DNA of 64,000 nt from Calothrix anomala FACHB-343 (GTDB taxonomy: Bacteria; Cyanobacteriota; Cyanobacteriia; Cyanobacteriales; Nostocaceae). Positions 1 to 64,000 of this stretch are shown here, piece after piece (the first letter of the stretch is position 1; the number at the start of each line of letters is the position of its first letter). The notes below the pieces were generated by a model. The model ran no database searches. It saw nothing but the letters and a program-made list of their open reading frames with translations, and was not told the origin of the DNA. The position numbers and the translations under genes are program-made. The stretch covers positions 124,001 to 188,000 of the forward strand of contig NZ_JACJQG010000005.1 of NCBI RefSeq assembly GCF_014696435.1, given 5' to 3'.

Positions 1-105
1 AGCGCCAGATGTCCCAAAATCGATCCCCAGAAAAAAATCCATAGATTGATATATTTTCTTTAAAAAGAATAACGAATCACTACTGAGCGATCGCGGCTTT
101 TGTTG

Positions 106-122
106 CATCTTGTAACAAGATG
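106..122. promoter_or_regulatory. Perfect inverted repeat upstream of psaM
   Basis: Arms CATCTTG (106-112) and CAAGATG (116-122) are separated by 3 bases, about 80 bases before the psaM start. It could be a regulator site or a hairpin in the leader. No known consensus was matched. Confidence 0.3.
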
Positions 123-200
123 TTCCCCTAACCTCGCAAAACAGTGAAAAGTAGTAAACGAACTAATTTAAAATGCATTGAGTTTAGGAGGTTTCCAACC

Positions 201-329
201 ATGCCTATATCCAACAGTCTCTTGTTTGCTGTGACATCTCTCTCAGATACTCAAGTGTACATCGCTTTGGTCGTAGCCTTGATTCCAGGCGTTTTGGCTT
301 GGCGTTTAGCTACAGAACTTTACAAATAA
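201..329 (+). CDS. psaM: Photosystem I reaction centre subunit XII (PsaM)
   Basis: PsaM is a single-helix thylakoid membrane subunit of photosystem I that helps stabilise the trimer. The C-terminal part (SDTQVYIALVVALIPG, then AWRLATELYK) is the classic PsaM sequence and forms one membrane helix. The ATG at 201 is preceded by AGGAGG at 186-191 with ideal spacing, so it is preferred over an in-frame ATG at 144. The product is 42 residues against the usual ~31. The extra residues form an insert (NSLLFAVTSL) between the MPIS start and the conserved SDTQ, with no internal ATG to explain it. A long-loop hairpin follows. Identity is near certain; only the N-terminal extension is odd. Confidence 0.93.
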   Translation: MPISNSLLFAVTSLSDTQVYIALVVALIPGVLAWRLATELYK

Positions 330-362
330 GCCAGAGTGTGACACAGTTGTTGGGCTAAGAAG

Positions 363-456
363 CCTGGCATGAGTGAGTAACCAAAATCGACACTTTTTGC
401 TTGAGGCGAGTAAGTGTTGAACTCCGGATACTTACGTATGCCAGGTTTCTTTTTTT
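363..456 (+). terminator. Probable psaM terminator with long-range stem
   Basis: CCTGGCAT (363-370) pairs with ATGCCAGG (438-445), followed by a T-rich run (446-456). A smaller stem, GTAAGT with ACTTAC, sits inside the loop. The position just after psaM fits transcription termination. Confidence 0.55.
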
Positions 457-612
457 GCAAAGATACACCTGTAGCAATTTGCAAAAAATGAAGTAATATG
501 GCAGCTAAATCAAGCCGTAATTATAATAAGTAGGCTTTTATTACCAATTTGCACCAAGAATGCAACAGATACGCAGTGGTAAACCCTTGCGTTCTCTAGC
601 TTTCATAATTCT

Positions 613-652
613 AAATTTTGAATTTTGAATTTTGAATTTTGAATTTTGAATT
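613..652. repeat. Heptanucleotide tandem repeat (TTTTGAA)n
   Basis: Five to six copies of a 7-base unit upstream of the 699 gene. The same unit, in one orientation or the other, recurs at 37010-37042 and 40391-40422. Confidence 0.85.
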
Positions 653-698
653 GGTATCACGCTGTTCTGCTTGAATTTATGAGGTCTTTTTTACCATC

Positions 699-1112
699 AT
701 GAACGCTATTCAACCATCAAGTCTGCCGGTACAACCGATCCAGAAACGCCGGGTTACACCTCGCCCCAAGCGTCATTTGCGTCAGCGATCGCATCAAGTC
801 ATGGCTATAGAAGCGACAGCCAAGATAGCAGTGAATTTGGCAATATCCGCAGCAGCAGTTTCCGCACTGATGCAACTTTTGCCCTATCACTGGTTACAGC
901 AAGATAAATTGCGAGAAATGCGGACTGAAATCAAGCAGATGGAAGGGCGTGTCAATGCTTTACAAGCAAAATTTAATCGCAACTTCGATCCCTCCCAGAC
1001 GAAATCTATTATGCAACAACAAAGCTACCGAGTTGACCCGTCTCAGCGTCAAATCGTCATTATGAATCCAGATGAAACAGAAACTACTAGTCAATCTGAG
1101 TCATCACCTTAA
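699..1112 (+). CDS. Conserved hypothetical membrane-anchored coiled-coil protein
   Basis: The function is not recognised. The 137-residue product has a basic N-terminal stretch (about 1-45, rich in Arg/Lys/Gln), one predicted membrane helix (about 48-66, AVNLAISAAAVSALMQLLPY), then a heptad-like charged segment (LREMRTEIKQMEGRVNALQA) that suggests a short coiled coil, and a polar tail. The layout suggests a bitopic protein with a basic cytoplasmic head and a coiled coil on the other side. It is co-directional with psaM but separated by a terminator, so it is probably a separate transcript. Confidence 0.7.
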   Translation: MNAIQPSSLPVQPIQKRRVTPRPKRHLRQRSHQVMAIEATAKIAVNLAISAAAVSALMQLLPYHWLQQDKLREMRTEIKQMEGRVNALQAKFNRNFDPSQTKSIMQQQSYRVDPSQRQIVIMNPDETETTSQSESSP

Positions 1113-1119
1113 AGTACAA

Positions 1120-1148
1120 GTCAACAGTCAACAGTCAACAGTCAACAG
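1120..1148. repeat. Heptanucleotide tandem repeat (GTCAACA)n
   Basis: Four perfect copies of GTCAACA just after the 699-1112 gene. The unit recurs at 22211-22239 (opposite strand), 38236-38265 and 42064-42098. Confidence 0.85.
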
Positions 1149-1267
1149 GATGATATTTCAGTTATAGTTATTGTCGCCAAGCTACACTAATTAACATTTA
1201 TTCGCAATTAGTTATACAGGGTCGCTATACTCTACTCATAATTTAGATTTACCAGTCCTAAGCCGGA

Positions 1268-1969
1268 CTAAATTAGAGAATCAGGATGTTCAGGAGATAG
1301 CAGTTCGTTTAACCAATTTTCTAATTGTCTGCGTAAGCGCCAACCAGGAGCATCTTTTCGTTGGGGGAGTTGAGTTAAAGCACGACGATAATCAGCGATC
1401 GCACAATTCCAATCGCCCCAAAGATGATAAGTTCTGCCTCTCTCAGCCCAGATATGACCTTCTAGCTGCCCAAAAAGCAGGGCGACATCAAAATTCTCAA
1501 TTGCTTCCTCATATTGCCCTAATTCGCGCCAGGTGATGCCTCTATTGATGCGTGCCCGGACATGGCTAGGATTTAAATCAATCGCCCGATCGTAATCAGC
1601 GATCGCTGCGGCTAATTTGCCACAAGCAGCGTAGTAGTTGGCGCGGTTATTATAAGCACTAGCCAAAGCCGGATTAATTTGTAGTGCTGTGTTGTAGTCA
1701 CAAAAAGCCTTTTGGGTTTCGCCGCTTTGAAAGTAAATCAGCCCGCGATTGTTGTAATCAATCGCGTTTTGCGGGTGACGGCGGATCAGTTGGCTTAAAA
1801 GCGCGATCGCTTGACTATAATCACCTTTCTGCGCCAATCTCAAAGCACATGAGCGTAAATCGCTATCTTCTAGATCTAAATCATCTCTAAAATTTTTAGT
1901 TGTATTTGATACTAAATCGCATAAGTTGTTTTGCTTATCTCCAAAAGCTAGATAGGAGTTATTACTCAT
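1268..1969 (-). CDS. Tetratricopeptide repeat (TPR) protein
   Basis: A 233-residue helical-repeat protein, likely a protein-interaction scaffold with no enzymatic motif. At least four TPR units are visible from about residue 40 to 205, with hallmarks such as AIDYNNRGLIYFQSGETQKA, SAYNNRANYYAACGKLAAAI and ARINRGITWRELGQYEEAIE. The ATG at 1969 is chosen over an upstream in-frame TTG at 2005 because it is preceded by AGGA at good spacing. No signal peptide is visible, so it is probably cytoplasmic. Substrate and partner are unknown. It lies convergent to the 699 gene. Confidence 0.85.
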   Translation of the reverse strand: MSNNSYLAFGDKQNNLCDLVSNTTKNFRDDLDLEDSDLRSCALRLAQKGDYSQAIALLSQLIRRHPQNAIDYNNRGLIYFQSGETQKAFCDYNTALQINPALASAYNNRANYYAACGKLAAAIADYDRAIDLNPSHVRARINRGITWRELGQYEEAIENFDVALLFGQLEGHIWAERGRTYHLWGDWNCAIADYRRALTQLPQRKDAPGWRLRRQLENWLNELLSPEHPDSLI

Positions 1970-2491
1970 ACTGTCCTGCCGTATATACTTGGTTTTTGAA
2001 ATCAAAATATAGTTATTATTGTGCTGCTAGTTGGTCGGATATGTCAGTTCTTAGGGTGTCTATAATTACTTAATAATTACAACCACAACCATAGAAAAAC
2101 TTTATCTCATACAAACAATTAACGATCCAATCTCATCATAGATACCTCATCCCCAGGTTAAATTCCAGAAAAAGCAAATATCAATCTCCCAGAGTAGTCA
2201 AGTAGTGAGAGCGACAACTTGGTAGAATGCCAACAAGCCGTTGATGAGATATAACGCAGCGCACCAAGGAACAAGGCAATGCTCAGAATGGGTAACCCTG
2301 TTTTCCTGTTGGAGCAATTATTCTCAAGCAAATGACGAAAACCGTCAAGAAAAACAACAATTCAGGTGCGAATATCTTAGCTTGAGATTATGAGGTTGAT
2401 CCCCGTTGCCTTGCCTCTTTATAGATTCGCATCTAACGGTTCCATCTGCTAGTTCCTTAATCTGACTTTTAAGTTTTGAGAAAATTTTCTT
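1970..2491. other. Intergenic region with no recognised feature
   Basis: About 520 bases between the divergent 1268-1969 and 2492-2956 genes. It should contain both promoters. No convincing -35/-10 pair, hairpin or small gene was found. Confidence 0.5.
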
Positions 2492-2956
2492 ATGACAGTT
2501 GCAATTTCTTACCCTGAGTCTCCCGATTTAACTGCTGACGATTACATTGTGCTTGGCTTGGCAACCTGCTTTGTGAAGGAAGATGGTGAAATCCATCAAG
2601 TCGAAGTAATTGAACCCATACCCTCAGCAGCTTTAGAAGCAATTATGAAAGGAATTCCCACTTCATATAAATTTGCTTTAGCCACAAATTTAGGCTCTAT
2701 CCTGAATGGGGATCAACTCTCAACACCAACCAACTTCCCAGAATCGGCTCAATTTGCAGATGAGTTTGTCACCCGACTATTTGCAGCAGCACGTACCTAT
2801 AAGCGCCGTGAAGTGACAAAATCTCTTATTCCCTTGGGTACAACCTACACAGAGTTAAATTACTCTATTGAACGCAAGCGCGTGTTAAATGCTGCTAGGG
2901 TCGTGACTAAGGATGATAACGTTAAACAACATTCCCACACTCATAAAGTTCTGTAA
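2492..2956 (+). CDS. Conserved hypothetical protein
   Basis: The family is not recognised. The 154-residue soluble product starts with an acidic segment (TADDYIVLGLATCF), has a central region rich in Ala and aliphatics, and ends in a basic then His-rich tail (KQHSHTHKVL). There is no signal peptide, membrane helix or nucleotide-binding motif. The ATG has no strong ribosome-binding site. The composition matches neighbouring genes, which argues for a real resident gene rather than a chance frame. Confidence 0.65.
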   Translation: MTVAISYPESPDLTADDYIVLGLATCFVKEDGEIHQVEVIEPIPSAALEAIMKGIPTSYKFALATNLGSILNGDQLSTPTNFPESAQFADEFVTRLFAAARTYKRREVTKSLIPLGTTYTELNYSIERKRVLNAARVVTKDDNVKQHSHTHKVL

Positions 2957-2973
2957 CATTTAATCAAGTTTAT

Positions 2974-3002
2974 TATATCCGCGACTTCTTCAAGAAGTCG
3001 GC
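2974..3002. repeat. Palindrome GACTTCTTCAAGAAGTC
   Basis: A perfect palindrome just after the 2492-2956 gene. It resembles the hairpin at 3578-3614 and could be a terminator or a dispersed palindrome. Confidence 0.45.
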
Positions 3003-3049
3003 TATCTTGCAGGTTTTAAAAGTCCTTTCGTTGGTAGCAAAAAGTTTTA

Positions 3050-3124
3050 GATCCCCCTAAATCCCCCTTTTTAAGGGGGACTTTGATTGTATTTCCCCCC
3101 TTTTTAAGGGGGGTAGGGGGGATC
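3050..3124. repeat. Dispersed inverted repeat, GATCCCCCTAAATCC family (copy 1)
   Basis: The left arm (GATCCCCCTAAATCCCCC, then TTTTTAAGGGGG) and right arm (CCCCCCTTTTTAAGGGGGG, then TAGGGGGGATC) are inverted copies, making a MITE-like fold-back element of about 75 bases. A second copy lies at 32937-33060. Confidence 0.6.
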
Positions 3125-3131
3125 GATTAGT

Positions 3132-3434
3132 ATGAAGATACAGCCAACAACTTTTCAAACAACCTCTCAGTTTGACTTTTAAAACATCCTCTTAGCCAAT
3201 GAAGTCAAAGCCAACGGTGGAGAGGTTTGGCTGGGTTATCTTTACCTCAGAAAAGAAGAGTTAGAAGAGCAAACTATTCTCGTTTTTAAATCTAGAAAAG
3301 AAGGAGAAGTAAAAGTTGCAGTAAACGTTGTAGTTGATGCAACTGGCCCAGCAAGAGCAGTTATTTATAATAAAGGCGAAACTCAACCTGTATTCCATAG
3401 CGGTACGGGAATTGAGTATCTTTTAGCTATTTAA
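3132..3434 (+). pseudogene. Degraded gene with one in-frame stop
   Basis: Reading from ATG 3132 gives 16 codons, then TAA at 3180-3182, then 83 more open codons in the same frame to TAA at 3432-3434. The downstream part has normal protein composition, for example EVWLGYLYLRKEELEEQ, VKVAVNVVVDATGPARAV and FHSGTGIEYLLAI, and has no usable start of its own. This looks like a short gene broken by a nonsense mutation or a 5' truncation beside a fold-back repeat. The family is not recognised. Confidence 0.4.
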
Positions 3435-3577
3435 AATTTTTGAATATTCATGAAATTATGGATTTACTGTTTAACTACAAATTTGAGAAATTATCGAAAA
3501 TATTTATCGTGAGATTAGCAGTAAAAAGCCTGGAATTTTTACGCAAAAGCTTTAGTTTTAAAAAGTCATAATTTACT

Positions 3578-3614
3578 ATAGATCCCCGACTTCTTAAAAA
3601 AGTCGGGGATCTAT
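3578..3614. terminator. 15-bp hairpin between convergent genes
   Basis: The perfect stem ATAGATCCCCGACTT (3578-3592) / AAGTCGGGGATCTAT (3600-3614) has a 7-base loop. It sits 30 bases past the end of the YajQ gene and could terminate transcription from either side. The same GATCCCC core also occurs in the dispersed fold-back family. Confidence 0.6.
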
Positions 3615-3643
3615 AAAGAGTTAAAGCATAAAATCAAGATGAT

Positions 3644-4135
3644 TCAACGATAATTTGTAAATTGCAAAGCTACAGGTAAATCTTCTTGTTTCAAGCGTTG
3701 AATTACAGCTTGCAATTCATCTTTAGATTTAGCAGTTACCCGCACAGCATCACCTTGAATCGAAGCTTGAACTTTTTTAAATTCATCTCGAATCAATTTA
3801 GAAATTTGTTTGGCGGTATCTTGACTAATACCTTTTTTAAGTTTGATTTCTTGGCGCACGCGGTTACCACTAGCGGATTCAACTTTGCCAAAATCAAAAA
3901 TTTTCTGAGAAAGATTTCGTTTAGCAGCTTTTTCTCGCAGAATACCGTGTACAGAATCTAAAGTAAACTCACTGTCCGTATTAACGTCAATACTTTCCTC
4001 ACCTAACTCAACAGTAGTCGCAGTATCTTTGAGGTCATAACGGCCTTTGATTTCTCGTACAACTTGATCGACAGCATTGACCATTTCTTGTCGGTCAAAG
4101 TCACTCACAATGTCAAAGGAATAATTAGAAGCCAT
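3644..4135 (-). CDS. yajQ: YajQ-family (DUF520) nucleotide-binding protein
   Basis: YajQ proteins are small cytoplasmic proteins of two ferredoxin-like domains. Some members bind cyclic di-GMP; the role in cyanobacteria is not established. The 163-residue length is typical. Family signatures are visible: N-terminal [20 protein letters not shown], the central [11 protein letters not shown], the [16 protein letters not shown] strand, and the C-terminal [20 protein letters not shown] followed by LQAVIQRL. The ATG start at 4135 is clear. It is transcribed alone and is followed by a strong hairpin. Confidence 0.92.
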
Positions 4136-4393
4136 AGCGCAGCGTTGAATTTTTATTGTTGGATTTGAAATAGGGATGGGGGATGGGTAAATCGGTAATT
4201 ACTAGCCTATCCTCTATTCCTCCTTTGCGATCGCCTAAAAAAGCGCAGCAAAATAGGCGGATGTCATTACGTCATCAACCAAATCCATAAAATACCATTA
4301 ATTGTCGTTTATGGGCAATTAGCGAAACCTATCACCCATAAACAATCTGTAGTTTTGCTTTAGTAACTAAACTCATGCCGACCCAGCCTCACG

Positions 4394-4897
4394 CTAGTCA
4401 AAGTAGAAAAGCGTCACCACTTTTCTTTGTTCTTCTGCATCTTTACAAGTTTGCAGCAGAGTGCGACTGTCGTGAAACGCAAAGCAAATAAGTTGCTGAC
4501 AACGAGAAACAATCTCTTTGTTGCAAATGTAACTCGCTTCAGCAAGGGACAGATTATCGTTACTCGGATTTTCTACCAGGTGCATTACCAGTTCTAGCTG
4601 CTGACGCGATTCATTGGGCTGGCGTTCTAAGCTTTGGGGTAGAATCACCGTCAACAAATTAGGATCAGCCCGCATTGCGCCTTTAATAGCGGCAGAATTG
4701 GTACCTGTAGCTCCAGAAGTGATCACCCGGTTGCCTGATAAAACTAAGGCATAGGTCATCATTTCAATAAGATTTTGGTGCGTAATGGGAACGTGACGGG
4801 AACCCAGCAAGGCAATTCGTTTAGAACCTGTTTGCTGGATTGTCGCCAGTTCTTGCGCTAATGTATCGAGGTTAATAAGGTCTATTGACTGACTCAA
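4394..4897 (-). CDS. DprA/SLOG-like Rossmann-fold protein
   Basis: A 167-residue single-domain protein related to the DNA-processing protein A / SLOG nucleotide-binding fold. Motifs visible are RIALLGSRHVPITH (about 27-40), SGNRVITSGATGTNSAAIKG (about 55-74) and a late VSRCQQLICFAF strand. Full DprA proteins load RecA on single-stranded DNA; this short form lacks the N-terminal SAM-like and C-terminal winged-helix parts, so its role is open. The reading frame is closed by an upstream stop, leaving TTG at 4897 as the only sensible start, with no obvious ribosome-binding site. It lies about 200 bases downstream of the co-directional DRTGG gene and may be co-transcribed with it. Confidence 0.75.
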   Translation of the reverse strand: MSQSIDLINLDTLAQELATIQQTGSKRIALLGSRHVPITHQNLIEMMTYALVLSGNRVITSGATGTNSAAIKGAMRADPNLLTVILPQSLERQPNESRQQLELVMHLVENPSNDNLSLAEASYICNKEIVSRCQQLICFAFHDSRTLLQTCKDAEEQRKVVTLFYFD

Positions 4898-4983
4898 AGA
4901 TGGACATCATGAGATGAAACGACCAAGATATTTTACCAAACAGCGTGTAAGTGCGAAGCTTACTTCCGTTAGATATTGTTAAT

Positions 4984-5018
4984 GGGCATTGGGCATTGGG
5001 CATTGGGCATTGGGCATT
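4984..5018. repeat. Heptanucleotide tandem repeat (GGGCATT)5
   Basis: Five perfect copies between the DprA-like and DRTGG genes. The same unit or close variants occur at 6928-6964, 8839-8878, 21424-21459 and 44381-44423. Confidence 0.9.
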
Positions 5019-5022
5019 GATT

Positions 5023-5051
5023 AGAGACGCGATTAATCGCGTCTGTACAAT
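5023..5051. repeat. Dispersed GACGCGATTAATCGCGTC palindrome
   Basis: AGAGACGCGATT pairs with AATCGCGTCTGT, next to a heptamer tract. Related copies occur at 8879, 35510, 35554, 42031, 44348, 49632, 56059 and 61583. Confidence 0.85.
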
Positions 5052-5094
5052 CGTCTTCCTTGTCTTCCTTGTCCCCCTTCCCCCCTCAGGCTGG

Positions 5095-6189
5095 CTAAGG
5101 TAAAGCGGCAGCTGGGCTTAAGCCGAGTTTAGATAACAGGCGTTCTAGGTCAAAATGCTCGCTCATTAACTGACGAATGTACTCTACCTTGATTGGTTCG
5201 TGGACGCGCACTTGTCCGAAGGTGCGATCGACAATTTCTACTGTGGTGAGGGTATCTAAATCAACGGATAAAATGGGAATTTCTAGTTCCTCAGCACGAT
5301 TGAGGATAAACGCAGGTGGTGGTAGTTGTCCTGTTAAAATCAGGCATTGGGTAGAAGTTTCTAGGGCTGCTTGCTGAATCTCGACGCGATCGCCTCCGGT
5401 GACTACTGCCATATTTCGGCGTTTGCGGAAGTATTTGACAGCAGAATTTACATTCATCGCCCCAATGGCTAAACTTTCCACCATTAAATCTAAGCGATCG
5501 CTACGACAGAGAACTTCAGCTTTTAGCTGCTTCACTAGTTCCCCAACGCTGACGCTGCGGAGTAAGTCGCTTTTTGGTAGCATTGCTAACACAGGAATGC
5601 CTTGCTGTTCTAAAAACGGCCGCAACACATTTCTGGCAGATTCTAATTTGTCGTTAGGAATATCATTTATAACAACGCCGATTAAGCGATCGCCTATACG
5701 TTGCTTGGCAGATAATAGAGGTTCAACTGAAAGCAAAGATTTGTAGCGTGCTACTAACAATACACTTGCGTCTAATACTTCAGCTACTTGTGGCAAAGAT
5801 AAGTTAAATAACTTACCTTCTTCTAAATCTCCAGGCCCTTCTAGCAACACCAAATCCCCCCTAGATACGGGCAAATATTGCTGGATTAAGGACTGTTGAT
5901 AATCAGTTTTATCTTCGCCAAGCAAGCGTTTTTGCACAGTTACTTCATCCAAAGCCAACATTGTCGGTGTCACCCGATTTTCGCTCAAGTTAAGGCTATG
6001 GGCAATAAACTGGACATCTTCCTCAAAAACGTTACCTACAGATACATTAAAAGTTGTACCTAAAGGTTTGCCGTAGGAGATATCCAGTCCTGTTTGCTTT
6101 AACTGATGAGACAAACCCAAAACTGTAGCCGATTTACCGCTATAAGTCTCAGTCGATCCGATCAGCAAATATTTCGCGGATTTTGGCAC
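5095..6189 (-). CDS. DRTGG-domain, BioD-like P-loop protein (phosphotransacetylase N-terminal family)
   Basis: A 364-residue protein. Residues 1-210 form a dethiobiotin synthetase-like P-loop domain (LLIGSTETYSGKSATVLGL near the start; LVLLEGPGDLEEGK). Residues 215-325 form a DRTGG domain. This pair is found fused to phosphate acetyltransferase in other bacteria; here the catalytic acetyltransferase domain is absent, so the protein is more likely regulatory or nucleotide-sensing than an acetyltransferase. The start is GTG at 6189, preceded by GGAG eight bases upstream; an overlapping ATG is in another frame. It probably forms a small operon with the DprA-like gene downstream. Confidence 0.82.
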   Translation of the reverse strand: MPKSAKYLLIGSTETYSGKSATVLGLSHQLKQTGLDISYGKPLGTTFNVSVGNVFEEDVQFIAHSLNLSENRVTPTMLALDEVTVQKRLLGEDKTDYQQSLIQQYLPVSRGDLVLLEGPGDLEEGKLFNLSLPQVAEVLDASVLLVARYKSLLSVEPLLSAKQRIGDRLIGVVINDIPNDKLESARNVLRPFLEQQGIPVLAMLPKSDLLRSVSVGELVKQLKAEVLCRSDRLDLMVESLAIGAMNVNSAVKYFRKRRNMAVVTGGDRVEIQQAALETSTQCLILTGQLPPPAFILNRAEELEIPILSVDLDTLTTVEIVDRTFGQVRVHEPIKVEYIRQLMSEHFDLERLLSKLGLSPAAALP

Positions 6190-6399
6190 ACATGCACTCC
6201 TAAATTCAAAAGGAAGTAGAACCCAGCTTGGTGTTTTCTAATTTTAGGTCGAACAAGGGCGATCGCTGTTGTCAGTAACTTCATTTATTAGGAGTGATTG
6301 TCCAAATTTCCAGTACAAACAGTGGCTTGGAATCGAGCCTACTGTTAGTTAAATGACCATTAATATCTACAATTGGGCAATTGTCAGCCTGAAGTAGAT

Positions 6400-6774
6400 T
6401 TACTCATCTACACGCAGCAATTTGCGATAGAAAGCTTGAGAAAAATCTGTCAGGCGATTGCGTTTATAGTTGTCCATCAATTCAATTAAAAAACTGACGA
6501 ACTCAGAACTGGCCAGAATGATCTCGTAGCTGAGATCGGCGTCGCCATCAAACTGCATTCGGCAGCGAGTCAGGTCTGAAGGTAGACTAGCAACATTCCA
6601 TGTGGCGACAAAGGGAATATTGTCACTGGCCTCAATTTTGCGATGTCCTTCTAAAACGCCTTTTTGATAAAGACTGATGGCATAGGGTAAAAAGTTACGC
6701 TTGGTACCTTGAATATAGGGTAAATAAACACTTGCTTGTTGGGCGCTGGCTGGTTGGAGTTGCTCAATAGACAT
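6400..6774 (-). CDS. EbsA-like protein (type IV pilus / biofilm self-suppression)
   Basis: A 124-residue soluble protein with a start typical of a conserved cyanobacterial family (MSIEQLQPASAQQASVYLPY, then IQGTKRNFLPYAISLYQKG). I assign it to the EbsA family from memory of its sequence. EbsA in Synechococcus elongatus associates with the type IV pilus machinery and is needed for biofilm self-suppression. No membrane segment or catalytic motif is visible. It has an ATG start and no operon partner in the window. An alternative is simply a conserved protein of unknown function; confidence in the gene is high, in the name moderate. Confidence 0.6.
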   Translation of the reverse strand: MSIEQLQPASAQQASVYLPYIQGTKRNFLPYAISLYQKGVLEGHRKIEASDNIPFVATWNVASLPSDLTRCRMQFDGDADLSYEIILASSEFVSFLIELMDNYKRNRLTDFSQAFYRKLLRVDE

Positions 6775-7426
6775 TGTTAAATATGCCTCAAGTTATATAA
6801 AGGTCTGGGATTGTAGGGTTAGGGAACTCCTCACCACTACTTTTATCAAGGGATTAAGTAGGTTTCAATACTAAGTATTCCCAAAAAATTTTGGTTTACA
6901 CATTTTCTTTTCGCTAACTGGAAAATAGGGGCATGGGGCATGGGGCATTGGGCATGGGGCATTGAAAGACATCGTGATTGGCTGTCTTGAAGTTAGGGAA
7001 GCGGGACAAGGAAGACAAGGAGGACAAGGGAGACAAGGGGGACAAATGACCAATGACAAATGACCAATGACAACTGACAACTGACCAATAAAGTTACTGT
7101 TAAGAAATATGTGAATGTCGGGTACAATGGGGCTGCATTAGCTTTTAGGGAAGCTGAGAGCAATAACAATCAAAAATCTCTTCTATCTAGGGGTAGAGGC
7201 TGTTATTGTGAATTCTCTCAACAACTAGCTGTTGCTACTTGGCAATCGCTCTACCTAAACTAGAGTTGCTACTAAAGAGCAATTCTCCTGACTCGATAGC
7301 GAGTTAGCAAAGGTAAGAAATTACTGCCAATCTTAGGGCTAGCTCAAGGTTGTACAGTTTAGTGTTACCTGATTCTCAGCTTCTTTACAGGCATAGAACA
7401 ATAGTGGTTTTTGAATCAAGTAACCT
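6775..7426. other. Intergenic region with repeats and glycosyltransferase leader
   Basis: Heptamer tracts fill 6928-6964 (GGGCAT units) and 7042-7090 (TGACAAA/TGACCAA units), with imperfect GGACAAGG repeats between. From 7130 to 7400 there is a unique region with short stems (AGCTTTTAGGGAAGCT near 7139; ACTCGATAGCGAGT near 7292) that may be a structured leader of the 7427 gene. No known riboswitch was recognised. Confidence 0.5.
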
Positions 7427-8836
7427 ATGCCAGCGAATTTCTGGCCCGAAGAAGATTCTAGTAATGAGCTTGCTCCGCTCAATTCTCTGTTGTCTGACCT
7501 TTCAGGCACTGAGGAGCTAGTAGTAGAGACAGAACCTTTGTTTCTACCATTCCGGTTTCAAGGACGCAGACGCAAAGCTGCTCTAGTTTTAACTCTAGTC
7601 TGGAGCATCACCATCGCTCTGCATTTAGTTTCCTGGGGTTTTTCATTCGTACTGGGATTAACCACTATTCTGGGTATTCACGCTTTGGAGGTGGTATTTG
7701 CCAGACCCCGCCGTCATCCTCAACGAATAGAGGGAGAATTACCTTCTGTATCTGTTTTAGTGTCAGCGAAGAATGAAGAAGCAGTAATTGGCAGATTAGT
7801 CAAGAATCTTTGTAGTCTGGATTATCCAGATAACAAGTACGAACTCTGGATAATTGACGATAACAGCAGTGACAGCACGCCGCAGTTACTTGCAGAATTA
7901 GCTAAGGAATACAAACAATTAAAGATCCTCCGCCGCTCTGCTCAAGCTACAGGCGGTAAGTCAGGGGCATTAAATCAAGTTTTGCCACTGACGAAGGGTG
8001 ATATTATCGCCGTATTTGATGCTGATGCCCAAGTTGCACCGGACTTGTTGCAGGAGGTAGTGCCTTTATTCCAAAGAGAAAAGGTAGGAGCGGTGCAGGT
8101 GCGGAAAGCGATCGCCAACGCCAAGGAAAATTTTTGGACGAAAGGGCAAATGGCGGAGATGGCCCTGGATACCTATTTTCAGCAACAGCGAACTGCCTTA
8201 GGTGGAATTGGCGAATTGCGAGGAAATGGTCAATTTGTCCGGCGTGCAGCTTTAACTAGTTGCGGTGGCTGGAACGAAGAAACCATTACTGATGATTTAG
8301 ATTTAACCTTGCGCTTACATCTAGACGACTGGGATATTGAATGTGTCTTTTCCCCAGCCGTAGAAGAAGAAGGTGTCACTAATGCGATCGCCCTTTGGCA
8401 TCAACGCAACCGTTGGGCAGAAGGTGGATATCAGCGCTATTTAGATTACTGGGATTTACTCTTAAGAAATCGCTTAGGAGTGCGTAAAACCTGGGATTTA
8501 TTCAGCTTTATGCTGATTATGTATATTTTACCTACTGCTACAATTCCAGATTTATTAATGGCGATCGCTCGTCATCGTCTACCCATGTTAGGCCCCATCA
8601 CAGCCTTGTCTGTTAGCCTCTCTATGTTGGGGATGTTGACCGGTTTAAGACGGATTCATCAAGGGCAAAAATTCCAGTTTTCCACATATTTAGCGTTACT
8701 GCTGCAAACCATACGCGGCACTATATATATGTTGCACTGGTTGGTAGTGATGAGCAGTACTACAGCGCGGATGTCCTTCCGTCCAAAACGCCTAAAATGG
8801 GTGAAAACCGTGCATACAGGGGCGCATAAAGCGTAA
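7427..8836 (+). CDS. Family 2 glycosyltransferase, processive BcsA-like membrane enzyme
   Basis: A 469-residue membrane glycosyltransferase that likely uses a nucleotide-sugar to build or extend a polysaccharide or glycolipid at the inner face of the membrane. Two N-terminal helices (about 50-92) precede the GT-A domain, which shows VSVLVSAKNEE, the DDNSSDST loop (about 143), the FDADA metal-binding motif (about 197), the acceptor motif TDDLDLTLRLH (about 288) and HQRNRW (about 325, the Q-x-x-R-W signature of processive enzymes). Further helices follow (about 355-445). The sugar cannot be deduced. It stands alone, with the convergent dnaX downstream. Confidence 0.85.
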   Translation: MPANFWPEEDSSNELAPLNSLLSDLSGTEELVVETEPLFLPFRFQGRRRKAALVLTLVWSITIALHLVSWGFSFVLGLTTILGIHALEVVFARPRRHPQRIEGELPSVSVLVSAKNEEAVIGRLVKNLCSLDYPDNKYELWIIDDNSSDSTPQLLAELAKEYKQLKILRRSAQATGGKSGALNQVLPLTKGDIIAVFDADAQVAPDLLQEVVPLFQREKVGAVQVRKAIANAKENFWTKGQMAEMALDTYFQQQRTALGGIGELRGNGQFVRRAALTSCGGWNEETITDDLDLTLRLHLDDWDIECVFSPAVEEEGVTNAIALWHQRNRWAEGGYQRYLDYWDLLLRNRLGVRKTWDLFSFMLIMYILPTATIPDLLMAIARHRLPMLGPITALSVSLSMLGMLTGLRRIHQGQKFQFSTYLALLLQTIRGTIYMLHWLVVMSSTTARMSFRPKRLKWVKTVHTGAHKA

Positions 8837-8838
8837 TA

Positions 8839-8909
8839 GGGCATGGGGCATGGGGCATGGGGCATGGGGCATGGGGCAAAGACGCGATGAATCGCGTCTC
8901 TACAATTGT
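8839..8909. repeat. (GGGGCAT)n tract plus GACGCGAT palindrome
   Basis: Five GGGGCAT-type heptamers (8839-8878) abut an AAGACGCGATGAATCGCGTC palindrome (8879-8909) in the 3' space between the convergent glycosyltransferase and dnaX genes. Confidence 0.85.
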
Positions 8910-8972
8910 TGTCATTCGTCTCCCTTGTCCTCCTTGTCCTCCCTGTCCCCCTTCCCTTATCCTCCTTCCCTT

Positions 8973-10922
8973 CTATTCATCATCAAAATCTGATTCCTCA
9001 ATCACATCAGATTCAGCCACAGTATCGGCAAAACCCATACCATCATCGGATAAGCGGATGACTTGTCCTTGAAAAAATTCTGCTAATCTTTGGGCAGCGA
9101 TCGCAACTTCATCTGTTTCCCAATCATTAATAACTGTTGGTGCTACTGTTGGCGCTGGTTCTGGTGGCACAGTTTTGAAGCCATTGTTATTTTTAGCGGC
9201 TGGCTCAGTTTTTGCTGGTGCTGGTGCCGGTGGTGGCTGTACTGGCGCTGGTGCAGGCGGTGGCGTTTGTCTCTCGTAACTTGATGGCACTGGCTGCTTC
9301 ACAATCGTTGCGCCATTGTTATTTGCAACTTCTCGCTTGACTGACGTAGCAGTTCCCGGCGTGCCCACTTCGATACTGACTGTTACTTCCTTTTGGTAGG
9401 TTTGTTGGAAAGCTGCTGTAATTATTTGCAAGTCTGACTGTACTTTTTTATGCCATGCGGCTTTCACACCTACACGGGCGTAAACGCCATCAAATTCAAT
9501 CAGATGGCACATTTGCCTCAGCAATTCTCTTCTCGGTATCTGAGCAATATTATTGAGTACCTGCTGCCACATTTGCGTAAAATCCGCAGATGCCGTATCG
9601 ACAATTTCCTGTACGGATGATACTGGCGTAACAGATTCTACAGGCGGGGTCGCTGGCTTTGGTTCTGCTGCTGGTTGAGAATGAGCAATTCTGTCTGTAG
9701 TGGGTGATACAGTTGTCTTGATAGCAGAGATATTATTTGCTGGTAGGGAGACGGGAACAACTGGGGGCGATGAGGGTAATACTGCTGGTGTATTGATTCT
9801 TGGTGCTTGGTAAGTGGCTTGTACGGGAATATGAGCGCTGGGTAATAAGCCTAGTAATGTCACCTCTAACCACAAACGCGGCTGGGTAGTGTTTTTAATT
9901 TGAAATTCGGCTTCCCGTAAATGTTTCTGTCCTGTCAAAATAATGCTGATATCTAGCTTTTGGGCTAATGCAATCAATCCTTGCCAAGTTTGCTGAGTAC
10001 AAGCAATTAAATCTTGACGGTTAGGCGCAGTTTTCGCAATTAGTAAATCGCGGTAGGAAGCGGCGAGATTTTGCAAAATCGTCAGGGGTTCTCGCCCACT
10101 ATTGAGGATATTGCGGGTACAGTCGAGAACTGCTTCTGCATGATCTTGAGCGATCGCATCTAGCAACACTAATAAGTCTCGTTCGCTCACAGAACCGACT
10201 AAATCCCAAACTTTTTCTGGCGTGATTTCACCCGCTAATAGTCCTAATTGATCGAGTAGGCTTTCGGCGTCCCGTAATCCTCCCTGGGCAAGTTGCGCCA
10301 CTAAGGTGACAGCTTCTAGGTTAATGTTAATGTTTTCTTTGCTGGCGATCGCACTTAAATGCTTGACCATCGCCTCTAAATCTATGCGTCTAAAATCAAA
10401 CCTTTGACAGCGAGAAATAATAGTTGGCAATACTCGCTGGGGATCGGTTGTCGCCAAGACAAAGACTACGTGTTTAGGTGGTTCTTCTAGTGTCTTAAGT
10501 AACGCATTGAATGCCTGTGTACTGAGCATATGGCATTCGTCGATGGCGTAAACTTTGTAACGACACTGTACAGGGGCAAACTGGGCTTTTTCAATAATTT
10601 CCCGAATATTATCAACGCCAGTATTGCTGGCGGCGTCGATTTCAATCACATCTAAGGAATAGCCTTTAGTAATTCCCTGACAAACATCGCACAAACCACA
10701 AGGTTCTGCTGTTGGTTGGGGACTTTGAAGACAATTGAGCGATTTGGCGAGAATCCGGGCGCTAGAAGTTTTTCCTGTGCCTCTAGGGCCAGTAAATAGA
10801 TAAGCCGGGGCGATTTTCGCCGATCGAATCGCGTTAGTGAGGGTAGTAGCGATCGCCTCTTGTCCCACTAGTTCAGCAAAACTCTTTGGGCGATACTTGT
10901 GGTGCAGGGGTTCGTAAGACAT
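8973..10922 (-). CDS. dnaX: DNA polymerase III subunit gamma/tau (DnaX)
   Basis: The clamp-loader ATPase of the replicative polymerase, 649 residues. The N-terminus carries the family start (HHKYRPKSFAELVGQEA), Walker A (GPRGTGKTSSARIL, about 45-58), a zinc-binding cysteine cluster (CLQSPQPTAEPCGLCDVC), Walker B (VYAIDECHML) and sensor motif (LATTDPQRVLPTIISRCQR). AAA+ domain III follows, then a long Pro/Ala-rich linker (about 385-600) and an acidic C-terminus. No intein interrupts the P-loop, unlike DnaX of some cyanobacteria. The ATG start is clear. No sign was seen of the frameshift site that yields the short gamma form in E. coli. Confidence 0.95.
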   Translation of the reverse strand: MSYEPLHHKYRPKSFAELVGQEAIATTLTNAIRSAKIAPAYLFTGPRGTGKTSSARILAKSLNCLQSPQPTAEPCGLCDVCQGITKGYSLDVIEIDAASNTGVDNIREIIEKAQFAPVQCRYKVYAIDECHMLSTQAFNALLKTLEEPPKHVVFVLATTDPQRVLPTIISRCQRFDFRRIDLEAMVKHLSAIASKENININLEAVTLVAQLAQGGLRDAESLLDQLGLLAGEITPEKVWDLVGSVSERDLLVLLDAIAQDHAEAVLDCTRNILNSGREPLTILQNLAASYRDLLIAKTAPNRQDLIACTQQTWQGLIALAQKLDISIILTGQKHLREAEFQIKNTTQPRLWLEVTLLGLLPSAHIPVQATYQAPRINTPAVLPSSPPVVPVSLPANNISAIKTTVSPTTDRIAHSQPAAEPKPATPPVESVTPVSSVQEIVDTASADFTQMWQQVLNNIAQIPRRELLRQMCHLIEFDGVYARVGVKAAWHKKVQSDLQIITAAFQQTYQKEVTVSIEVGTPGTATSVKREVANNNGATIVKQPVPSSYERQTPPPAPAPVQPPPAPAPAKTEPAAKNNNGFKTVPPEPAPTVAPTVINDWETDEVAIAAQRLAEFFQGQVIRLSDDGMGFADTVAESDVIEESDFDDE

Positions 10923-11508
10923 AAAATTGCAGCACCCAGTCGAGTTTGGGCTTCTAAAATCAGGATATTTTGTGGTTTAAACGTGAGCTAGGGTGGTGAG
11001 GACAGCACAAAACTAGGGTTAACCAAATCTACTCTCTAGGAATATTCTTGCTTCTTCCCACGAGAGATTACTTTGGGAACCCAAATAATTGTTTCCAAAT
11101 CGGTGAACTACTGTTTAACAGTTAGTACAGTATTTTTATATTGGTAATTGTGACTCAGTTGTACGATTTTCAATTTGCTGCTTTCTTATAGCACTATTTC
11201 TGCCACATTTGTACATAACCCCAGGGGGCTTTAACTGTGGTCATAAATCAATTATATCAGACAAGGGCAAGCTTTAAAAGTTCCAGGGTTGTATATTATA
11301 CACTATTTTCTTTAAGTAGATGAATCAGCCTAAGTTTTTTTCTAGTGCTGTATATGTGGCGACATATCTGGTAAACTACCCAGATCCCAAATCTACTAGA
11401 GAGCATTCCTCAAGTTTGGGATTGTAGCCTAAGCAAGAGGAAGTTTTTCCGGAAAATTAAAGCTATAGTAAATTGCGATCGCTACAATCTTAGGGTAAAT
11501 CATACTCA
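10923..11508. other. Intergenic region with two hairpins
   Basis: Divergent promoters for dnaX and the 11509 gene should lie here. ATATGT (11352-11357) pairs with ACATAT (11362-11367), and ATCCCAAA (11384-11391) with TTTGGGAT (11415-11422). No gene was seen. Confidence 0.5.
11481..11490 (+). promoter_or_regulatory. Shared GCTACAATCT element upstream of the 11509 gene
   Basis: GCTACAATCT, containing a -10-like TACAAT, lies about 20 bases before the ATG. The identical decamer is 20-25 bases before the start of the next gene (12391-12400), so the duplication probably included the promoter or leader. No clear -35 was seen. Confidence 0.35.
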
Positions 11509-12204
11509 ATGGTGCGGCAGATGCTTAAGCGGCTAATTCAGTGGCTGAAAAATTTTTTTCAGAGCTTGTTTGGTGGGAAATCCAGCCGCTCTTCAGTTAG
11601 GAGAGATGTCCCCAAGGAACCACCACCACAACTAAGCGATACAGATCTCGAATTTCTATTCAACGAACTTTTAGAAGGAGTACATCAAGCAAAGGGTCAA
11701 GCATGGGCTATCAAGTGGTTACATAATATTGAACATCGCATCTCAACTCAACGCTGGGTTGAGTGGTTGCGCCAATTACAACAAAAATTACTCGCTGCTC
11801 CCACACCCAATAATGAATTAGCTTCGCGGTTAGTACAACTAGGCGATTTAGGCGTGGGTGAAGTGGGTGATGTCGCCTACGAAATTGGGATGGAACTGTT
11901 AACCCGTAACCAAGGCGAGCCAATTTGGGAATACGCCGGGGTAGATACTGTCAGTACTGCATCAGTTCCCGAAAGTGAACCAGTATCCAATATCCCAGAT
12001 ACAGGCGATAATTCTGCTGAGGGAGATTACCAAACAGTCACCTTAGAACAATTATTTATGATGATGCAGCAGGATGAAACCTTAGCCGAGCAAATAGCCG
12101 AACAGCTGGGACTGGAAACCAAAGATCCACAAGTGATTATTCAAGCATTGATTAATCAGTATCATGCTGCTAATCAAGAGGCAACAGAATACAGCGAATC
12201 TTAA
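11509..12204 (+). CDS. Stand-alone paralogue of the N-terminal domain of the adjacent TPR-CHAT protein
   Basis: A 231-residue protein of unknown function. Residues 1-25 can form a basic, aromatic amphipathic helix (QMLKRLIQWLKNFFQSLFGG), suggesting membrane contact. Residues 40-145 (for example LSDTDLEFLFNELLEGVHQA and NELASRLVQLGDLGVGEVGD) align along their length with the N-terminus of the protein encoded at 12421 (LTNADLELLFTQLLEGVQQA; HQLAARLIQLGELGIGRIGD). The C-terminus instead has its own helical segment (about 175-230). Tandem duplication followed by loss or gain of the rest is the simplest origin. The gene pair suggests that the two products act together. Confidence 0.75.
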   Translation: MVRQMLKRLIQWLKNFFQSLFGGKSSRSSVRRDVPKEPPPQLSDTDLEFLFNELLEGVHQAKGQAWAIKWLHNIEHRISTQRWVEWLRQLQQKLLAAPTPNNELASRLVQLGDLGVGEVGDVAYEIGMELLTRNQGEPIWEYAGVDTVSTASVPESEPVSNIPDTGDNSAEGDYQTVTLEQLFMMMQQDETLAEQIAEQLGLETKDPQVIIQALINQYHAANQEATEYSES

Positions 12205-12390
12205 CTTTGTAAATCAAAAGCAAAACAATATTGCCACTGCCAAGAATTCGCTGATATGCTCACCTCAGTTGAGGTAATAAATTACCTAACTGATTTCCAA
12301 TAACCGATCCGTAGATTACGCATTGCCCAACTTTTTTTCAAGTTAATAGTAGCTTTTTACGTAATTGACGATCTTTTTAACACAACGATG

Positions 12391-12400
12391 GCTACAATCT
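12391..12400 (+). promoter_or_regulatory. Shared GCTACAATCT element upstream of the 12421 gene
   Basis: Identical to the decamer at 11481-11490 and at almost the same distance from the start codon; it includes a -10-like TACAAT. Confidence 0.35.
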
Positions 12401-12420
12401 AGGTTAAACAAAATCCAAGA

Positions 12421-15400
12421 GTGTGTCAGATGCTCAGGCGTCTATTTCAGTGGCTTAAAAAGTTATTTCAGCAGCATCCTTTTAGCAGTCAGAAAGCTGG
12501 CTCTATAAATGCTGTCAGAGGTTACGGGTTGGCAAATAATGCACCACCCGAACTGACTAATGCGGATTTAGAACTGTTATTTACACAGTTGCTAGAAGGC
12601 GTGCAACAAGCAAGAGGTAGACAGTGGGCGCTGAAGTACCTGGAACGCATGGAACATCGCATTCCTGATGAGCGCTGGATAGATTGGCTATTGAGCTTTG
12701 GTGAAAGATTATTAAATTCACCTGCACCTAACCATCAGTTAGCAGCACGACTGATTCAGCTAGGTGAATTGGGAATTGGGAGAATCGGTGACCTTGCTTA
12801 TGACATTGGTCTGAGCCTCTTAAAGCGCAACTCAGCTACAGAGTATGAAGAGATTGAAGAGCCAGATCGACATCAGCATAGAGCAATGGACAGCAGTAGA
12901 CCAGAAAATAACCACTTAAACTCTCCAGGTCAAGAATTAATCCGGAACTTGGGCGATCGCTTGTGGGATTATGACGACGATGAGACGGAAATTCTCCCCA
13001 TCCCGGAAATGAATACCGTTGAGGAAACCTGGACAGGTAACTTTGGAGAAGTTGTCTGGGAATATCAAGCAGAAGATGTAGAAATCCCCAGACACCCAAC
13101 TCTGCTCGATCCAGGTGATGATGATGAAATCGCTAACTTATTCGATTTGTTCTCTGAGCCAGACGCACCAGAGAATGAACCTACCACGCCAATTACTAAC
13201 CTTAATCCCGCTAAACCAGAATCAAGACAGACTCCGCCTCCAGAAGCAGCTAAACAAAATCCCCCAAGACAAGAATCAAGACAGACTCCGCCTCCAGAAG
13301 TAGCCAAACAAAATCCCCCAAGACAAGAATCGAGACAGACACCGCCTCCAGAAGTAGTCAAACAAAATCCCCCAAGACAAGAATCAAGACAGACACCGCC
13401 TCCAGAAGTAGCCAAACAAAATCCGCCTACACCAGAACCCAGCCATACCCAAGCTAGGGACAACAACGGCTTAACGCCACCGCCAGAAACCCCCAGCCAA
13501 CCACCAGAAACCGGGACATGGGATACATCCTTAACCAAATTAGAACCCAGCGTAGCCCAAGCCTTTGATGAATTGTTAGTCAGATTGGATCAAAGTACTT
13601 CTTTAGTCCAAGAACTAGCTTCAGAACTAGCAATTCAACGGCAAAATTCCCAAATCATTCCCCAGCCCAAAATCGACCGCGCCCAAGCTTGGTTTTACCA
13701 AGGTCTTCAGCAAGCCAGAACGGGAGATTTAGCCGGGGCGATCGCTTCTTACAACGCCGCTATTGAAATTAAACCCGATGCTTACGAATATTGGTTTAAT
13801 CGGGCTTTGACATTGTTTCATTTAGAAAACTTTACCGAAGCGATCGCATCCTACGATCGCGCCATTGAACTCAAGCCTGATTTCCACAAAGCTTGGTACA
13901 ATCGCGGGGGAATTCTCGGTGAATTAGGAGACTTTGCAGCAGCTGTCACTTCCTTTGAGCAAGTCATCGCCCTGAAGCCAGATTTCCCCGAAGCTTGGTC
14001 TAGTCGGGGTTTAGCACTAATGAAATTAGGGCAATTATGGGAAGCGATCGCGAGTTACGACCAAGCTCTAGTATTACAACCACTAGATCCAGAAAACTGG
14101 TATTACCGGGGTATCGCCTTGGGTGTAAGCGAGCAATATCAAGAAGCGATCGCCTCTTATGATAAAGCCTTAGAAATTGAACCCAATTATTATGAAGTCT
14201 GGATTGACCGGGGCGTAGTCCTGTTTAATTTAGGACAATGGTCAGAAGCGATCGCTTCTTGGGATAAAGCACTGTCAATTCATGCTGATTTTTATCTGGC
14301 TTGGTATAACCGCGGCGTAGCTTTAGATAATTTAGGTCGTCGTGAAGAAGCCATCGATTCCTATCGCAAAGCGATCGCCATTAAACCAGACTTCCATGTA
14401 GCTTGGTATAACCAGGCCGTAGCCTTATTTTATTTAGAAAAATATACCGAAGCGATCGCTTCCTATGACAGCGCTTTACAAATTAAAGCTGACTATTGGG
14501 AAGCTTGGATTGGACGCGGAACAGCCGCCGGTCATATTAGTAATCCTGATGCATTATCTGGTTTATTTACTAACATCACCGCCAAAAATTCTGCTTTAAA
14601 ACAAAGTGGTTATGAAGGTAAATTAGCTAGCTACGAAGCCGGGTTGAAATATGTTCGTCCCGATACTCATCCCGAAGGTTGGGGAAGATTGCACTTAGCG
14701 ATGGCTAATAGTCACTACGATCAGGGTAAGAAACATTCACCCACCCGCAGTTATTGGCAAAAAGCTGTAGCTGAATATAATCAAGCCCTATTAACCCTCA
14801 CCAGCGAAGACTTTCCCCAATTACATTTAGAAGTTTTACAATACCTCACCAAAACTTTAGTTGGTTTAGGACAAACAGCACAAGCCCAAGAATTTCTGCA
14901 ATATGGTAGCGAGTTATTACAACAGTTAGTCAGCGATCCCATCCGTCCCGATGACAGTAAAAAACAGCTAGCTTTAAAATTCGCCGGCTTGAGACAATTA
15001 ATTGTTGATTTAGCTGTAGATTACGGCGACTTAATCGAAGCCTGGGAAATTGCCGAACAAGGCAAAAATGCTTGTTTAAATTGGCAGCTTGCAGGTTGGC
15101 AAAACCAGATTGATGTCCTTAGCTATCCTCAAGTTCAGCAACTACTCAATCCCCAAACAGCAATTATTTACTGGCATATTAGCCCAACCGCCTTACATAC
15201 ATTTGTCCTCAAAGATCAGGCTCCGTCACCTATCCTCATATTTACCCCCATGCAAGATGCAGGGGTATTTAGCTTAGGTAAAACCCCAATGCGGCTGCAT
15301 GAAGTTCCCCTTCCCGAAGCTGTCAGACGTTTCCTCGCCTTTGAATCTTGGTTAGAAGACTGGAATCAACAATATCAGGAATATTGTAGCCATACTGCCG

Positions 15401-16401
15401 ACAAACAAAATCAAAGCAACCATTCCTGGCGGATGGATATGGGACAAAGGCTATTAGCATTACAAGATATCCTGAATATCTCTAGTATTATTCAGGAACT
15501 TGAAGGTATTAGCCATCTAATTTTGATTCCCCACCGCGATTTACAAAAATTGCCTCTCCATGTACTGTTTGAAAATCCGGCTCTCTCACCAGAATTATTG
15601 AATATACAGGCGAATTTTACTATTAGCTATTTACCTAGCGTCTACACGGGATTAATCGGCAAATCGGCAAATATTGGTGATAAACATACGCAACTATTCC
15701 TCAGCGTCGAAAATCCCCACAGCACCGATTATCCGCCCCTCAAATTTGCCAAACTACAAGCCGAAATTGTTAGCCAAATGTTCCCCAATTCTCACCGAAT
15801 TCAAGGCGGACAAGCTAATAAAAATAACGTTCAGAATGCCTTAGAAGATGAATATAATATCTTTCATTTTACTGGTTCAATAATTCACAATGGTAGCGAA
15901 CCAAAAAAATCAGAATTGGCGTTAACAGATGCCGATAAACTGACTTTAGAAGAAATCTATCAACAATCTTTAGTCAGTTACAATTTAGTTAACTTATCAG
16001 CTTGTGAAACTATCAATAATCACAATCATTCAATTAATAGCGAATATGTGAGTTTGGTCAATGCTTTTCTAAGCGGTGGAGCCTCCCAAGTTATTAGTAC
16101 ACTTTGGACTGTAGAATCAATTGCCAATGATTTAGCCATTATCGAATTTTATCGCCGACTACAACCGAATAAATCAGCCGCTACTACCTTAGCTGAAGTC
16201 ACAGCTTGGTTACGAGAACTCACAGCCAGAGAATTAACTCAATGGTACGAAGATTTACTAAATAATTTACATCCCGAAGATTTAAGAATTAGAACGCATG
16301 TAGCCACACAAATGTATAGAAGCAGTAAACTTCCCCCAGAACAAAAGCTATATTCCCATCCTTATTACTGGGCTGCATTCACAATCACAGGTAGGTCATA
16401 A
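12421..16401 (+). CDS. Large TPR-CHAT protein (caspase/separase-like fold, catalytic His apparently lost)
   Basis: A 1326-residue multidomain protein. Order: amphipathic N-terminal helix and paralogous domain (1-140), acidic linker, Pro-rich region with four 18-residue repeats built on ESRQTPPPEV (about 267-340), about eight TPRs (about 425-710), a helical segment, then a C-terminal CHAT domain (about 950-1326). CHAT proteases use a His-Cys dyad. The Cys is present at about 1195 (LVNLSACETI), but the motif normally ending in His-Gly reads FHFTGSIIHNG, with Ser at about 1153. The domain may therefore be inactive, or use the His three residues later. It starts with GTG. TPR-CHAT proteins of other systems are proteases activated by a partner; the neighbour at 11509 is a candidate partner. 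Confidence 0.85.
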   Translation: MCQMLRRLFQWLKKLFQQHPFSSQKAGSINAVRGYGLANNAPPELTNADLELLFTQLLEGVQQARGRQWALKYLERMEHRIPDERWIDWLLSFGERLLNSPAPNHQLAARLIQLGELGIGRIGDLAYDIGLSLLKRNSATEYEEIEEPDRHQHRAMDSSRPENNHLNSPGQELIRNLGDRLWDYDDDETEILPIPEMNTVEETWTGNFGEVVWEYQAEDVEIPRHPTLLDPGDDDEIANLFDLFSEPDAPENEPTTPITNLNPAKPESRQTPPPEAAKQNPPRQESRQTPPPEVAKQNPPRQESRQTPPPEVVKQNPPRQESRQTPPPEVAKQNPPTPEPSHTQARDNNGLTPPPETPSQPPETGTWDTSLTKLEPSVAQAFDELLVRLDQSTSLVQELASELAIQRQNSQIIPQPKIDRAQAWFYQGLQQARTGDLAGAIASYNAAIEIKPDAYEYWFNRALTLFHLENFTEAIASYDRAIELKPDFHKAWYNRGGILGELGDFAAAVTSFEQVIALKPDFPEAWSSRGLALMKLGQLWEAIASYDQALVLQPLDPENWYYRGIALGVSEQYQEAIASYDKALEIEPNYYEVWIDRGVVLFNLGQWSEAIASWDKALSIHADFYLAWYNRGVALDNLGRREEAIDSYRKAIAIKPDFHVAWYNQAVALFYLEKYTEAIASYDSALQIKADYWEAWIGRGTAAGHISNPDALSGLFTNITAKNSALKQSGYEGKLASYEAGLKYVRPDTHPEGWGRLHLAMANSHYDQGKKHSPTRSYWQKAVAEYNQALLTLTSEDFPQLHLEVLQYLTKTLVGLGQTAQAQEFLQYGSELLQQLVSDPIRPDDSKKQLALKFAGLRQLIVDLAVDYGDLIEAWEIAEQGKNACLNWQLAGWQNQIDVLSYPQVQQLLNPQTAIIYWHISPTALHTFVLKDQAPSPILIFTPMQDAGVFSLGKTPMRLHEVPLPEAVRRFLAFESWLEDWNQQYQEYCSHTADKQNQSNHSWRMDMGQRLLALQDILNISSIIQELEGISHLILIPHRDLQKLPLHVLFENPALSPELLNIQANFTISYLPSVYTGLIGKSANIGDKHTQLFLSVENPHSTDYPPLKFAKLQAEIVSQMFPNSHRIQGGQANKNNVQNALEDEYNIFHFTGSIIHNGSEPKKSELALTDADKLTLEEIYQQSLVSYNLVNLSACETINNHNHSINSEYVSLVNAFLSGGASQVISTLWTVESIANDLAIIEFYRRLQPNKSAATTLAEVTAWLRELTARELTQWYEDLLNNLHPEDLRIRTHVATQMYRSSKLPPEQKLYSHPYYWAAFTITGRS
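13219..13440 (+). repeat. Four in-frame 54-bp repeats encoding a Pro-rich linker
   Basis: Tandem 54-base units (13219, 13273, 13327, 13381), nearly identical in DNA, encode ESRQTPPPEVAKQNPPRQ. Near-identity of the DNA indicates recent expansion, so the copy number is probably variable between strains. Confidence 0.9.
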
Positions 16402-16439
16402 TTAACCACCTACACCAATAATTTATCAACTAAGGACAA

Positions 16440-16472
16440 ATGACAAATGACTAATGACAAATGACTAATGAC
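16440..16472. repeat. (TGACAAA)n heptamer tract at the HxlR gene start
   Basis: Alternating TGACAAA/TGACTAA units run right up to, and provide, the first in-frame ATG of the HxlR gene. Confidence 0.8.
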
Positions 16473-16478
16473 AAAACT

Positions 16479-16832
16479 ATGGAACCGAAAGCAGACAACG
16501 ATACCAGATTAACCTGCGAAGTAGAAATTACATTAGAAATAATTGGTGGACGCTGGAAAGTATTAATTATTCGAGAATTAATGGCAGGGGTAAAACGCTT
16601 TGGCGAATTGCAACGGGCTTTGCCAGGAATTACGCAAAAGATGCTAACTCAGCAACTCAGGGAAATGGAAGATGATGGCATAATTCATCGTGAAGTTTAC
16701 CCCCAAATCCCTCCCAAAGTAGAATATTCACTCACGCCTTTAGGGCAAAGCCTACAGCCAATTCTCAATGCAATGCATGAATGGGCTGTGAAAAATTTTT
16801 CGCAAATCCCTCGCCATCGAATTAATGAATAG
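16479..16832 (+). CDS. HxlR-family winged-helix transcriptional regulator
   Basis: A small MarR-superfamily DNA-binding regulator of 117 residues. Family features are [60 protein letters not shown] and [16 protein letters not shown]. The single Cys in the N-terminal CEVE is at the position where several HxlR proteins sense electrophiles or redox state. An in-frame ATG at 16461 falls inside a heptamer repeat tract and would add only repeat-encoded residues (MTNDKT), so ATG 16479 is preferred. It sits 60-80 bases after the CHAT gene and upstream of the peptide genes, and could control either; this is inference. Confidence 0.88.
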
Positions 16833-17205
16833 TATTTAATAATAGTAGTTATTAATTAACCGGATTTTATTTATAAAAATTAATTAAAGAAATCAATATT
16901 TTTTATCAAAAAATATTGCCTAACATGCTATTGATGATAAATTCACTGAAAAAGCTTACTAAAGAAATACCGTTAATTCTGCTAAATACCTAAATTTATC
17001 ATTATTTATTTGGCTTGGGTGAAAAATTATAGATATTCAGAAATATGTATCTTAAGTAAATATACTGTTTTCTAATATATTTTTTATTAAATTTCTGATT
17101 AATATTAAATTTGCAGCAAGAAACTATCAGAAATATTGCCAACTACTCAAAATGTGGTTAACTTAGCATTGTTCAAATATATATATTGAGTTCATCGCAT
17201 CACAC
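16833..17205. other. AT-rich intergenic region before the peptide genes
   Basis: About 370 very AT-rich bases, presumably the promoter region of the first double-glycine peptide gene. No clear operator or hairpin was seen. Confidence 0.5.
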
Positions 17206-17397
17206 ATGAAAAGCAAGCTCTCAAAAAATCAGACAGTAATACAGCAAAACAACAGCAAAGTTATCGACTTATCAGACTTGAATGAATTAACTAACCAAGA
17301 AGCTGAAATGATTACAGGTGGTTCCTACCCTCCTAGCGGTACTGGTGGAACTGGTAGTGGTTCTGGTACCTGGTTTGAGGGAAATCAAGCATCATAA
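17206..17397 (+). CDS. Double-glycine leader peptide 1 (bacteriocin/RiPP-like precursor)
   Basis: A 63-residue precursor. The 39-residue leader ends in LTNQEAEMITGG, matching the ComC/bacteriocin-type double-glycine leader cut by C39 peptidase transporters. The predicted 24-residue product is Gly/Ser/Thr-rich (SYPPSGTGGTGSGSG, then TWFEGNQAS). It has no Cys, so disulfide or lanthionine bridges are impossible. It is the first of three such genes within 1 kb. No C39 transporter or modifying enzyme is encoded in this window, so export would depend on a machine elsewhere. Confidence 0.7.
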   Translation: MKSKLSKNQTVIQQNNSKVIDLSDLNELTNQEAEMITGGSYPPSGTGGTGSGSGTWFEGNQAS

Positions 17398-17514
17398 AAC
17401 TATCAGCTTTAATTGCAGTAAACAACTTGGTCATCTATTAATGTTGAGTCTAGAGAATTAGCGATGGTTATTTGATAACAACGCTCCTATTTTCTTGGCA
17501 GAGAAAATTGGGAA

Positions 17515-17802
17515 ATGAATGTAGACACAAAAAGGCTTCCCGAAATGAACATGGAAATGCGAAAAAATAATCTGACAACAGCTAACCAAAATAGCAAAAT
17601 TGCAAATTTATTAGACAACCTCAGCGAGCAAGAACTGGAATTAGTTGTAGGAGGTACAGATAATTTGACTACTAGCATTACTATAAACATTTTTTTAGAA
17701 GGAGATAAACCGGAAATACCTCAAAAAGCTTGGAATAATGGTAATGGAGGAGGTTCTGGAGGTTCTGGTGGAGGAGGTTCTGGAGGTTCTGGTGGCTGGT
17801 AG
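17515..17802 (+). CDS. Double-glycine leader peptide 2, Gly/Ser-rich product
   Basis: A 95-residue precursor. The 47-residue leader ends LSEQELELVVGG. The predicted 48-residue product starts with a hydrophobic strand (TDNLTTSITINIFLEGD) and ends in a nearly pure Gly/Ser tail closing with Trp (GNGGGSGGSGGGGSGGSGGW). The tail is encoded by short imperfect repeats of ggaggttct. ATG 17515 is used; later in-frame Met codons (11, 13, 15) exist. The leader motif closely matches that of its two neighbours, which supports a shared processing route. Confidence 0.7.
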   Translation: MNVDTKRLPEMNMEMRKNNLTTANQNSKIANLLDNLSEQELELVVGGTDNLTTSITINIFLEGDKPEIPQKAWNNGNGGGSGGSGGGGSGGSGGW

Positions 17803-17855
17803 TTTTTCTGATAGTTCAAATGTCAGATGAGTAAGTCGGTAATTACACCAAAGTA

Positions 17856-17920
17856 TTTACTTTACTTAAATAGGCTGGAACCCCTTACCAATGAAAAATG
17901 AAATCCCTAACTAGTTATCT
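17856..17920. repeat. Dispersed CTTAAATAGGCTG repeat (copy 1)
   Basis: Same family as 28601-28690 and, inverted, 31578-31672 and 36920-36985. The consensus runs CTTAAATAGGCTG, CCCTTACCAATGAC, variable TGACAAA units, then CCCTAGCCAGTAT. Confidence 0.55.
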
Positions 17921-18011
17921 TTAAATGCAGCGTCATACTGAGATAATTTGTAATTTTAAAAATGCTTGGCTAGAGTAACAATTAACGTTTTTGAATTTAA
18001 AGAATAAACAA

Positions 18012-18179
18012 ATGCAGAACAATAATCAAGATAAAAATCATCACAAGATTCAACCCAAGAAAAAAAATACCAAAATCTTAATCTTGACTGAAGTAAGTGA
18101 CCAAGAAGCCGAAATAGTAACAGGTGGTGAGGTTTCTCCTGCTGCGTGGATTCCAATGACTTGGGAAAATAATGATTAA
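18012..18179 (+). CDS. Double-glycine leader peptide 3, short product
   Basis: A 55-residue precursor from ATG 18012 (an in-frame TTG at 17991 is less likely). The leader is again 39 residues and ends VSDQEAEIVTGG, very close to peptide 1 (LTNQEAEMITGG). The predicted product is only 16 residues, EVSPAAWIPMTWENND, with two Trp. It has a strongly basic leader (KIQPKKKNTKILIL) and no ribosome-binding site better than AAAG. All three products carry Trp near the C-terminus. It could be a signalling peptide rather than a toxin. Confidence 0.65.
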   Translation: MQNNNQDKNHHKIQPKKKNTKILILTEVSDQEAEIVTGGEVSPAAWIPMTWENND

Positions 18180-18213
18180 GTCTGACAAAGTTGACCTAGT
18201 TACTTATCAATAA

Positions 18214-18253
18214 GTTATGGTGCGTTATGGAATAAAATTCATAGCGCACTATG
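18214..18253 (+). terminator. Hairpin after the peptide genes
   Basis: ATGGTGCGTTATG and CATAGCGCACTAT form an imperfect 13-bp stem (two mismatches) about 35 bases after peptide 3. There is no T-run, so it is a weak terminator candidate. Confidence 0.35.
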
Positions 18254-18267
18254 CAAGATTAAAGCTA

Positions 18268-18302
18268 ATACCAATTTTAAAAAAGAATGAGACAGATTGT
18301 AG
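18268..18302. repeat. Left half of an ATACCAATT palindromic element
   Basis: ATACCAATT and the following GACAGATTGTAGGGGC match the left half of the 39098-39197 element. Here it runs directly into another repeat at 18303, so one seems to have landed in, or recombined with, the other. Confidence 0.45.
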
Positions 18303-18525
18303 GGGCATGGCATTGCCCATTGGTGTTAACTTAACGCAAAACCCTTGCCAAAACTCGATGAGCGAATTCCATCGCCTACCATCAAGCCCCGCGTTACCCC
18401 ACCCCAGTTTTGTCTAAAGCCAAAACTTCCCCTCCCCGTTTACGTGGAGGGGTTAGGGGTGGGGTAAAAAGCTTGTGGGATAAGCGTTTTAGCTTAAGTT
18501 GACACGAATGGGCATTGCCATGCCC
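18303..18525. repeat. MITE-like element, TIR with TGTCAACTTAACGCAAAACC (copy 1)
   Basis: About 45-base terminal inverted repeats (left 18303-18347, right 18481-18525) share GGGCATGGCATTGCCCATT and GTGTTAACTTAACGCAAAAC-like sequence. The interior is about 130 bases with a GGGGTGGGG-type inverted repeat. It is non-coding. A second copy lies at 52813-53027. Confidence 0.65.
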
Positions 18526-18556
18526 AAAAACTCCATCCATAAGGGATGGAGTTTTT
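18526..18556 (-). terminator. prcA terminator
   Basis: The perfect 13-bp stem AAAAACTCCATCC / GGATGGAGTTTTT has a 5-base loop and ends in a T-run on both strands, 17 bases after the prcA stop. Related hairpins occur at 33336-33367 and 53475-53504. Confidence 0.75.
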
Positions 18557-18572
18557 CATTAGATAATTGAGA

Positions 18573-20561
18573 TTAAAAGCCAATTTCAATAGTCAAGCTG
18601 CGAATTTTGCCTGTATCCATTTGGGCTTTATCTGCTACCTCTAAAGTCCAATTACCTTGAGGACTTTTACCTTTAAGAGGAGCTAAATCAGGAGTATTAA
18701 CTTCATCATAGGTTTTTTTGATGTTGTCTGTACCTCCGCCTTGGCGATTATGGAGAATTATCGGTAATACGCCTGATGCTGCGGGGGGAATAAGGCTGAC
18801 TACCAAATCGCCAATGTAGGTATGCTCAATATCTACTTCAACTTTGATAGATTTGATGGCATTGGTATTAGCGATCGCTAAACTGAGTGTAGATATCTGC
18901 AAATCATTAATCGGTACATCCTGTACGGCTTTGAAAATTCCCACAGGATCTGGTTGTGGCGGTAATGCTAATTCTACCGCTTTCAGGGCATTGACGCGAC
19001 CGTAGCCATATAGGCGGCTGTGTCCGTTAGCATCATAATTACCGCCAGCGCTATCAATGCGATCGCAAGAACGTTTAATGATATCTTTGACTTCATCCCA
19101 ACGTAAATCGGGGTTACGGGAAAGAATTAAAGCTGCAACACCAGCTACCCCAGGACAGGCGCTAGAAGTACCACCAAAACTATTAGTATAGTTACCAGCT
19201 AAATCCCCTTGTTCCGTCTTACCAGAATTGTACCCAACTGCACCAGTGCGATCGCTTGTCCAAATCCCTGGAGTTTGGGAACTATAGCCGTTATTACTGG
19301 GGAAAGCACACCATACAGCATTACCATAGTCGCTATAGGCGCTTCTGGTGCCATAATCGTTACAAGCAGCTACCGCAATGATTTTAGAATAGCTGGCATA
19401 GCCATCATTATCTACACTTTCGTTACCATTACCAGCTGCAAATAAAATTACGCAGCCTTTACCATTGCGCCCTTTCGTAAAAGCGTAATCCATTGCCAAT
19501 CTGGTAGAGTCGGGTAAGGGTACTTTTTGCTTGTGAACGGGATCGTTCGCATCCCACCAATCACCATCTGGTGGCCCCCAGCTACAAGAAATGATATCTG
19601 CACCATTTTGCGCCGCCCAGATAAATGCATCGGCTTCATCTTGGGAACCTAAGGCGGAAACGTAGCGAATTGGCATTAATTTGGCTTTGGGTGCAACACC
19701 TGAAGCACCAAAGTTACCATTACCACAGGCTACCCCAGCACAAGCTGTCCCATGATGATCTGAGTTACCTGGTTTAGGATTATTAGTTTTAAATGTTACA
19801 TCTCTTGGGGCAACAATCTTACCAGCTGTCCGGAATTCTTCATGGTCGAGATCTACACCATCATCAATAATGGCAATGGTTGTACCCGTACCGTCGCTTA
19901 ACTTCCAAGCGGCTTCGACGTTGGCATGGGCGTTAATTTTTTTACCATTAATTGTAGTTTCTTTTAAGTGCCATTGCTGAGGGAAAATTTGACGTTTACG
20001 AAATTCCCGCACTAGTTCTGGATGACACAAGTCTACTGCTTGTTCATTGAGTAGGCTTTCAGCTAAATCAAAGATGGCTAAACCAGTATTTGCGGGTGCG
20101 CTGACAAAATAAGCATTACGGGCGTAATCCAGTTGACGTTTAACAGTCAAATTGTAACGCCGGAAAATTTCTTCACAGGTGCTTGCTTCGACTTCATCAT
20201 CAAACTTAACGAATAAGTTTTCTGTATAAATTACTGGCTGATTGGAATTGGGATCGATTAATACGCGCCCAGCAAATTGAATTTGCGGTTCTTGATTGAG
20301 AATTGTTCTAGCTTGGTCGCGTAAAGCACTATCTTCTGTCGGTGCTTTTGCTTGCAGAACTTCCACACCAGCTTGGCGAAAGCGGGTTTTCACCTCAAAT
20401 TGCTTCAGAATACTCCGAGCTTCCGGTGATACAGATGCTACTTCAAAAGGGCGATCGCCTACAAGTAAACTGCGGTTTTCTGTCCGCACCACAATTTGAT
20501 TATCGCTGATCGCCAGTTCATACTGTTCACCGTTCTGGCCACCATAGCGAACCTGAACCAT
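18573..20561 (-). CDS. prcA: Calcium-dependent subtilisin-like protease PrcA with C-terminal P domain
   Basis: A 662-residue serine protease, the same length as I recall for PrcA of Anabaena. The S8 catalytic triad is visible: Asp233 (IAIIDDGVDLDHEE), His270 (DHHGTACAG) and Ser466 (FGGTSSACPGVAG). An N-terminal region (1-195) precedes the catalytic domain, and a proprotein-convertase P domain follows (about 541-662, ending LTIEIGF). There is no classical signal peptide. Members of this family cut after basic residues and need calcium. It is divergent from 20838, whose product resembles PrcA residues 113-190. The ATG start and downstream hairpin are clear. Confidence 0.9.
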   Translation of the reverse strand: MVQVRYGGQNGEQYELAISDNQIVVRTENRSLLVGDRPFEVASVSPEARSILKQFEVKTRFRQAGVEVLQAKAPTEDSALRDQARTILNQEPQIQFAGRVLIDPNSNQPVIYTENLFVKFDDEVEASTCEEIFRRYNLTVKRQLDYARNAYFVSAPANTGLAIFDLAESLLNEQAVDLCHPELVREFRKRQIFPQQWHLKETTINGKKINAHANVEAAWKLSDGTGTTIAIIDDGVDLDHEEFRTAGKIVAPRDVTFKTNNPKPGNSDHHGTACAGVACGNGNFGASGVAPKAKLMPIRYVSALGSQDEADAFIWAAQNGADIISCSWGPPDGDWWDANDPVHKQKVPLPDSTRLAMDYAFTKGRNGKGCVILFAAGNGNESVDNDGYASYSKIIAVAACNDYGTRSAYSDYGNAVWCAFPSNNGYSSQTPGIWTSDRTGAVGYNSGKTEQGDLAGNYTNSFGGTSSACPGVAGVAALILSRNPDLRWDEVKDIIKRSCDRIDSAGGNYDANGHSRLYGYGRVNALKAVELALPPQPDPVGIFKAVQDVPINDLQISTLSLAIANTNAIKSIKVEVDIEHTYIGDLVVSLIPPAASGVLPIILHNRQGGGTDNIKKTYDEVNTPDLAPLKGKSPQGNWTLEVADKAQMDTGKIRSLTIEIGF

Positions 20562-20837
20562 AATTTATTCTCCTGGTATCCATTGACATCTCAGCCTTTG
20601 GCTGGCTTGTGCATATCTGGAAAGTGTCACCCGCCAACCGCAGCTGAGGAATAGGTTAGTATAGCGAGTAAATACAAGTTTGCACTAGATTTTTCCAGAA
20701 AATATCTCACAGAAGTTTAAATATCTTAGTCAATTGCAACCTGGGGAAACTTTCTGCTGTCTAATGGCGACAAGTTGTAATAAGGACTTCAGTCCTGAAG
20801 ATAAAGCAACTATTGAAAATTATAGAATTTAAATAAG

Positions 20838-21374
20838 ATGCTCGAGTTTATTTTGTTAGCTCATTCTTTACCCCCAATTGCTGAAGTGAGATTTTCCGCA
20901 GACTACTTTAGTGCATATCCCCAACAAATCAGCATAGGCCAAGATAAGCCTGTGTTATATAGTCGTCAGCCTGGGTATTATGCTGTACACTCACAGCAAC
21001 CGAGAGCGATCGCATCTAATGCAGCTTTAATATTAAATGAGGGAAAAATTGCAGTTTTTGCAGGTGAACCCAAGCCAACAACCACAGATACAGTTAGCCC
21101 TGTGTATACATTACCAGGTGGTTCTCTCGCAGTTCCCACAGGTTTAGTCTTTATTCGCTTTGCAGAAAATGTTGATGTTGAATCACAGCAAGCAGCCATT
21201 AATCAAGCCGGTTATGAAGTCGCCCAAAAATTAGCTTATGCACCTAATGCAGCTTGGTTACGTGCTAAATCTGGGAAATTAAGCGATGCTTTCCCAGGAA
21301 TTCGTCAATTACAAGCAATACCCAATGTAGAAAATGTTGAACCGCAAATGTTAATGGAACGAAGACAGCGTTAG
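20838..21374 (+). CDS. Free-standing homologue of the PrcA N-terminal (prodomain-like) region
   Basis: A 178-residue protein with no catalytic domain. Residues 101-178 align without gaps to PrcA 113-190. My hand alignment finds 18 identities in 78, including the block L-x-Y-A-x-N-A (KLAYAPNAAW against QLDYARNAYF) and a matching basic end (MERRQR against REFRKR). The N-terminal 100 residues also contain PrcA-like pieces (YSRQPGYYAV; SNAALILNEGKIAVF). It is divergent from prcA with 276 bases between. A subtilase propeptide acting in trans, as folding helper or inhibitor, is the natural hypothesis. The alternative is a remnant of a second protease that lost its catalytic part. Confidence 0.75.
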   Translation: MLEFILLAHSLPPIAEVRFSADYFSAYPQQISIGQDKPVLYSRQPGYYAVHSQQPRAIASNAALILNEGKIAVFAGEPKPTTTDTVSPVYTLPGGSLAVPTGLVFIRFAENVDVESQQAAINQAGYEVAQKLAYAPNAAWLRAKSGKLSDAFPGIRQLQAIPNVENVEPQMLMERRQR

Positions 21375-21423
21375 GAAATTGAAGCACGCTTCGGATAAAC
21401 AGACGCGGAAATATATATTATCT

Positions 21424-21459
21424 ATGCCCAATGCCCCATGCCCAATGCCCAATGCCCAA
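21424..21459. repeat. (GCCCAAT)n heptamer tract
   Basis: Four to five GCCCAAT/GCCCCAT units immediately after the end of the response regulator gene. Confidence 0.85.
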
Positions 21460-22164
21460 CTAACTAGCCAACCCATGTTCGAGTGCATAGCGTACTAACT
21501 CAGTACGGCTATTTGTACCTGTTTTGTCGAACAATCTACTCACGTACTTTTCAACGTTGCGAATGCTAGTGTTTAAGCGACGGGCAATTTCTTTATTCAT
21601 CAAACCTGCTGCTACTAGTTCTAAAATACTTTGTTCCCGTGGCGTCAAATCAATGTTTATTGGTGCAGGTTTAATTGGCGCAGGTGATTTAGGATATACA
21701 CAAATCTTGTCTGCAATCTCCTCAAGTCTTTTGATTTGGCGGATCAGATCGTCAATATTATAATTACTGCCACTGTTGTTTTTACTGATACTAGCTCGCC
21801 GCAAGAGCAAATTTAGCACAATAGCTACCAACTCATCTGGGTTAAAGGGTTTTGGTAGATATGCATCACAACCGGCTTGGTATCCTTCGATGCGATCGCA
21901 ACTCATACCTTTAGCAGTCAACAAAACTACAGGTAATGACTCAAAACGCGGGTCTTCTCTTAATTGTTTGAGGAATTGGATACCGCTTACCTGAGGCATC
22001 ATAATATCAGAAATTAGTAAGTCAGGCATGTTATCTTGCAATAATTGCCATGCATCATCAGCATTACTAGCTACTTGAACCGTAAAATTACTTTCTTCTA
22101 AATAATCTTTGACTGCTTCCCGCACTCCTGGTTCGTCATCTACTAGTAACAATCTTGCTGACAT
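21460..22164 (-). CDS. NarL/FixJ-family response regulator, Rre1/Ycf29-like
   Basis: A 234-residue two-component regulator. The receiver domain (1-125) has the acidic pair (LLLVDDEPGVREAV), phospho-acceptor Asp near 54 (LLISDIMMP) and the conserved Lys (AYLPKPFNPDEL). The C-terminal LuxR-type helix-turn-helix (about 168-228) reads LTPREQSILELVAAGLMNKE and IRNVEKYVSRLFDKTGTNSR. The whole resembles the Rre1/Ycf29 group, also found in algal plastids, which in cyanobacteria works with stress-sensing kinases. The specific name is from memory and is less certain than the family. No kinase gene is adjacent. Confidence 0.85.
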   Translation of the reverse strand: MSARLLLVDDEPGVREAVKDYLEESNFTVQVASNADDAWQLLQDNMPDLLISDIMMPQVSGIQFLKQLREDPRFESLPVVLLTAKGMSCDRIEGYQAGCDAYLPKPFNPDELVAIVLNLLLRRASISKNNSGSNYNIDDLIRQIKRLEEIADKICVYPKSPAPIKPAPINIDLTPREQSILELVAAGLMNKEIARRLNTSIRNVEKYVSRLFDKTGTNSRTELVRYALEHGLAS

Positions 22165-22495
22165 ATTTTCTTCCTTGCCACTTATTGTTTATAGTTGTGT
22201 TGATATAGCTGTTGACAGTTGACTGTTGACAGTTGACAGACTTAAAAACCTTTTAGTATCAGGGTTTTATCTTAGGTTGATGTCCTAATCTATCTGGCTA
22301 CAGCTATATATCTACCCTGCTCGCCACCTTGGCAATCTTTGAGCAGCAGGATAGAGTAATTTTTCTTGTTGGTTTCAATTTAGCGGACTTGCTTTACTTT
22401 ACTTTATACGGTCATCGCTAAATAAAAGTACGGTTTCCTGGGCTTTACAAAGCTCAAGTTTTGTGTGTTATTTAATTGCACCGCTCTACTCAATA
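22165..22495. other. Intergenic region with a heptamer tract
   Basis: GTTGACA/GTTGACT units occupy 22211-22239. The rest is unique sequence presumably containing the response regulator promoter. No other feature was seen. Confidence 0.5.
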
Positions 22496-23119
22496 CTATT
22501 TATCGCGTTTTAATAATCCTGCGGCAAAGATTTGTTGTGCGGTTAGCTGCAAATTGGGAAAAACTGTGGAAACAAGTTGCTCATTGTTGTGAAACAACCG
22601 TTTTTGGTACTCATCTTGTATCAACGTACAAATTGTAATTGTGGGCTGTTTGGGTTTACCAATATATTCTCTGCCACCGATACCTAGATAATCTACAATC
22701 CAGTATTCAGGTACACCTAACAGCGCATAATCCTCTACTTTGCGAGCATAATCATTTTGCCAGTTTGTACTGACAACTTCAGCAATCAGCCGAATGGGTT
22801 TACCTGAAGTGATGACAGGTTCTTGCTGCCATAATGGTTCATTAATCAGTTGAGTTTGATCTAGCACAATTACATCAGGGCGAAAAGCGGTGTCTGTTCC
22901 CAGCAATTTAACTAAACAGCGATGGGGAATCAAGTAAGCTACATCCTGAGTGTCAATTTCTACATTCAGTTTTCGCCCAATAAATGCTGATACCTGTTCA
23001 TGAGGCCCTGTTGGTTCCATGTCGATTAATTCACCATCAATCAGTTCATAGCGATCGCTATCACCATATTGAGTAATAAATTCATCAACGGTGAGAATCT
23101 TTGCAGCTGATTTAACCAT
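22496..23119 (-). CDS. Uma2-family (DUF820) PD-(D/E)XK nuclease-fold protein
   Basis: A 207-residue member of a family hugely expanded in cyanobacteria. Core motifs are RYELIDGELIDMEPTGPHEQ, FRPDVIVLD (the active-site Asp), LIAEVVSTNWQNDYARK (the E-x-K-like part) and YALLGVPEYWIVD. The fold is that of restriction-type endonucleases, but the biological role is unknown. ATG 23119 is preferred to an in-frame TTG at 23134. No methylase or transposon partner is nearby. Confidence 0.87.
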   Translation of the reverse strand: MVKSAAKILTVDEFITQYGDSDRYELIDGELIDMEPTGPHEQVSAFIGRKLNVEIDTQDVAYLIPHRCLVKLLGTDTAFRPDVIVLDQTQLINEPLWQQEPVITSGKPIRLIAEVVSTNWQNDYARKVEDYALLGVPEYWIVDYLGIGGREYIGKPKQPTITICTLIQDEYQKRLFHNNEQLVSTVFPNLQLTAQQIFAAGLLKRDK

Positions 23120-23288
23120 GATGGTTTTTCCCAATTATTGATCTATTGAGCGATCGCTAATCCCTAATTCATTTTATCAGCCCCTACTACTTCCTGTGAG
23201 CTAAAGGTCTGTGTTGCCCATACCTGTGAATTGTCACTCGATATAACTTGGATTGCATGGCGATGCAATTGCATTATTGGGAGTGAAT

Positions 23289-23840
23289 TTAAACGCGCTG
23301 TAACTCCTCCAACCGCGCTAGTACTTCTTGACTGTGAATATTGGGATTCACCTTGACAAAAGTTTCCCGCACAATCCCCTCTGGATCGATGATAAAACTA
23401 TGGCGCATAGAGACATAGCCAATCCAAGAACCGTAAGCTTTACTCACTGCACCGTTAGTATCAGCCAATAATGGGAATTTTAGCCCTTCCGAATCACAAA
23501 ATTCAGCGTGAGAATCAACATCGTCTGCACTCACGCCAATAATTTGCGTATTCTTTTCTATATATTTGGGTAAGTCTTGCTGAAACCGCCGCGCTTCTAT
23601 GGTGCAACCAGAGGTAAAGTCTTTTGGGTAAAAATAAAGTACTACCCACTTACCATGCAATTGAGACAGAGAAATTGTCCCGTTACCTGTGTTCGTTGGT
23701 AAAGTAAACTCTGGTGCGGGTTGATTGATTTTTGGTAGTGTTCCACCTAACGCATCAGCCACCGGCGTAAAGTTGAGCCAACTCAGAAGCGCAACACAGC
23801 TGGCAAATAATATGCTGAAAAAATTACGACGAGATATCAT
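23289..23840 (-). CDS. Peroxiredoxin Q/BCP with N-terminal export signal
   Basis: A thiol peroxidase of 183 residues that reduces hydroperoxides using thioredoxin. The N-terminus MISRRNFFSILFASCVALLS looks like a twin-arginine-type or lipid-anchored export signal, ending near ADALG, so the enzyme is likely in the thylakoid lumen or periplasm. The core shows YFYPKDFTSGCTIEARRFQ with the peroxidatic Cys, and a second Cys (AEFCDSEG) that is a candidate resolving residue. The usual TPGC is TSGC here. It precedes nothing obvious in the same operon; sipA lies just upstream and is co-directional with a 31-base gap, so the two may be co-transcribed. Confidence 0.87.
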   Translation of the reverse strand: MISRRNFFSILFASCVALLSWLNFTPVADALGGTLPKINQPAPEFTLPTNTGNGTISLSQLHGKWVVLYFYPKDFTSGCTIEARRFQQDLPKYIEKNTQIIGVSADDVDSHAEFCDSEGLKFPLLADTNGAVSKAYGSWIGYVSMRHSFIIDPEGIVRETFVKVNPNIHSQEVLARLEELQRV

Positions 23841-23871
23841 GTACAGATCGGAATTATAACTTTACATAAGT

Positions 23872-24135
23872 TTATAATTCTTGGGTACTATTTGACTCTG
23901 ACTGCGACTCAGGCGGGTTATCTGTACTGTCAATATATTGGCTATCGAGTAGAAAAGCTCCCTTGGTAAAACGAATACCCCAATATCCACCAGGACGACG
24001 ATCAATTACTGTACCTTCTTCACCTAAGTGAATCACATCTGGTGGACGCAGCATAGGCATGGGTTCAGCTGTTTTCACGTAAGGTGGTAGCGCTACCACC
24101 CGGACTTTACTACCAATGATAAATTCCTTAGACAT
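23872..24135 (-). CDS. sipA: SipA, NblS/SphS-interacting regulatory protein (DUF3148)
   Basis: An 87-residue SH3-like protein. SipA binds cyanobacterial sensor kinases (NblS/Hik33; SphS in Synechocystis) and modulates them. The family sequence is plain: GSKVRVVALPPYVKTAEPMP, MLRPPDVIHLGEEGTVIDRR and PGGYWGIRFTKGAFLLDSQY. The C-terminus is a short acidic tail. It has a clear ATG start and is 31 bases upstream of the peroxiredoxin gene on the same strand. Confidence 0.8.
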   Translation of the reverse strand: MSKEFIIGSKVRVVALPPYVKTAEPMPMLRPPDVIHLGEEGTVIDRRPGGYWGIRFTKGAFLLDSQYIDSTDNPPESQSESNSTQEL

Positions 24136-24237
24136 GAGACATTGTGATAATACAAGGAGTGGTCAATCAGTCAGAGGTGGGAAGGCGAACGACAAACGCA
24201 TTCACAACCTGTACATCAAAAATCTTACTGCTTCTCC

Positions 24238-24472
24238 AGGGGTTAGGGGTTAGAGGCTAGGGATTAGGGATTGGGTATTGGGGGTTAAGGAGTGTTTGCA
24301 AACCCCTCAAACCTTGAAGCTAAAGCATGAGGCTATATTTAACAAAGCCCACTCATGTAAGCTCAAAAGCCTCATTTTTTGTAGTCTGTGCAGGCGCAAT
24401 GGCAGGGGGGTGCAGCACTCGGAGGTGACGGCGACTTTGAAAACACGCCCTAGCCCCTAGCTCCTAGCCCCT
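24238..24472. repeat. MITE-like element with GTGTTTTCAAA termini (copy A)
   Basis: The left end has GGGGTTAGGGGTT-type runs then GTGTTTGCAAAC (24292-24303); the right end has TTTGAAAACACGCCC then TAGCCCCTAGCTCC (24436-24472), its inverse complement in pattern. It is non-coding, about 235 bases. Copies B and C lie at 32866-33094 and 47571-47733. Confidence 0.6.
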
Positions 24473-24568
24473 GATTGTCTGTTACCTATTTCCAAAACAG
24501 ATGTATTTATTCTATAAGAGTGATTATAACTAGGTTATTATTTATCGCTGTCTTAAATTAAACAAATA

Positions 24569-26659
24569 ATGGTGAACTCTACCCTCGTGTCCACAATCTA
24601 TGTCAATTCTGTACAAGGGAATGATGCTAACGCTGGTTCGCGGTTGAGTCCCTTTAAAAGTCTCACCCGTGCTTTAAAAGCATCGACAAAATTTACAATT
24701 ATTCAGTTAAGTCCGGGAACTTATAGCACCGCTACTGGTGAGGCGTTTCCCCTAATTATTCCGGTGGGGGTAATTGTTGTGGGTAATGAAGCTAACAAAG
24801 GCGCAGGTATTGTAATTATCGGCAGTGGCACTTATCAAAGTCCGAGCTTTGGTACACAAAATATCACGCTGCTATTACAAGAAGATTCTAGTCTCCGGGG
24901 CGTAACGGTCACAAATACTACTTCTAAAGGGACTGGTGTTTGGATTGAATCAACTGCACCTAATGTCTCTAATAATACTTTTATTAACTGTGCGCGGGAA
25001 GGTATATTTACTACAGGTTCAGCGAAACCGGCGATTTTAGATAATGTATTTTTGCAAAATGCTGCTAGTGGATTAACAATGGCACGCAATAGCAAAGGCG
25101 AAGTATTAAGGAATATTTTCCAGAAAAATACCTTGGGGATCGCCATTAGTGACTTTGCTGCGCCTTTAATCGCCAATAATAAATTAACTGAAAATCAAAC
25201 CGCGATCGCTCTTTCGCGAGATGCTAAACCTGTATTGCGGCAAAATACAATTACTAACAATACCCAAGGCGGTTTATTGGTGAATGGTAACGCCATTCCC
25301 GATTTAGGTAGTACCCAAGACGCAGCTGGGAATATTTTCCGCGATAATCAAGGATTTGATTTACAGAATGTCACTGCATTACAGCTCGTTTCTGTTGGGA
25401 ATCAATTAAACCCCATCCAGGTAAAAGGAGCCGTAGATTTTCTTTCTGCGACAGTAGAAGTTCCCAGCCAGGTATCAGTTGGTACTAGTTTTTACGATCT
25501 CGGCGGACATTGGGCGGTGGCTTTTGTGGAAGCTTTAGTTGGTAAAGGCTTAATTAGTGGCTTTCCTGATAGTTCCTTTAAACCTAATGCGCCAATCACC
25601 CGCGCTCAGTATGCTGCTATAATTGCCAAAACTTTTCCACCACCAAATGGGAGTAAGGTCAGTAATTTTACAGATGTCAAATCAGATTATTGGGCAGCAT
25701 CAGCCATCTTAAGGGCTGCCAATATGGGCTTTGTCAGTGGATTTCCTGATGGCACTTTTCGTCCAGAACAAAACTTAACTAAAATTCAGGCAATTGTATC
25801 AATTGTGAATGGTTTGCAATGGAGTGGAGGGAACTCGAATGTGTTGAGTGTTTATCGCGATCGCGCCCAAATTCCCAGTTATGCTACTAATGCTGTGGCA
25901 GTGGCTACGCAAAAACTTTTGGTAGTCAATTATCCAACAACTGAACAACTAGAACCATTAAAAGACATTTCTCGTGCTGAAGTCGCAGCCTTAATTTATC
26001 AGGCATTAGTCGCCATTGGGCAAGAAAAAGCGATCGCTTCGCCTTATATTGTCAATCCTGAGATCAATATTCCTTCCTTTAGTGACCTGAAAGGCCATTG
26101 GGCGGAAGAATTTATTCGTGGATTGGTGAGTATGGGCTTAAGCACCGGTTTTGCTGATGGTAGCTACCAGCCAGATAAACCCATGACTCGCGCCCAATAT
26201 GCAACCTTAGTGGCGACGGCGTTTAACCCGACGGCGAAACGCCCAGCTATTGAATTTACCGATATAGCTAAGGATTTTTGGGCGGCTAAAGCGATTCAAA
26301 CTGCGGCGATGGGTGGATTTGTGGGCGGATTTAGCGATCGCACTTTCCGCCCCGATCAAAATGTGCAGCGCTTACAAGTCATTGTTTCTCTAGTTAACGG
26401 CTTAGGTTTACCCGCAGCCGATATTGATAACTTACTAGCTTATAGCGATCGCAATACAATTCCCGAATATGCCCGTCAAGCCGTAGCCACCGCCACCCAA
26501 CAGCAAATAGTAGTTAATTACCCAGATTCTCAGCAGCTTGTGCCAGTTCGTGAAGCGACACGTGCCGAAGTTGCTGCAATGGTTTATCAAGCTTTAGTGG
26601 CAATTCAGCGCACAAAAGCTATTAATTCCCCCTACATCGTCTCCCACACAAGCAATTGA
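24569..26659 (+). CDS. DUF1565/parallel beta-helix protein with six SLH motifs
   Basis: A 696-residue surface-type protein. Residues 8-50 match the DUF1565 start (IYVNSVQGNDANAGSRLSPF). A right-handed parallel beta-helix with Asn-rich turns follows (about 60-285). Residues 305-690 carry two sets of three S-layer homology motifs (for example YDLGGHWAVAFVEALVGKGL, then ISGFPDSSFKPNAPITRAQY; and FSDLKGHWAEEFIRG). SLH domains bind cell-wall polymers. Curiously no signal peptide is apparent: the protein begins MVNSTLVSTIYVNS, and no upstream in-frame start was found. It may be exported by another route or the true start may be lost. Confidence 0.85.
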   Translation: MVNSTLVSTIYVNSVQGNDANAGSRLSPFKSLTRALKASTKFTIIQLSPGTYSTATGEAFPLIIPVGVIVVGNEANKGAGIVIIGSGTYQSPSFGTQNITLLLQEDSSLRGVTVTNTTSKGTGVWIESTAPNVSNNTFINCAREGIFTTGSAKPAILDNVFLQNAASGLTMARNSKGEVLRNIFQKNTLGIAISDFAAPLIANNKLTENQTAIALSRDAKPVLRQNTITNNTQGGLLVNGNAIPDLGSTQDAAGNIFRDNQGFDLQNVTALQLVSVGNQLNPIQVKGAVDFLSATVEVPSQVSVGTSFYDLGGHWAVAFVEALVGKGLISGFPDSSFKPNAPITRAQYAAIIAKTFPPPNGSKVSNFTDVKSDYWAASAILRAANMGFVSGFPDGTFRPEQNLTKIQAIVSIVNGLQWSGGNSNVLSVYRDRAQIPSYATNAVAVATQKLLVVNYPTTEQLEPLKDISRAEVAALIYQALVAIGQEKAIASPYIVNPEINIPSFSDLKGHWAEEFIRGLVSMGLSTGFADGSYQPDKPMTRAQYATLVATAFNPTAKRPAIEFTDIAKDFWAAKAIQTAAMGGFVGGFSDRTFRPDQNVQRLQVIVSLVNGLGLPAADIDNLLAYSDRNTIPEYARQAVATATQQQIVVNYPDSQQLVPVREATRAEVAAMVYQALVAIQRTKAINSPYIVSHTSN

Positions 26660-26765
26660 CCAAGTAGAATAAGAAACATTTCCTATTAATTTAAAAAACT
26701 CTTGGGTAAGCACCCTGTAGCTAAAAGCTCTTGTGCTGACAAGCAATGGGTAAAAAATATAACTT

Positions 26766-27515
26766 ATGTCTGAAGCTCATAGCTCCATGTTAACACCAGT
26801 TACAGACAACTATGCCGACTTAGCAACGGCATTATTAACTCACTATAGCTTTGACCTCAGTGGTTACAGTGCCAGTGAGCTAATTAAACGTTGGCAAACC
26901 AATTACCCAATTGATTGGCTGCATATTGCCGTGATTGAAGCATTGTATCAAGGTCGCTATAAAGCAGTTTCAGTACAGCAAATTTTAAACTTTTGGCAAC
27001 GGCGCGGTCAGGCGACTTATCATTTCAATATGGAATTTCAGCGTCTGATTTGTAGCAAATTCCCCGAAAGCTTAACTTCTATCCCCACCCCTATTTTATC
27101 TCCAGCAAAGAAAAGCCTCTCTCCGGAAAATAATCACTATCATTTAGCATCTGCCGATGTTTCTGGATTACCAAGCCAGTTAGATCGAGAATATAGCCAA
27201 AGAAAACTTACATCCGTAAAAGCCCTACAAGAAGCACAGCAGCCCGTTGTTAGGGAAGATAGGGTAGAAGTATCTTCTCGTGCTGTACCGCCCGTAGCGG
27301 CTGTACAACCCAGCATCCAGCCAGAGAATAATTATCGGGAACAGCGATTATTACCATCAAGTGCGAGCCACCATCCGATTGGACAATTTACACCCGAAAC
27401 AAGCGATCGCACTGAATCTTTTACATCAAAACTTAAAGCTATGTCTAGCAAGCCAATGCTAGGTAGAACTCATACAAGAGAAAAAATTAAAGATGAGAAT
27501 AGCGCTGTAAATTGA
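26766..27515 (+). CDS. Conserved hypothetical protein with helical N-terminal domain
   Basis: A 249-residue protein of unknown function. The N-terminal 110 residues form a compact, well-conserved-looking helical domain (DLSGYSASELIKRWQTNYPI, DWLHIAVIEALYQGRYKAVS, VQQILNFWQRRGQATYHFNM) that could bind nucleic acid or protein. The rest is low-complexity and polar, probably disordered. Its spacing to the SLH gene (106 bases) and direction allow co-transcription but give no functional hint. Confidence 0.7.
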   Translation: MSEAHSSMLTPVTDNYADLATALLTHYSFDLSGYSASELIKRWQTNYPIDWLHIAVIEALYQGRYKAVSVQQILNFWQRRGQATYHFNMEFQRLICSKFPESLTSIPTPILSPAKKSLSPENNHYHLASADVSGLPSQLDREYSQRKLTSVKALQEAQQPVVREDRVEVSSRAVPPVAAVQPSIQPENNYREQRLLPSSASHHPIGQFTPETSDRTESFTSKLKAMSSKPMLGRTHTREKIKDENSAVN

Positions 27516-27656
27516 TAATTATCGACAAGATATAAAAAATATAGAGTTTGTTTTTGATTTTATTTATGGATTAGATTCAGAAAACACGCGCTAATGAAAA
27601 TGGTAAATTACTTTTTACAGTTATTGTCAAAATAACCCCTAATTTATCTGATTAAT

Positions 27657-28559
27657 ATGATGCTCAACCCACCGAATTTACCATTTCTCAAATCTATTGG
27701 TTGGCAAATAAACAATATAAATCAATTAACTGAAAAAGAAATGCTCCAATTGTACCAGCGCAATTGGCATCACAAAAGTACTTTTAGAAATTTTTCCAAA
27801 GAAGAAAAAGACTTTGTACATTATTTAGCCCAAAAATATAAATCTTGGATCTTGTCAGATTTGGAAATGTTTAATTTAAGTCATCACAATACAATACTCA
27901 ATATTCTGAATAATTTTAATTCCGAAGTTTTAAAAAATGCTGCTGCTCACTTTGCTGGTGGTACGCTTTTAGCTTTAGAATATGATGAATATAGGCTGAG
28001 TAAAGATATTGATTTTCTCTTTCCCTACGCAACGGAAAATTATCGATATTTAAGAAATTTAGTTTACGATGCAGGAATTGAGATTTTATTTCAAAACACT
28101 AGAGATATTCAATTAGGTGAAAGCACAATAAATCAATATGGTATTCGCTTCCCTGTTACGGTTAATGAAACAACTATTAAAGTAGAAATTGTAGCCAATG
28201 GAGCTTTTACTTTAGATCCTCCCGTTTATCCAAAATGGGCAAATATTCCTTGTTTGAGTATCAGTGATAGGTTTACATCAAAACTTATGGCTAATGCTGA
28301 TAGATGGAACGATTCCAGTACACAATCTAGAGATTTGATTGATTTAGCCATGTTACGAGTAAATAATCAAATTTCTTTAGGAGCAATTGCTAAAGCTGAA
28401 CAAACCTATGAAGTTAGAAAGCCGCTACTGAAAGCGATCAATAATTTTCTTGAGAAAGAAGAACATCGAAGTAAATGTTTTCAGCAGCTAAATGTACCTG
28501 AAGAAAAAAAAGCAACGATAATGAATGGAATTGATTTGCTAATTGTTGATTTTCAATAA
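27657..28559 (+). CDS. AbiEii/AbiGii-type nucleotidyltransferase, solitary
   Basis: A 300-residue member of the nucleotidyltransferase family that includes type IV toxin AbiEii and MenT. The signature HFAGGTLLALEYDEYRLSKD followed by IDFLF (about 102-126) gives the GG and the two metal-binding Asp residues. Later motifs are VEIVANGAF and SISDRFTSKLMANADRW, SRDLIDLAML. Toxins of this family add nucleotides to tRNA ends or similar substrates; the target here is unknown. The usual AbiEi antitoxin gene is not adjacent: the upstream neighbour lacks its winged-helix features. Base composition is more AT-rich than the flanks, consistent with acquisition. Confidence 0.8.
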   Translation: MMLNPPNLPFLKSIGWQINNINQLTEKEMLQLYQRNWHHKSTFRNFSKEEKDFVHYLAQKYKSWILSDLEMFNLSHHNTILNILNNFNSEVLKNAAAHFAGGTLLALEYDEYRLSKDIDFLFPYATENYRYLRNLVYDAGIEILFQNTRDIQLGESTINQYGIRFPVTVNETTIKVEIVANGAFTLDPPVYPKWANIPCLSISDRFTSKLMANADRWNDSSTQSRDLIDLAMLRVNNQISLGAIAKAEQTYEVRKPLLKAINNFLEKEEHRSKCFQQLNVPEEKKATIMNGIDLLIVDFQ

Positions 28560-28600
28560 TTTGAATAAAATTATCTAAATTAAGCAAGTCAGTGTAAATA

Positions 28601-28690
28601 AACCAAACTATATTACGAAACTTAAATAGGCTGTAAACTCTTACCATTGACAAATGACAAATGACAAATGACAGCCCTAGCCAGTATTGT
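28601..28690. repeat. Dispersed CTTAAATAGGCTG repeat (copy 2, direct)
   Basis: An about 90-base element containing three TGACAAA heptamers. It is inverted relative to the copy at 31578-31672; the two flank the PAS-GAF-cyclase gene. Confidence 0.6.
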
Positions 28691-28705
28691 CGTTACGCCA
28701 ACCTA

Positions 28706-31072
28706 TTATTTGCGCCCCATTAAGAGATAAGTTGTCATTTTCCCACCTTCTGGAAGTGAAATGTAACCCCGCTTTTCCAGCAAAAAATCATGACGCAAAC
28801 GTTTATAGGTATTTTGTGTAACTTGAATTTGTCCGGGAATTCCTTGAGATTCCATGTAACTAGCTAGGTTTACAGTTTCTCCCCAGCGCTGATAGTTAAA
28901 TTTTTCTACTTCCATAATCCCCAGAATAACAGGGCCGCTGTGAATGCCAATGCGGATGTGAAAATTTTGGTGATGTTCGCTGTTAAATAAGGCGATCGCA
29001 GTTTGCATATCTAAAGCCATGTGCGCGATCGCTTGTGCGTGATCCCCTCGCCGCAATGGAAAGCCACCCATTACCATATATACTTCATTCATTGGCTGGA
29101 TTTTTTGCAGGCTATATCTTTCGCTGAGGCGATCGAAAGCAGCAAAAATCGGATTGAGTAAACTCACCAATTGAATTGCACTCATAGAACCAGCAATTTC
29201 GCTTAAACCCACAATATCTGCAAATAAAACTGTTACCTCTGCAAAGTCTTTCGCCACCACATCTACTGGTTGAGGAGGTTGCACAATTACCTCCGCCGAA
29301 ATATTTTGTAATAGCCGTTTAGTTTCTTCCTGTTGATGACGTAGTGCTTGTTCAGCTAAAACTCGCTGAGTAATGTTGCGAAAAATCCCCCGAATCGCTG
29401 CTGGTTTACCTGCGACAAATTTACAATTAATATTCCCTTCTAAAAAGATTGTTTGCCCGTTTTTACCGACAAATGCCGTTTGCACCTGTTCTAAAGTTGC
29501 TCCCGCCATCATCACGTTATAAAATTTTTGTCGGCTGCGTTGTTGATAATCGGGGTGAATAATATCAAAAATATTCATCTCGGCAATTTCTGCTTGACTA
29601 TATCCTAAAGCTTTTTGCCATGCTTTATTCACATATAAAAATCTGCCGTAAACATTAACAGACTGAATTAAATCGTTAGCATTTTCTAATAAATCGCGAT
29701 ATCTTTCTTCACTTTCTATTAATGCTGCTTCTGTATATTTACATTTGATAAAATTGGCAATTTGACTGCCAATAGCTACGACTAATTGCAATAATTCTGT
29801 ATCCTTTGGTTGCACTTCTTGACTCAAAAATACCATCACCCCGATAATTTTGTTATCGTCTAAAATCGGGAAGCCAAATGCTGAGTGCAATCCCGCAGTT
29901 GCGGCTGGTTGCGATCGCTGTGCATCATCATCATTGGCAATTTCTTTAATCCACAATGGCGAACGTCTCGCCCAAATTCTCCCAGGTAAACCGACACCAG
30001 AGTTATAAGTCGTCTGCCAAGTAATTGCTTTAAATTCTCTCGCCGAAACTAAACGAGTAGATTTGAGTTCTACACATCTGAGAACGACATTGTTACTATC
30101 TGTATGCACCGATGTCGTGATATATTGACCAGGCGTCCATAATTCCCCTAATTCCCAACCTAAAGTTTGACAAATTGCCTGCAAAATTCGCGGCATTGCC
30201 TCTTTGACAGTTTGGGCTTCTGATAAAATGTGGGTGATAGCATACTGGGCACATATACGTTGTTCTCGACGCTGGCGATCGGTAATATCCCTACCGATAT
30301 AGATAATATCTTCTAAATTATCTAAATGTTTAATAACCGAACAAGAAAAAGCAATTAATAATTTCTCTCTTTTTTTGCTCCGACAAGCTACTTCGATATT
30401 TGAGGAATTTTGCTGAGATAGGGAATATTTTTTGAGAACATTTTGAAATAATTCATAATTATCAATAATTACAGATATTGACTTACCTAATAGTTCCGCT
30501 TCACTGTAACCAAATAATTTTTTAGTTGCTGAATTAATTTTTTTGATAATTCCCGCCGGACTGGTTACCAACAATGCATCCGCCATTGAATTGATAACTT
30601 GTTCCATGTAATTTTTGTAAGCTGTTAAAGTACTTGATAGCAGGCTAGCTTCATGATATCGCTGCACTAATTTATGTTCTAAAGCTAACCTATCTGTCAC
30701 TTCTTCAATCAGCACAATTAACTTACTTTCGGATTGGGGTTCAAGTTGTTCGCCAATAATATATATATCTATGTAGATTTCCGATATTTCTTGATTGTCA
30801 GATATTTCCTGACTGTCTCGTCTAATTCCTTCTAGTTCAAATAACTCCTGTTCTCCGGCGATGATAGATGCTAAAATTTCTTCTAAGCCGATAAATTCTG
30901 GAAAACTTAGGCGCACATCTTTTCCTAAACTTACCTCTTCCGGTTGAGCAGCAAACCTGGTTACAGCCTCTGACATATCTAAAATATGTAAATTCCCATC
31001 TAACTCCAAGCGTTCAAATTTCCGTTGGAAAGAAGGTTTATTGAAAATCCGCTCTAATACCTGGTATTTCAT
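28706..31072 (-). CDS. PAS-GAF-PAS protein with degenerate class III nucleotide cyclase domain
   Basis: A 788-residue soluble signalling protein. Domains in order: N-terminal PAS-like region (1-130), PAS (about 150-265, MEQVINSMADALLVTSPAG), GAF (about 280-440), PAS (about 445-570, SEERYRDLLENANDLIQSVN), then a cyclase homology domain (about 600-785). The first metal Asp is present (VTVLFADIVGLSEIAG). The second, normally in Gly-Asp, reads PMNEVYM (Glu); the purine-specifying Lys is replaced by Gln (KIQPMNE), the usual Asp before WG is Gln (NYQRWGETVN), and the transition-state Arg is Tyr (NLASYMES). Cyclase activity is therefore doubtful. ATG 31072 is preferred to an in-frame TTG at 31096. 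Confidence 0.85.
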   Translation of the reverse strand: MKYQVLERIFNKPSFQRKFERLELDGNLHILDMSEAVTRFAAQPEEVSLGKDVRLSFPEFIGLEEILASIIAGEQELFELEGIRRDSQEISDNQEISEIYIDIYIIGEQLEPQSESKLIVLIEEVTDRLALEHKLVQRYHEASLLSSTLTAYKNYMEQVINSMADALLVTSPAGIIKKINSATKKLFGYSEAELLGKSISVIIDNYELFQNVLKKYSLSQQNSSNIEVACRSKKREKLLIAFSCSVIKHLDNLEDIIYIGRDITDRQRREQRICAQYAITHILSEAQTVKEAMPRILQAICQTLGWELGELWTPGQYITTSVHTDSNNVVLRCVELKSTRLVSAREFKAITWQTTYNSGVGLPGRIWARRSPLWIKEIANDDDAQRSQPAATAGLHSAFGFPILDDNKIIGVMVFLSQEVQPKDTELLQLVVAIGSQIANFIKCKYTEAALIESEERYRDLLENANDLIQSVNVYGRFLYVNKAWQKALGYSQAEIAEMNIFDIIHPDYQQRSRQKFYNVMMAGATLEQVQTAFVGKNGQTIFLEGNINCKFVAGKPAAIRGIFRNITQRVLAEQALRHQQEETKRLLQNISAEVIVQPPQPVDVVAKDFAEVTVLFADIVGLSEIAGSMSAIQLVSLLNPIFAAFDRLSERYSLQKIQPMNEVYMVMGGFPLRRGDHAQAIAHMALDMQTAIALFNSEHHQNFHIRIGIHSGPVILGIMEVEKFNYQRWGETVNLASYMESQGIPGQIQVTQNTYKRLRHDFLLEKRGYISLPEGGKMTTYLLMGRK

Positions 31073-31577
31073 ATTGGTGAGGGAATAACCATTCAAGCAA
31101 TGACTGAATGAAAACTCAGCAGCAATTAGAGGAAAGAAGATGAGAGCAGGATTAGATCGCGATCGCCATATATCCCCATTCCTCTACTGAGAACTTAGCA
31201 ATTCATACCCAAAATTCGGTTTTCGCAATTCACCACACAGCAACACTGATAACTCTGAACCTATTGTTACCAATAGTTATTCAATAGAGAAAGTTTAGTC
31301 GATTCAGCCTAAAGATTGTTCATCTGTCTGCCATTAATTTATCTTATTTTTAAATCAATCTATCTTTAGTCAAGATATATTAATAATCTTATGGTTTGAT
31401 AACTAAAATTTGCTCGCCTGAATTATAGTTAAAAAATTCTGAGAATAACGCCTAGAACGGCTTATCTCAACAATAAATTAATTTCACAACTCAGATAGAA
31501 TGGCTATATAAAAGCATATCGCAAATATCCTAAATTATTTTATTTTCCTACTTCAGGAGGTTTGCATAATTAAATAT

Positions 31578-31672
31578 AGCTGGCAAGGGTTGTCATTGGT
31601 AATTGGTCATTTGTCATTGGTCATGGGTAAGGGATTCCCGTCTATTTAAGTTTTATAATATAGTTTTGTTGA
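31578..31672. repeat. Dispersed CTTAAATAGGCTG repeat (copy 3, inverted)
   Basis: Reverse complement of the 28601 family, including TGACCAA/TGACAAA heptamers and the CCCTTGCCAGCTAT end. Confidence 0.6.
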
Positions 31673-31824
31673 TTAATAGTTACTTTACTTGTGAAAAGTG
31701 AATTTTTAAAAGCACAAATTCATCATAATTATAGGGCAATAGGGTTCAGAGAATGTTATGCCAGAACAATAGTAGTATCCAGACCGCAAAAATTATGTAT
31801 CAGCGATATTAGCTGCTAATTTAT

Positions 31825-31852
31825 GTAGAGACTTTCTAGCCAAAGCCTCTAC
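31825..31852 (-). terminator. Hairpin downstream of the secreted protease gene
   Basis: GTAGAGACTTT pairs with AAAGCCTCTAC (one mismatch, 6-base loop), 26 bases past the stop of the 31878-32840 gene. There is no clear T-run. Confidence 0.45.
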
Positions 31853-31877
31853 AGAATAAAATCAAATAGTCTAAATT

Positions 31878-32840
31878 TTACCTATTGCCAGCCAATTCAT
31901 CTAAAAAGGAGATTTTGACTGCCAAGTTGATGATATCTTGATTAGTCCTGCGATTTTTAATTTCCGCGTTATTCAAGGCCACAATATATGGTTGTCCATC
32001 AATGACACCAATTAAGGGGCCGCCAGAAGAACCGCCGGCTGTGTCGCAATCATGAAATAGAACATTATCCTCCTCTTTCACAATACTACATCCCGCCTGA
32101 AATCCTGCTGTGTATCCAGGGCCAGCTGTCAAATATTCATAGCCTTTTTTCGTAGGATTAGGAAAGTCACCAGAGTAGCCAACGAAAAATAATTTTTCTT
32201 TATTATTAATTAGTGTCTGAGGTGATAGAGATTTCCAGCCTAAATAACCATACTTCCGCCCAAGGGGCTTATCGATTTTCATCACAGCCCAATCGTTAAC
32301 TTGGTTACTGTAGTCATTACCAGTAAAGTTTGTGCCATAAATTACTTGCACTGCTTGGGCTACATCTCTTCTATTGCTGACAGCACCATTAACTACATTT
32401 GGTTTAAAGAGAATTTTTTGACTGAGTTGATGAGTTTCTGGATCGATTACACAGTGAGCATTGGTTAAAACTATATCATCAGCAATTAAGGTGCCAGTAC
32501 AGTGATATTGTTTGGCATCAGTTGTTGTTCCTTCTACCCGGCCAATTGTTGACCAAGGATAATCGCGACTCAACATGGGGACGCGATCGTCTATACCATC
32601 AGGAATTCCTCTTGTACCACCAGTTGGTTTTTCAGTTTGTCTGAGGGACTCAGGTTTAAAGGGGTTACCATTACCTGAAATTTTTGTTTGACCTGGTTTG
32701 AATTCAGTAAATTTAGGTGCAGAAGTTGGTTGTGATTCTGTCTGTGCTTGTACGGATATCGAACCACCGACAGCAAAAGCACTCAAAACTCCGACGGCAA
32801 ACAAAGCTAAATATTGCTTGTATATTGGTTTTGTACTCAT
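31878..32840 (-). CDS. Secreted trypsin-like (V8/glutamyl-type) serine protease
   Basis: A 320-residue exported serine protease. A signal peptide covers residues 1-32 (hydrophobic LALFAVGVLSAFAVGGSISV, cut near VQAQ). A Pro/Ser/Gly-rich propeptide-like segment follows. The triad is His (DDIVLTNAHCVID), Asp (VNDWAVMKIDKPLG) and Ser (DTAGGSSGGPLIG). Two further Cys pairs could form disulfides, fitting the periplasm or medium. The ATG start is clear. The gene stands alone, with a stem-loop after it. Substrate unknown. Confidence 0.88.
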   Translation of the reverse strand: MSTKPIYKQYLALFAVGVLSAFAVGGSISVQAQTESQPTSAPKFTEFKPGQTKISGNGNPFKPESLRQTEKPTGGTRGIPDGIDDRVPMLSRDYPWSTIGRVEGTTTDAKQYHCTGTLIADDIVLTNAHCVIDPETHQLSQKILFKPNVVNGAVSNRRDVAQAVQVIYGTNFTGNDYSNQVNDWAVMKIDKPLGRKYGYLGWKSLSPQTLINNKEKLFFVGYSGDFPNPTKKGYEYLTAGPGYTAGFQAGCSIVKEEDNVLFHDCDTAGGSSGGPLIGVIDGQPYIVALNNAEIKNRRTNQDIINLAVKISFLDELAGNR

Positions 32841-32865
32841 TGAATGATTTCTCCAGGATAGAAGT

Positions 32866-33094
32866 AGGGGTTAGGGGCTAGGGGCTAGGGGTTAGGGCGT
32901 GTTTGCAAACTACTCGTTTAGCCTTCTAAATTTCTCGATCCCCCTAAATCCCCCTTAAAAAGGGGAGCCACTGCGTTGGGCGGGTTCCCCGACTTGTAGC
33001 AAGTGGCGTGGACTTTGAGGGTCTTTTCGCCCCCCTTAAAAAGGGGGGTAGGGGGGGATCTAAGACTTTGAAAACACACACTAGGGGTTAGGGA
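32866..33094. repeat. MITE-like element with GGGCGTGTTTTCAAAC termini (copy B) carrying a nested fold-back repeat
   Basis: The left end GGGCGTGTTTGCAAAC (32895-32910) is preceded by GGGGCTAGGGG runs; the right end is CTTTGAAAACACACACTAGG (33065-33084). Inside lies a complete GATCCCCCTAAATCC fold-back element (32937-33060), the family also seen at 3050-3124. Confidence 0.6.
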
Positions 33095-33335
33095 TGAGAT
33101 GAAAAATTTTTCACCACTATAGTATTTAGGTAGTTATTACCTATTACTTGTTCCCTAATTACAAGTCAGAATGGAGCGGATATTTTATGCTTTGTTGTAT
33201 CTCAAGCACAGCTCATAAATTTGTTTGACTCGGCGGATTTATAATTACGAGATACTATATCTCTAGGGATCTGCAGCTTATGCAGTTTTTTGGCAGTTGA
33301 GTGCAAAAATAGGATTCAGGGACTTCCAGAAAATC

Positions 33336-33367
33336 AAAAACTCCATCCATCAGGGGGTGAAGTTTTT
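33336..33367. terminator. Hairpin related to the prcA terminator
   Basis: AAAAACTCCATCC pairs imperfectly with GGGTGAAGTTTTT. It lies about 100 bases past the SpoIID/LytB gene, with T-runs on both strands. Confidence 0.45.
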
Positions 33368-33467
33368 CAGTATGGACTATTAAGTTGCACAATCCATCAT
33401 GAAGGCTGTCAACAGTTAACAGTCAACAGCCCTGATTAGTAATTATGCAATTTAGACGCGCATTAGC

Positions 33468-34613
33468 TTACTTAGCTTTAATTGGTGTTAAGGCTACACC
33501 TTGGTAATAATGTCCCAAAATTTGTAGATGGTTTGCGCCTTGGCGTGCTAAATTATACGCTCCCCACTGACTCATGCCGATGCCGTGACCAAAGCCTAGC
33601 CCTTGGAGGATAAAGCTACCATCAGCACCTTTACTAACGTTAAAGCGAGTGCTTTTTAGCCTCAGTGCAGTACGTACTTGTTCGCCTTTGAGTACTTTCG
33701 TACCGCGATCGCCAATAATTCGCAGGGCTTTGACGCTTTGGAATGGCGAACGTTCTTCGGGTATCATATCTTTGACATTACCGACACCAGAAATCATTGA
33801 ACTGATTTCCCCTGGTGAGAAGCTTCTCACCCAATTACACTCTTTAATATTTTGATCGTAATCTTGAACTGCACGTAGGTAAGGTTCTTTGCTTTGCCAG
33901 ACATCTTCCACATTTTCTGTATGTCCGCCTGAGCAAGCGTGGAAAACTGAGAGAATAATTTTGTTGTTGTAGGTTAATACTTGCCCAGCTGTAGCATCAA
34001 CTGCGGCGTAGGTTCCAGGAGACTCACTACTGACACCTTTATAAATTTGCCAACGATCTGGAGTATCGCCTAAATCAAAAATGGGGTTACTGCGCTGTTT
34101 TTCTCGTTCGTATAAAGCATAAGTACGTGCGGCGATCGCTTGGGCTTTTAAAGCTTCTTGCGGCCATCGGGAGTCCATTTCCCCACCGATAACGCTGTAA
34201 AGATACTCCTCCGTATCTACCCAGTTAACGGCTGTTAAACCTTTATCTGTGGGTACAACCAGAGTTCTACCACGATACCAGCGATCGCCAATATAAACAA
34301 ATCCTTTACCTGTAGGCTCAATCCAAAATAAACCAGATTGCCATTTATCTAAAGCTACACCACCAGCAACAGCTTGGGCATAAAACGCACTCATCGCTGG
34401 TAATTGTCCGAGAGTCCGTCCTGTTCCATCCTTGATGACTGCTGCTGTCGAACTCCCAACTTTTACTTGATTAACATTCCTCTCTATGGCGATGCGTAAG
34501 ATTACAGATGCTTGCGCCGGTGCAACCAAAGCTATCCACAAGAGAATACCTAACCACCAATGTTGTCCTTTAATCTGGGAAAATATAGAGCCAAATAAAA
34601 CTGGAAATTTCAT
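33468..34613 (-). CDS. SpoIID/LytB-domain protein (amidase-enhancer-like)
   Basis: A 381-residue exported cell-wall protein. An N-terminal membrane or signal segment (about 20-36, WLGILLWIALVAPAQA) is followed by a basic region and the SpoIID/LytB domain (about 125-375). The hallmark YLYSVIGGEMDSRWPQEALK, followed by AQAIAARTYA, carries the catalytic-type Glu of SpoIID lytic transglycosylases. A Cys-containing HACSGGHTENVEDVW and a GLGFGHGIGMSQWGAYNLAR end are also typical. Likely role: peptidoglycan cutting or activation of amidases, perhaps in cell-wall remodelling or septal junctions. The ATG start is clear. Confidence 0.88.
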   Translation of the reverse strand: MKFPVLFGSIFSQIKGQHWWLGILLWIALVAPAQASVILRIAIERNVNQVKVGSSTAAVIKDGTGRTLGQLPAMSAFYAQAVAGGVALDKWQSGLFWIEPTGKGFVYIGDRWYRGRTLVVPTDKGLTAVNWVDTEEYLYSVIGGEMDSRWPQEALKAQAIAARTYALYEREKQRSNPIFDLGDTPDRWQIYKGVSSESPGTYAAVDATAGQVLTYNNKIILSVFHACSGGHTENVEDVWQSKEPYLRAVQDYDQNIKECNWVRSFSPGEISSMISGVGNVKDMIPEERSPFQSVKALRIIGDRGTKVLKGEQVRTALRLKSTRFNVSKGADGSFILQGLGFGHGIGMSQWGAYNLARQGANHLQILGHYYQGVALTPIKAK

Positions 34614-34824
34614 GCCGATCGTTTAATCACGTTAGTATCTGTTTGAGGCTGTGGAGTAATCGCATCTACAACTAAAGATGAGACGCTTTTCCATCAATGG
34701 AGGTTGCCACCTTTTACTAATTATGCATCGTAGTCTCAGCAAAGAAATGCATGGCAATCAATCTGTTGTTTGAGGTTTTCAATTGATTTAGAAAAAGAAA
34801 AATATTTAACTTATCCACTGTATC

Positions 34825-34852
34825 TTGACAACTCAGTGTTAAGGATTATATC
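34825..34852 (+). promoter_or_regulatory. Candidate promoter of the TetR gene
   Basis: TTGACA at 34825-34830 is followed after 16 bases by TATATC (34847-34852). This places the transcript start next to the palindrome at 34860-34879. Confidence 0.4.
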
Positions 34853-34859
34853 GTTAATA

Positions 34860-34879
34860 TATAACGAGCGTTCGATATA
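34860..34879. promoter_or_regulatory. Palindromic operator candidate for the TetR regulator
   Basis: A 20-base pseudo-palindrome centred on ACGAGCGTTCG; 16 of 20 positions are symmetric. It lies 14 bases before the TetR start and just downstream of a promoter candidate, as expected for autorepression. Confidence 0.5.
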
Positions 34880-34892
34880 AATTAGTCCAATT

Positions 34893-35468
34893 ATGCCGAA
34901 GATTGTTGATCGCGAACAATACCGCAAAGAACTGCTCGGTAAGTGCTTTGATTTATTTGCGCAAAAAGGCTATAGCGCCATCACCATGCGGGAAATAGCC
35001 CAAGGCTTAAATGTATCTACAGGAACTCTGTATCATTATTTTCCCAGTAAACAAGCTTTATTTGAACAATTATTAGAAGAAATTAGCCAGCAAGATGTGG
35101 CATTAGCCTTAGCAGAATTGGGAGGTAAAAAAACACTACCAGAAGCAATGGCAGCATTAGCCAGATACTTAATCAAAAACGAAGATTACTTTATTAAATG
35201 GACATACATCTGGGTTGATTTTTGTCAACATCAAGACTCAGAACAAATAAAAATTAGCGGTGCTTTGAAGCGGGCTAATCAGCGATATCAACAAGCAGCC
35301 TGTGATTTTTTAGGAATTGAAGATCCGGTTTTAGCTTCCTTTGTATTGAGTTTCGTCAATGGTTTGATTTTGGAAAAACTATGGGGAGATGAAACGATTT
35401 GTTTTACAGAACAATGCGCTTTATTAGGTAAAATGCTCGCGGCGTATTTGCAGATAAATAGGGGCTAG
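34893..35468 (+). CDS. TetR-family transcriptional regulator
   Basis: A 191-residue repressor-type regulator. The N-terminal helix-turn-helix is canonical (CFDLFAQKGYSAITMREIAQ, then GLNVSTGTLYHYFPSKQALF). The C-terminal ligand domain is divergent and helical. It is followed by devB, devC and devA in the same direction with gaps of about 140-170 bases, so it is most likely the local regulator of this exporter. The inducing ligand is unknown. The ATG at 34893 follows a palindrome that fits an autoregulatory operator. Confidence 0.9.
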   Translation: MPKIVDREQYRKELLGKCFDLFAQKGYSAITMREIAQGLNVSTGTLYHYFPSKQALFEQLLEEISQQDVALALAELGGKKTLPEAMAALARYLIKNEDYFIKWTYIWVDFCQHQDSEQIKISGALKRANQRYQQAACDFLGIEDPVLASFVLSFVNGLILEKLWGDETICFTEQCALLGKMLAAYLQINRG

Positions 35469-35509
35469 GGGTTAGGGGCTAGGGGCTAGAGAGGGGACAA
35501 GGGGGACAA

Positions 35510-35584
35510 TTGTACAGACGCGATTCATCGCATCTCTAACCAATGACAAATGACAATTGTACAGACGCGATTCATCGCGTCTCT
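35510..35584. repeat. Two direct copies of the GTACAGACGCGATTCATCGC palindrome
   Basis: Copies at 35510-35537 and 35554-35584, separated by CAATGACAAATGACAA, between the TetR gene and devB. The second ends 20 bases before the devB start. Confidence 0.85.
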
Positions 35585-35606
35585 ATTGACTAATTAAGAG
35601 GAAAAT

Positions 35607-36893
35607 ATGCTACACAGGGTGTTTTTTAAACCACAAAATCGCGGAATAATTGTATTAGGAATTGCGGCTACAGCAATTACTAGTGGAATTGCAATTTATG
35701 CCATTTCTCAATTTGGTCAATTTGGTCGCACTGCTTCATCGGAAGTACCAGCTGCACCAGTGGTACAAAAAGTCACGGCTTTAGGAAGACTGCAACCAGA
35801 AGCTGAGGTAATTAAGTTATCTGCGCCTTTAGCCTTAGATGGCGATCGCATTGCGAAAATTTTGGTAGAAGAAGGCGATCGCGTTAAAGGTGGACAAGTT
35901 ATCGCCGTTTTAGATTCGCGCGATCGCTTGCAAACTGCGGTACTCCAAGCGCAAAAACAAGTGCAAGTGGCGCAGGCGAAACTCGCGCAAGTTAAAGCTG
36001 GAGCGAAAACCGGCGATATTCAAGCACAGCAAGCCACAGTGGAACGTTTACAAGCCCAATCTCAAGGCGATCGCCAAAGTCAACAAGAAGCGATCGCTCG
36101 TTTAGAGGCACAATGGCAAGGAGATAGAATCGCCCAAGAAGCGACAATTAAAAAACTCGCAGCCGAATTGAATAATGCTGAAGCAGAATATCTGCGTTAT
36201 CAACAATTATATAAAGATGGGGCAATTTCTAGCTCTGCGTTTGATAGTAAGCGTTTGAGCGTAGAAACCACCAAACAACAGCTAGATGAAGCCAAAGCCG
36301 TTCTCAACCGGATCAATACTACTGCTAAGAGACAATTGGCAGAAGAGAAAGTAGCACTTAACCGAATTAACGCCACAGGTAATAAACAAATCAGCGAAGC
36401 CAAAGCCACATTAAATAGTATTGCCGAAGTCCGCCCCGTAGATATAGCCGCAGCGCAAACAGAAGTAGACAATGCGATCGCATCCCTCAAACGTGCCCAA
36501 ACAGACTTAGCAGCAGCTTATATCAAAGCACCCACCGCCGGACAAATTCTCAAAATTCATTACCGCGCTGGCGAGAAAATCGGCGAATCAGGAATTGCAG
36601 ATTTTGCTCAAACTGACCAAATGATAGCAGTTGCCGAAGTTTATCAAAGTGATATTAGCAAGGTAAAACTAGGACAAAAAGCCGTAATTACCGGTCAAGC
36701 ATTTACAGGAGAAATAGGCGGTAAAGTTTCTCAAGTAGGCTTACAAGTTAATAGACAAAACGTTTTTAGCAACCAACCCGGAGAAAACCTTGATAGCCGA
36801 GTAGTTGAAGTGAAAATTCGCCTTAACCCTGAAGATAGCAAACGAGTTGCAGGTTTGACAAACTTGCAAGTACAGACAGCAATTGAACAGTAA
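35607..36893 (+). CDS. devB: DevB-type membrane fusion protein of an ABC exporter
   Basis: A 428-residue periplasmic adaptor linking an inner-membrane ABC transporter to a TolC-type outer-membrane channel. One N-terminal membrane helix (about 14-34) precedes a split lipoyl domain (VTALGRLQPEAEVIKLSAP; IAKILVEEGDRVKGGQVIAV), a long Gln/Ala-rich coiled-coil hairpin (about 105-300, with repeated LNRINATG-type segments), then the second lipoyl half and beta-barrel (YIKAPTAGQILKIHYRAGEK). DevBCA of Anabaena exports heterocyst glycolipids; paralogous sets export other substrates, so the cargo here is not proven. The start follows AGAGGA. Confidence 0.87.
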   Translation: MLHRVFFKPQNRGIIVLGIAATAITSGIAIYAISQFGQFGRTASSEVPAAPVVQKVTALGRLQPEAEVIKLSAPLALDGDRIAKILVEEGDRVKGGQVIAVLDSRDRLQTAVLQAQKQVQVAQAKLAQVKAGAKTGDIQAQQATVERLQAQSQGDRQSQQEAIARLEAQWQGDRIAQEATIKKLAAELNNAEAEYLRYQQLYKDGAISSSAFDSKRLSVETTKQQLDEAKAVLNRINTTAKRQLAEEKVALNRINATGNKQISEAKATLNSIAEVRPVDIAAAQTEVDNAIASLKRAQTDLAAAYIKAPTAGQILKIHYRAGEKIGESGIADFAQTDQMIAVAEVYQSDISKVKLGQKAVITGQAFTGEIGGKVSQVGLQVNRQNVFSNQPGENLDSRVVEVKIRLNPEDSKRVAGLTNLQVQTAIEQ

Positions 36894-36919
36894 ATAGGGT
36901 GCGCAATTCAAAATAACTA

Positions 36920-37042
36920 GTAAGGTTTTTCATTTGTCATTTGTCATTAGTCATTGGTAAGACTTTCAAGCATGTTTAGATTGCGCAATTGACAAATTAT
37001 TAATTATTCAATTTTGAATTTTGAATTTTGAATTTTGAATTG
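36920..37042. repeat. Inverted CTTAAATAGGCTG-family remnant plus (TTTTGAA)n tract
   Basis: 36920-36985 contains ACTAGTAAGG, TTTGTCA heptamers and GGTAAGACTTTCAAGC, an inverted diverged copy of the dispersed family. 37010-37042 is a TTTTGAA tract ending 22 bases before devC. Confidence 0.55.
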
Positions 37043-37063
37043 TTAATCAGGGGTGATTTCTAG

Positions 37064-38227
37064 ATGTTTCCTAAATTCCGTAAAACACCGCTAGCTTGGC
37101 GACAGTTAATGAAAGAAAAAACCCGCCTCGCTGTAGCAGTGGCAGGTATTACCTTTGCTGATATGCTAATGTTTATTCAGTTGGGTTTTGAGAGTGCTTT
37201 GTTTGATGCAGCCATCAAACCCCATCGGAATTTACAAGCAGATTTAGTTTTAATTAATCCCCAATTTCAGACTTTATTTTCAGTTAAAAGCTTTTCTCGC
37301 GAACGGTTATATCAAACATTAAGTCATGACAGCGTGAAATCGGTAAACTCGGTTTACATCAGCACCGGACAATGGCGAAATCCCCAAACTCGTCTCGATC
37401 GCGCCATTTTAGTTTGGGGAATAGACCCAGCACAACCCGCTTTTTCATTCCCAGAAATCAAGCAACATCAAAATGATTTGAAGCAATTATATCAAGTCAT
37501 GTTTGACCAAGCCGGTCGTCCTGAATATGGCGATATTGCTACTACTTTAAAGCAAACAGGTAACTTTCAAACTGAATTAAATAGCAAAGCTATTAATGTC
37601 AAAGGTGTATTTAGTAATGGTGCTTCCTTTGCTGCTGATGGGAATGTAATTACTAGTGATTCTACCTTTTTGCAACTCTTCCCCGATCGCAAAGCCGATC
37701 GCATCGAAGTCGGCTTACTGACACTTAAATCAGGTGCTGAACCAGAAAAAGTGCGATCGCAACTAGAAGCGATTTTACCTAAAGATGTCCTCGTTCTTAC
37801 CCCTGAAGGCTTTGCCCAAATTGAAAAAAATTACTGGGCTACTGGTACTGGTATTGGCTTTATTTTTGGCTTAGGTGTCGGTGTAGGATTTATCGTCGGG
37901 ATCGTCATTGTTTATCAAATCCTCTATTCCGATGTTTCCGACCATTTACCAGAATACGCCACCCTCAAAGCAATGGGTTATAGCGATCGCTATTTACTCG
38001 GAGTTTTGTTACAAGAAGCATTATTCTTAGCTATCTTAGGTTTTCTCCCCTCCTTTTTCCTGTCTTTAGGGCTATATCAGCTAACCTACACCGCAACATT
38101 ATTACCTATTTCCATGACAGTAGAACGAGCCATTAGGGTATTTATTTTAACTATTGTCATGTGTTCTTTCTCTGGTGCGATCGCTATGCGCAAACTCCGT
38201 GCTGCCGATCCCGCCGATATTTTCTAG
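37064..38227 (+). CDS. devC: DevC-type ABC exporter permease
   Basis: A 387-residue inner-membrane permease of the MacB/FtsX type. One N-terminal helix (about 22-45, LAVAVAGITFADMLMFIQLG) is followed by a large periplasmic domain (about 46-270), then three helices (about 272-295, 318-345, 358-378). The sequence is typical of DevC: KTPLAWRQLMKEKTRLAVAV, LPEYATLKAMGYSDRYLLGV and the end RKLRAADPADIF. It pairs with DevB (before) and DevA (after). The gaps between the genes are filled with repeats, yet the order and direction argue for a shared transcript. Confidence 0.9.
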   Translation: MFPKFRKTPLAWRQLMKEKTRLAVAVAGITFADMLMFIQLGFESALFDAAIKPHRNLQADLVLINPQFQTLFSVKSFSRERLYQTLSHDSVKSVNSVYISTGQWRNPQTRLDRAILVWGIDPAQPAFSFPEIKQHQNDLKQLYQVMFDQAGRPEYGDIATTLKQTGNFQTELNSKAINVKGVFSNGASFAADGNVITSDSTFLQLFPDRKADRIEVGLLTLKSGAEPEKVRSQLEAILPKDVLVLTPEGFAQIEKNYWATGTGIGFIFGLGVGVGFIVGIVIVYQILYSDVSDHLPEYATLKAMGYSDRYLLGVLLQEALFLAILGFLPSFFLSLGLYQLTYTATLLPISMTVERAIRVFILTIVMCSFSGAIAMRKLRAADPADIF

Positions 38228-38235
38228 TTTAAATG

Positions 38236-38265
38236 TTGGTTGTTGATTGTTGACTGTTGACTGTT
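38236..38265. repeat. (GTTGACT)n heptamer tract
   Basis: Three to four GTTGACT/GTTGATT units in the 58-base gap between devC and devA. Confidence 0.75.
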
Positions 38266-38285
38266 ATTAAATCTCTCAAAATCCT

Positions 38286-39017
38286 ATGTTTATCGAATCT
38301 CCATCAACCGCTGTAGAACCAGTAATTAGTATTAGTAACCTGAATCATTATTTTGGATCGGGTGCGCTAAAAAAACAAGTATTATTTGATATTAATTTAG
38401 ACATTAAAGCTGGTGAAATCGTCATTATGACTGGCCCCTCTGGGTCTGGTAAAACCACACTTTTAACCCTCATGGGGGGATTGCGATCGGCTCAAGATGG
38501 TAGCTTAAAAATCTTAGGACAAGAAATTTGTGGTGCTAGTAAACAGCAATTAACTACACTACGTCGCCAGATTGGTTACATTTTTCAAGCCCATAACTTG
38601 ATGACATTTTTAACAGCTAAAGAAAACGTGCGCATGTCATTAGAGTTACACGATCAATATCTACATCAAGATTTGGACAGTAAAGCGATCGCAATGCTGG
38701 AAACTGTAGGGCTGGGAGAACGTGTCAATTACTACGCCGAAAACCTTTCTGGAGGACAAAAGCAGCGAGTTGCGATCGCCCGCGCCTTAGTCAGCCATCC
38801 CAAAATTGTCTTAGCAGACGAACCTACAGCCGCACTCGATAAAAAATCAGGGCGTGATGTTGTCGAATTAATGCAAAAATTAGCCAAAGAACAAGGCTGT
38901 ACAATATTATTAGTAACCCATGACAATCGGATTCTCGATATTGCCGATCGCATTATTTATATGGAAGATGGGCAATTAAAAAGTGATGATATAGATGTTG
39001 TCGCTAAAGTTAATTAA
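38286..39017 (+). CDS. devA: DevA-type ABC exporter ATPase
   Basis: A 243-residue ATP-binding subunit. Walker A GPSGSGKTTLL (about 50), the Q-loop (IGYIFQAHNLM), the ABC signature LSGGQKQR, Walker B IVLADEPTAALD and the switch His (VTHD) are all intact. It energises export by DevC-DevB. It ends the tetR-devBCA set; the next genes (exbB, exbD) are 320 bases away behind a palindromic element and are probably separate. Confidence 0.93.
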   Translation: MFIESPSTAVEPVISISNLNHYFGSGALKKQVLFDINLDIKAGEIVIMTGPSGSGKTTLLTLMGGLRSAQDGSLKILGQEICGASKQQLTTLRRQIGYIFQAHNLMTFLTAKENVRMSLELHDQYLHQDLDSKAIAMLETVGLGERVNYYAENLSGGQKQRVAIARALVSHPKIVLADEPTAALDKKSGRDVVELMQKLAKEQGCTILLVTHDNRILDIADRIIYMEDGQLKSDDIDVVAKVN

Positions 39018-39097
39018 GTATTTATTAAACAATAAATTATCATATTTATACTGTAGGCTGGGCAATGCCAAGTTTACATATTTTTTATGATTACCTA

Positions 39098-39197
39098 ATA
39101 CCAATTTACAAAAATAAGGTGACATATTGTAGGGGCATGGCAATGCCATGCCCTCTAGATTGGATTAATGTGTCGCCAAGATTATTTGAATTGGTAT
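39098..39197. repeat. Palindromic element, ATACCAATT ... AATTGGTAT, with GGGGCATGGC core
   Basis: Outer arms ATACCAATT (39098) and AATTGGTAT (39189), inner arms GGTGACATATT and AATGTGTCGCC, and a central perfect palindrome GGGCATGGCAATGCCATGCC (39133-39152). The size is 100 bases, MITE-like. Relatives are at 41010-41088 and (left half) 18268-18302. Confidence 0.65.
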
Positions 39198-39337
39198 AAA
39201 ATCTGCATATATTAAAAATGAAAATTCTTACTATGACACATTGTCAAAGATTGACTGGAGATTTTAAGCTATGATACCAGCTTAGTTAATCCAGTAGTCT
39301 GTAATTTTAAGATTGTTGAGGAGTGGCAAAATTCTCG

Positions 39338-39994
39338 ATGAATAATATTGGTAATTTATTTACAGCAGGCGGCGTGGTTATGTGGCCGCTGTTAGGATTT
39401 TCTATCTTAGCAGTAGCGCTAATTATTGAAAGAATTGTCTTTTGGGTGAAAATAAATAATCGGCAAAATCGCGTAGTCCGAGAAGTATTACAACTGTATC
39501 GTCTAGATAATGTAGTTGGCGCTTTAGATAAATTGCAGCAAAATGCTGATTTACCCATGTCGCGGATTTTTCTCGCCGCTTTAGAATTAGAAGAACCGAC
39601 GCCAGAAGAATTCCGTTTAGCCTTAGAAAGCGAAGCCCAAGCCGAAATTCCCTTACTCAAACGCTTTCAAAACATTTTTGATACTATCATTGGTCTAGCA
39701 CCCCTGTTAGGACTTCTCGGTACAGTTTTAGGATTAATTATCTCTTTTGAATCCTTAGATATTGGTGATGTTGGTGGTACAAAAACATCAAATGTAACTG
39801 GGGGGATTAGTCAAGCCTTAGTCTCTACAGCTTCAGGATTAGTCGTGGCTATCTTTACACTTTTCTTTGCCAATTCCTTTCGCGGATTGTACATGCGCCA
39901 GATAGCTTGGATTCAAGAATATGGCGGACAGTTAGAATTACTTTACCGCCGTCGCTATGAAAGAGGAGACAGATCCTATGCGCCTACCAGATGA
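39338..39994 (+). CDS. exbB: MotA/TolQ/ExbB proton-channel family protein
   Basis: An inner-membrane proton-channel subunit of 218 residues that, with ExbD, converts the proton gradient into work at the envelope. Three membrane helices are visible: about 13-33 (VVMWPLLGFSILAVALIIER), about 115-140 (TIIGLAPLLGLLGTVLGLII) and about 160-185 (SQALVSTASGLVVAIFTLFF). GLLGTVLG and ALVSTASGLVVAI are family motifs. ATG 39338 is chosen, with GAGGAG at 39318-39323; an in-frame GTG at 39323 overlaps that site. The exbD gene overlaps its end by 17 bases. No TonB gene follows. Confidence 0.87.
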   Translation: MNNIGNLFTAGGVVMWPLLGFSILAVALIIERIVFWVKINNRQNRVVREVLQLYRLDNVVGALDKLQQNADLPMSRIFLAALELEEPTPEEFRLALESEAQAEIPLLKRFQNIFDTIIGLAPLLGLLGTVLGLIISFESLDIGDVGGTKTSNVTGGISQALVSTASGLVVAIFTLFFANSFRGLYMRQIAWIQEYGGQLELLYRRRYERGDRSYAPTR

Positions 39995-40379
39995 ACCAGA
40001 TATTCCCGCCCAGATTAACATCGTCCCCATGATTGATGTGATTTTTGCGATTTTGACATTTTTTATCATGTCAACTTTGTTTTTAACTCGTTCAGAAGGG
40101 TTACCAGTTAATTTACCTAAAGCCGGATCGGCACAACAACAAGCCAGCGCTCCGATTACTGTTACATTAGATGCAGAGGGCAAAATCAGTGTAAACCGCA
40201 AAGCGGTCGATATCGAGGTATTAGGAGAACAAGTCCGTACATTTATGGGTAATAATCCCGAAGCCTTAGTTGTAATTAACGCCGATGAACGAGTTAATCA
40301 CGGTAAGGTAGTGGCTGTCATGGATCGATTACGTCAGGTAAAAGGTGCTAAATTAGCGATCGCCACTCAAAAACCCTAG
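39978..40379 (+). CDS. exbD: ExbD/TolR-family biopolymer transport protein
   Basis: A 133-residue partner of ExbB. The single membrane helix near the N-terminus contains the essential Asp (INIVPMIDVIFAILTFFIMS). A periplasmic domain follows (PITVTLDAEGKISVNRKAVD; ALVVINADERVNHGKVVAVM), typical of the family. ATG 39978 has a strong ribosome site (AGAGGAG) nine bases upstream, inside the end of exbB, so translation is coupled; an in-frame ATG at 39957 would lie before that site. The outer-membrane target is unknown. Confidence 0.9.
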   Translation: MRLPDEPDIPAQINIVPMIDVIFAILTFFIMSTLFLTRSEGLPVNLPKAGSAQQQASAPITVTLDAEGKISVNRKAVDIEVLGEQVRTFMGNNPEALVVINADERVNHGKVVAVMDRLRQVKGAKLAIATQKP

Positions 40380-40782
40380 TACCGCCGTGAATTCAAAATT
40401 CAAAATTCAAAATTCAAAATTAAGACAGAGTAAGCTTTTTGTTGATTTTGAATAGTCTGTTTATTTACGCCGTTCTGTACTAGTCAGCTATCAACAACTC
40501 TCTATTTTGGGGAAAAGTACAAGTTTCATCTTTTCCCTAATATTACGATTATTGTATTATTATCAATGAATATAAATTTCTGCTAATCAACTATTATCAT
40601 AACTCTGACTCAACCCTTGATTTGTCATGTTTTAGGCTGACTGCGTGAAAAAAAGTCTTACTGCTAGTTATGATTCTTAACTCATTAGAATAATTAAAGT
40701 TTAGCTCAACAGCAAATTTCAGATTTAATATTATTCTAGAAATACAAATAGATTTTTTCGCTACAGTTTTGAGGGCAAACCT
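40380..40782. other. Intergenic region with (TTCAAAA)n tract
   Basis: 40391-40422 is a four-unit TTCAAAA heptamer tract. The rest is AT-rich, presumably holding the promoter of the 40783 gene. Confidence 0.5.
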
Positions 40783-40989
40783 ATGACTATTTGGGTAAAC
40801 GAACAAATCGATCCGTCAGGGATGATCCATGCTTGTATTGCTTCTTGTAACGAGTCCCAAGCCAAAGATTGTCATGAATCCTTTGAGAATAACTTAAACG
40901 AGAAACAAAAAGCATCCGGTTGGGTAGCCCAATTACGGAAGGTTGATTCTTGGGATGATGTTCCCGTAAATGCTTTAAAGCTAGATTAA
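40783..40989 (+). CDS. Small conserved hypothetical protein
   Basis: A 68-residue acidic soluble protein of unknown function. It has three Cys in the first half (HACIASCNESQAKDCHESF), and a Trp/Asp-rich second half (ASGWVAQLRKVDSWDDVPVN). The start ATG follows GAGGG seven bases upstream, a good ribosome site, which supports a real gene. The Cys spacing (C-x3-C-x7-C) could bind metal or form a disulfide, but this is only a suggestion. Confidence 0.65.
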   Translation: MTIWVNEQIDPSGMIHACIASCNESQAKDCHESFENNLNEKQKASGWVAQLRKVDSWDDVPVNALKLD

Positions 40990-41009
40990 TTTTATCGAAA
41001 ATCAAGAAT

Positions 41010-41088
41010 GCAACAAATTGTAGGGGCATGGCATTGCCATGCCCTTTAGAATATATAGATGTACCGCCAACACTATTTCAATTGGGAT
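41010..41088. repeat. Palindromic GGGGCATGGCATTGCCATGC element (copy 2)
   Basis: AATTGTAGGGGCATGGC, the palindrome, then TTTAGAATATATAGATGTAC and CAATTGGGATA. The right half matches 39150-39197; the outer left arm is eroded. The surrounding intergenic space (40990-41466) shows nothing else. Confidence 0.55.
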
Positions 41089-41466
41089 AACGTTTTTGTC
41101 TTGATAGACTGAAAATCGCATAATTTGTGCTGTGCGTACTATTTCCCGATGATATATCTGATAGTTTGGGATGTAGGTTAACTCAACGCAATGGATAAGA
41201 CATTGACCTACCATCAACTTTCAGTTGGGAAAGTCTGCAATTTAAAACTCTCTACTGTCAACTGACACTCAATGCAAGTAAACAAATCAGGTTACTGGGA
41301 ATTAAGTTAATAAAAGATAAAAATCAGATTAAAACTTAACACTTCACCCACAAATCTGTAAATTAACTCCAACATTATAGAAATTTGCTGATTTTTATAA
41401 AGTTTTAAGAGTTATTATTAATTCCAAGGATTAAACTTAAAAACTTGCAAAAACATCACAAATGTA

Positions 41467-42021
41467 GTGAACTATTCGCCAGTTTACTCTTCTGAGCAAA
41501 GCTACCCCATTAATTTAGTTGGCAAAACGGGACAAGCTATTCAGATTTCCATTCATTCACCTAGCCAGTATATCTGTGCCAACTGCGAACGGATATTACC
41601 AGATTGGAAACAGAAATCTGTTTTATGGGTAGTGATTGTTTTGCAGCAATCACAGTATCAATTAGATAAATGCACCCCCATCATTGAAGCCGAAAAAGAA
41701 CGCTTACGCGAAAGATTTATGCGGTTTGGTTTTGATTTAGCCTTCAATCTGCGCGATCGCCACTATTTAACCGATCTCATAGATCCTCGCACCGGTTATC
41801 CTTTACTTTCCCATCCCGGAACAGTTCCCCATGACGACACAGCCGTCGTCAAAGCTTTACTTCATTACCCGATTATTAAAAATAAATGCCGAATGCTAGT
41901 ACATCCAAACTGGGGTACAGCCGTCTATCCTAGTACCATCATCTCCGAAGCACCTCCCATCACAATTGAATGGGCAATCAAAACCATCGCTGCTATGCAT
42001 GGATGGCAAGAAATTAGTTAA
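41467..42021 (+). CDS. Conserved protein, possibly MMADHC-like (methylmalonic aciduria type D family)
   Basis: A 184-residue soluble protein. It has a CxxC near residue 38 (YICANCERILPDW), a central helix rich in charge, and a well-ordered C-terminus (KCRMLVHPNWGTAVYPSTII, then SEAPPITIEWAIKTIAAMHG). I recall cyanobacterial proteins of this kind being assigned to the MMADHC family, whose human member handles cobalamin trafficking; the assignment is tentative and was not checked. It starts with GTG at 41467 because the preceding ATG runs into stops; no strong ribosome site. No cobalamin gene is adjacent, although cbiD lies 7.7 kb away. Confidence 0.55.
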   Translation: MNYSPVYSSEQSYPINLVGKTGQAIQISIHSPSQYICANCERILPDWKQKSVLWVVIVLQQSQYQLDKCTPIIEAEKERLRERFMRFGFDLAFNLRDRHYLTDLIDPRTGYPLLSHPGTVPHDDTAVVKALLHYPIIKNKCRMLVHPNWGTAVYPSTIISEAPPITIEWAIKTIAAMHGWQEIS

Positions 42022-42030
42022 TTGTCAGTT

Positions 42031-42098
42031 GCTAGAGACGCGATAACCCTTGTCTGTACAGTCGTCAACAGTCAACAGTCAACAGTCAACAGTCAACA
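42031..42098. repeat. GAGACGCGAT palindrome variant and (CAGTCAA)n tract
   Basis: 42031-42060 is a diverged GAGACGCGATAACCCTTGTC element. 42064-42098 holds five CAGTCAA heptamers. Confidence 0.75.
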
Positions 42099-42155
42099 TT
42101 ATTAAATTTGTACATCAGAACAATAAAAAAATGTAATTACGAATTATGATGTGCT

Positions 42156-42791
42156 TTACCGCTTGATAAATAAAGTGCGGTAAATTGGTTCACCTTTATT
42201 TTGAGTCGCAATTTCTCTTTCTGTGGCAACTGGTAACGGATTTTCTGCCATCCAATCTTGGGAACTAAGCTTTTGAAAAGCTGGATGTTGGCAAAAATTA
42301 TTACGCATTTCAATTGCTAAAGATTCTATATCCGATTGCAAAAATACCACACCACCAACAGCAAGATAATTTGCTAATTCTGAGACTAAATCTGGTTGCA
42401 CTATTCGCCGTTTCGCATGACGAGTTTTAAACCAAGGATCGGGAAATTGAATTGTCACTCGCTGTAAAGTACCAGCAGGTAGAGAAGATAAAAGAGTTTC
42501 TAAAGATTTATTGACATTACAAAATAAATAATGGAGGTTTGTTAAACCTAAATCAGAACATAACTGATTAGCCTCTGTTACGAGTGGTTCTCTAATCTCC
42601 AAACCAAGAAAATTCCAGTTAGGTTCTATCTTTGCCATATTCAACAAAAATCTACCCCTAGCACAACCAATATCTAGATGTAGTGGTTGGTGCGGTTGAG
42701 CATAAACTTTTTCCCAATCTAGGGATTTGACTGCTGTTTGATACTTTTGGGCAAGTGGATTAACATGTTGACGTACTCGGACAGGGGACAA
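42156..42791 (-). CDS. trmB: tRNA (guanine-N7-)-methyltransferase TrmB
   Basis: A 211-residue S-adenosylmethionine enzyme that makes m7G46 in tRNA. Motifs: SAM-binding [16 protein letters not shown], acidic GLEIREPLV, catalytic [16 protein letters not shown] and the C-terminal [20 protein letters not shown]. It starts with TTG at 42791, preceded by GGAGAG at good spacing; no ATG lies upstream in frame. It is transcribed alone. Confidence 0.92.
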
Positions 42792-43207
42792 GATAGACTC
42801 TCCTTAACGTAACAATATTGAATTTAATATTTTACACTAATTGCAATAGCTTTCGTGAGCCTAAAGTAAATATCTTCAAAGTAAGAACAAATAAATATTT
42901 AATATTTATTGTTGCTGAATACTTAGTGTTTTTTGATTTTTTATACCTATTACCTACCATCTAAAAATTGTCATAAACTCACTAATGGTAGATGCCAACC
43001 TCCCTAATATATATAAACATCTATGACCAAGATAATCTGCATCAAGGCATAGTAGGTATATTTTGCCGATAATTTCATACGGAAATCATAAATCCTTAAT
43101 GTGTATAAATATTAAGTAAAAGCAATCCGTCTCAGGGTTACAAAGCAAGCGTTATACTCTTTGGAAAAGACTTGTTTTAACTCTACTTTTAAAACTATCC
43201 CGAATCA
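42792..43207. other. Intergenic region, divergent promoters
   Basis: About 415 AT-rich bases between the divergent trmB and phosphoesterase genes. Nothing was recognised. Confidence 0.5.
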
Positions 43208-44317
43208 ATGTCTCTCAATTTTCGTTTTGCCATAGTGAGCGATTTACACATCGCCCTTCCCCACACCATCTGGGATCATCCTAGCCGATTTCATTTAGTG
43301 GAGGTCAGCATACCAGCTTTTGAAAGTGTCTTAGAACATTTAACACAACTAGATTTAGATTTTGTTCTCCTCCCAGGTGACTTAACCCAGCATGGCGAAC
43401 CAGAAAATCACGCTTGGTTACAACAGCGTTTAGCACAGTTACCTTTTCCGGCGTATGTTGTCCCTGGTAATCATGATGTCCCTGTGGTGATAGCAGATAA
43501 ACAATCTATTGCTTTTGCTGATTTTCCTCATTATTACCGCAAATTTGGTTATGAAAATCCTCATAAACTTTACTACACTACTCAATTGCTATCCGGAGTC
43601 CGGCTGATTGGGTTAAATTCCAACAATTTTAATGAGCAAGGTCAACAAATAGGACGTTTGGATAGCGAACAGCTGAATTGGTTAGAAGAGGTACTAGCAG
43701 CTAGCAAGAATGAATTAGTGCTGGTGATGATACATCACAATGTAGTTGAACATCTGCCTAATCAATCTTGCCATCCAATGGCAAATCGCTACATGCTGCA
43801 AAATGCAAAGGAATTAGTACAGTTACTACAGCGCTATGGGGTGAATTTAGTTTTTACAGGACATTTACATGTACAAGATGTTGCCCATAGAGGAGGAGTA
43901 TACGATATTACTACTGGCTCTTTAGTCAGTTATCCGCATCCTTACAGAGTTTTAGAGTATCACAGCGATAATTTTGGCAGACAATGGCTGCAAATTTTGT
44001 CACATCGAGTAGAGTCAGTACCAGATTTTCCCGACTTGCAACAGCTGTCTAAACAATGGATGGGCGATCGCTCTTTTCCCTTCCTGATGAAATTATTAAC
44101 TCTACCGCCATTAAACCTACCAACCCAGCAAGCCCAAGAACTAGCGCCAAGTTTGCGGGATTTTTGGGCAACCATTGCCGATGGTGACGGATTGCTAGAT
44201 TTTCCCCAATTTCCCCAAAAACTACGCCGTTATATGCAAAAATATGGCGCAATTTCCGCCGGCGGTACTCCCACTTTTATTGATAACAATAGCAGCATCT
44301 TGCTGGAGAAGAATTGA
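43208..44317 (+). CDS. Calcineurin-like metallophosphoesterase
   Basis: A 369-residue di-metal phosphoesterase. The family motifs are complete: FAIVSDLHIALP (D-x-H), VLLPGDLTQHG (G-D), YVVPGNHDVPVV (G-N-H-D), VMIHHNVVEH and VFTGHLHVQD (G-H-x-H). The 100-residue C-terminal extension is unassigned. The substrate could be a cyclic nucleotide, as in the CpdA/Icc group, or another phosphodiester. It has an ATG start and no signal peptide, so it is cytoplasmic. It stands alone, convergent with the FIST gene. Confidence 0.88.
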   Translation: MSLNFRFAIVSDLHIALPHTIWDHPSRFHLVEVSIPAFESVLEHLTQLDLDFVLLPGDLTQHGEPENHAWLQQRLAQLPFPAYVVPGNHDVPVVIADKQSIAFADFPHYYRKFGYENPHKLYYTTQLLSGVRLIGLNSNNFNEQGQQIGRLDSEQLNWLEEVLAASKNELVLVMIHHNVVEHLPNQSCHPMANRYMLQNAKELVQLLQRYGVNLVFTGHLHVQDVAHRGGVYDITTGSLVSYPHPYRVLEYHSDNFGRQWLQILSHRVESVPDFPDLQQLSKQWMGDRSFPFLMKLLTLPPLNLPTQQAQELAPSLRDFWATIADGDGLLDFPQFPQKLRRYMQKYGAISAGGTPTFIDNNSSILLEKN

Positions 44318-44347
44318 AGTGTGAGACAAGGGAAGGGGAAGGAGGAC

Positions 44348-44423
44348 AATTGTAGAGACGCGATGAATCGCGTCTCTGCCTAATGCCCAATGCCTAATGC
44401 CCAATGCCCAATGCCCAATGCCC
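44348..44423. repeat. GAGACGCGATGAATCGCGTC palindrome and (GCCCAAT)n tract
   Basis: The palindrome 44348-44377 is followed by six TGCCCAA/TGCCTAA heptamers (44381-44423) that reach the stop codon of the FIST gene. Confidence 0.85.
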
Positions 44424-45655
44424 TACACCATCTTCTCACCTTCGATATCTAAGGCGCGGCAAATGCCAAATACTGAGGTGTAACCGTGTAAAAAGGTGCT
44501 ACCAGCTACAGGGCCGATTTCGCCGTTACAGAAAAAACCGCCGACGGGGATATCTTTGATGTAGCGCCTAAATAGTTCAGAATCAAAATTGGGTTTGCCG
44601 TAGAGTCCTTCACCACGCCCAACACAGGAAAACATTAAAGCAGCTGCGGCTGCAACTTCATCAGCTTGGCTGTCTTGATATTGTTGCAAGAGAACTTCTA
44701 AATCTTCTGCGGAGGCTTCAGCATCGCGGAGGTGAAATTGCAAACGTTGTCCGGGACGGACGCGATCGCCAATTGCGATCGCACCTGCTGTAGGATCTAC
44801 ACCCAAAATTCCGCGAATTAAAAAGTCTCCCTGTTGTAAAGATGGTTTAAATCCATCCATTGCTACCCCAACAAACAAAGAATGTTGGGCTAAAATTCGC
44901 TCTTTTTCGCTGAGATTGGCAATTAATTCCCGTAATAACACTAACGGTACTTGCTCATCCAATTCTAAGATAATATTGCGTTCGGCTTTAGTCACCTGCA
45001 TTGGCTCGCCAATTGGTCGGCATCCTTGAGCCACAATGGTTTCTAAGACAATATTGCCACTCAAAGCCAATCCGACAGTACCTTCGCGATAGAGGCGATC
45101 GTTACAAAATAGCGCCATCCGCCCACTCATCCCCCCGGCGCTAGCTTGTCCGCCTATTGTTACCGAGCCGGGATAAGCAAAATCTAGCCCCTGCAATAAA
45201 TCATTAATTCCCGAAGCAAAGGAACCGCACAGCAAAATAAACTGGGGCGTTGGTGATGGTGGTACGCCAATCAAATCAATCCAAGCATCTGGTGAACTAT
45301 CCAAATCCGGTAATTCATCCGCTAGTATGTGAAAAACTTTGACATCCACCCCTGGTAGATGAGCCAAAGTCAGACTTAAAGCTGCTTCTGCTTCTAGTTC
45401 TTGAGTTTGTCCCTGAGTTGTAGTGCCGATTACACCGCCACCACTACAGCCAATTAGTACCGGGACAGAAAGTTTCTCAGCCAGCAAAGGTAAGAGGCGG
45501 GAATACTCGCTAGCAAATGCAGAGGAAATGAATACCAGCCCTAAATCTGGAGGTGCTGTTAACGATGACACAGCCCGTTCTACCACATCTGTAATAGCTG
45601 CTTCTAAAGAAGGACGGGTTGACAGGGCATTTGTCCATTGCATTCGATCTGCCAT
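44423..45655 (-). CDS. FIST N- and C-domain protein
   Basis: A 410-residue protein made of a FIST_N domain (about 25-220; LGLVFISSAFASEYSRLLPL, VLIGCSGGGVIGTTTQGQTQ) and a FIST_C domain (about 225-395; VPVGGFFCNGEIGPVAG). FIST domains are thought to bind small ligands such as amino acids in signalling proteins. Here there is no fused kinase, cyclase or methyl-accepting domain, so it would act as a free sensor or binding protein. The ATG start is at 45655. Confidence 0.85.
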   Translation of the reverse strand: MADRMQWTNALSTRPSLEAAITDVVERAVSSLTAPPDLGLVFISSAFASEYSRLLPLLAEKLSVPVLIGCSGGGVIGTTTQGQTQELEAEAALSLTLAHLPGVDVKVFHILADELPDLDSSPDAWIDLIGVPPSPTPQFILLCGSFASGINDLLQGLDFAYPGSVTIGGQASAGGMSGRMALFCNDRLYREGTVGLALSGNIVLETIVAQGCRPIGEPMQVTKAERNIILELDEQVPLVLLRELIANLSEKERILAQHSLFVGVAMDGFKPSLQQGDFLIRGILGVDPTAGAIAIGDRVRPGQRLQFHLRDAEASAEDLEVLLQQYQDSQADEVAAAAALMFSCVGRGEGLYGKPNFDSELFRRYIKDIPVGGFFCNGEIGPVAGSTFLHGYTSVFGICRALDIEGEKMV

Positions 45656-45785
45656 GAGTTTTAGGCTTCTTTCTTTGGTTGGGCTGTTTTGCGTGACTTT
45701 TGCTCCTGGGGAGAATTTGCTGTGATATCAGGAGCTAGGGTTTTGATTCCCTACTAGATGCATTAAATATATTGTATGATTATAC

Positions 45786-45809
45786 TTTTGTAGTACCGAC
45801 TCTACAAAA
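45786..45809. promoter_or_regulatory. Inverted repeat in the FIST-cp12 intergenic region
   Basis: TTTTGTAG (45786-45793) and CTACAAAA (45802-45809), 8-base loop. It lies between the divergent FIST and cp12 genes and may be an operator for either. The rest of the 334-base gap shows nothing distinct. Confidence 0.35.
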
Positions 45810-45989
45810 TCTTCAAAGATAAATATAAATTTAGTACTTATGCGATCGTTTATTGTATTAGTTATAGTTCATCCGACTCAAACACTAACTTAACAGCTAA
45901 GTGGTTAGAATGGTGAACGATACAACTAAAAACCGCCATTTTTAGATTTTTCTATACTGGTATTAACACCACACAACGAAACTAAATCT

Positions 45990-46211
45990 ATGAGCGACAT
46001 CCAAGAACAAATCCAAGTAGAAGTTGAACAAGCACGTGCTGTCTGTGACATCTCAGGTAGCAACTCTGCTGAATGTGCTGCGGCTTGGGATGCAGTTGAA
46101 GAACTGCAAGCTGAAGCCTCTCATCAGCGCCAAAATAAGCAGAAAAATTCCTTAGAAAAATACTGTGATGACAATCCAGAAGCTGCAGAATGCCGTGTTT
46201 ACGATGACTGA
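45990..46211 (+). CDS. cp12: CP12, Calvin-cycle regulatory protein
   Basis: A 73-residue redox switch that ties phosphoribulokinase and glyceraldehyde-3-phosphate dehydrogenase into an inactive complex in the dark. Both Cys pairs are present: N-terminal RAVCDISGSNSAECAAAWDA, and C-terminal EKYCDDNPEAAECRVYDD. The AWDAVEELQAEASHQR helix is the phosphoribulokinase contact. Length and sequence are typical of full cyanobacterial CP12. It is monocistronic. Confidence 0.95.
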   Translation: MSDIQEQIQVEVEQARAVCDISGSNSAECAAAWDAVEELQAEASHQRQNKQKNSLEKYCDDNPEAAECRVYDD

Positions 46212-46890
46212 AAATTAAGTTGGTAAACTGGCTTTTTGTCATTTTGGTCTAATAGACAAGCAACCAGGATTCGCTTTACTGATATTTTGCACCTTGATGT
46301 AACTCCTATTGGCATGTTTGTTCAACTTATCTTAAGATTTGCTGATTAAGTAGGAACAATCATCAATAGCTTTAAGGTTGTTAGAGGTAATATTTTAGAG
46401 GCTTAAATTTTCCCCAAACCTCTCTCCTCGTCAACATTAGAGCTTGTAGGAAGTCAATCTCACATCTATCTCTAGAGCAGTTTTTATAACTCATCTGGAG
46501 ATTATGATGATTTAGTGCAAAATAAAAGTTACGAAAGATTGAGTTGCTTGTTTTTTTGCAACTTGTTATAAAGATTAAGCCCAATAATTGATCCCACACT
46601 GTCCCTATGAGTCAGATGTGGGGTTTATTGTTGAAATAGCTAAATAGTTGGTTTTATGTAAACTGTTAGCTATCATGTAACAGCTGTTAGCTAAATAATA
46701 GCTGTGACTACTCCCTATTAGGAAGTACAAAAAAATACATAATCCAAATCATCCTATATTTAAGTGAGTAGGGTGTGCCAAGCAGTTGTATTATTTTCTG
46801 ACACCCTACAAATTGGGTATTGTTTCTATGTAGATCCTTGAGGGTAGTTGTTTTTAGTTTCATTAGTTAATTTATAGTTTAGGAAAAACT
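46212..46890. other. Intergenic region with two inverted repeats
   Basis: CCCACA (46594) pairs with TGTGGG (46618), and GTAGGGTGT (46768-46776) pairs with ACACCCTAC (46801-46809). The second lies 80 bases before the 46891 gene. No gene was seen in the 680 bases. Confidence 0.45.
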
Positions 46891-47487
46891 ATGGAAAATG
46901 ATGTTTGGTTTCGCCAATTTGTTTGGATTGATTACAGACTGGCGGTAATATTTATGGTGATTATTCCCCTGATTCTGCTAATTTGGGCTTTTGTGCAACA
47001 AGCTGATGGTATACAACGCTTATTAACGATTTATTGGCGAGTATCTAGTTTATTGGCAATTACTATTTACTTAATGATTGGTGGGTTTGGAGTCAGTTTT
47101 CTCTCTGGTTTGCTAGGGCGTATCTTGATCCCAATTTCTTTATGGTTCTGGGTAGATCTCAATGATGAAATTGAGTATCAAGCAAACGGGGCGTTAAAAT
47201 TAGTTTTTACTTCTTGGCGATGGGCGATGACTATTTATGGAATTTTAGGAACTATAGCCTTTATTCCTTTTGTTGGTTGCGCTTTTTCTGCTGGAACTCT
47301 CAAAACTTCCTATTGCCAAGTTTGGTTAGAAGCCCCATTATTATTTAAAGAATATTTTCATGCCAATAGTAAACCTGCATTTCTCGGTTTTCTGGGCATC
47401 ACATCCTTAATTATTTACGTGCTTTATCTGAGCTACTTCGTCTTAATTAAGCTAGGTAAACAGGGACGTTCCGCTACCCAACAGTAA
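46891..47487 (+). CDS. Conserved cyanobacterial multi-pass membrane protein (DUF3177-like)
   Basis: A 198-residue integral membrane protein with about five helices (17-36, 48-66, 68-88, 110-132, 163-185) and few charged residues apart from short loops. The sequence has the character of the cyanobacterial DUF3177 family, assigned from memory. Function unknown; no catalytic motif. ATG start, monocistronic. Confidence 0.6.
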   Translation: MENDVWFRQFVWIDYRLAVIFMVIIPLILLIWAFVQQADGIQRLLTIYWRVSSLLAITIYLMIGGFGVSFLSGLLGRILIPISLWFWVDLNDEIEYQANGALKLVFTSWRWAMTIYGILGTIAFIPFVGCAFSAGTLKTSYCQVWLEAPLLFKEYFHANSKPAFLGFLGITSLIIYVLYLSYFVLIKLGKQGRSATQQ

Positions 47488-47570
47488 TTGTCACTGCAAT
47501 CAACTTCAAAATACTTTAAGGTAGCCCCTCATGGGAAAAATCCCACAACCAAACATGAAAATCTCTCTTT

Positions 47571-47733
47571 CCTAGCCCCTAGCCCCTAGGGCGTGTTTTC
47601 AAACTACAAAAGTAGGTTGCTTAAGGTGAAAGCAACACAACGAAGCGACGTAAATGTTGGGTTTCGTTCCTCAACCCAACCTACATTGAAGTATAATTTA
47701 GGGTTTGAAAACAGTCCCTAGTCCCTAGCCCCT
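47571..47733. repeat. MITE-like element with GGGCGTGTTTTCAAAC termini (copy C)
   Basis: Left GGGCGTGTTTTCAAAC (47589-47604), right TTTGAAAACAGTCCCTAG (47704-47721), both flanked by CCCCTAG runs. The interior (47612-47684) is itself an inverted repeat ending in GTAGGTTG / CAACCTAC. It lies right beside the TnpB element end. Confidence 0.6.
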
Positions 47734-47772
47734 ATTTTCAAGTTAGTCTACAACATTCTGTATCGAGCAAAA

Positions 47773-47950
47773 TTGACATCCTCCCACCGCTAACCTGACG
47801 GTGTAGCGGGGGATTCCTAAGACTCACGACTTAGGTTTCTGTTTCTTTCCCTTCGGGTTCGCTGGTTGCTCTACTTGGGGAAACCCGAAGACCGCACCAG
47901 ACTCACCATTACTGGATTTTCGCAACTGCCCAAGAGACTTATGCCCATCA
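47773..47950 (-). ncRNA. Probable omega RNA (reRNA) overlapping the tnpB 3' end
   Basis: TnpB guide RNAs come from the 3' end of tnpB and the element right end. Here the minus strand has a hairpin spanning the tnpB stop (CCTAAG 47816-47821 / CTTAGG 47830-47835), then a second stem (CCGCTA / TAGCGG, 47787-47809), then GGAGGATGTCAA at the edge. The guide would be the next bases downstream, about 47753-47772. The 5' end is arbitrary. Confidence 0.45.
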
Positions 47951-49113
47951 GGTCTTATGTTCGCTCCACAGACTGTACGGGAGCCGCTACAACGGGGGGA
48001 ACCCCCGCAACGCGCTCCCTTAACGGTGTGTCCCACCGCCAAAATATTCCGGCTGGCGTTGATATCCCTGTCATGGTGCATTCCGCAGTTGGGACAGTCC
48101 CACTCCCTGACATTCAACGGCAGTTTATCAAGAATATGCCCGCAGTTACCGCAGCGTTTAGAACTGGGAAACCATCGGTCAATTTTTACCAAGTTTCGAC
48201 CGTACCAAAGAGCTTTGTATTCCAGTTGCCTCACCAACTCCGACCATGCAGCATCACTAATAGCACGGGCAAGTTTGGGGTTCTTAACCATATTCTTAAC
48301 TGCCAAATCTTCAACTGCTATCGTTTGGTTTTCACGAATCAGTCGAGTTGTCAGTTTATGCAGATGGTCTTTTCTGGAGTCAGAAATTTTAGCTTGAATA
48401 CGAGCAACTTTGAGTCTTGCTTTATCTCGGTTGCGAGAGGACTTTTGTTTACGGCTCAAAGACTTTTGCGCTTTCCTCAACTTTTGATAGTGCTTGTCAA
48501 ACGCTTTGGGATTAGCAATCTTTTCACCCGTACTCAGGGTAACAAGGCTGCTAATGCCAACATCCAGTCCCACAGCACTATCGACTGGTTGCAAAGTTTC
48601 CTCAGTTGGATCGTTGATTCGCAAACTAACAAACCAACGTCCAGAAGGCTCAAGTCTAACTGTGATGGTACTAGGTTCACATCCCTTTGGAAGTTGCCTA
48701 GACCATTTAATTGGCAATGGTTCAGAACACTTAGCCAAGTAGACTTGTCCATCCTTCCATCGGAAAGCAGACTTGGTAAACTCTGCACTACCTCCACTAC
48801 GTTTTTTCTTGAAGTTGGGGTATCTTGCCCTACCTGCAAAGAAATTAGTGAAAGCAGTTTGCAGATGCCTCAAACCTTGTTGCAGTGGTACACAACTAAC
48901 CTCATTCAAAAATTCCAGTTCTTCAAGTTTTTTCCACTGCGTCAACATAGCAGAAGTTTGAACGTAATCAACCTTCTGTTGTCTCTCATACCAAGCCTCA
49001 GTTCTCGCTGCCAATGCTCGGTTAAAAACCAACCGCACACAACCAATTGTCCGGCGCAATATCTGTTCTTGCTCGGCAGTTGGATACACTCTGTAACGGT
49101 AGGCTTTTTCCAC
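47824..49113 (-). CDS. tnpB: TnpB, RNA-guided nuclease of an IS200/IS605 element
   Basis: A 429-residue TnpB/OrfB protein, an ancestor-type relative of Cas12. The N-terminal helix-turn-helix and wedge (YRVYPTAEQEQILRRTIGCV) are intact. RuvC residues are present: Asp in AVGLDVGISSLVTL, Glu in IAVEDLAVKNM, and the last Asp in HHDRDINASRNIL. The zinc finger is CGNCG...CPNCG. The C-terminus after about 365 is a basic, low-complexity tail (ending KGKKQKPKS). No stop or frameshift was seen, so the protein is likely functional. A long reading frame on the opposite strand here is a shadow. Confidence 0.93.
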   Translation of the reverse strand: MEKAYRYRVYPTAEQEQILRRTIGCVRLVFNRALAARTEAWYERQQKVDYVQTSAMLTQWKKLEELEFLNEVSCVPLQQGLRHLQTAFTNFFAGRARYPNFKKKRSGGSAEFTKSAFRWKDGQVYLAKCSEPLPIKWSRQLPKGCEPSTITVRLEPSGRWFVSLRINDPTEETLQPVDSAVGLDVGISSLVTLSTGEKIANPKAFDKHYQKLRKAQKSLSRKQKSSRNRDKARLKVARIQAKISDSRKDHLHKLTTRLIRENQTIAVEDLAVKNMVKNPKLARAISDAAWSELVRQLEYKALWYGRNLVKIDRWFPSSKRCGNCGHILDKLPLNVREWDCPNCGMHHDRDINASRNILAVGHTVKGARCGGSPRCSGSRTVCGANIRPDGHKSLGQLRKSSNGESGAVFGFPQVEQPANPKGKKQKPKS

Positions 49114-49315
49114 GCCTCACATTTTATCATTAAATCTGTAAATCTGTGAAATACGCACAGCCCGCTATGCACCAAAGTTTAATTCCTCACTCGTCGCTCA
49201 CCCCGTCGTCTGTCGTTCGCACTCCACAACTCGACTTCATTGTGAAGCTTCTCGCTCGTCCCCATTCCTCTCACCGCCAAACTGCGTTGTGGCGGGAGTC
49301 TCCTGGGGGTGTTAG
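49114..49315. other. TnpB element left region
   Basis: A pyrimidine-rich stretch (CTCACTCGTCGCTCACCCCG and similar) with an imperfect GAAGCTTC-centred repeat and a CCGCCA/TGGCGG hairpin. It abuts the start of the 49316 gene, so the element seems to have inserted in that gene's promoter region. Confidence 0.45.
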
Positions 49316-49612
49316 ATGAATTCCATTGGCAAGCGGCTGGAACAATATACTAATAAACGCCCCCAAGAAGTCTTAGTTGTACAGGTGGAAGTTGACAATG
49401 AAGAAGATACAATTGCTATCTTTAAGGGTTTTTCTAGTTCCTTAATGCGCCCAACCGCATTTGATCCAGATGTACCAGTGTTGCCAGATGGAGCGAAAAT
49501 TATCAGTATCGATCGCGTCGCCACACCTTACAATCCACAAGCACCTCGTTATATTCAACAAGGAATATTATGGGAAGAAATGGAAGCTCTATTATTAAAA
49601 GTAGGTGTTTAA
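49316..49612 (+). CDS. Conserved hypothetical protein
   Basis: A 98-residue soluble protein of unknown function, well formed and without low complexity (RPQEVLVVQVEVDNEEDTIA, FKGFSSSLMRPTAFDPDVPV, RYIQQGILWEEMEALLLKVG). The alternation of strands suggests a small beta-rich domain. It is 69 bases upstream of cbiD in the same direction and probably co-transcribed with it. The TnpB element ends just upstream, so expression may now depend on promoters inside that sequence. Confidence 0.65.
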   Translation: MNSIGKRLEQYTNKRPQEVLVVQVEVDNEEDTIAIFKGFSSSLMRPTAFDPDVPVLPDGAKIISIDRVATPYNPQAPRYIQQGILWEEMEALLLKVGV

Positions 49613-49631
49613 GGGGACAAGGGACAAATGA

Positions 49632-49662
49632 CAATTGTACAGACGCGATTAATCGCGTCTCT
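49632..49662. repeat. GTACAGACGCGATTAATCGC palindrome
   Basis: A copy of the dispersed palindrome in the short gap between the 49316 gene and cbiD, next to TGACAAA heptamers that also supply the cbiD start codon context. Confidence 0.85.
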
Positions 49663-49681
49663 AACCACTGACTACTGACAA

Positions 49682-50803
49682 ATGACAATTTCCGGTTCTG
49701 GATACACTCTTCCCGTTTTTGCTTGTGCTTCTGCGATCGCAGCTTTACATTGGTTACGTCATCATCAACCGTTAACAGTAGTTACCGTAGATTTAATTAC
49801 ACCAGCCGAAGTTGCGGAGATCCCCATTGAACAGGTAGCTGGCTTATCTGAAAATATGGCTTTGGCAATTACCCGCAGCGATCCGGGGGACAATCTTGAC
49901 TTGACGAAAAATACACCGATTTGGGCGATGGTGGAATGGGCTGAGGGTGAAGGCGAAGCAGTAATTATTAAAGGTGGCGAGGGGATTGGTAAGCAAGAAA
50001 ATGGTGCGGGAAAAGCAGCGATTTACGGTTATGCGCAAAGATTATTGCAAGAGCACTTAAGCCGACTTTTAGCACCAGGGGAAAGAATTACAGTCACAAT
50101 TATTTTACCGGCTGGGCGATCGCTCGCACTGCGCACTTCTAATGCGGCTTTTGGTGTGGTGGAAGGGCTTTCATTATTGGGAACTTCGGGAATTTCCCAA
50201 CCTTTAAGTACACCAGAACAACTCGCAACTTTTCGCGCTGATTTACAACAAAAAGCCAGTCAATTTGACAGCTTGGTATTTTGTATTGGCGAGAATGGTT
50301 TAGATTTAGCCAGAAAAATTGGTATTAATCCCCAACAGTTAGTCAAAACTGCTAATTGGTTAGGGCCAATGTTAGTAGAAGCGGATATTCTGGGCGTTAA
50401 AGAACTCTTATTATTTGGCTATCATGGCAAACTCATGAAATTAGCCGGGGGGATTTTTCATACCCATCATCACCTAGCTGATGGTAGGCGCGAAATTCTC
50501 GCTACTTACTGTAGTTTAGCGGGATTAAAACAATCAGAGATCCAAGTTATCTTTGATAGTCCCACGGCTGAAGCTGCATTAACATACCTGAGATCCCTAG
50601 ATGCAAATACAAGCAGTGATTGGGTGAATCAAGTTTATACTGCGATCGCCGAAGCAATTGACTCTCGCGTGCAAGAATATATCCGCAATCATAGCCAAAA
50701 TGGTATGTCTAGCCTAGTGTGTGGTTCGGTAATGTTTGACCGCGATCGCAAAATTATCGTGAAGAGTAAAACTGCTTGTATGTTATCCGGAAAATTATGT
50801 TAA
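49682..50803 (+). CDS. cbiD: Cobalt-precorrin-5B (C1)-methyltransferase CbiD
   Basis: A 373-residue enzyme of anaerobic-type cobalamin synthesis. Family signatures: SGYTLPVFACASAIAALHWL at the N-terminus, ALAITRSDPGDNLDLTKN, GGEGIGKQENGAGKAAI and the late ELLLFGYHGKLMKLAGGIFH, THHHLADGRREI. It supplies a methylation step of the corrin ring. The ATG at 49682 sits inside an AAATGACAA heptamer context but the encoded start fits the family. guaA follows after 224 bases. Confidence 0.93.
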   Translation: MTISGSGYTLPVFACASAIAALHWLRHHQPLTVVTVDLITPAEVAEIPIEQVAGLSENMALAITRSDPGDNLDLTKNTPIWAMVEWAEGEGEAVIIKGGEGIGKQENGAGKAAIYGYAQRLLQEHLSRLLAPGERITVTIILPAGRSLALRTSNAAFGVVEGLSLLGTSGISQPLSTPEQLATFRADLQQKASQFDSLVFCIGENGLDLARKIGINPQQLVKTANWLGPMLVEADILGVKELLLFGYHGKLMKLAGGIFHTHHHLADGRREILATYCSLAGLKQSEIQVIFDSPTAEAALTYLRSLDANTSSDWVNQVYTAIAEAIDSRVQEYIRNHSQNGMSSLVCGSVMFDRDRKIIVKSKTACMLSGKLC

Positions 50804-50941
50804 CTTAATATGAATAATCATAAATAATCCCAATAAATAAGTTTTTCGGTAGCAACTCTAGGGTAATTTTGTCTTTTTAATACCAGGTCAAATTGCTAGG
50901 CCAAACTGACGCACTGATTAAGCGCGTTTAGGGGATTTATT

Positions 50942-50974
50942 TACCATTATTCAGCCCTCTGCCCAATAATGGTA
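50942..50974 (+). promoter_or_regulatory. 10-bp inverted repeat in the guaA leader
   Basis: TACCATTATT (50942-50951) and AATAATGGTA (50965-50974), perfect, 13-base loop rich in C. It ends 53 bases before the guaA start. It may be an operator or an RNA hairpin affecting guaA. Confidence 0.45.
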
Positions 50975-51027
50975 TCAACTTGAACCACAGAGCAATTATC
51001 TAGTCTAACACACACTCTCTTGCCATC

Positions 51028-52650
51028 ATGAATACAGCGGTGACTCTACTAACTGAACAATTACCCCAAGTAAATGAGCATTGGGGACAGCTTAATCGCC
51101 AAATAATTGTGATCCTTGACTTCGGTTCTCAGTATTCTGAGCTAATTGCCCGTCGCATCCGCGAGACGCAAGTATACTCTGAAGTCCTGTCCTATCGTAC
51201 GACAGCTGAGCATTTACGGCAACTTAATCCCAAAGGAATTATCCTGTCTGGTGGCCCGAGTTCAGTTTATGCAGAGTACGCTCCCCATTGTGACCCAGAA
51301 ATTTGGAATTTGGGGATTCCCATTTTGGGTGTGTGCTATGGAATGCAACTGATGGTAAATCAGCTAGGTGGGGAAGTAGCAAAGGCGGATCGGGGCGAGT
51401 ATGGTAAAGCTTCACTATATATAGACGATCCCACAGATTTGCTAACGAATGTCGAAGATGGCACGACGATGTGGATGAGTCACGGAGACTCTGTAATGAA
51501 GATGCCACAAGGATTTGAACTGCTGGCCCATACAGAAAATACTCCTTGCGCCGCGATCGCCGATCATGAGAGAAAACTCTATGGCGTGCAATTCCATCCA
51601 GAAGTAGTCCATTCTGTCGGCGGTTTGGCTTTAATCCGCAATTTCGTTTACCATATCTGCGACTGCGAACCCACCTGGACAACAGCAGCTTTTGTGGAAG
51701 AATCTGTACGGGAAATTCGCGCCAGAGTTGGCGATAAGCGCGTATTATTAGCCCTATCTGGGGGAGTTGACTCTTCTACCTTGGCGTTTTTACTTCATAA
51801 AGCCATTGGCGATCAGCTAACTTGCGTGTTTATTGACCAAGGCTTTATGCGGAAGTATGAGCCAGAAAGATTAGTTAAGCTATTCCAAGAGCAATTTCAT
51901 ATTCCTGTAGAGTATGTGAATGCTCGCGATCGCTTTTTGAATATCATGGTTGGTGTTACCGATCCTGAAGAAAAGCGTCGCCGCATCGGTCATGAATTCA
52001 TTCGCGTCTTTGAAGAAACATCCAAGCAACTCGGTCACTTTGACTATTTAGCTCAAGGTACCTTATATCCAGATGTGATTGAATCAGCCGATACCAACGT
52101 CGATCCCCAAACTGGGGAACGAGTGGCGGTGAAAATTAAGAGTCATCACAACGTTGGCGGATTGCCCAAAGACTTGAGATTTAAACTAGTAGAACCACTG
52201 CGGAAATTATTTAAAGATGAAGTCCGCAAAGTAGGGCGTTCGATTGGTTTACCAGAAGAAATTGTGCAACGCCAACCTTTCCCCGGCCCTGGTTTAGCGA
52301 TTCGCATTCTCGGTGAAGTGACTGCGGAAAGGTTGAACATTCTCCGGGATGCGGATTTAATTGTCCGTCAAGAAATTAACCAACGCGGTTTGTATCATGA
52401 TGTGTGGCAAGCATTCGCTGTATTGCTACCCATTCGTAGCGTCGGCGTCATGGGCGATAAACGTACCTATGCTTACCCCATCGTATTGCGGATTGTCACC
52501 AGCGAAGATGGGATGACTGCCGATTGGGCGCGTATTCCTTACGATGTGTTGGAAGTAATTTCTAACCGGATTGTTAATGAAGTTAAAGGTGTGAATCGGG
52601 TGGTTTACGATATCACCTCCAAGCCACCTGGAACCATCGAATGGGAATAA
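51028..52650 (+). CDS. guaA: GMP synthase (glutamine-hydrolysing)
   Basis: A 540-residue enzyme converting XMP to GMP with glutamine and ATP. The amidotransferase domain (about 25-215) has the catalytic Cys in [10 protein letters not shown] and His/Glu in [10 protein letters not shown]. The ATP-pyrophosphatase domain has the PP-loop [15 protein letters not shown]. The dimerisation domain ends KPPGTIEWE, as expected. Full length, ATG start. A strong terminator follows. Confidence 0.97.
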
Positions 52651-52668
52651 CTAGTACCGCTAGGCGGA

Positions 52669-52699
52669 AGTCAAAAGTCAAAAGTCAAAAGTCAAAAGA
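52669..52699. repeat. (AAAAGTC)n heptamer tract
   Basis: Four AAAAGTC units about 20 bases after guaA. Confidence 0.85.
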
Positions 52700-52765
52700 C
52701 TTATATTCCTGGCTTTTGCGCCATATGGAATAGTATGTTTACCCATGTGAATTTTATTTAATTGA

Positions 52766-52794
52766 GGGACAAAGCAATGCTTTGTCCCTTTTTT
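52766..52794 (+). terminator. guaA rho-independent terminator
   Basis: The perfect 11-bp stem GGGACAAAGCA / TGCTTTGTCCC (52766-52788) is followed by six T, 115 bases past the guaA stop. Confidence 0.8.
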
Positions 52795-52812
52795 GCGGGG
52801 AAATCCATGCAA

Positions 52813-53027
52813 GGGCGGGGAAACCCATAGGTGTCAACTTAAAGCTCAAAACCTTTATATATCTCGTTTCCAGCCTCCGGCTGGAAATGCGTATTGCGAG
52901 GCTCTGCCTCGTCTTCTGATCAATTGAGGCGGCAGCCCACAGATCATCGCTCCCACGCAGAGCATGGGAGCCAGTTAGGATAAGGGTTTTGCGTTAAGTT
53001 GACACCAATGGGGGAAACCCCGCCCCT
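52813..53027. repeat. MITE-like element, TIR with TGTCAACTTAACGCAAAACC (copy 2)
   Basis: The left arm contains AACCCATAGGTGTCAACTTA, the right arm the inverse of CCATTGGTGTCAACTTAACG. Inside are hairpins TTTCCAGCC...GGCTGGAAA (about 52867-52887), CGAGGCTCTGCCTCG and GCTCCCACGC...GCATGGGAGC. It is non-coding. Copy 1 is at 18303-18525. Confidence 0.65.
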
Positions 53028-54300
53028 ACAAAAATTTTAATTATGTATCGGAACGCGGATTAGCATGACAAATGACCAATGACAAATGACCAATGACCAA
53101 TGACTATTCTTGGCATTACTCTACCTAATCATGAAGAAATTATATAAATTTACTTGGGTATTACCTGATTTTGCGATCGCTTTCACGCTTAATCCCTTGT
53201 ATAAACAGGATTAGCAGGATGTTAAATTCCCTAAGGTGTGACACCCCCAAGAGGTCTTGACCCCCTGCCGGCTATTTATGTTAGAAAAAGCTCAGTGTTA
53301 GCTGAGATGGATCAATTAAATATATCTGTATGAAACATCACCAGGAGTGGGAATCTAGCAATCTGCTCAAATCTGCCATTATTGGCTTTCTTATAAGTAA
53401 AGCTAATTTGTGATGCGTAATTTCAGAATTTATTTGATGGTGGTAACAACTGATTTTTTATGAAAAACTGTAGGAAACTCTATCCCCTTGTGGGTGGAGT
53501 TTTTCATTGGTTATTTATCTAGATAAAATTTAAATCCGTCAAATTAATATTTTTCTTGGGATAAATTTACAAATATTTTATAAACAGGTAAAAGTTTGGC
53601 AAATTTTATATTTTTTTAATTATACAAACACAATTATTTCATAAATATAAATATTGATAATATGCAAATACTGTCTAAATATATAAATTTAATTATAATT
53701 AAAAATAAATATATATTATTAGCATTATTCACATTACTAAATTAATAGTAGTTGACCTAGTTTATTAAAAAATTAAATTAATAAGTTTCTATCTCGCAAG
53801 GATTTTATCGCTGATTCTCCTGTGTTTACTGCAATAGCTCATTACTTATATAAGTCATTAATATATAAAATACCTCACAAATTAGAAATCAATCACGATT
53901 GATTTGGTTCTGTAATATACTTATTTGTGTTAGAGAAAAGCCAAGTCAAGTTTATCAAAATTTTTGAGATACTGGCAGTAAAACACTTTACTAAAAATTT
54001 ATTTTTTTCTAGATAAAATATAAAGATAAATAAAGTAAAAAACCAGTATAATCACTGACTAGAAACTAGTGTATTTATGGAAATAAACTGATAAAATAAT
54101 CACTACAGAGTGAACTTTCAAAACCTCATTGGTAAACCTGAGATGAAGTAATCAATATAGTTAGCAACTGAATTTAGCCACAATCTACTTGATAACTGCA
54201 ATTGTCAGTAGCCAAGGTATGTAAAGCAAAAATTTTTCGGGATCAGCCGTTGTGTGTTTGCAGAATCAATATTCGTCAAACTGGGCCAAAAGTTAATACT
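53028..54300. other. Gene-poor AT-rich region
   Basis: 53066-53104 is a TGACAAA/TGACCAA heptamer tract. 53475-53504 is an AAACTC...GAGTTT hairpin related to the prcA terminator. From 53520 to 54200 the sequence is very AT-rich without a convincing reading frame. A 27-codon frame at 53130 (MKKLYKFTWVLP...) resembles a signal-peptide remnant but is too short to call. Confidence 0.5.
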
Positions 54301-54440
54301 AGGACTTACGCACCGAATACAGAAACCCTCACAAGGGTGGTCAAAAGTCAAAAGTCAATGGTCAAAATTCAGGTTTTTGGACTATGGACTATTGACCATT
54401 GACAAAAAGCAGGAAAAATATCTGACACTGCGTAAGTCTT
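54301..54440. repeat. MITE-like element with AGGACTTACGCA termini
   Basis: AGGACTTACGCA (54301-54312) and TGCGTAAGTCTT (54429-54440) match at 11 of 12 positions when inverted. Inside is a second inverted repeat (GTCAATGGTC / GACCATTGAC) made of heptamer-like units. 140 bases, non-coding. Confidence 0.65.
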
Positions 54441-54544
54441 AAATACAACCTACATCAGCACAGGTTTGGAACAGTTGGCGATTTAACATCACTGGCAAAG
54501 AGCAACACCAACGGATATAGCAGCAAATCGCCGTTAGTCAATAT

Positions 54545-56023
54545 ATGATGTTAACTGGAAAGCACAATCATATGGGGAAAGAATCAATCTCCCCCCAACT
54601 ACCTCAACAACTAGAGATACTCCAGCTACTAACTAACCTGACAAATCAGCGACTTATCCATTTACCAGATTTATTAGAATTAATAGTCAGGGAAGTGCGT
54701 AATACTGTGGAAAGCGCTCAGTTTTGTTTGATAGCTTTATATAACGATCAAACTCAAGAGTTAGAATTAAATAGCGCTGTGGGAATAAGTGCGGAAAAAT
54801 TACGTTTTCTCCAGCTCAATAGAAGTCTCAAAACTAAACATAGCTGCTGGGGTGGATGGGAAAACTCAATTGGCGATGATGAGCCTTTTTATCGCAATAC
54901 CAGTTTACTAAATCAGGTATTTGTTACTGGTGTATCCCAGCTATTTAAAGGAAGTAGGGAAAAGCCAGACTCTGTTGTGGATGACTTAGTTTCATGTCCT
55001 TTATTTTCCTATGTGCCAACATACTCGACGTTTACCCCAGCTTCTATGTATGCTGTAGCCATTAAATCAGCGCAAGCAGGAAGATTGGGAGTATTGGTTC
55101 TTGGTAACTGGGAAAATCCCCATGCTTTTAATGCAGCATCACAAAACTTATTAGATGCATTGGGTGAAGTAGCGGCGATCGCGATCAACAATGCTATTAT
55201 GCTGCAAGTTTTGCAGGAGCGAGAAGAACGACTAGCCAAACAAAACGAAATTTTGTTAGCGCAAAATCGCGAACTCGAACAAATTCGCCAGCAAATGCAG
55301 CTACAAAACCAACAACTACTAGAAGCAGCAGAGTTAAAGTCACAATTTTTAGCTACCACATCCCATGAACTGCGCACACCCCTGAACGTGATTTTAGGCT
55401 TATCACAGGTATTATTGCGTCAGCGCACCTCCAGCTTGTCTCAACTACAAATAGAAATGGTGCAACGCATTCTCAATAATGGAAACCATCTGCTGTCAAT
55501 TATTGAAGATATGCTCGACTTTGCCAATGTGGAAGCCGGTAACGTCTGTTTTTACCCAGAAGAATTTAATTTAGGAGATTTAGTATTAACAACCGTAGCC
55601 GAACATCGTTTTTTAGCCGAAGAAAAGCTATTAGATTTGCAGGTAGAGATTAATCTGGCTGATAACTCAATGATGAATGACAGCGATCGCCTCAGACAAG
55701 TTTTAGTTAAGCTGTTATTAAACGCCATCAAATTCACACCCAGAGGTAAAGTTACAGTTAAAGTCTGGGACATCTCCAATGATAAAATTGCGATCGCAGT
55801 ACAAGATACAGGTATAGGAATTGCACCCCATCACCTAGAATGTATTTTTGAGCAATTCCGCCAAGTCGATCAAAGTAATAGTCGTCAATATGAAGGTATG
55901 GGTTTAGGTTTAGCCATTACCAGATCCTTATTGCAGATGATGCAAGGTAAAATTAGCGTCTTCAGCCAAGTTGGAGAAGGTTCTACATTTCAAATTGAAT
56001 TACCGAGAAAAATTAGTCAATAG
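54545..56023 (+). CDS. GAF-domain sensor histidine kinase
   Basis: A 492-residue soluble kinase. A GAF-like sensory domain (about 30-230) is followed by a Gln/Glu-rich coiled coil (about 225-265), then the HisKA H-box FLATTSHELRTPLNVILGLS (His near 275) and an ATPase domain with N-box LLLNAIKFTPRG, G1 VQDTGIGIAP and G2 EGMGLGLAIT. No membrane segment is present, so the signal is intracellular. The stop codon and last residues are provided by a TAGTCAA repeat tract. No response regulator gene is adjacent. Confidence 0.9.
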   Translation: MMLTGKHNHMGKESISPQLPQQLEILQLLTNLTNQRLIHLPDLLELIVREVRNTVESAQFCLIALYNDQTQELELNSAVGISAEKLRFLQLNRSLKTKHSCWGGWENSIGDDEPFYRNTSLLNQVFVTGVSQLFKGSREKPDSVVDDLVSCPLFSYVPTYSTFTPASMYAVAIKSAQAGRLGVLVLGNWENPHAFNAASQNLLDALGEVAAIAINNAIMLQVLQEREERLAKQNEILLAQNRELEQIRQQMQLQNQQLLEAAELKSQFLATTSHELRTPLNVILGLSQVLLRQRTSSLSQLQIEMVQRILNNGNHLLSIIEDMLDFANVEAGNVCFYPEEFNLGDLVLTTVAEHRFLAEEKLLDLQVEINLADNSMMNDSDRLRQVLVKLLLNAIKFTPRGKVTVKVWDISNDKIAIAVQDTGIGIAPHHLECIFEQFRQVDQSNSRQYEGMGLGLAITRSLLQMMQGKISVFSQVGEGSTFQIELPRKISQ

Positions 56024-56092
56024 TCATTAGTCAATGGTCAATGGTCAATAGTCATTTGTTAGAGACGCGATGAACCCTTGTCTGTACAATTA
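56015..56092. repeat. (CAATAGT/CAATGGT)n tract and GAGACGCGAT element
   Basis: Heptamers run 56015-56057, beginning inside the kinase gene and supplying its stop codon; a diverged GAGACGCGATGAACCCTTGT element follows (56059-56092). Confidence 0.75.
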
Positions 56093-56143
56093 TCATTGGT
56101 CTTCCTTGTCCCCCCTGCTCCCTGCCCCCTGCCTCTTGTCCCC

Positions 56144-57040
56144 TCAATCTATTCTCTCGGCTATTCTCAATTTAGCAGAACGTGATCGCGGATTTTGGGC
56201 GAGTTCTGATTCTTGGGCTGTAATGGGTTTTTTGGTTAAAACTCGCAATAATGGCGAATTTCGTAAGCTGTGCTTGACTATTCTGTCTTCTAAGCTATGA
56301 AAGCTGATAATGGCTATTCTTCCCCCAGGAACTAGAGAATTGGGTGCTTTCTCTAAAAAGGTTTCTAGAACTTTTAACTCGTCGTTGACAACAATGCGCA
56401 ATGCTTGAAATACTCTGGTAGCTGGGTGAATGCGTCCATAGCGATATTTTGGTGGTACGCAAGATGCGATCGCCTCGGCTAATTCTACAGTAGTCTGTAA
56501 AGGACGTCGTTCTACAATGCGTCTGGCGATGCGTCGCGATAATCTTTCCTCACCGTATTTAAAGAAGATTTCTGCTAATTCTCCTTCATCCCAATCATTG
56601 ATCACATCAGCAGCTGTTAATGATTGTCCTCGATCCATGCGCATATCTAAGTTAGCCGCAAGACGAAAGCTAAAGCCGCGCTCCGGTGTATCTAAATGAT
56701 ATGAACTCACACCTAAGTCGGCTATTATACCATCAAATATACCGTGTGTAAATTCATAAGTTGCAAAGTTGCTATAAACGAAGTTTACTTGTTCTTCATA
56801 TCCAGCTAAATACTTTTGTGCCGCAGCTAAAGCATCCGCATCTTGGTCAATGGCTGTAACCTGGACATTTAACGCCGCTTCTAGCAATAGACGAGTGTGA
56901 CCGCCACCACCAACTGTTGCATCTAGATAATGTCCCCCTGGATGCACCGCTAAACCTTCAATTAACTCCCGACTTAAAACGGGAATATGGGAAAACATTG
57001 TTGCTTCTGCATCCGATGGGGTTGGCGAATCTATGTTCAT
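56144..57040 (-). CDS. rsmH: 16S rRNA (cytosine1402-N4)-methyltransferase RsmH
   Basis: A 298-residue SAM enzyme acting on 16S rRNA C1402 (formerly MraW). Motifs: [38 protein letters not shown] (SAM site), [28 protein letters not shown] and [16 protein letters not shown] 57040 (MNIDSPTP) is preferred to an in-frame TTG at 57085; a third Met 14 codons later is also possible. It is monocistronic here, not in a cell-division cluster. Confidence 0.93.
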
Positions 57041-57643
57041 GTTGATTTTTGTCTCTTTAACAAAGGGTAAAGAAAAACTTAACAAATTGCAATTTTAAGG
57101 ATTTGATAAAGTTTTTTCTTAAATTTAGTTTACTTCTGTCGATGGGTTGACATATTGTCACTGAGGGGATTTGCGGATTTTTGTCCGATGAGTTTAGTAG
57201 CAATTTACAATATGTTTATCTGTGTCAATGAGTATTATTACTCATTTGAATTACCTGAATCAGGTATTAAACTAGTCCTGAATATTAAGCTCCAGGGTAT
57301 GGGAAGATAGTTCTGTTTAATTTTGATGAAGTTCTTCCCCTGAAATTTTGCATTTACCACCGTAAATTTACGCAAGAGGTTAGTCATAATAAAAATGGCT
57401 GAATCTCAGTAAATTAAGTTTGTCGTCGAGAGTGAAGACAAACAACTTTGACTTGCACATTATCAGTCACATGGAGGTTAACAAGATTATGAAGATGTTA
57501 AGCGAAAAAGAATACCTAGCATTAAAAAAATCGCCACTAAAGAATAAAAATTAGGCGATCGCACAGAATAGCGCATAGATGAAATAATAAGTTTTGTATG
57601 GCAGAGCTATCTGAGATTAACCATCAATAGGAAATTTGCTCAA
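57041..57643. other. Intergenic region with a possible 21-codon gene
   Basis: About 600 bases between rsmH and the secretion-like cluster, which should contain the cluster promoter. Apart from the short frame at 57489-57554, no distinct feature was seen. Confidence 0.45.
57489..57554 (+). CDS. Possible 21-residue peptide
   Basis: ATG 57489 follows TGGAGG with good spacing, the best ribosome site in this gap. It encodes MKMLSEKEYLALKKSPLKNK and one more Asn, a basic, amphipathic peptide. It lies 90 bases before the secretion-like cluster and could be a leader peptide or chance. Confidence 0.25.
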   Translation: MKMLSEKEYLALKKSPLKNKN

Positions 57644-58243
57644 ATGTTTAAGCAACGCTCTTATCAGAGTCACTTCTTCGCAAACTTAGCGAACACTCAA
57701 TTACCCAAAACCCTTAATTATTGGCGGTTGCGGCTAATTGAATCAATTCCATTTTTGCTAGCCTGTACAGTATTAATCAGTGTAATTAGTCTGAAAAGTC
57801 CTGTATTACTTTTTTGTCTATTAATGGGCAGTTTAATTGCCATAGTCATACAGCAAATAGGACAACAAATCAAATTACCAAAACGCCAGTTAATTTCACT
57901 GCAAATATTAGCAGTAGTCGCTCTATTGAGTATATTCTGGCTGGACTACTTCGCCGCCCCAGCGCAAGCGCAATTTTTCAAAAAAGCTGAAGACTTCTTT
58001 CAAAATACCCTAACTCAAGGCACCAGCACCGGCGGTAACACTCAACTAGCTGTGGGATTAGTCTTCAACGTCTTACGCGCATTGTACCTACTATATATAG
58101 CTGTCGCCTTAATTGGCGTAGTCAATGCCGTGCGCAAAGACGAAGATTGGCAAAACATCGCCAGAACCCCTTTATTAGTAGTAGTTGCAGTCACCATTGC
58201 AGATGTACTCACAGGCTTTGTCATTGGTAATCCCAATAAATAA
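57644..58243 (+). CDS. VirB2/TrbC-like prepilin with long hydrophobic leader
   Basis: A 199-residue membrane protein. The last 90 residues look like a mature VirB2-type pilin: they follow a signal-peptidase-like site (AAPAQAQ, cut near 109/110), carry two helices (about 134-160 and 173-194) joined by a short charged loop (RKDEDWQ) and end GFVIGNPNK. The first 109 residues are unusual, with three hydrophobic segments (about 34-50, 54-73, 85-102) instead of a short signal. VirB2 forms the pilus of type IV secretion systems. Position directly before VirB3- and VirB4-like genes supports the call. Confidence 0.65.
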   Translation: MFKQRSYQSHFFANLANTQLPKTLNYWRLRLIESIPFLLACTVLISVISLKSPVLLFCLLMGSLIAIVIQQIGQQIKLPKRQLISLQILAVVALLSIFWLDYFAAPAQAQFFKKAEDFFQNTLTQGTSTGGNTQLAVGLVFNVLRALYLLYIAVALIGVVNAVRKDEDWQNIARTPLLVVVAVTIADVLTGFVIGNPNK

Positions 58244-58319
58244 AGGCGCATATTTAAGTAAGTGGCTAATTGTAACCAAATATGTCACGCAACATAAATA
58301 GGCGGCAAATTCTCACTAA

Positions 58320-58411
58320 TGACAAATGACAAATGACAAATGACCAATGACAAATGACCAATGACAAATGACCAATGACCAATGACCAATGACCAATGAC
58401 CAATGACAAAT
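58320..58411. repeat. Longest heptamer tract, (TGACAAA/TGACCAA)13
   Basis: Thirteen consecutive 7-base units ending five bases before the VirB3-like start codon. CATAAATAGGCGGCAAATTC just before it resembles the CTTAAATAGGCTG dispersed family. Confidence 0.9.
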
Positions 58412-58415
58412 TATC

Positions 58416-58805
58416 ATGTCTCAAGAGCCAGACAAAGAGTTTCGTCCAGTCAATCAAATATTAGGTAGCCAACCATCATTAGGGCCGCTACCAGCAGATC
58501 AAATTCTACCTTGGACAGTCATTGCTTTAGCTGCCTACTTTATAGTTAACGGCATCTTTGGCGGACTATTCCAAGATGACTTTAAAAAATGGTTGTGGAC
58601 AATCCTCATCGCCGGTTGGGGAATGGCTACTTGGTGGATATTAACTGGTGGTAGAAGTTGGAGTTTTTTAAGTAAATTTATCGGCGTTCCCTCATGGACA
58701 AGAGGCTTTGCACGTTATCAAAGCTTGTTAGAAATAAATCATGAAGCAAAAAATCGGAAAACAAAGCATCGGTATCGCCGGCAACGCCAGGTTAACACCC
58801 TTTGA
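58416..58805 (+). CDS. VirB3-like small membrane protein
   Basis: A 129-residue protein with two adjacent helices (about 31-50, WTVIALAAYFIVNGIFGGLF; about 58-77, WTILIAGWGMATWWILTGG) and a basic C-terminus, the layout of VirB3/TrbD-type subunits. In type IV systems VirB3 works with VirB4, sometimes fused. Its 3' end overlaps the VirB4-like gene by 65 bases in another frame, so the two are translationally linked. The sequence alone is weakly diagnostic; the neighbours carry the call. Confidence 0.55.
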   Translation: MSQEPDKEFRPVNQILGSQPSLGPLPADQILPWTVIALAAYFIVNGIFGGLFQDDFKKWLWTILIAGWGMATWWILTGGRSWSFLSKFIGVPSWTRGFARYQSLLEINHEAKNRKTKHRYRRQRQVNTL

Positions 58806-61485
58806 AGACGCTTTACATTTAGCGACAATGTTGCGCGTCTCGTTTAATAGACGCGACGTTGGCGGTTATATATTAACTAAAGGCAACCAAAAAGATAGAT
58901 TTTGCTTTGTATTTGGGTTTGAATGCCGAGGAATTCACAGTACCCTGAGAAGCGAACAAATTGATACTATTTTTGACAACATCGAAGCTGGGTTAAAGGA
59001 TATCCCTAGCGGCGAAAAAATGACGTTGCATTTGGGTTCGTTTATTGACGATAAAGAACGCCAAAAAGAATTAGCCGAGTTAGCCAGAAATACCAGTTCG
59101 CGAGATATTAAATACTTGTTAATGGCAGAACGCGCCAGAACCAAGGAACTGACAAATTCTGGCATTCGTAAACCGAAATTTTTGCGGATTTACGTGACAT
59201 ATACCGTCGAACCCAATGCCAGCAATGCCGATGATTTAATTGAAAAATTCTTGGCGAAAGGTGAAGCTTGGTGGTTGAAATTTAAAGGTGATATTGCGGA
59301 AGTTGAAAACCAGCGTCTAGAGACTGTAATTACTAACGCCTATAAACAAGGTTTTAGTCGTTGGGAACAGTTGTTGTCTAACAAAATGGGCTTAGATATC
59401 AAGCCATTAACAGCTAAACAACTATGGGGAGAAATTTGGCGGAGATTTAACGATACACCGCCGATAGAAATTCCTCAATTGCTCACCTTAGATGAAACCG
59501 GACTCCGCGAACAAGTTTATTCGGAATTGCCGAGTACAAAACTTTTAGTAGAAAATATTCACAGCACCACCTTACTGATGGAATCTGGCGTGCCTTGTGC
59601 AGACAGGCGGTGGGTAAATGTGAATAATAGTTATATTGGCGCTTTGACATTTTTAGAAAAACCCGGTGGATGGGCAAATAAATCTTCTCAACTGCGGTAT
59701 TTATGGGAACTACTATCAAGAGAAACAGTAGTTGATACGGAAATATTTTGTCAGTTGACAGCCGCCAATCCAGCTTTAGTCAAAACTACCTTACAACGAG
59801 TTTTGAAGCAGTCAAATATGACAGCGCTGATGGCTCAAGAAAAAAGTCGGACAATTGACGTTAATGCCCAATTAAAGTTAAAAAAATCTGTCGCTGCACA
59901 AGAACAACTTTATGAAGGAGCCATACCTATATATACAGGTATAGCTATTTTTGTCCATCGTCCAACAGTGGAACAATTGGATGAAGCTACAAGATATATT
60001 GAAAACTGTTTCCAACGTCCAGCCAAGGTAATTAGAGAAACCGAATATGCTTGGAAGATTTGGTTACAATCTTTGCCCATAGTTTGGGAAGGTTTACTAG
60101 TTAAACCCTTTAACAGAAGACAATTATATTTAACTAGTGAAGTTCCCGGATTAATGCCTGTAGTCTTAACAAGACAAGGTGATAGTCAAGGGTTTGAATT
60201 AATTGCTTCTGAAGGTGGGACACCCGTACATTTAGATTTATTTACTCAGCATAAAAATTTAGCTTTGTTTGCGACGACTAGAGCCGGGAAATCGGTGTTA
60301 GTGTCGGGGATTTTAACTCAAGCTTTAGCTCACGATATTCCTGTTGTGGCGCTAGATTTCCCCAAACCCGATGGCACATCTACCTTCACTGACTATACAG
60401 AATTCATGGAGAGAAATGGAGCCTATTTTGATATTTCTAAACAATCAAATAACTTATTTGAGCAGCCAGATTTGCGTGCTTTAAGTGCAGAAGAACAAAA
60501 AGATAGGATGCTCGATTATACAGCCTTCTTAGAATCAGCGCTGATGACAATGGTATTGGGTTCATCGATAGAAAACCCTCTATTGGCACAGACAGTGCGT
60601 TCCATCATCAACTTAGCATTGTCAGCCTTTTTTAGCGATCGCACTATCAAACAGCGTTATCAAGAAGCAATGACTGGCGGTTTCGGTTCCCTAGCTTGGC
60701 AAAAAACCCCTACCTTGAAAGATTTCTTATATTTCTGTTCCCCAGAACATCTGCAACTTGATTCTCTCAGCAGCAGAGTAGAAGATGCATTGAGTCAAAT
60801 TCAACTACGCCTGCGGTTTTGGCTTTCTAGCCGCGTCGGACAAGCGATTTCTTCTCCTTCCAGCTTCCGCACAGACGCCAAACTATTAGTATTTGCACTC
60901 CGCAACCTCTCCGATAGTGAAGACGCAGCTGTACTTTCCTTGAGTGCTTACTCTGCTGCTTTACGTCGCGCACTCAGCAGTCCCGCCTCGATATTCTTTA
61001 TCGATGAAGCGCCAATTTTATTTGAATTTGACCAAATTGCCAATTTAGTCGGGAGAATTTGCGCTAACGGTGCTAAAGCCGGGATTAGAGTCATTTTATC
61101 GGCTCAAGACCCCGATACCATCGCCAAATCCACCGCCTCCGCCAAGATTTTACAAAACCTCACCACCAGATTAATCGGTCGAATTCAGCCGGTAGCTGTG
61201 GATAGTTTCGTCAATATCTTGAAATATCCCAAAGAAATTATCGCCCGCAACGCAACCGAAAGCTTTTTCCCCCGCAAAGAGGGAATTTATAGCCAATGGT
61301 TGCTAGATGACAACGGAATTTATACATTCTGTCGCTACTATCCCGGTTACGAACAACTAGCCGTAGTTGCAAACAACCCCAACGAACAATCTGCGCGTCA
61401 ACAATCAATGCAACGCCACCGCGATAAATATGAAGCAATTTCCGTCTTTGCGCGTCAATTAGTCGCTTCTTTGCGCGGAAGTTAG
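58741..61485 (+). CDS. VirB4-family secretion/conjugation ATPase
   Basis: A 914-residue ATPase. The N-terminal half (1-450) is the less conserved VirB4 interaction region. The C-terminal motor domain has Walker A ATTRAGKSVLVSG (about 511-520), a following ALDFPKPDG, and Walker B SIFFIDEAPILFEF (about 750), then SAQDPDTIAKS and an arginine-rich end. VirB4 proteins energise pilus assembly and substrate transfer. ATG 58741 lies inside the preceding gene; no strong ribosome site. There is no coupling ATPase (VirD4) or relaxase in the window. Confidence 0.8.
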   Translation: MKQKIGKQSIGIAGNARLTPFEDALHLATMLRVSFNRRDVGGYILTKGNQKDRFCFVFGFECRGIHSTLRSEQIDTIFDNIEAGLKDIPSGEKMTLHLGSFIDDKERQKELAELARNTSSRDIKYLLMAERARTKELTNSGIRKPKFLRIYVTYTVEPNASNADDLIEKFLAKGEAWWLKFKGDIAEVENQRLETVITNAYKQGFSRWEQLLSNKMGLDIKPLTAKQLWGEIWRRFNDTPPIEIPQLLTLDETGLREQVYSELPSTKLLVENIHSTTLLMESGVPCADRRWVNVNNSYIGALTFLEKPGGWANKSSQLRYLWELLSRETVVDTEIFCQLTAANPALVKTTLQRVLKQSNMTALMAQEKSRTIDVNAQLKLKKSVAAQEQLYEGAIPIYTGIAIFVHRPTVEQLDEATRYIENCFQRPAKVIRETEYAWKIWLQSLPIVWEGLLVKPFNRRQLYLTSEVPGLMPVVLTRQGDSQGFELIASEGGTPVHLDLFTQHKNLALFATTRAGKSVLVSGILTQALAHDIPVVALDFPKPDGTSTFTDYTEFMERNGAYFDISKQSNNLFEQPDLRALSAEEQKDRMLDYTAFLESALMTMVLGSSIENPLLAQTVRSIINLALSAFFSDRTIKQRYQEAMTGGFGSLAWQKTPTLKDFLYFCSPEHLQLDSLSSRVEDALSQIQLRLRFWLSSRVGQAISSPSSFRTDAKLLVFALRNLSDSEDAAVLSLSAYSAALRRALSSPASIFFIDEAPILFEFDQIANLVGRICANGAKAGIRVILSAQDPDTIAKSTASAKILQNLTTRLIGRIQPVAVDSFVNILKYPKEIIARNATESFFPRKEGIYSQWLLDDNGIYTFCRYYPGYEQLAVVANNPNEQSARQQSMQRHRDKYEAISVFARQLVASLRGS

Positions 61486-61549
61486 AAGGGCAGGGGGCAG
61501 GGGGCAGGGGTGCAGAGGAGGTATAGGGGCTAACTCAATAAATACTCAA

Positions 61550-61612
61550 TGACAAATGACAAATGACCAATGACCAATGACACTTGTACAGACGCGATTC
61601 ATCGCGTCTCTG
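61550..61612. repeat. (TGACAAA)n tract plus GTACAGACGCGATTCATCGC palindrome
   Basis: Heptamers 61550-61582 and the palindrome 61583-61612, just before the VirB5-like gene. A GGGGCAGGGG repeat precedes them. Confidence 0.85.
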
Positions 61613-61634
61613 ACAAATAACCAATGATTAATTT

Positions 61635-62423
61635 ATGAAAAAAACCGTTATTTTCACGCTTAGTTTAGGATTGCTAGCCACACTACCAGCAATGGCACAA
61701 TTAGGCAGTGTTTTAGCCGATTTTCAATCCTATTCCAGCGAATTACAAAATTATCTCAAAAATAATTTGAGTTCCACATTAAAGCCTGTTGAAATGCAGT
61801 CCCAAAGTGCGCTGAATGAATCTACAGGACAGATGAATTTACCTAATCCAATTACAGCAGGAGATAGATTAGAGAATGTGATGGTTGTCAATTCTATCTC
61901 TGATAAATTTGATAACAATCCGGCGTTGAAGTCGAAAACAGCTACTAATGAAATTAATCGCCTGATTACCCGCAGTTCTGTAGCTAGCGTTTTGGGTAAA
62001 ACTGGTCAAATCAGAACAAAAATTAAGTTACAAGATACTGAAAAAACCCTAGAAAATATTTCCCAAATTGCCCAAGAAGCGGATCAAAGCCATCAAAATT
62101 TTCTGGGTAGCTTTCAATCACAACTCGGTCAATTAACTACTGCGGGTATTCCTGGTTTAGGCGCGTTATTGAATAGCAATGAATCAGATTTACAACTTAA
62201 AAATATTCAAATTCAAAGTCAACAATCCAGAATTGTTGGAGAAACACTAGCGCAGACGATGCAGGTAAATCATTTCTTGCAATATTCTAATTTAAATTTA
62301 GCCAATATTTCCCAACAAATCGAAGACAATAACCGGGCGCGGCGTGTTGATTCCTCCGCCGAAGCTGCTAGGCTTTTACGCACAACTTCGCAAATGGATT
62401 TATTTGGGAGGAAAGAAAAGTAA
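61635..62423 (+). CDS. Exported VirB5/TrbJ-like protein
   Basis: A 262-residue protein with a clear signal peptide (KKTVIFTLSLGLLATLPAMA, cut before QLGS). The mature part is helical, Gln/Asn/Ser-rich, with two long coiled segments (about 120-150 and 185-245). This matches the general layout of VirB5/TrbJ proteins, minor pilus-tip components in the periplasm. The sequence similarity is weak and the call rests on position between VirB4- and VirB6-like genes. ATG start at 61635. Confidence 0.5.
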   Translation: MKKTVIFTLSLGLLATLPAMAQLGSVLADFQSYSSELQNYLKNNLSSTLKPVEMQSQSALNESTGQMNLPNPITAGDRLENVMVVNSISDKFDNNPALKSKTATNEINRLITRSSVASVLGKTGQIRTKIKLQDTEKTLENISQIAQEADQSHQNFLGSFQSQLGQLTTAGIPGLGALLNSNESDLQLKNIQIQSQQSRIVGETLAQTMQVNHFLQYSNLNLANISQQIEDNNRARRVDSSAEAARLLRTTSQMDLFGRKEK

Positions 62424-62425
62424 GA

Positions 62426-62479
62426 GTCAATGGTCAATAGTCAATGGTCAATAGTCAATGGTCAATAGTCAATGGTCAA
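62426..62479. repeat. (GTCAATGGTCAATA)4 14-base tandem repeat
   Basis: Four 14-base units (two alternating heptamers) right after the VirB5-like gene. Confidence 0.85.
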
Positions 62480-62540
62480 CAGTTAACTTTCCTTCTGCCG
62501 TCAACCATAATCTGCCTTCTGCCTTAATTTAAATTTAAAA

Positions 62541-63587
62541 ATGCAGTATATTCTACAAATTCCAGCGAATACAGGTATTAATGATGTTCTCGGTAATGGG
62601 GTAACAACTGCCCAAAGTATTGCTGAAAGCTGGGAGAATCAATGGCTAGATTTATTACAAAAAAATCCCAGTGACAATATATATGGTTCACTGACGAATT
62701 TAGGCATATTTTTTGCGGTAGGAACTTTATTAGTTTTCCTCATCCAATGGCTGAAAGATGTACTTGAGGGTGAATATTCTCGTCCGATTTCATCGATGAT
62801 TTGGCCGTTTGTGGTGGTGATTTTATTAAATAATACTGGGAATGGAAGTATTCTTTCGAGTTTGACTTTAGGGGTACGCAACTACATCAATTCGGTGAAT
62901 CAGCAGGTAGTGACTACAGCAGATACCGATAAAGTTTATCAGCAAGCGCTGAATATGAGTGTGGCGGAAGAGGTGGCTGGTTCTTTGTTGCGTCCTTGTC
63001 AGTCTTTAACTGGGGAACAACAATCGCAATGTTTTACTAAAGCTACAGAGAAAATCAATAATCTTTGGCAAGAATATAGAAATTCCTACGGTAATAAAAC
63101 TTGGATTGAAAGATTAGAAAATAAGGTAAATCAGATTAGCTACGGTACAGGCGATGTTTCGGAAACTGCTTTTAATGCTTTGTTAGGTTCGACAGTGCAA
63201 ACTAGTATTAAAAACTTTTTGGTTTCCTTACAATATGCTTTTCAAAATTTAATTGAAGCGACAATGCTACTAATAGCAGCTTTAGGGCCGCTAGCGGTTG
63301 GTAGTTCATTATTACCTGTCGCAGGTAAACCGATTTTCGCTTGGCTGACTGGGTTTATTTCTTTGGGAATTGCCAAGATTTCTTTTAATATTATTGCGGT
63401 GTTAACTGCATCTGTAATTGTTAATGGCCCGGCGCAAGATCCAAATGCTGATCCTGATTTAATGTGGTTCATAATTTTCTTAGGAATTTTAGCGCCAATT
63501 TTATCATTATTGACGGCGGCGGCGGGAGGATTTGCAGTTTTTAATGGGATTGCGAATACAGCTAACTGGGTGAAAGCGAGGGTCTAG
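62541..63587 (+). CDS. VirB6/TrbL-like polytopic membrane protein
   Basis: A 348-residue inner-membrane protein. Two helices lie near the N-terminus (about 53-72, LGIFFAVGTLLVFLIQWL; about 82-96), a soluble loop follows (about 105-225), then at least three helices (about 232-260, 268-295, 308-335) rich in Gly/Ala. VirB6/TrbL proteins form the channel base of type IV systems and share this layout. Its stop (TAG) is immediately followed by the next start (ATG), so the two genes are tightly coupled. Confidence 0.6.
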   Translation: MQYILQIPANTGINDVLGNGVTTAQSIAESWENQWLDLLQKNPSDNIYGSLTNLGIFFAVGTLLVFLIQWLKDVLEGEYSRPISSMIWPFVVVILLNNTGNGSILSSLTLGVRNYINSVNQQVVTTADTDKVYQQALNMSVAEEVAGSLLRPCQSLTGEQQSQCFTKATEKINNLWQEYRNSYGNKTWIERLENKVNQISYGTGDVSETAFNALLGSTVQTSIKNFLVSLQYAFQNLIEATMLLIAALGPLAVGSSLLPVAGKPIFAWLTGFISLGIAKISFNIIAVLTASVIVNGPAQDPNADPDLMWFIIFLGILAPILSLLTAAAGGFAVFNGIANTANWVKARV

Positions 63588-64000
63588 ATGGTAAGGTTAT
63601 TAGAGAAGAAAAAACAGACAGTTAATATTTTAACAATTTTTGCGATCGCAACTTTTGGATTGCAGGTATTATTGCTGCTATTTTTAATGATGCAAGGCTT
63701 AAATATTCGCCAGCTTAGTTTGCGAAAACAGCCGAATTTTGTGCAGATGGTTGATGGTAAACCTGTTGATAATACTGATAATTTAGCACGAGACCCGGAA
63801 GGAATTCGCCAATTTGTCAGTAAAACTATGACTTCAATTTTTAACTGGTCAGGAACTTTACCGCCACAAACTATTGAAGAAGTAGGTAACCCTAAACCAG
63901 ATTTAGGAATATTAATTAAAACTCCATCGGGTGGGAGTCAAAAAGTTACTACTAGTAGTTGGATTGGTAGCTTTGCTTTATCTGAAGATTTCCGCAAAGG
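63588..64000 (+). CDS. Partial VirB8/TraE-like protein (runs off the window)
   Basis: The frame opens at ATG 63588, directly after the preceding stop, and stays open to the right edge (137 codons). It encodes a short basic cytoplasmic end (MVRLLEKKKQTVN), one membrane helix (about 15-36, ILTIFAIATFGLQVLLLLFL) and a soluble, probably periplasmic, domain (DPEGIRQFVSKTMTSIFNWS). Type IV VirB8 and TraE proteins have exactly this bitopic design. Without the C-terminus the family cannot be fixed. Confidence 0.5.
   Translation, partial: MVRLLEKKKQTVNILTIFAIATFGLQVLLLLFLMMQGLNIRQLSLRKQPNFVQMVDGKPVDNTDNLARDPEGIRQFVSKTMTSIFNWSGTLPPQTIEEVGNPKPDLGILIKTPSGGSQKVTTSSWIGSFALSEDFRK

Follow-up and report, generated by a model that had tools for sequence, protein, structure and literature searches.

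A type IV secretion-like operon without a coupling protein, probably domesticated, in a family of cyanobacteria

What does a type IV secretion system (T4SS) do when no genes for moving DNA stand beside it? The question is raised by the right-hand end of the window, the 64,000-nucleotide stretch of DNA analysed here (contig 90, bases 124001-188000, in a genome of 9.24 Mb that is cyanobacterial judging from its relatives). The original prediction saw six co-directional genes there, matching VirB2, VirB3, VirB4, VirB5, VirB6 and VirB8, and left a choice between a chromosomal transporter and the edge of an integrated conjugative element (ICE). Other genes close off the operon on both sides, its VirB4 partly follows the host tree, and its lineage was not found above 76% identity on any plasmid searched; the chromosomal transporter is therefore the better option, and the ICE edge finds little support. 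We consider it rather probable that the operon encodes a domesticated, non-conjugative T4SS, an MPF_C apparatus fixed in the chromosome and now working without a coupling protein.

The operon and its products

The cluster does not stop at the window edge. Extending the sequence rightwards (locus L005; window coordinate = L005 coordinate + 57000) to the end of the contig at window coordinate 73,382 brought in a second VirB8-like gene, virB10 and a short virB9-like gene, and inspection of open reading frames gave a nine-gene operon in the order listed in Table 1. Coding regions overlap or abut, as had been proposed: virB4 starts at 58741 inside the virB3-like gene, and the VirB6-like and first VirB8-like frames abut at 63587/63588. 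On one side lies rsmH, a label taken from the first reading of the sequence; on the other lie the convergent tftA and dnaG, both backed by profile searches. The proposed absence of relaxase, VirD4 and other mobilisation genes held up on the extended stretch, where no virD4, virB11 or relaxase reading frame was seen up to the contig end; tftA and dnaG follow the operon instead.

Table 1. Features of the operon and its right flank, in window coordinates
Feature	Position	Strand	Basis or remark
VirB2-like, 199 aa	57644..58243	+	hydrophobic leader, AQAQ site, two-helix hairpin
VirB3-like, 129 aa	58416..58805	+	overlaps start of virB4; collinearity with plasmid loci
VirB4 ATPase, 914 aa	58741..61485	+	NCBIfam TIGR02746, TIGR00929; Walker A and B
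VirB5-like, 262 aa	61635..62423	+	signal-peptide-like N terminus; named from position alone
VirB6/TrbL-like polytopic membrane protein, 348 aa	62541..63587	+	collinearity, hydropathy, plasmid-relative match
First VirB8-like, 274 aa	63588..64000 in window, ends 64412	+	collinearity, hydropathy
Second VirB8-like	64482-65174		outside window
VirB10	65183-66775		outside window; PF03743
Short VirB9-like	66954 (more likely start) or 66792, to 67523		outside window
tftA	67672-69024		convergent to operon; NF050040, 6e-252
dnaG	69276-71201		beyond tftA

Two of the nine proteins have credible profile matches of their own. VirB10 matches PF03743 at 4e-13, over the cut-off, and VirB4 matches TIGR02746 (5e-13) and TIGR00929 (1e-10), both under the curated cut-offs; its Walker A and B motifs are kept in 80 of 80 orthologues. 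The remaining seven proteins gave no credible match in profile searches, having diverged too far for Pfam or NCBIfam to recognise, and when the PDB was searched with VirB4, VirB10 and the profiles A1-A4 as queries, no credible hit came up. Six of the nine subunit names are putative assignments from position, and the name VirB6 comes from one weak match, that of its relative on a plasmid (L157) to TrbL (PF04610) at 4.5e-5, slightly below the cut-off. As for the six labels first proposed, the gene order stood and the profiles lent VirB4 sub-cut-off support, whereas VirB2, VirB3, VirB5, VirB6 and VirB8 found support in collinearity and none in profiles searched against these proteins.

Hydropathy is consistent with the VirB layout across the operon proteins. 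VirB2 has two transmembrane-like segments, downstream of an AQAQ site read by eye, and VirB6 has four; both VirB8-like proteins, VirB10, VirB5 and the VirB9-like protein each have one, at the N terminus. The two-helix hairpin of the VirB2-like protein is conserved in an alignment of relatives, and 11 of 12 cyanobacterial plasmid loci have a homologue at the corresponding position (L157 gave no match), which in the rearranged locus L116 adjoins the virB3-like gene. The two VirB8-like proteins share 31% identity. No small lipobox reading frame of the VirB7 kind was found on the plus strand of the operon. For the VirB9-like protein, a fold from a predicted structure was discarded (mean pLDDT 42), and weak matches to DUF4138, which 3 of its 33 members gave with a best E of 0.3, were not counted as evidence.

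Plasmid relatives and the coupling protein

The operon is a relative of plasmid modules. We compared it with 13 loci, of which 12 lie on plasmids and one is a second copy in the window genome itself, on contig 73. Homologues in operon order were found in 11 of the 12 plasmid loci and in the contig 73 copy; the exceptions to collinearity are L116 (Gloeothece), which is rearranged, and single genes unmatched in L156 and L157. By homology and order relative to these plasmid loci, the operon has the cyanobacterial-type VirB4 and collinear MPF genes of an MPF_C T4SS, running from virB2-like to VirB9-like as the plasmids do, L116 excepted. The MPF_C module of pCC7120alpha has been placed at alr7199-alr7213 (PMC8600333).

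The operon departs from these modules in what follows it and in one of its parts. Plasmid loci continue with a coupling protein (T4CP) in 10 of 12 cases, and several with an annotated relaxase; both are absent here. Within the stretches read, 11 of the 13 comparators have a T4CP match, the two plasmid loci without one being L119, whose record ends there, and L116, where none is shown. The contig 73 copy carries the plasmid X gene and a T4CP, and contig 73 also encodes a MOBV relaxase. By contrast, neither T4CP nor X gene gave a match in 81 loci of the operon lineage, many of which end at contig ends. VirB8 is doubled in the window operon and single in the 11 collinear plasmid loci and on contig 73; L116 and the divergent L189 also have it doubled, and these two gave no match to the VirB9-like gene.

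Neither does the lineage itself appear on the plasmids searched. A VirB4 homologue is present in 114 of 72,556 plasmid records, the best at 75.6% identity, and none exceeds 76%, in a set from which records very near the window genome may have been left out; among the 60 listed of the 114, identities run from 40 to 76%. In a FastTree phylogeny the 81 orthologues lie on one side of a branch and 17 others on the opposite side (support 94, not starred).

Could a coupling protein be encoded elsewhere in the genome? We chose 30 genomes among those with one VirB4 match and scored up to four candidates in each. T4CP (PF02534) was undetected in 25 of the 30, 7 of them single-contig, with controls positive in 4 of 4; a second, cyanobacterial T4CP query found it in none of these 25, with controls positive in 2 of 2. 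The MOBV relaxase (PF01076), the sole relaxase family profiled, was found in three of the 30, two of them T4CP-negative (controls 3 of 4), which leaves 23 of the 25 with neither detected. Among these 25 genomes, 23 have a listed orthologue of at least 79% identity, G174 has one at 74% and the identity for G443 is not shown. The other five genomes do have a T4CP and three of the 30 have MOBV, so in some of these genomes the missing functions could be supplied in trans. The window genome itself has other T4CP and MOBV relaxase genes besides its second MPF_C module.

Distribution and inheritance

The operon is widespread in its family. Of its 218 genomes at least 150 carry a VirB4 orthologue of at least 79% identity, counting one genome per listed match, and 193 show a VirB4 match of any strength; weaker matches fall outside those listed, so the true number of carriers may be higher. 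Among family genomes without a match, 12 of the 20 listed belong to one genus group (g5), and five further ones are not listed. As for conservation across cyanobacteria, which the original prediction had proposed to check, in a sample of the phylum 23 of 386 genomes reach 74% identity, and 22 of those belong to the window's family.

Gene content is kept as well as VirB4. Our set of 81 loci consists of L005 and the best 80 of 146 relatives from a genome scan, the latter with 79-98% VirB4 identity and titles that are mostly Nostocales, with two Plectonema and some unclassified; nearest at the operon locus, at 98% in VirB4, are Tolypothrix sp. FACHB-123 and Calothrix brevissima NIES-22. Matches were found in all 81 loci for virB3 and virB4, in 80 for virB2, 79 for virB5, 77 for virB6, 75 for the first virB8, 76 for the second, 73 for virB10 and 71 for the virB9-like gene, and, judged by eye, the order is kept in all bar L038 and L101. 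The neighbours, by contrast, vary. The rsmH neighbour noted at the left flank is uninformative, since it occurs in 8 of 81 loci; tftA and dnaG adjoin in three, and clustering of flank families showed no other family in more than 24. We considered tftA as a functional partner and rejected it: with only three of 81 loci showing it next to the operon, the adjacency probably arose recently.

Inheritance appears largely vertical, and median dN/dS is low. Distances in VirB4 and DnaG trees of 30 genomes correlate at 0.71, a value reached in 0 of 999 permutations, and the trees have 12 of 27 splits in common against a mean of 0.3 after shuffling, while 15 of 27 differ; VirB4 distances are about 0.54 of DnaG distances. 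Median dN/dS, computed on 53 to 80 sequences per gene after rows with internal stops were dropped, lies between 0.08 and 0.40 across all nine genes (VirB4, 0.084; highest, VirB5-like at 0.395 and VirB10 at 0.362), and single pairs come near or above 1 (VirB5-like, 1.2; second VirB8, 0.98). Internal stops in some operon reading frames were judged to be coordinate artefacts, from gene ends or misplaced starts, except in L038, where most of virB6 and of the VirB8 genes is lost. One 79% orthologue lies beyond the family (G133, L027), in a rearranged cluster with virB10 inverted beside virB4, which means either that descent has not been vertical throughout or that the operon arose earlier.

Working mode and upstream repeats

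A machine that lacks the DNA-handling parts and is conserved, away from known plasmids, in most of the genomes examined from this family of filamentous cyanobacteria has probably been taken over for another cellular job. On our reading, a cyanobacterial plasmid-type MPF_C mating apparatus would have become chromosomal in the ancestry of the Nostocaceae, would have shed its coupling protein, plasmid X gene and relaxase and acquired the second VirB8, and would then have been inherited largely vertically. VirB4 may power an inner-membrane platform assembled from VirB3, VirB6 and the two VirB8s, with VirB10 and VirB9-like parts crossing the periplasm, and the machine may make a VirB2/VirB5 pilus, export periplasm-derived proteins, or both. 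Judging from other T4SSs that lack a T4CP, the machine would most likely assemble a pilus or export proteins from the periplasm, because VirB4, VirB6, VirB8, VirB10 and the VirB2-like and VirB5-like proteins are kept and there is no coupling protein to load cytoplasmic DNA or protein.

Machines of this kind are known in other classes. Helicobacter ComB, Bartonella Trw and Bordetella Ptl work without a coupling protein, and they are used for uptake, adhesion or secretion rather than conjugation. The window operon resembles them in lacking a coupling protein and differs in its MPF class and in what is doubled, VirB8 here and the pilus subunits in Trw. It also resembles the protein-secreting T4SS (pT4SS), defined as a VirB4 cluster without a relaxase (PMC3158045), as far as inspection of reading frames and the MOBV profile tell. 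According to a 2016 survey, some pT4SSs have no T4CP and secrete from the periplasm, and T4SSs for protein secretion were then known only in MPF_I and MPF_T (PMC4793230), whereas the window operon is MPF_C-like. A 2011 paper had already mentioned, without detail, cyanobacterial T4SSs that have no relaxase and suggested that they transport proteins (PMC3158045); as far as our searches of the open-licence literature go, a widespread, largely vertical MPF_C-like system without a coupling protein has not been described. If our reading is correct, most members of a large and ecologically important family keep a dedicated T4SS-derived machine, and the genomes without a detected coupling protein make the role of a T4SS that lacks one directly testable in non-pathogenic cyanobacteria of the laboratory.

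Might the machine instead deliver cytoplasmic effectors to grazers, plant hosts or competitors, through an unrecognised and non-homologous coupling factor? Such roles have been proposed for relaxase-less T4SSs of environmental bacteria, including cyanobacteria (Guglielmini 2011, PMC3158045). But no widely conserved neighbour offers itself as coupling factor or cargo, and an RTX-repeat protein near an outside member (Gloeothece, L116) is one case only, and we regard effector delivery as unlikely.

Helicobacter pylori ComB is a T4SS that imports DNA without a coupling protein or VirB11. The window operon likewise has neither, VirB11 being judged from reading frames only, and retains VirB4, VirB10 and VirB8-like parts; moreover, if the boxes upstream of the operon were Pho boxes, DNA could be a phosphorus source. 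The absence of VirB11 says little, because none is annotated in the plasmid stretches read either. Against an uptake machine stand the lack of any flanking family conserved in more than 24 of the 81 loci and the reliance of cyanobacterial competence on type IV pili, and its chances seem to us slight. Least probable is an ICE remnant whose DNA transfer is helped in trans by resident plasmids: the window genome and the five T4CP-bearing genomes would allow it, but the operon persists under selection in lineages without a detected T4CP and stays while its neighbours vary, and its frequency in the family, its above-chance agreement with DnaG and its low median dN/dS misfit decay or mobility.

Upstream of virB2, three TTAA words spaced exactly 11 bp apart occur in 38 of 70 relatives, which are non-redundant though not independent, against 3 of 409 control upstreams, with 7.7 TTAA words per upstream in the relatives and 3.7 in the controls. 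Triples at spacings of 9, 10, 12 and 13 bp occur in at most 5 of the 70, and the TTAA excess peaks at offsets of 11 and 22 bp. Plasmid-type upstreams, for which the starts in L116 and L192 were chosen by us, have the triple (at most one mismatch) in 0 of 13 cases against 49 of 70 relatives. PhoB/SphR boxes consist of 8-bp repeats with a 3-bp linker, that is, an 11-bp direct repeat (PMC1906773), and a matrix built from 25 of 30 SphR sites in that source put 37 of 70 relatives above the 95% point of the controls when the period was 11; a period of 10 gave 26, and the other periods gave 6 to 10. The second C of the Pho box is rare in the repeats (8%), PstS upstreams used as positive controls passed the threshold in 3 of 14 cases, and the upstream of the window genome, where the repeats are not clear, falls under it. 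We therefore limit the claim to the relatives, about half of which carry a sequence resembling a PhoB/OmpR-family box, and do not extend it clearly to the window organism.

We suggest, tentatively, that the operon could encode a family-wide chromosomal, T4SS-derived organelle of heterocyst-formers, with a two-VirB8 platform, no coupling protein and a PhoB/OmpR-family switch, perhaps for phosphate starvation, that serves nutrient scavenging, DNA uptake or cell-cell contact. It would then add a third MPF class to those diverted from conjugation.

Control by the hormogonium factor SigJ, whose J-Box reads GGGaAtacT (PMC6495340), was rejected: none of the 77 upstream regions has the box (at most one mismatch), where 2.65 were expected. 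Most of the TTAA chains sit some 160-190 bp ahead of the start codon, with a median of -177 in 43 chains.

Plasmid-type modules

The window genome (G000) carries its plasmid-type MPF_C module on contig 73, and a gene for a MOBV-family relaxase lies on that same contig. In L118, plasmid gene X, which neighbours the type IV coupling protein (T4CP) gene, gave no match in a Pfam search. Judged by eye, its product looks as if it ends, at the C-terminus, in a lysozyme-like (VirB1-like) domain.

Features and their coordinates
Feature	Locus	Coordinates	Remarks
tftA (hormogonium tapered-terminus gene)	L005 (window genome)	10672-12024 (window 67672-69024)	Convergent with operon
Second MPF_C module, plasmid-type	L192 (G000 contig 73)	1-20000	Contains X and T4CP
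Plasmid gene X	L118	20995-22824	Adjoins T4CP
Sister cluster and flanking genes	L116 (Gloeothece verrucosa PCC 7822, 880-kb record)	645-14745; 19633-24867	

Surroundings of the operon

Convergence of tftA with the operon occurs in only 3 of the 81 loci. Of 70 relatives, 38 carry tandem TTAA words, spaced 11 bp apart, on the upstream side of the operon; in L097 and other loci they sit about 160-190 bp before virB2, and they resemble PhoB/SphR boxes. This pattern is not clear 5' of virB2 in the window genome. Gaps within the operon hold short tandem repeats (window 58266-58457; L005 9792-9850), which appear as recurring GHW motifs once open reading frames are translated.

Deviant loci and the Gloeothece cluster

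Nostoc sp. T09 (L038) lacks most of virB6 and of the VirB8s; at 13627-13809 a match to the virB6 start directly adjoins one to the second virB8 end. From outside Nostocaceae, L027 (G133 contig 237) encodes a VirB4 orthologue (79%) with virB10 inverted immediately after virB4. The Gloeothece cluster has two VirB8s, a rearranged gene order and no T4CP. A DMFA2_C/DUF4082 protein is encoded upstream of it, and a 1744-aa RTX-repeat protein ~5 kb downstream.
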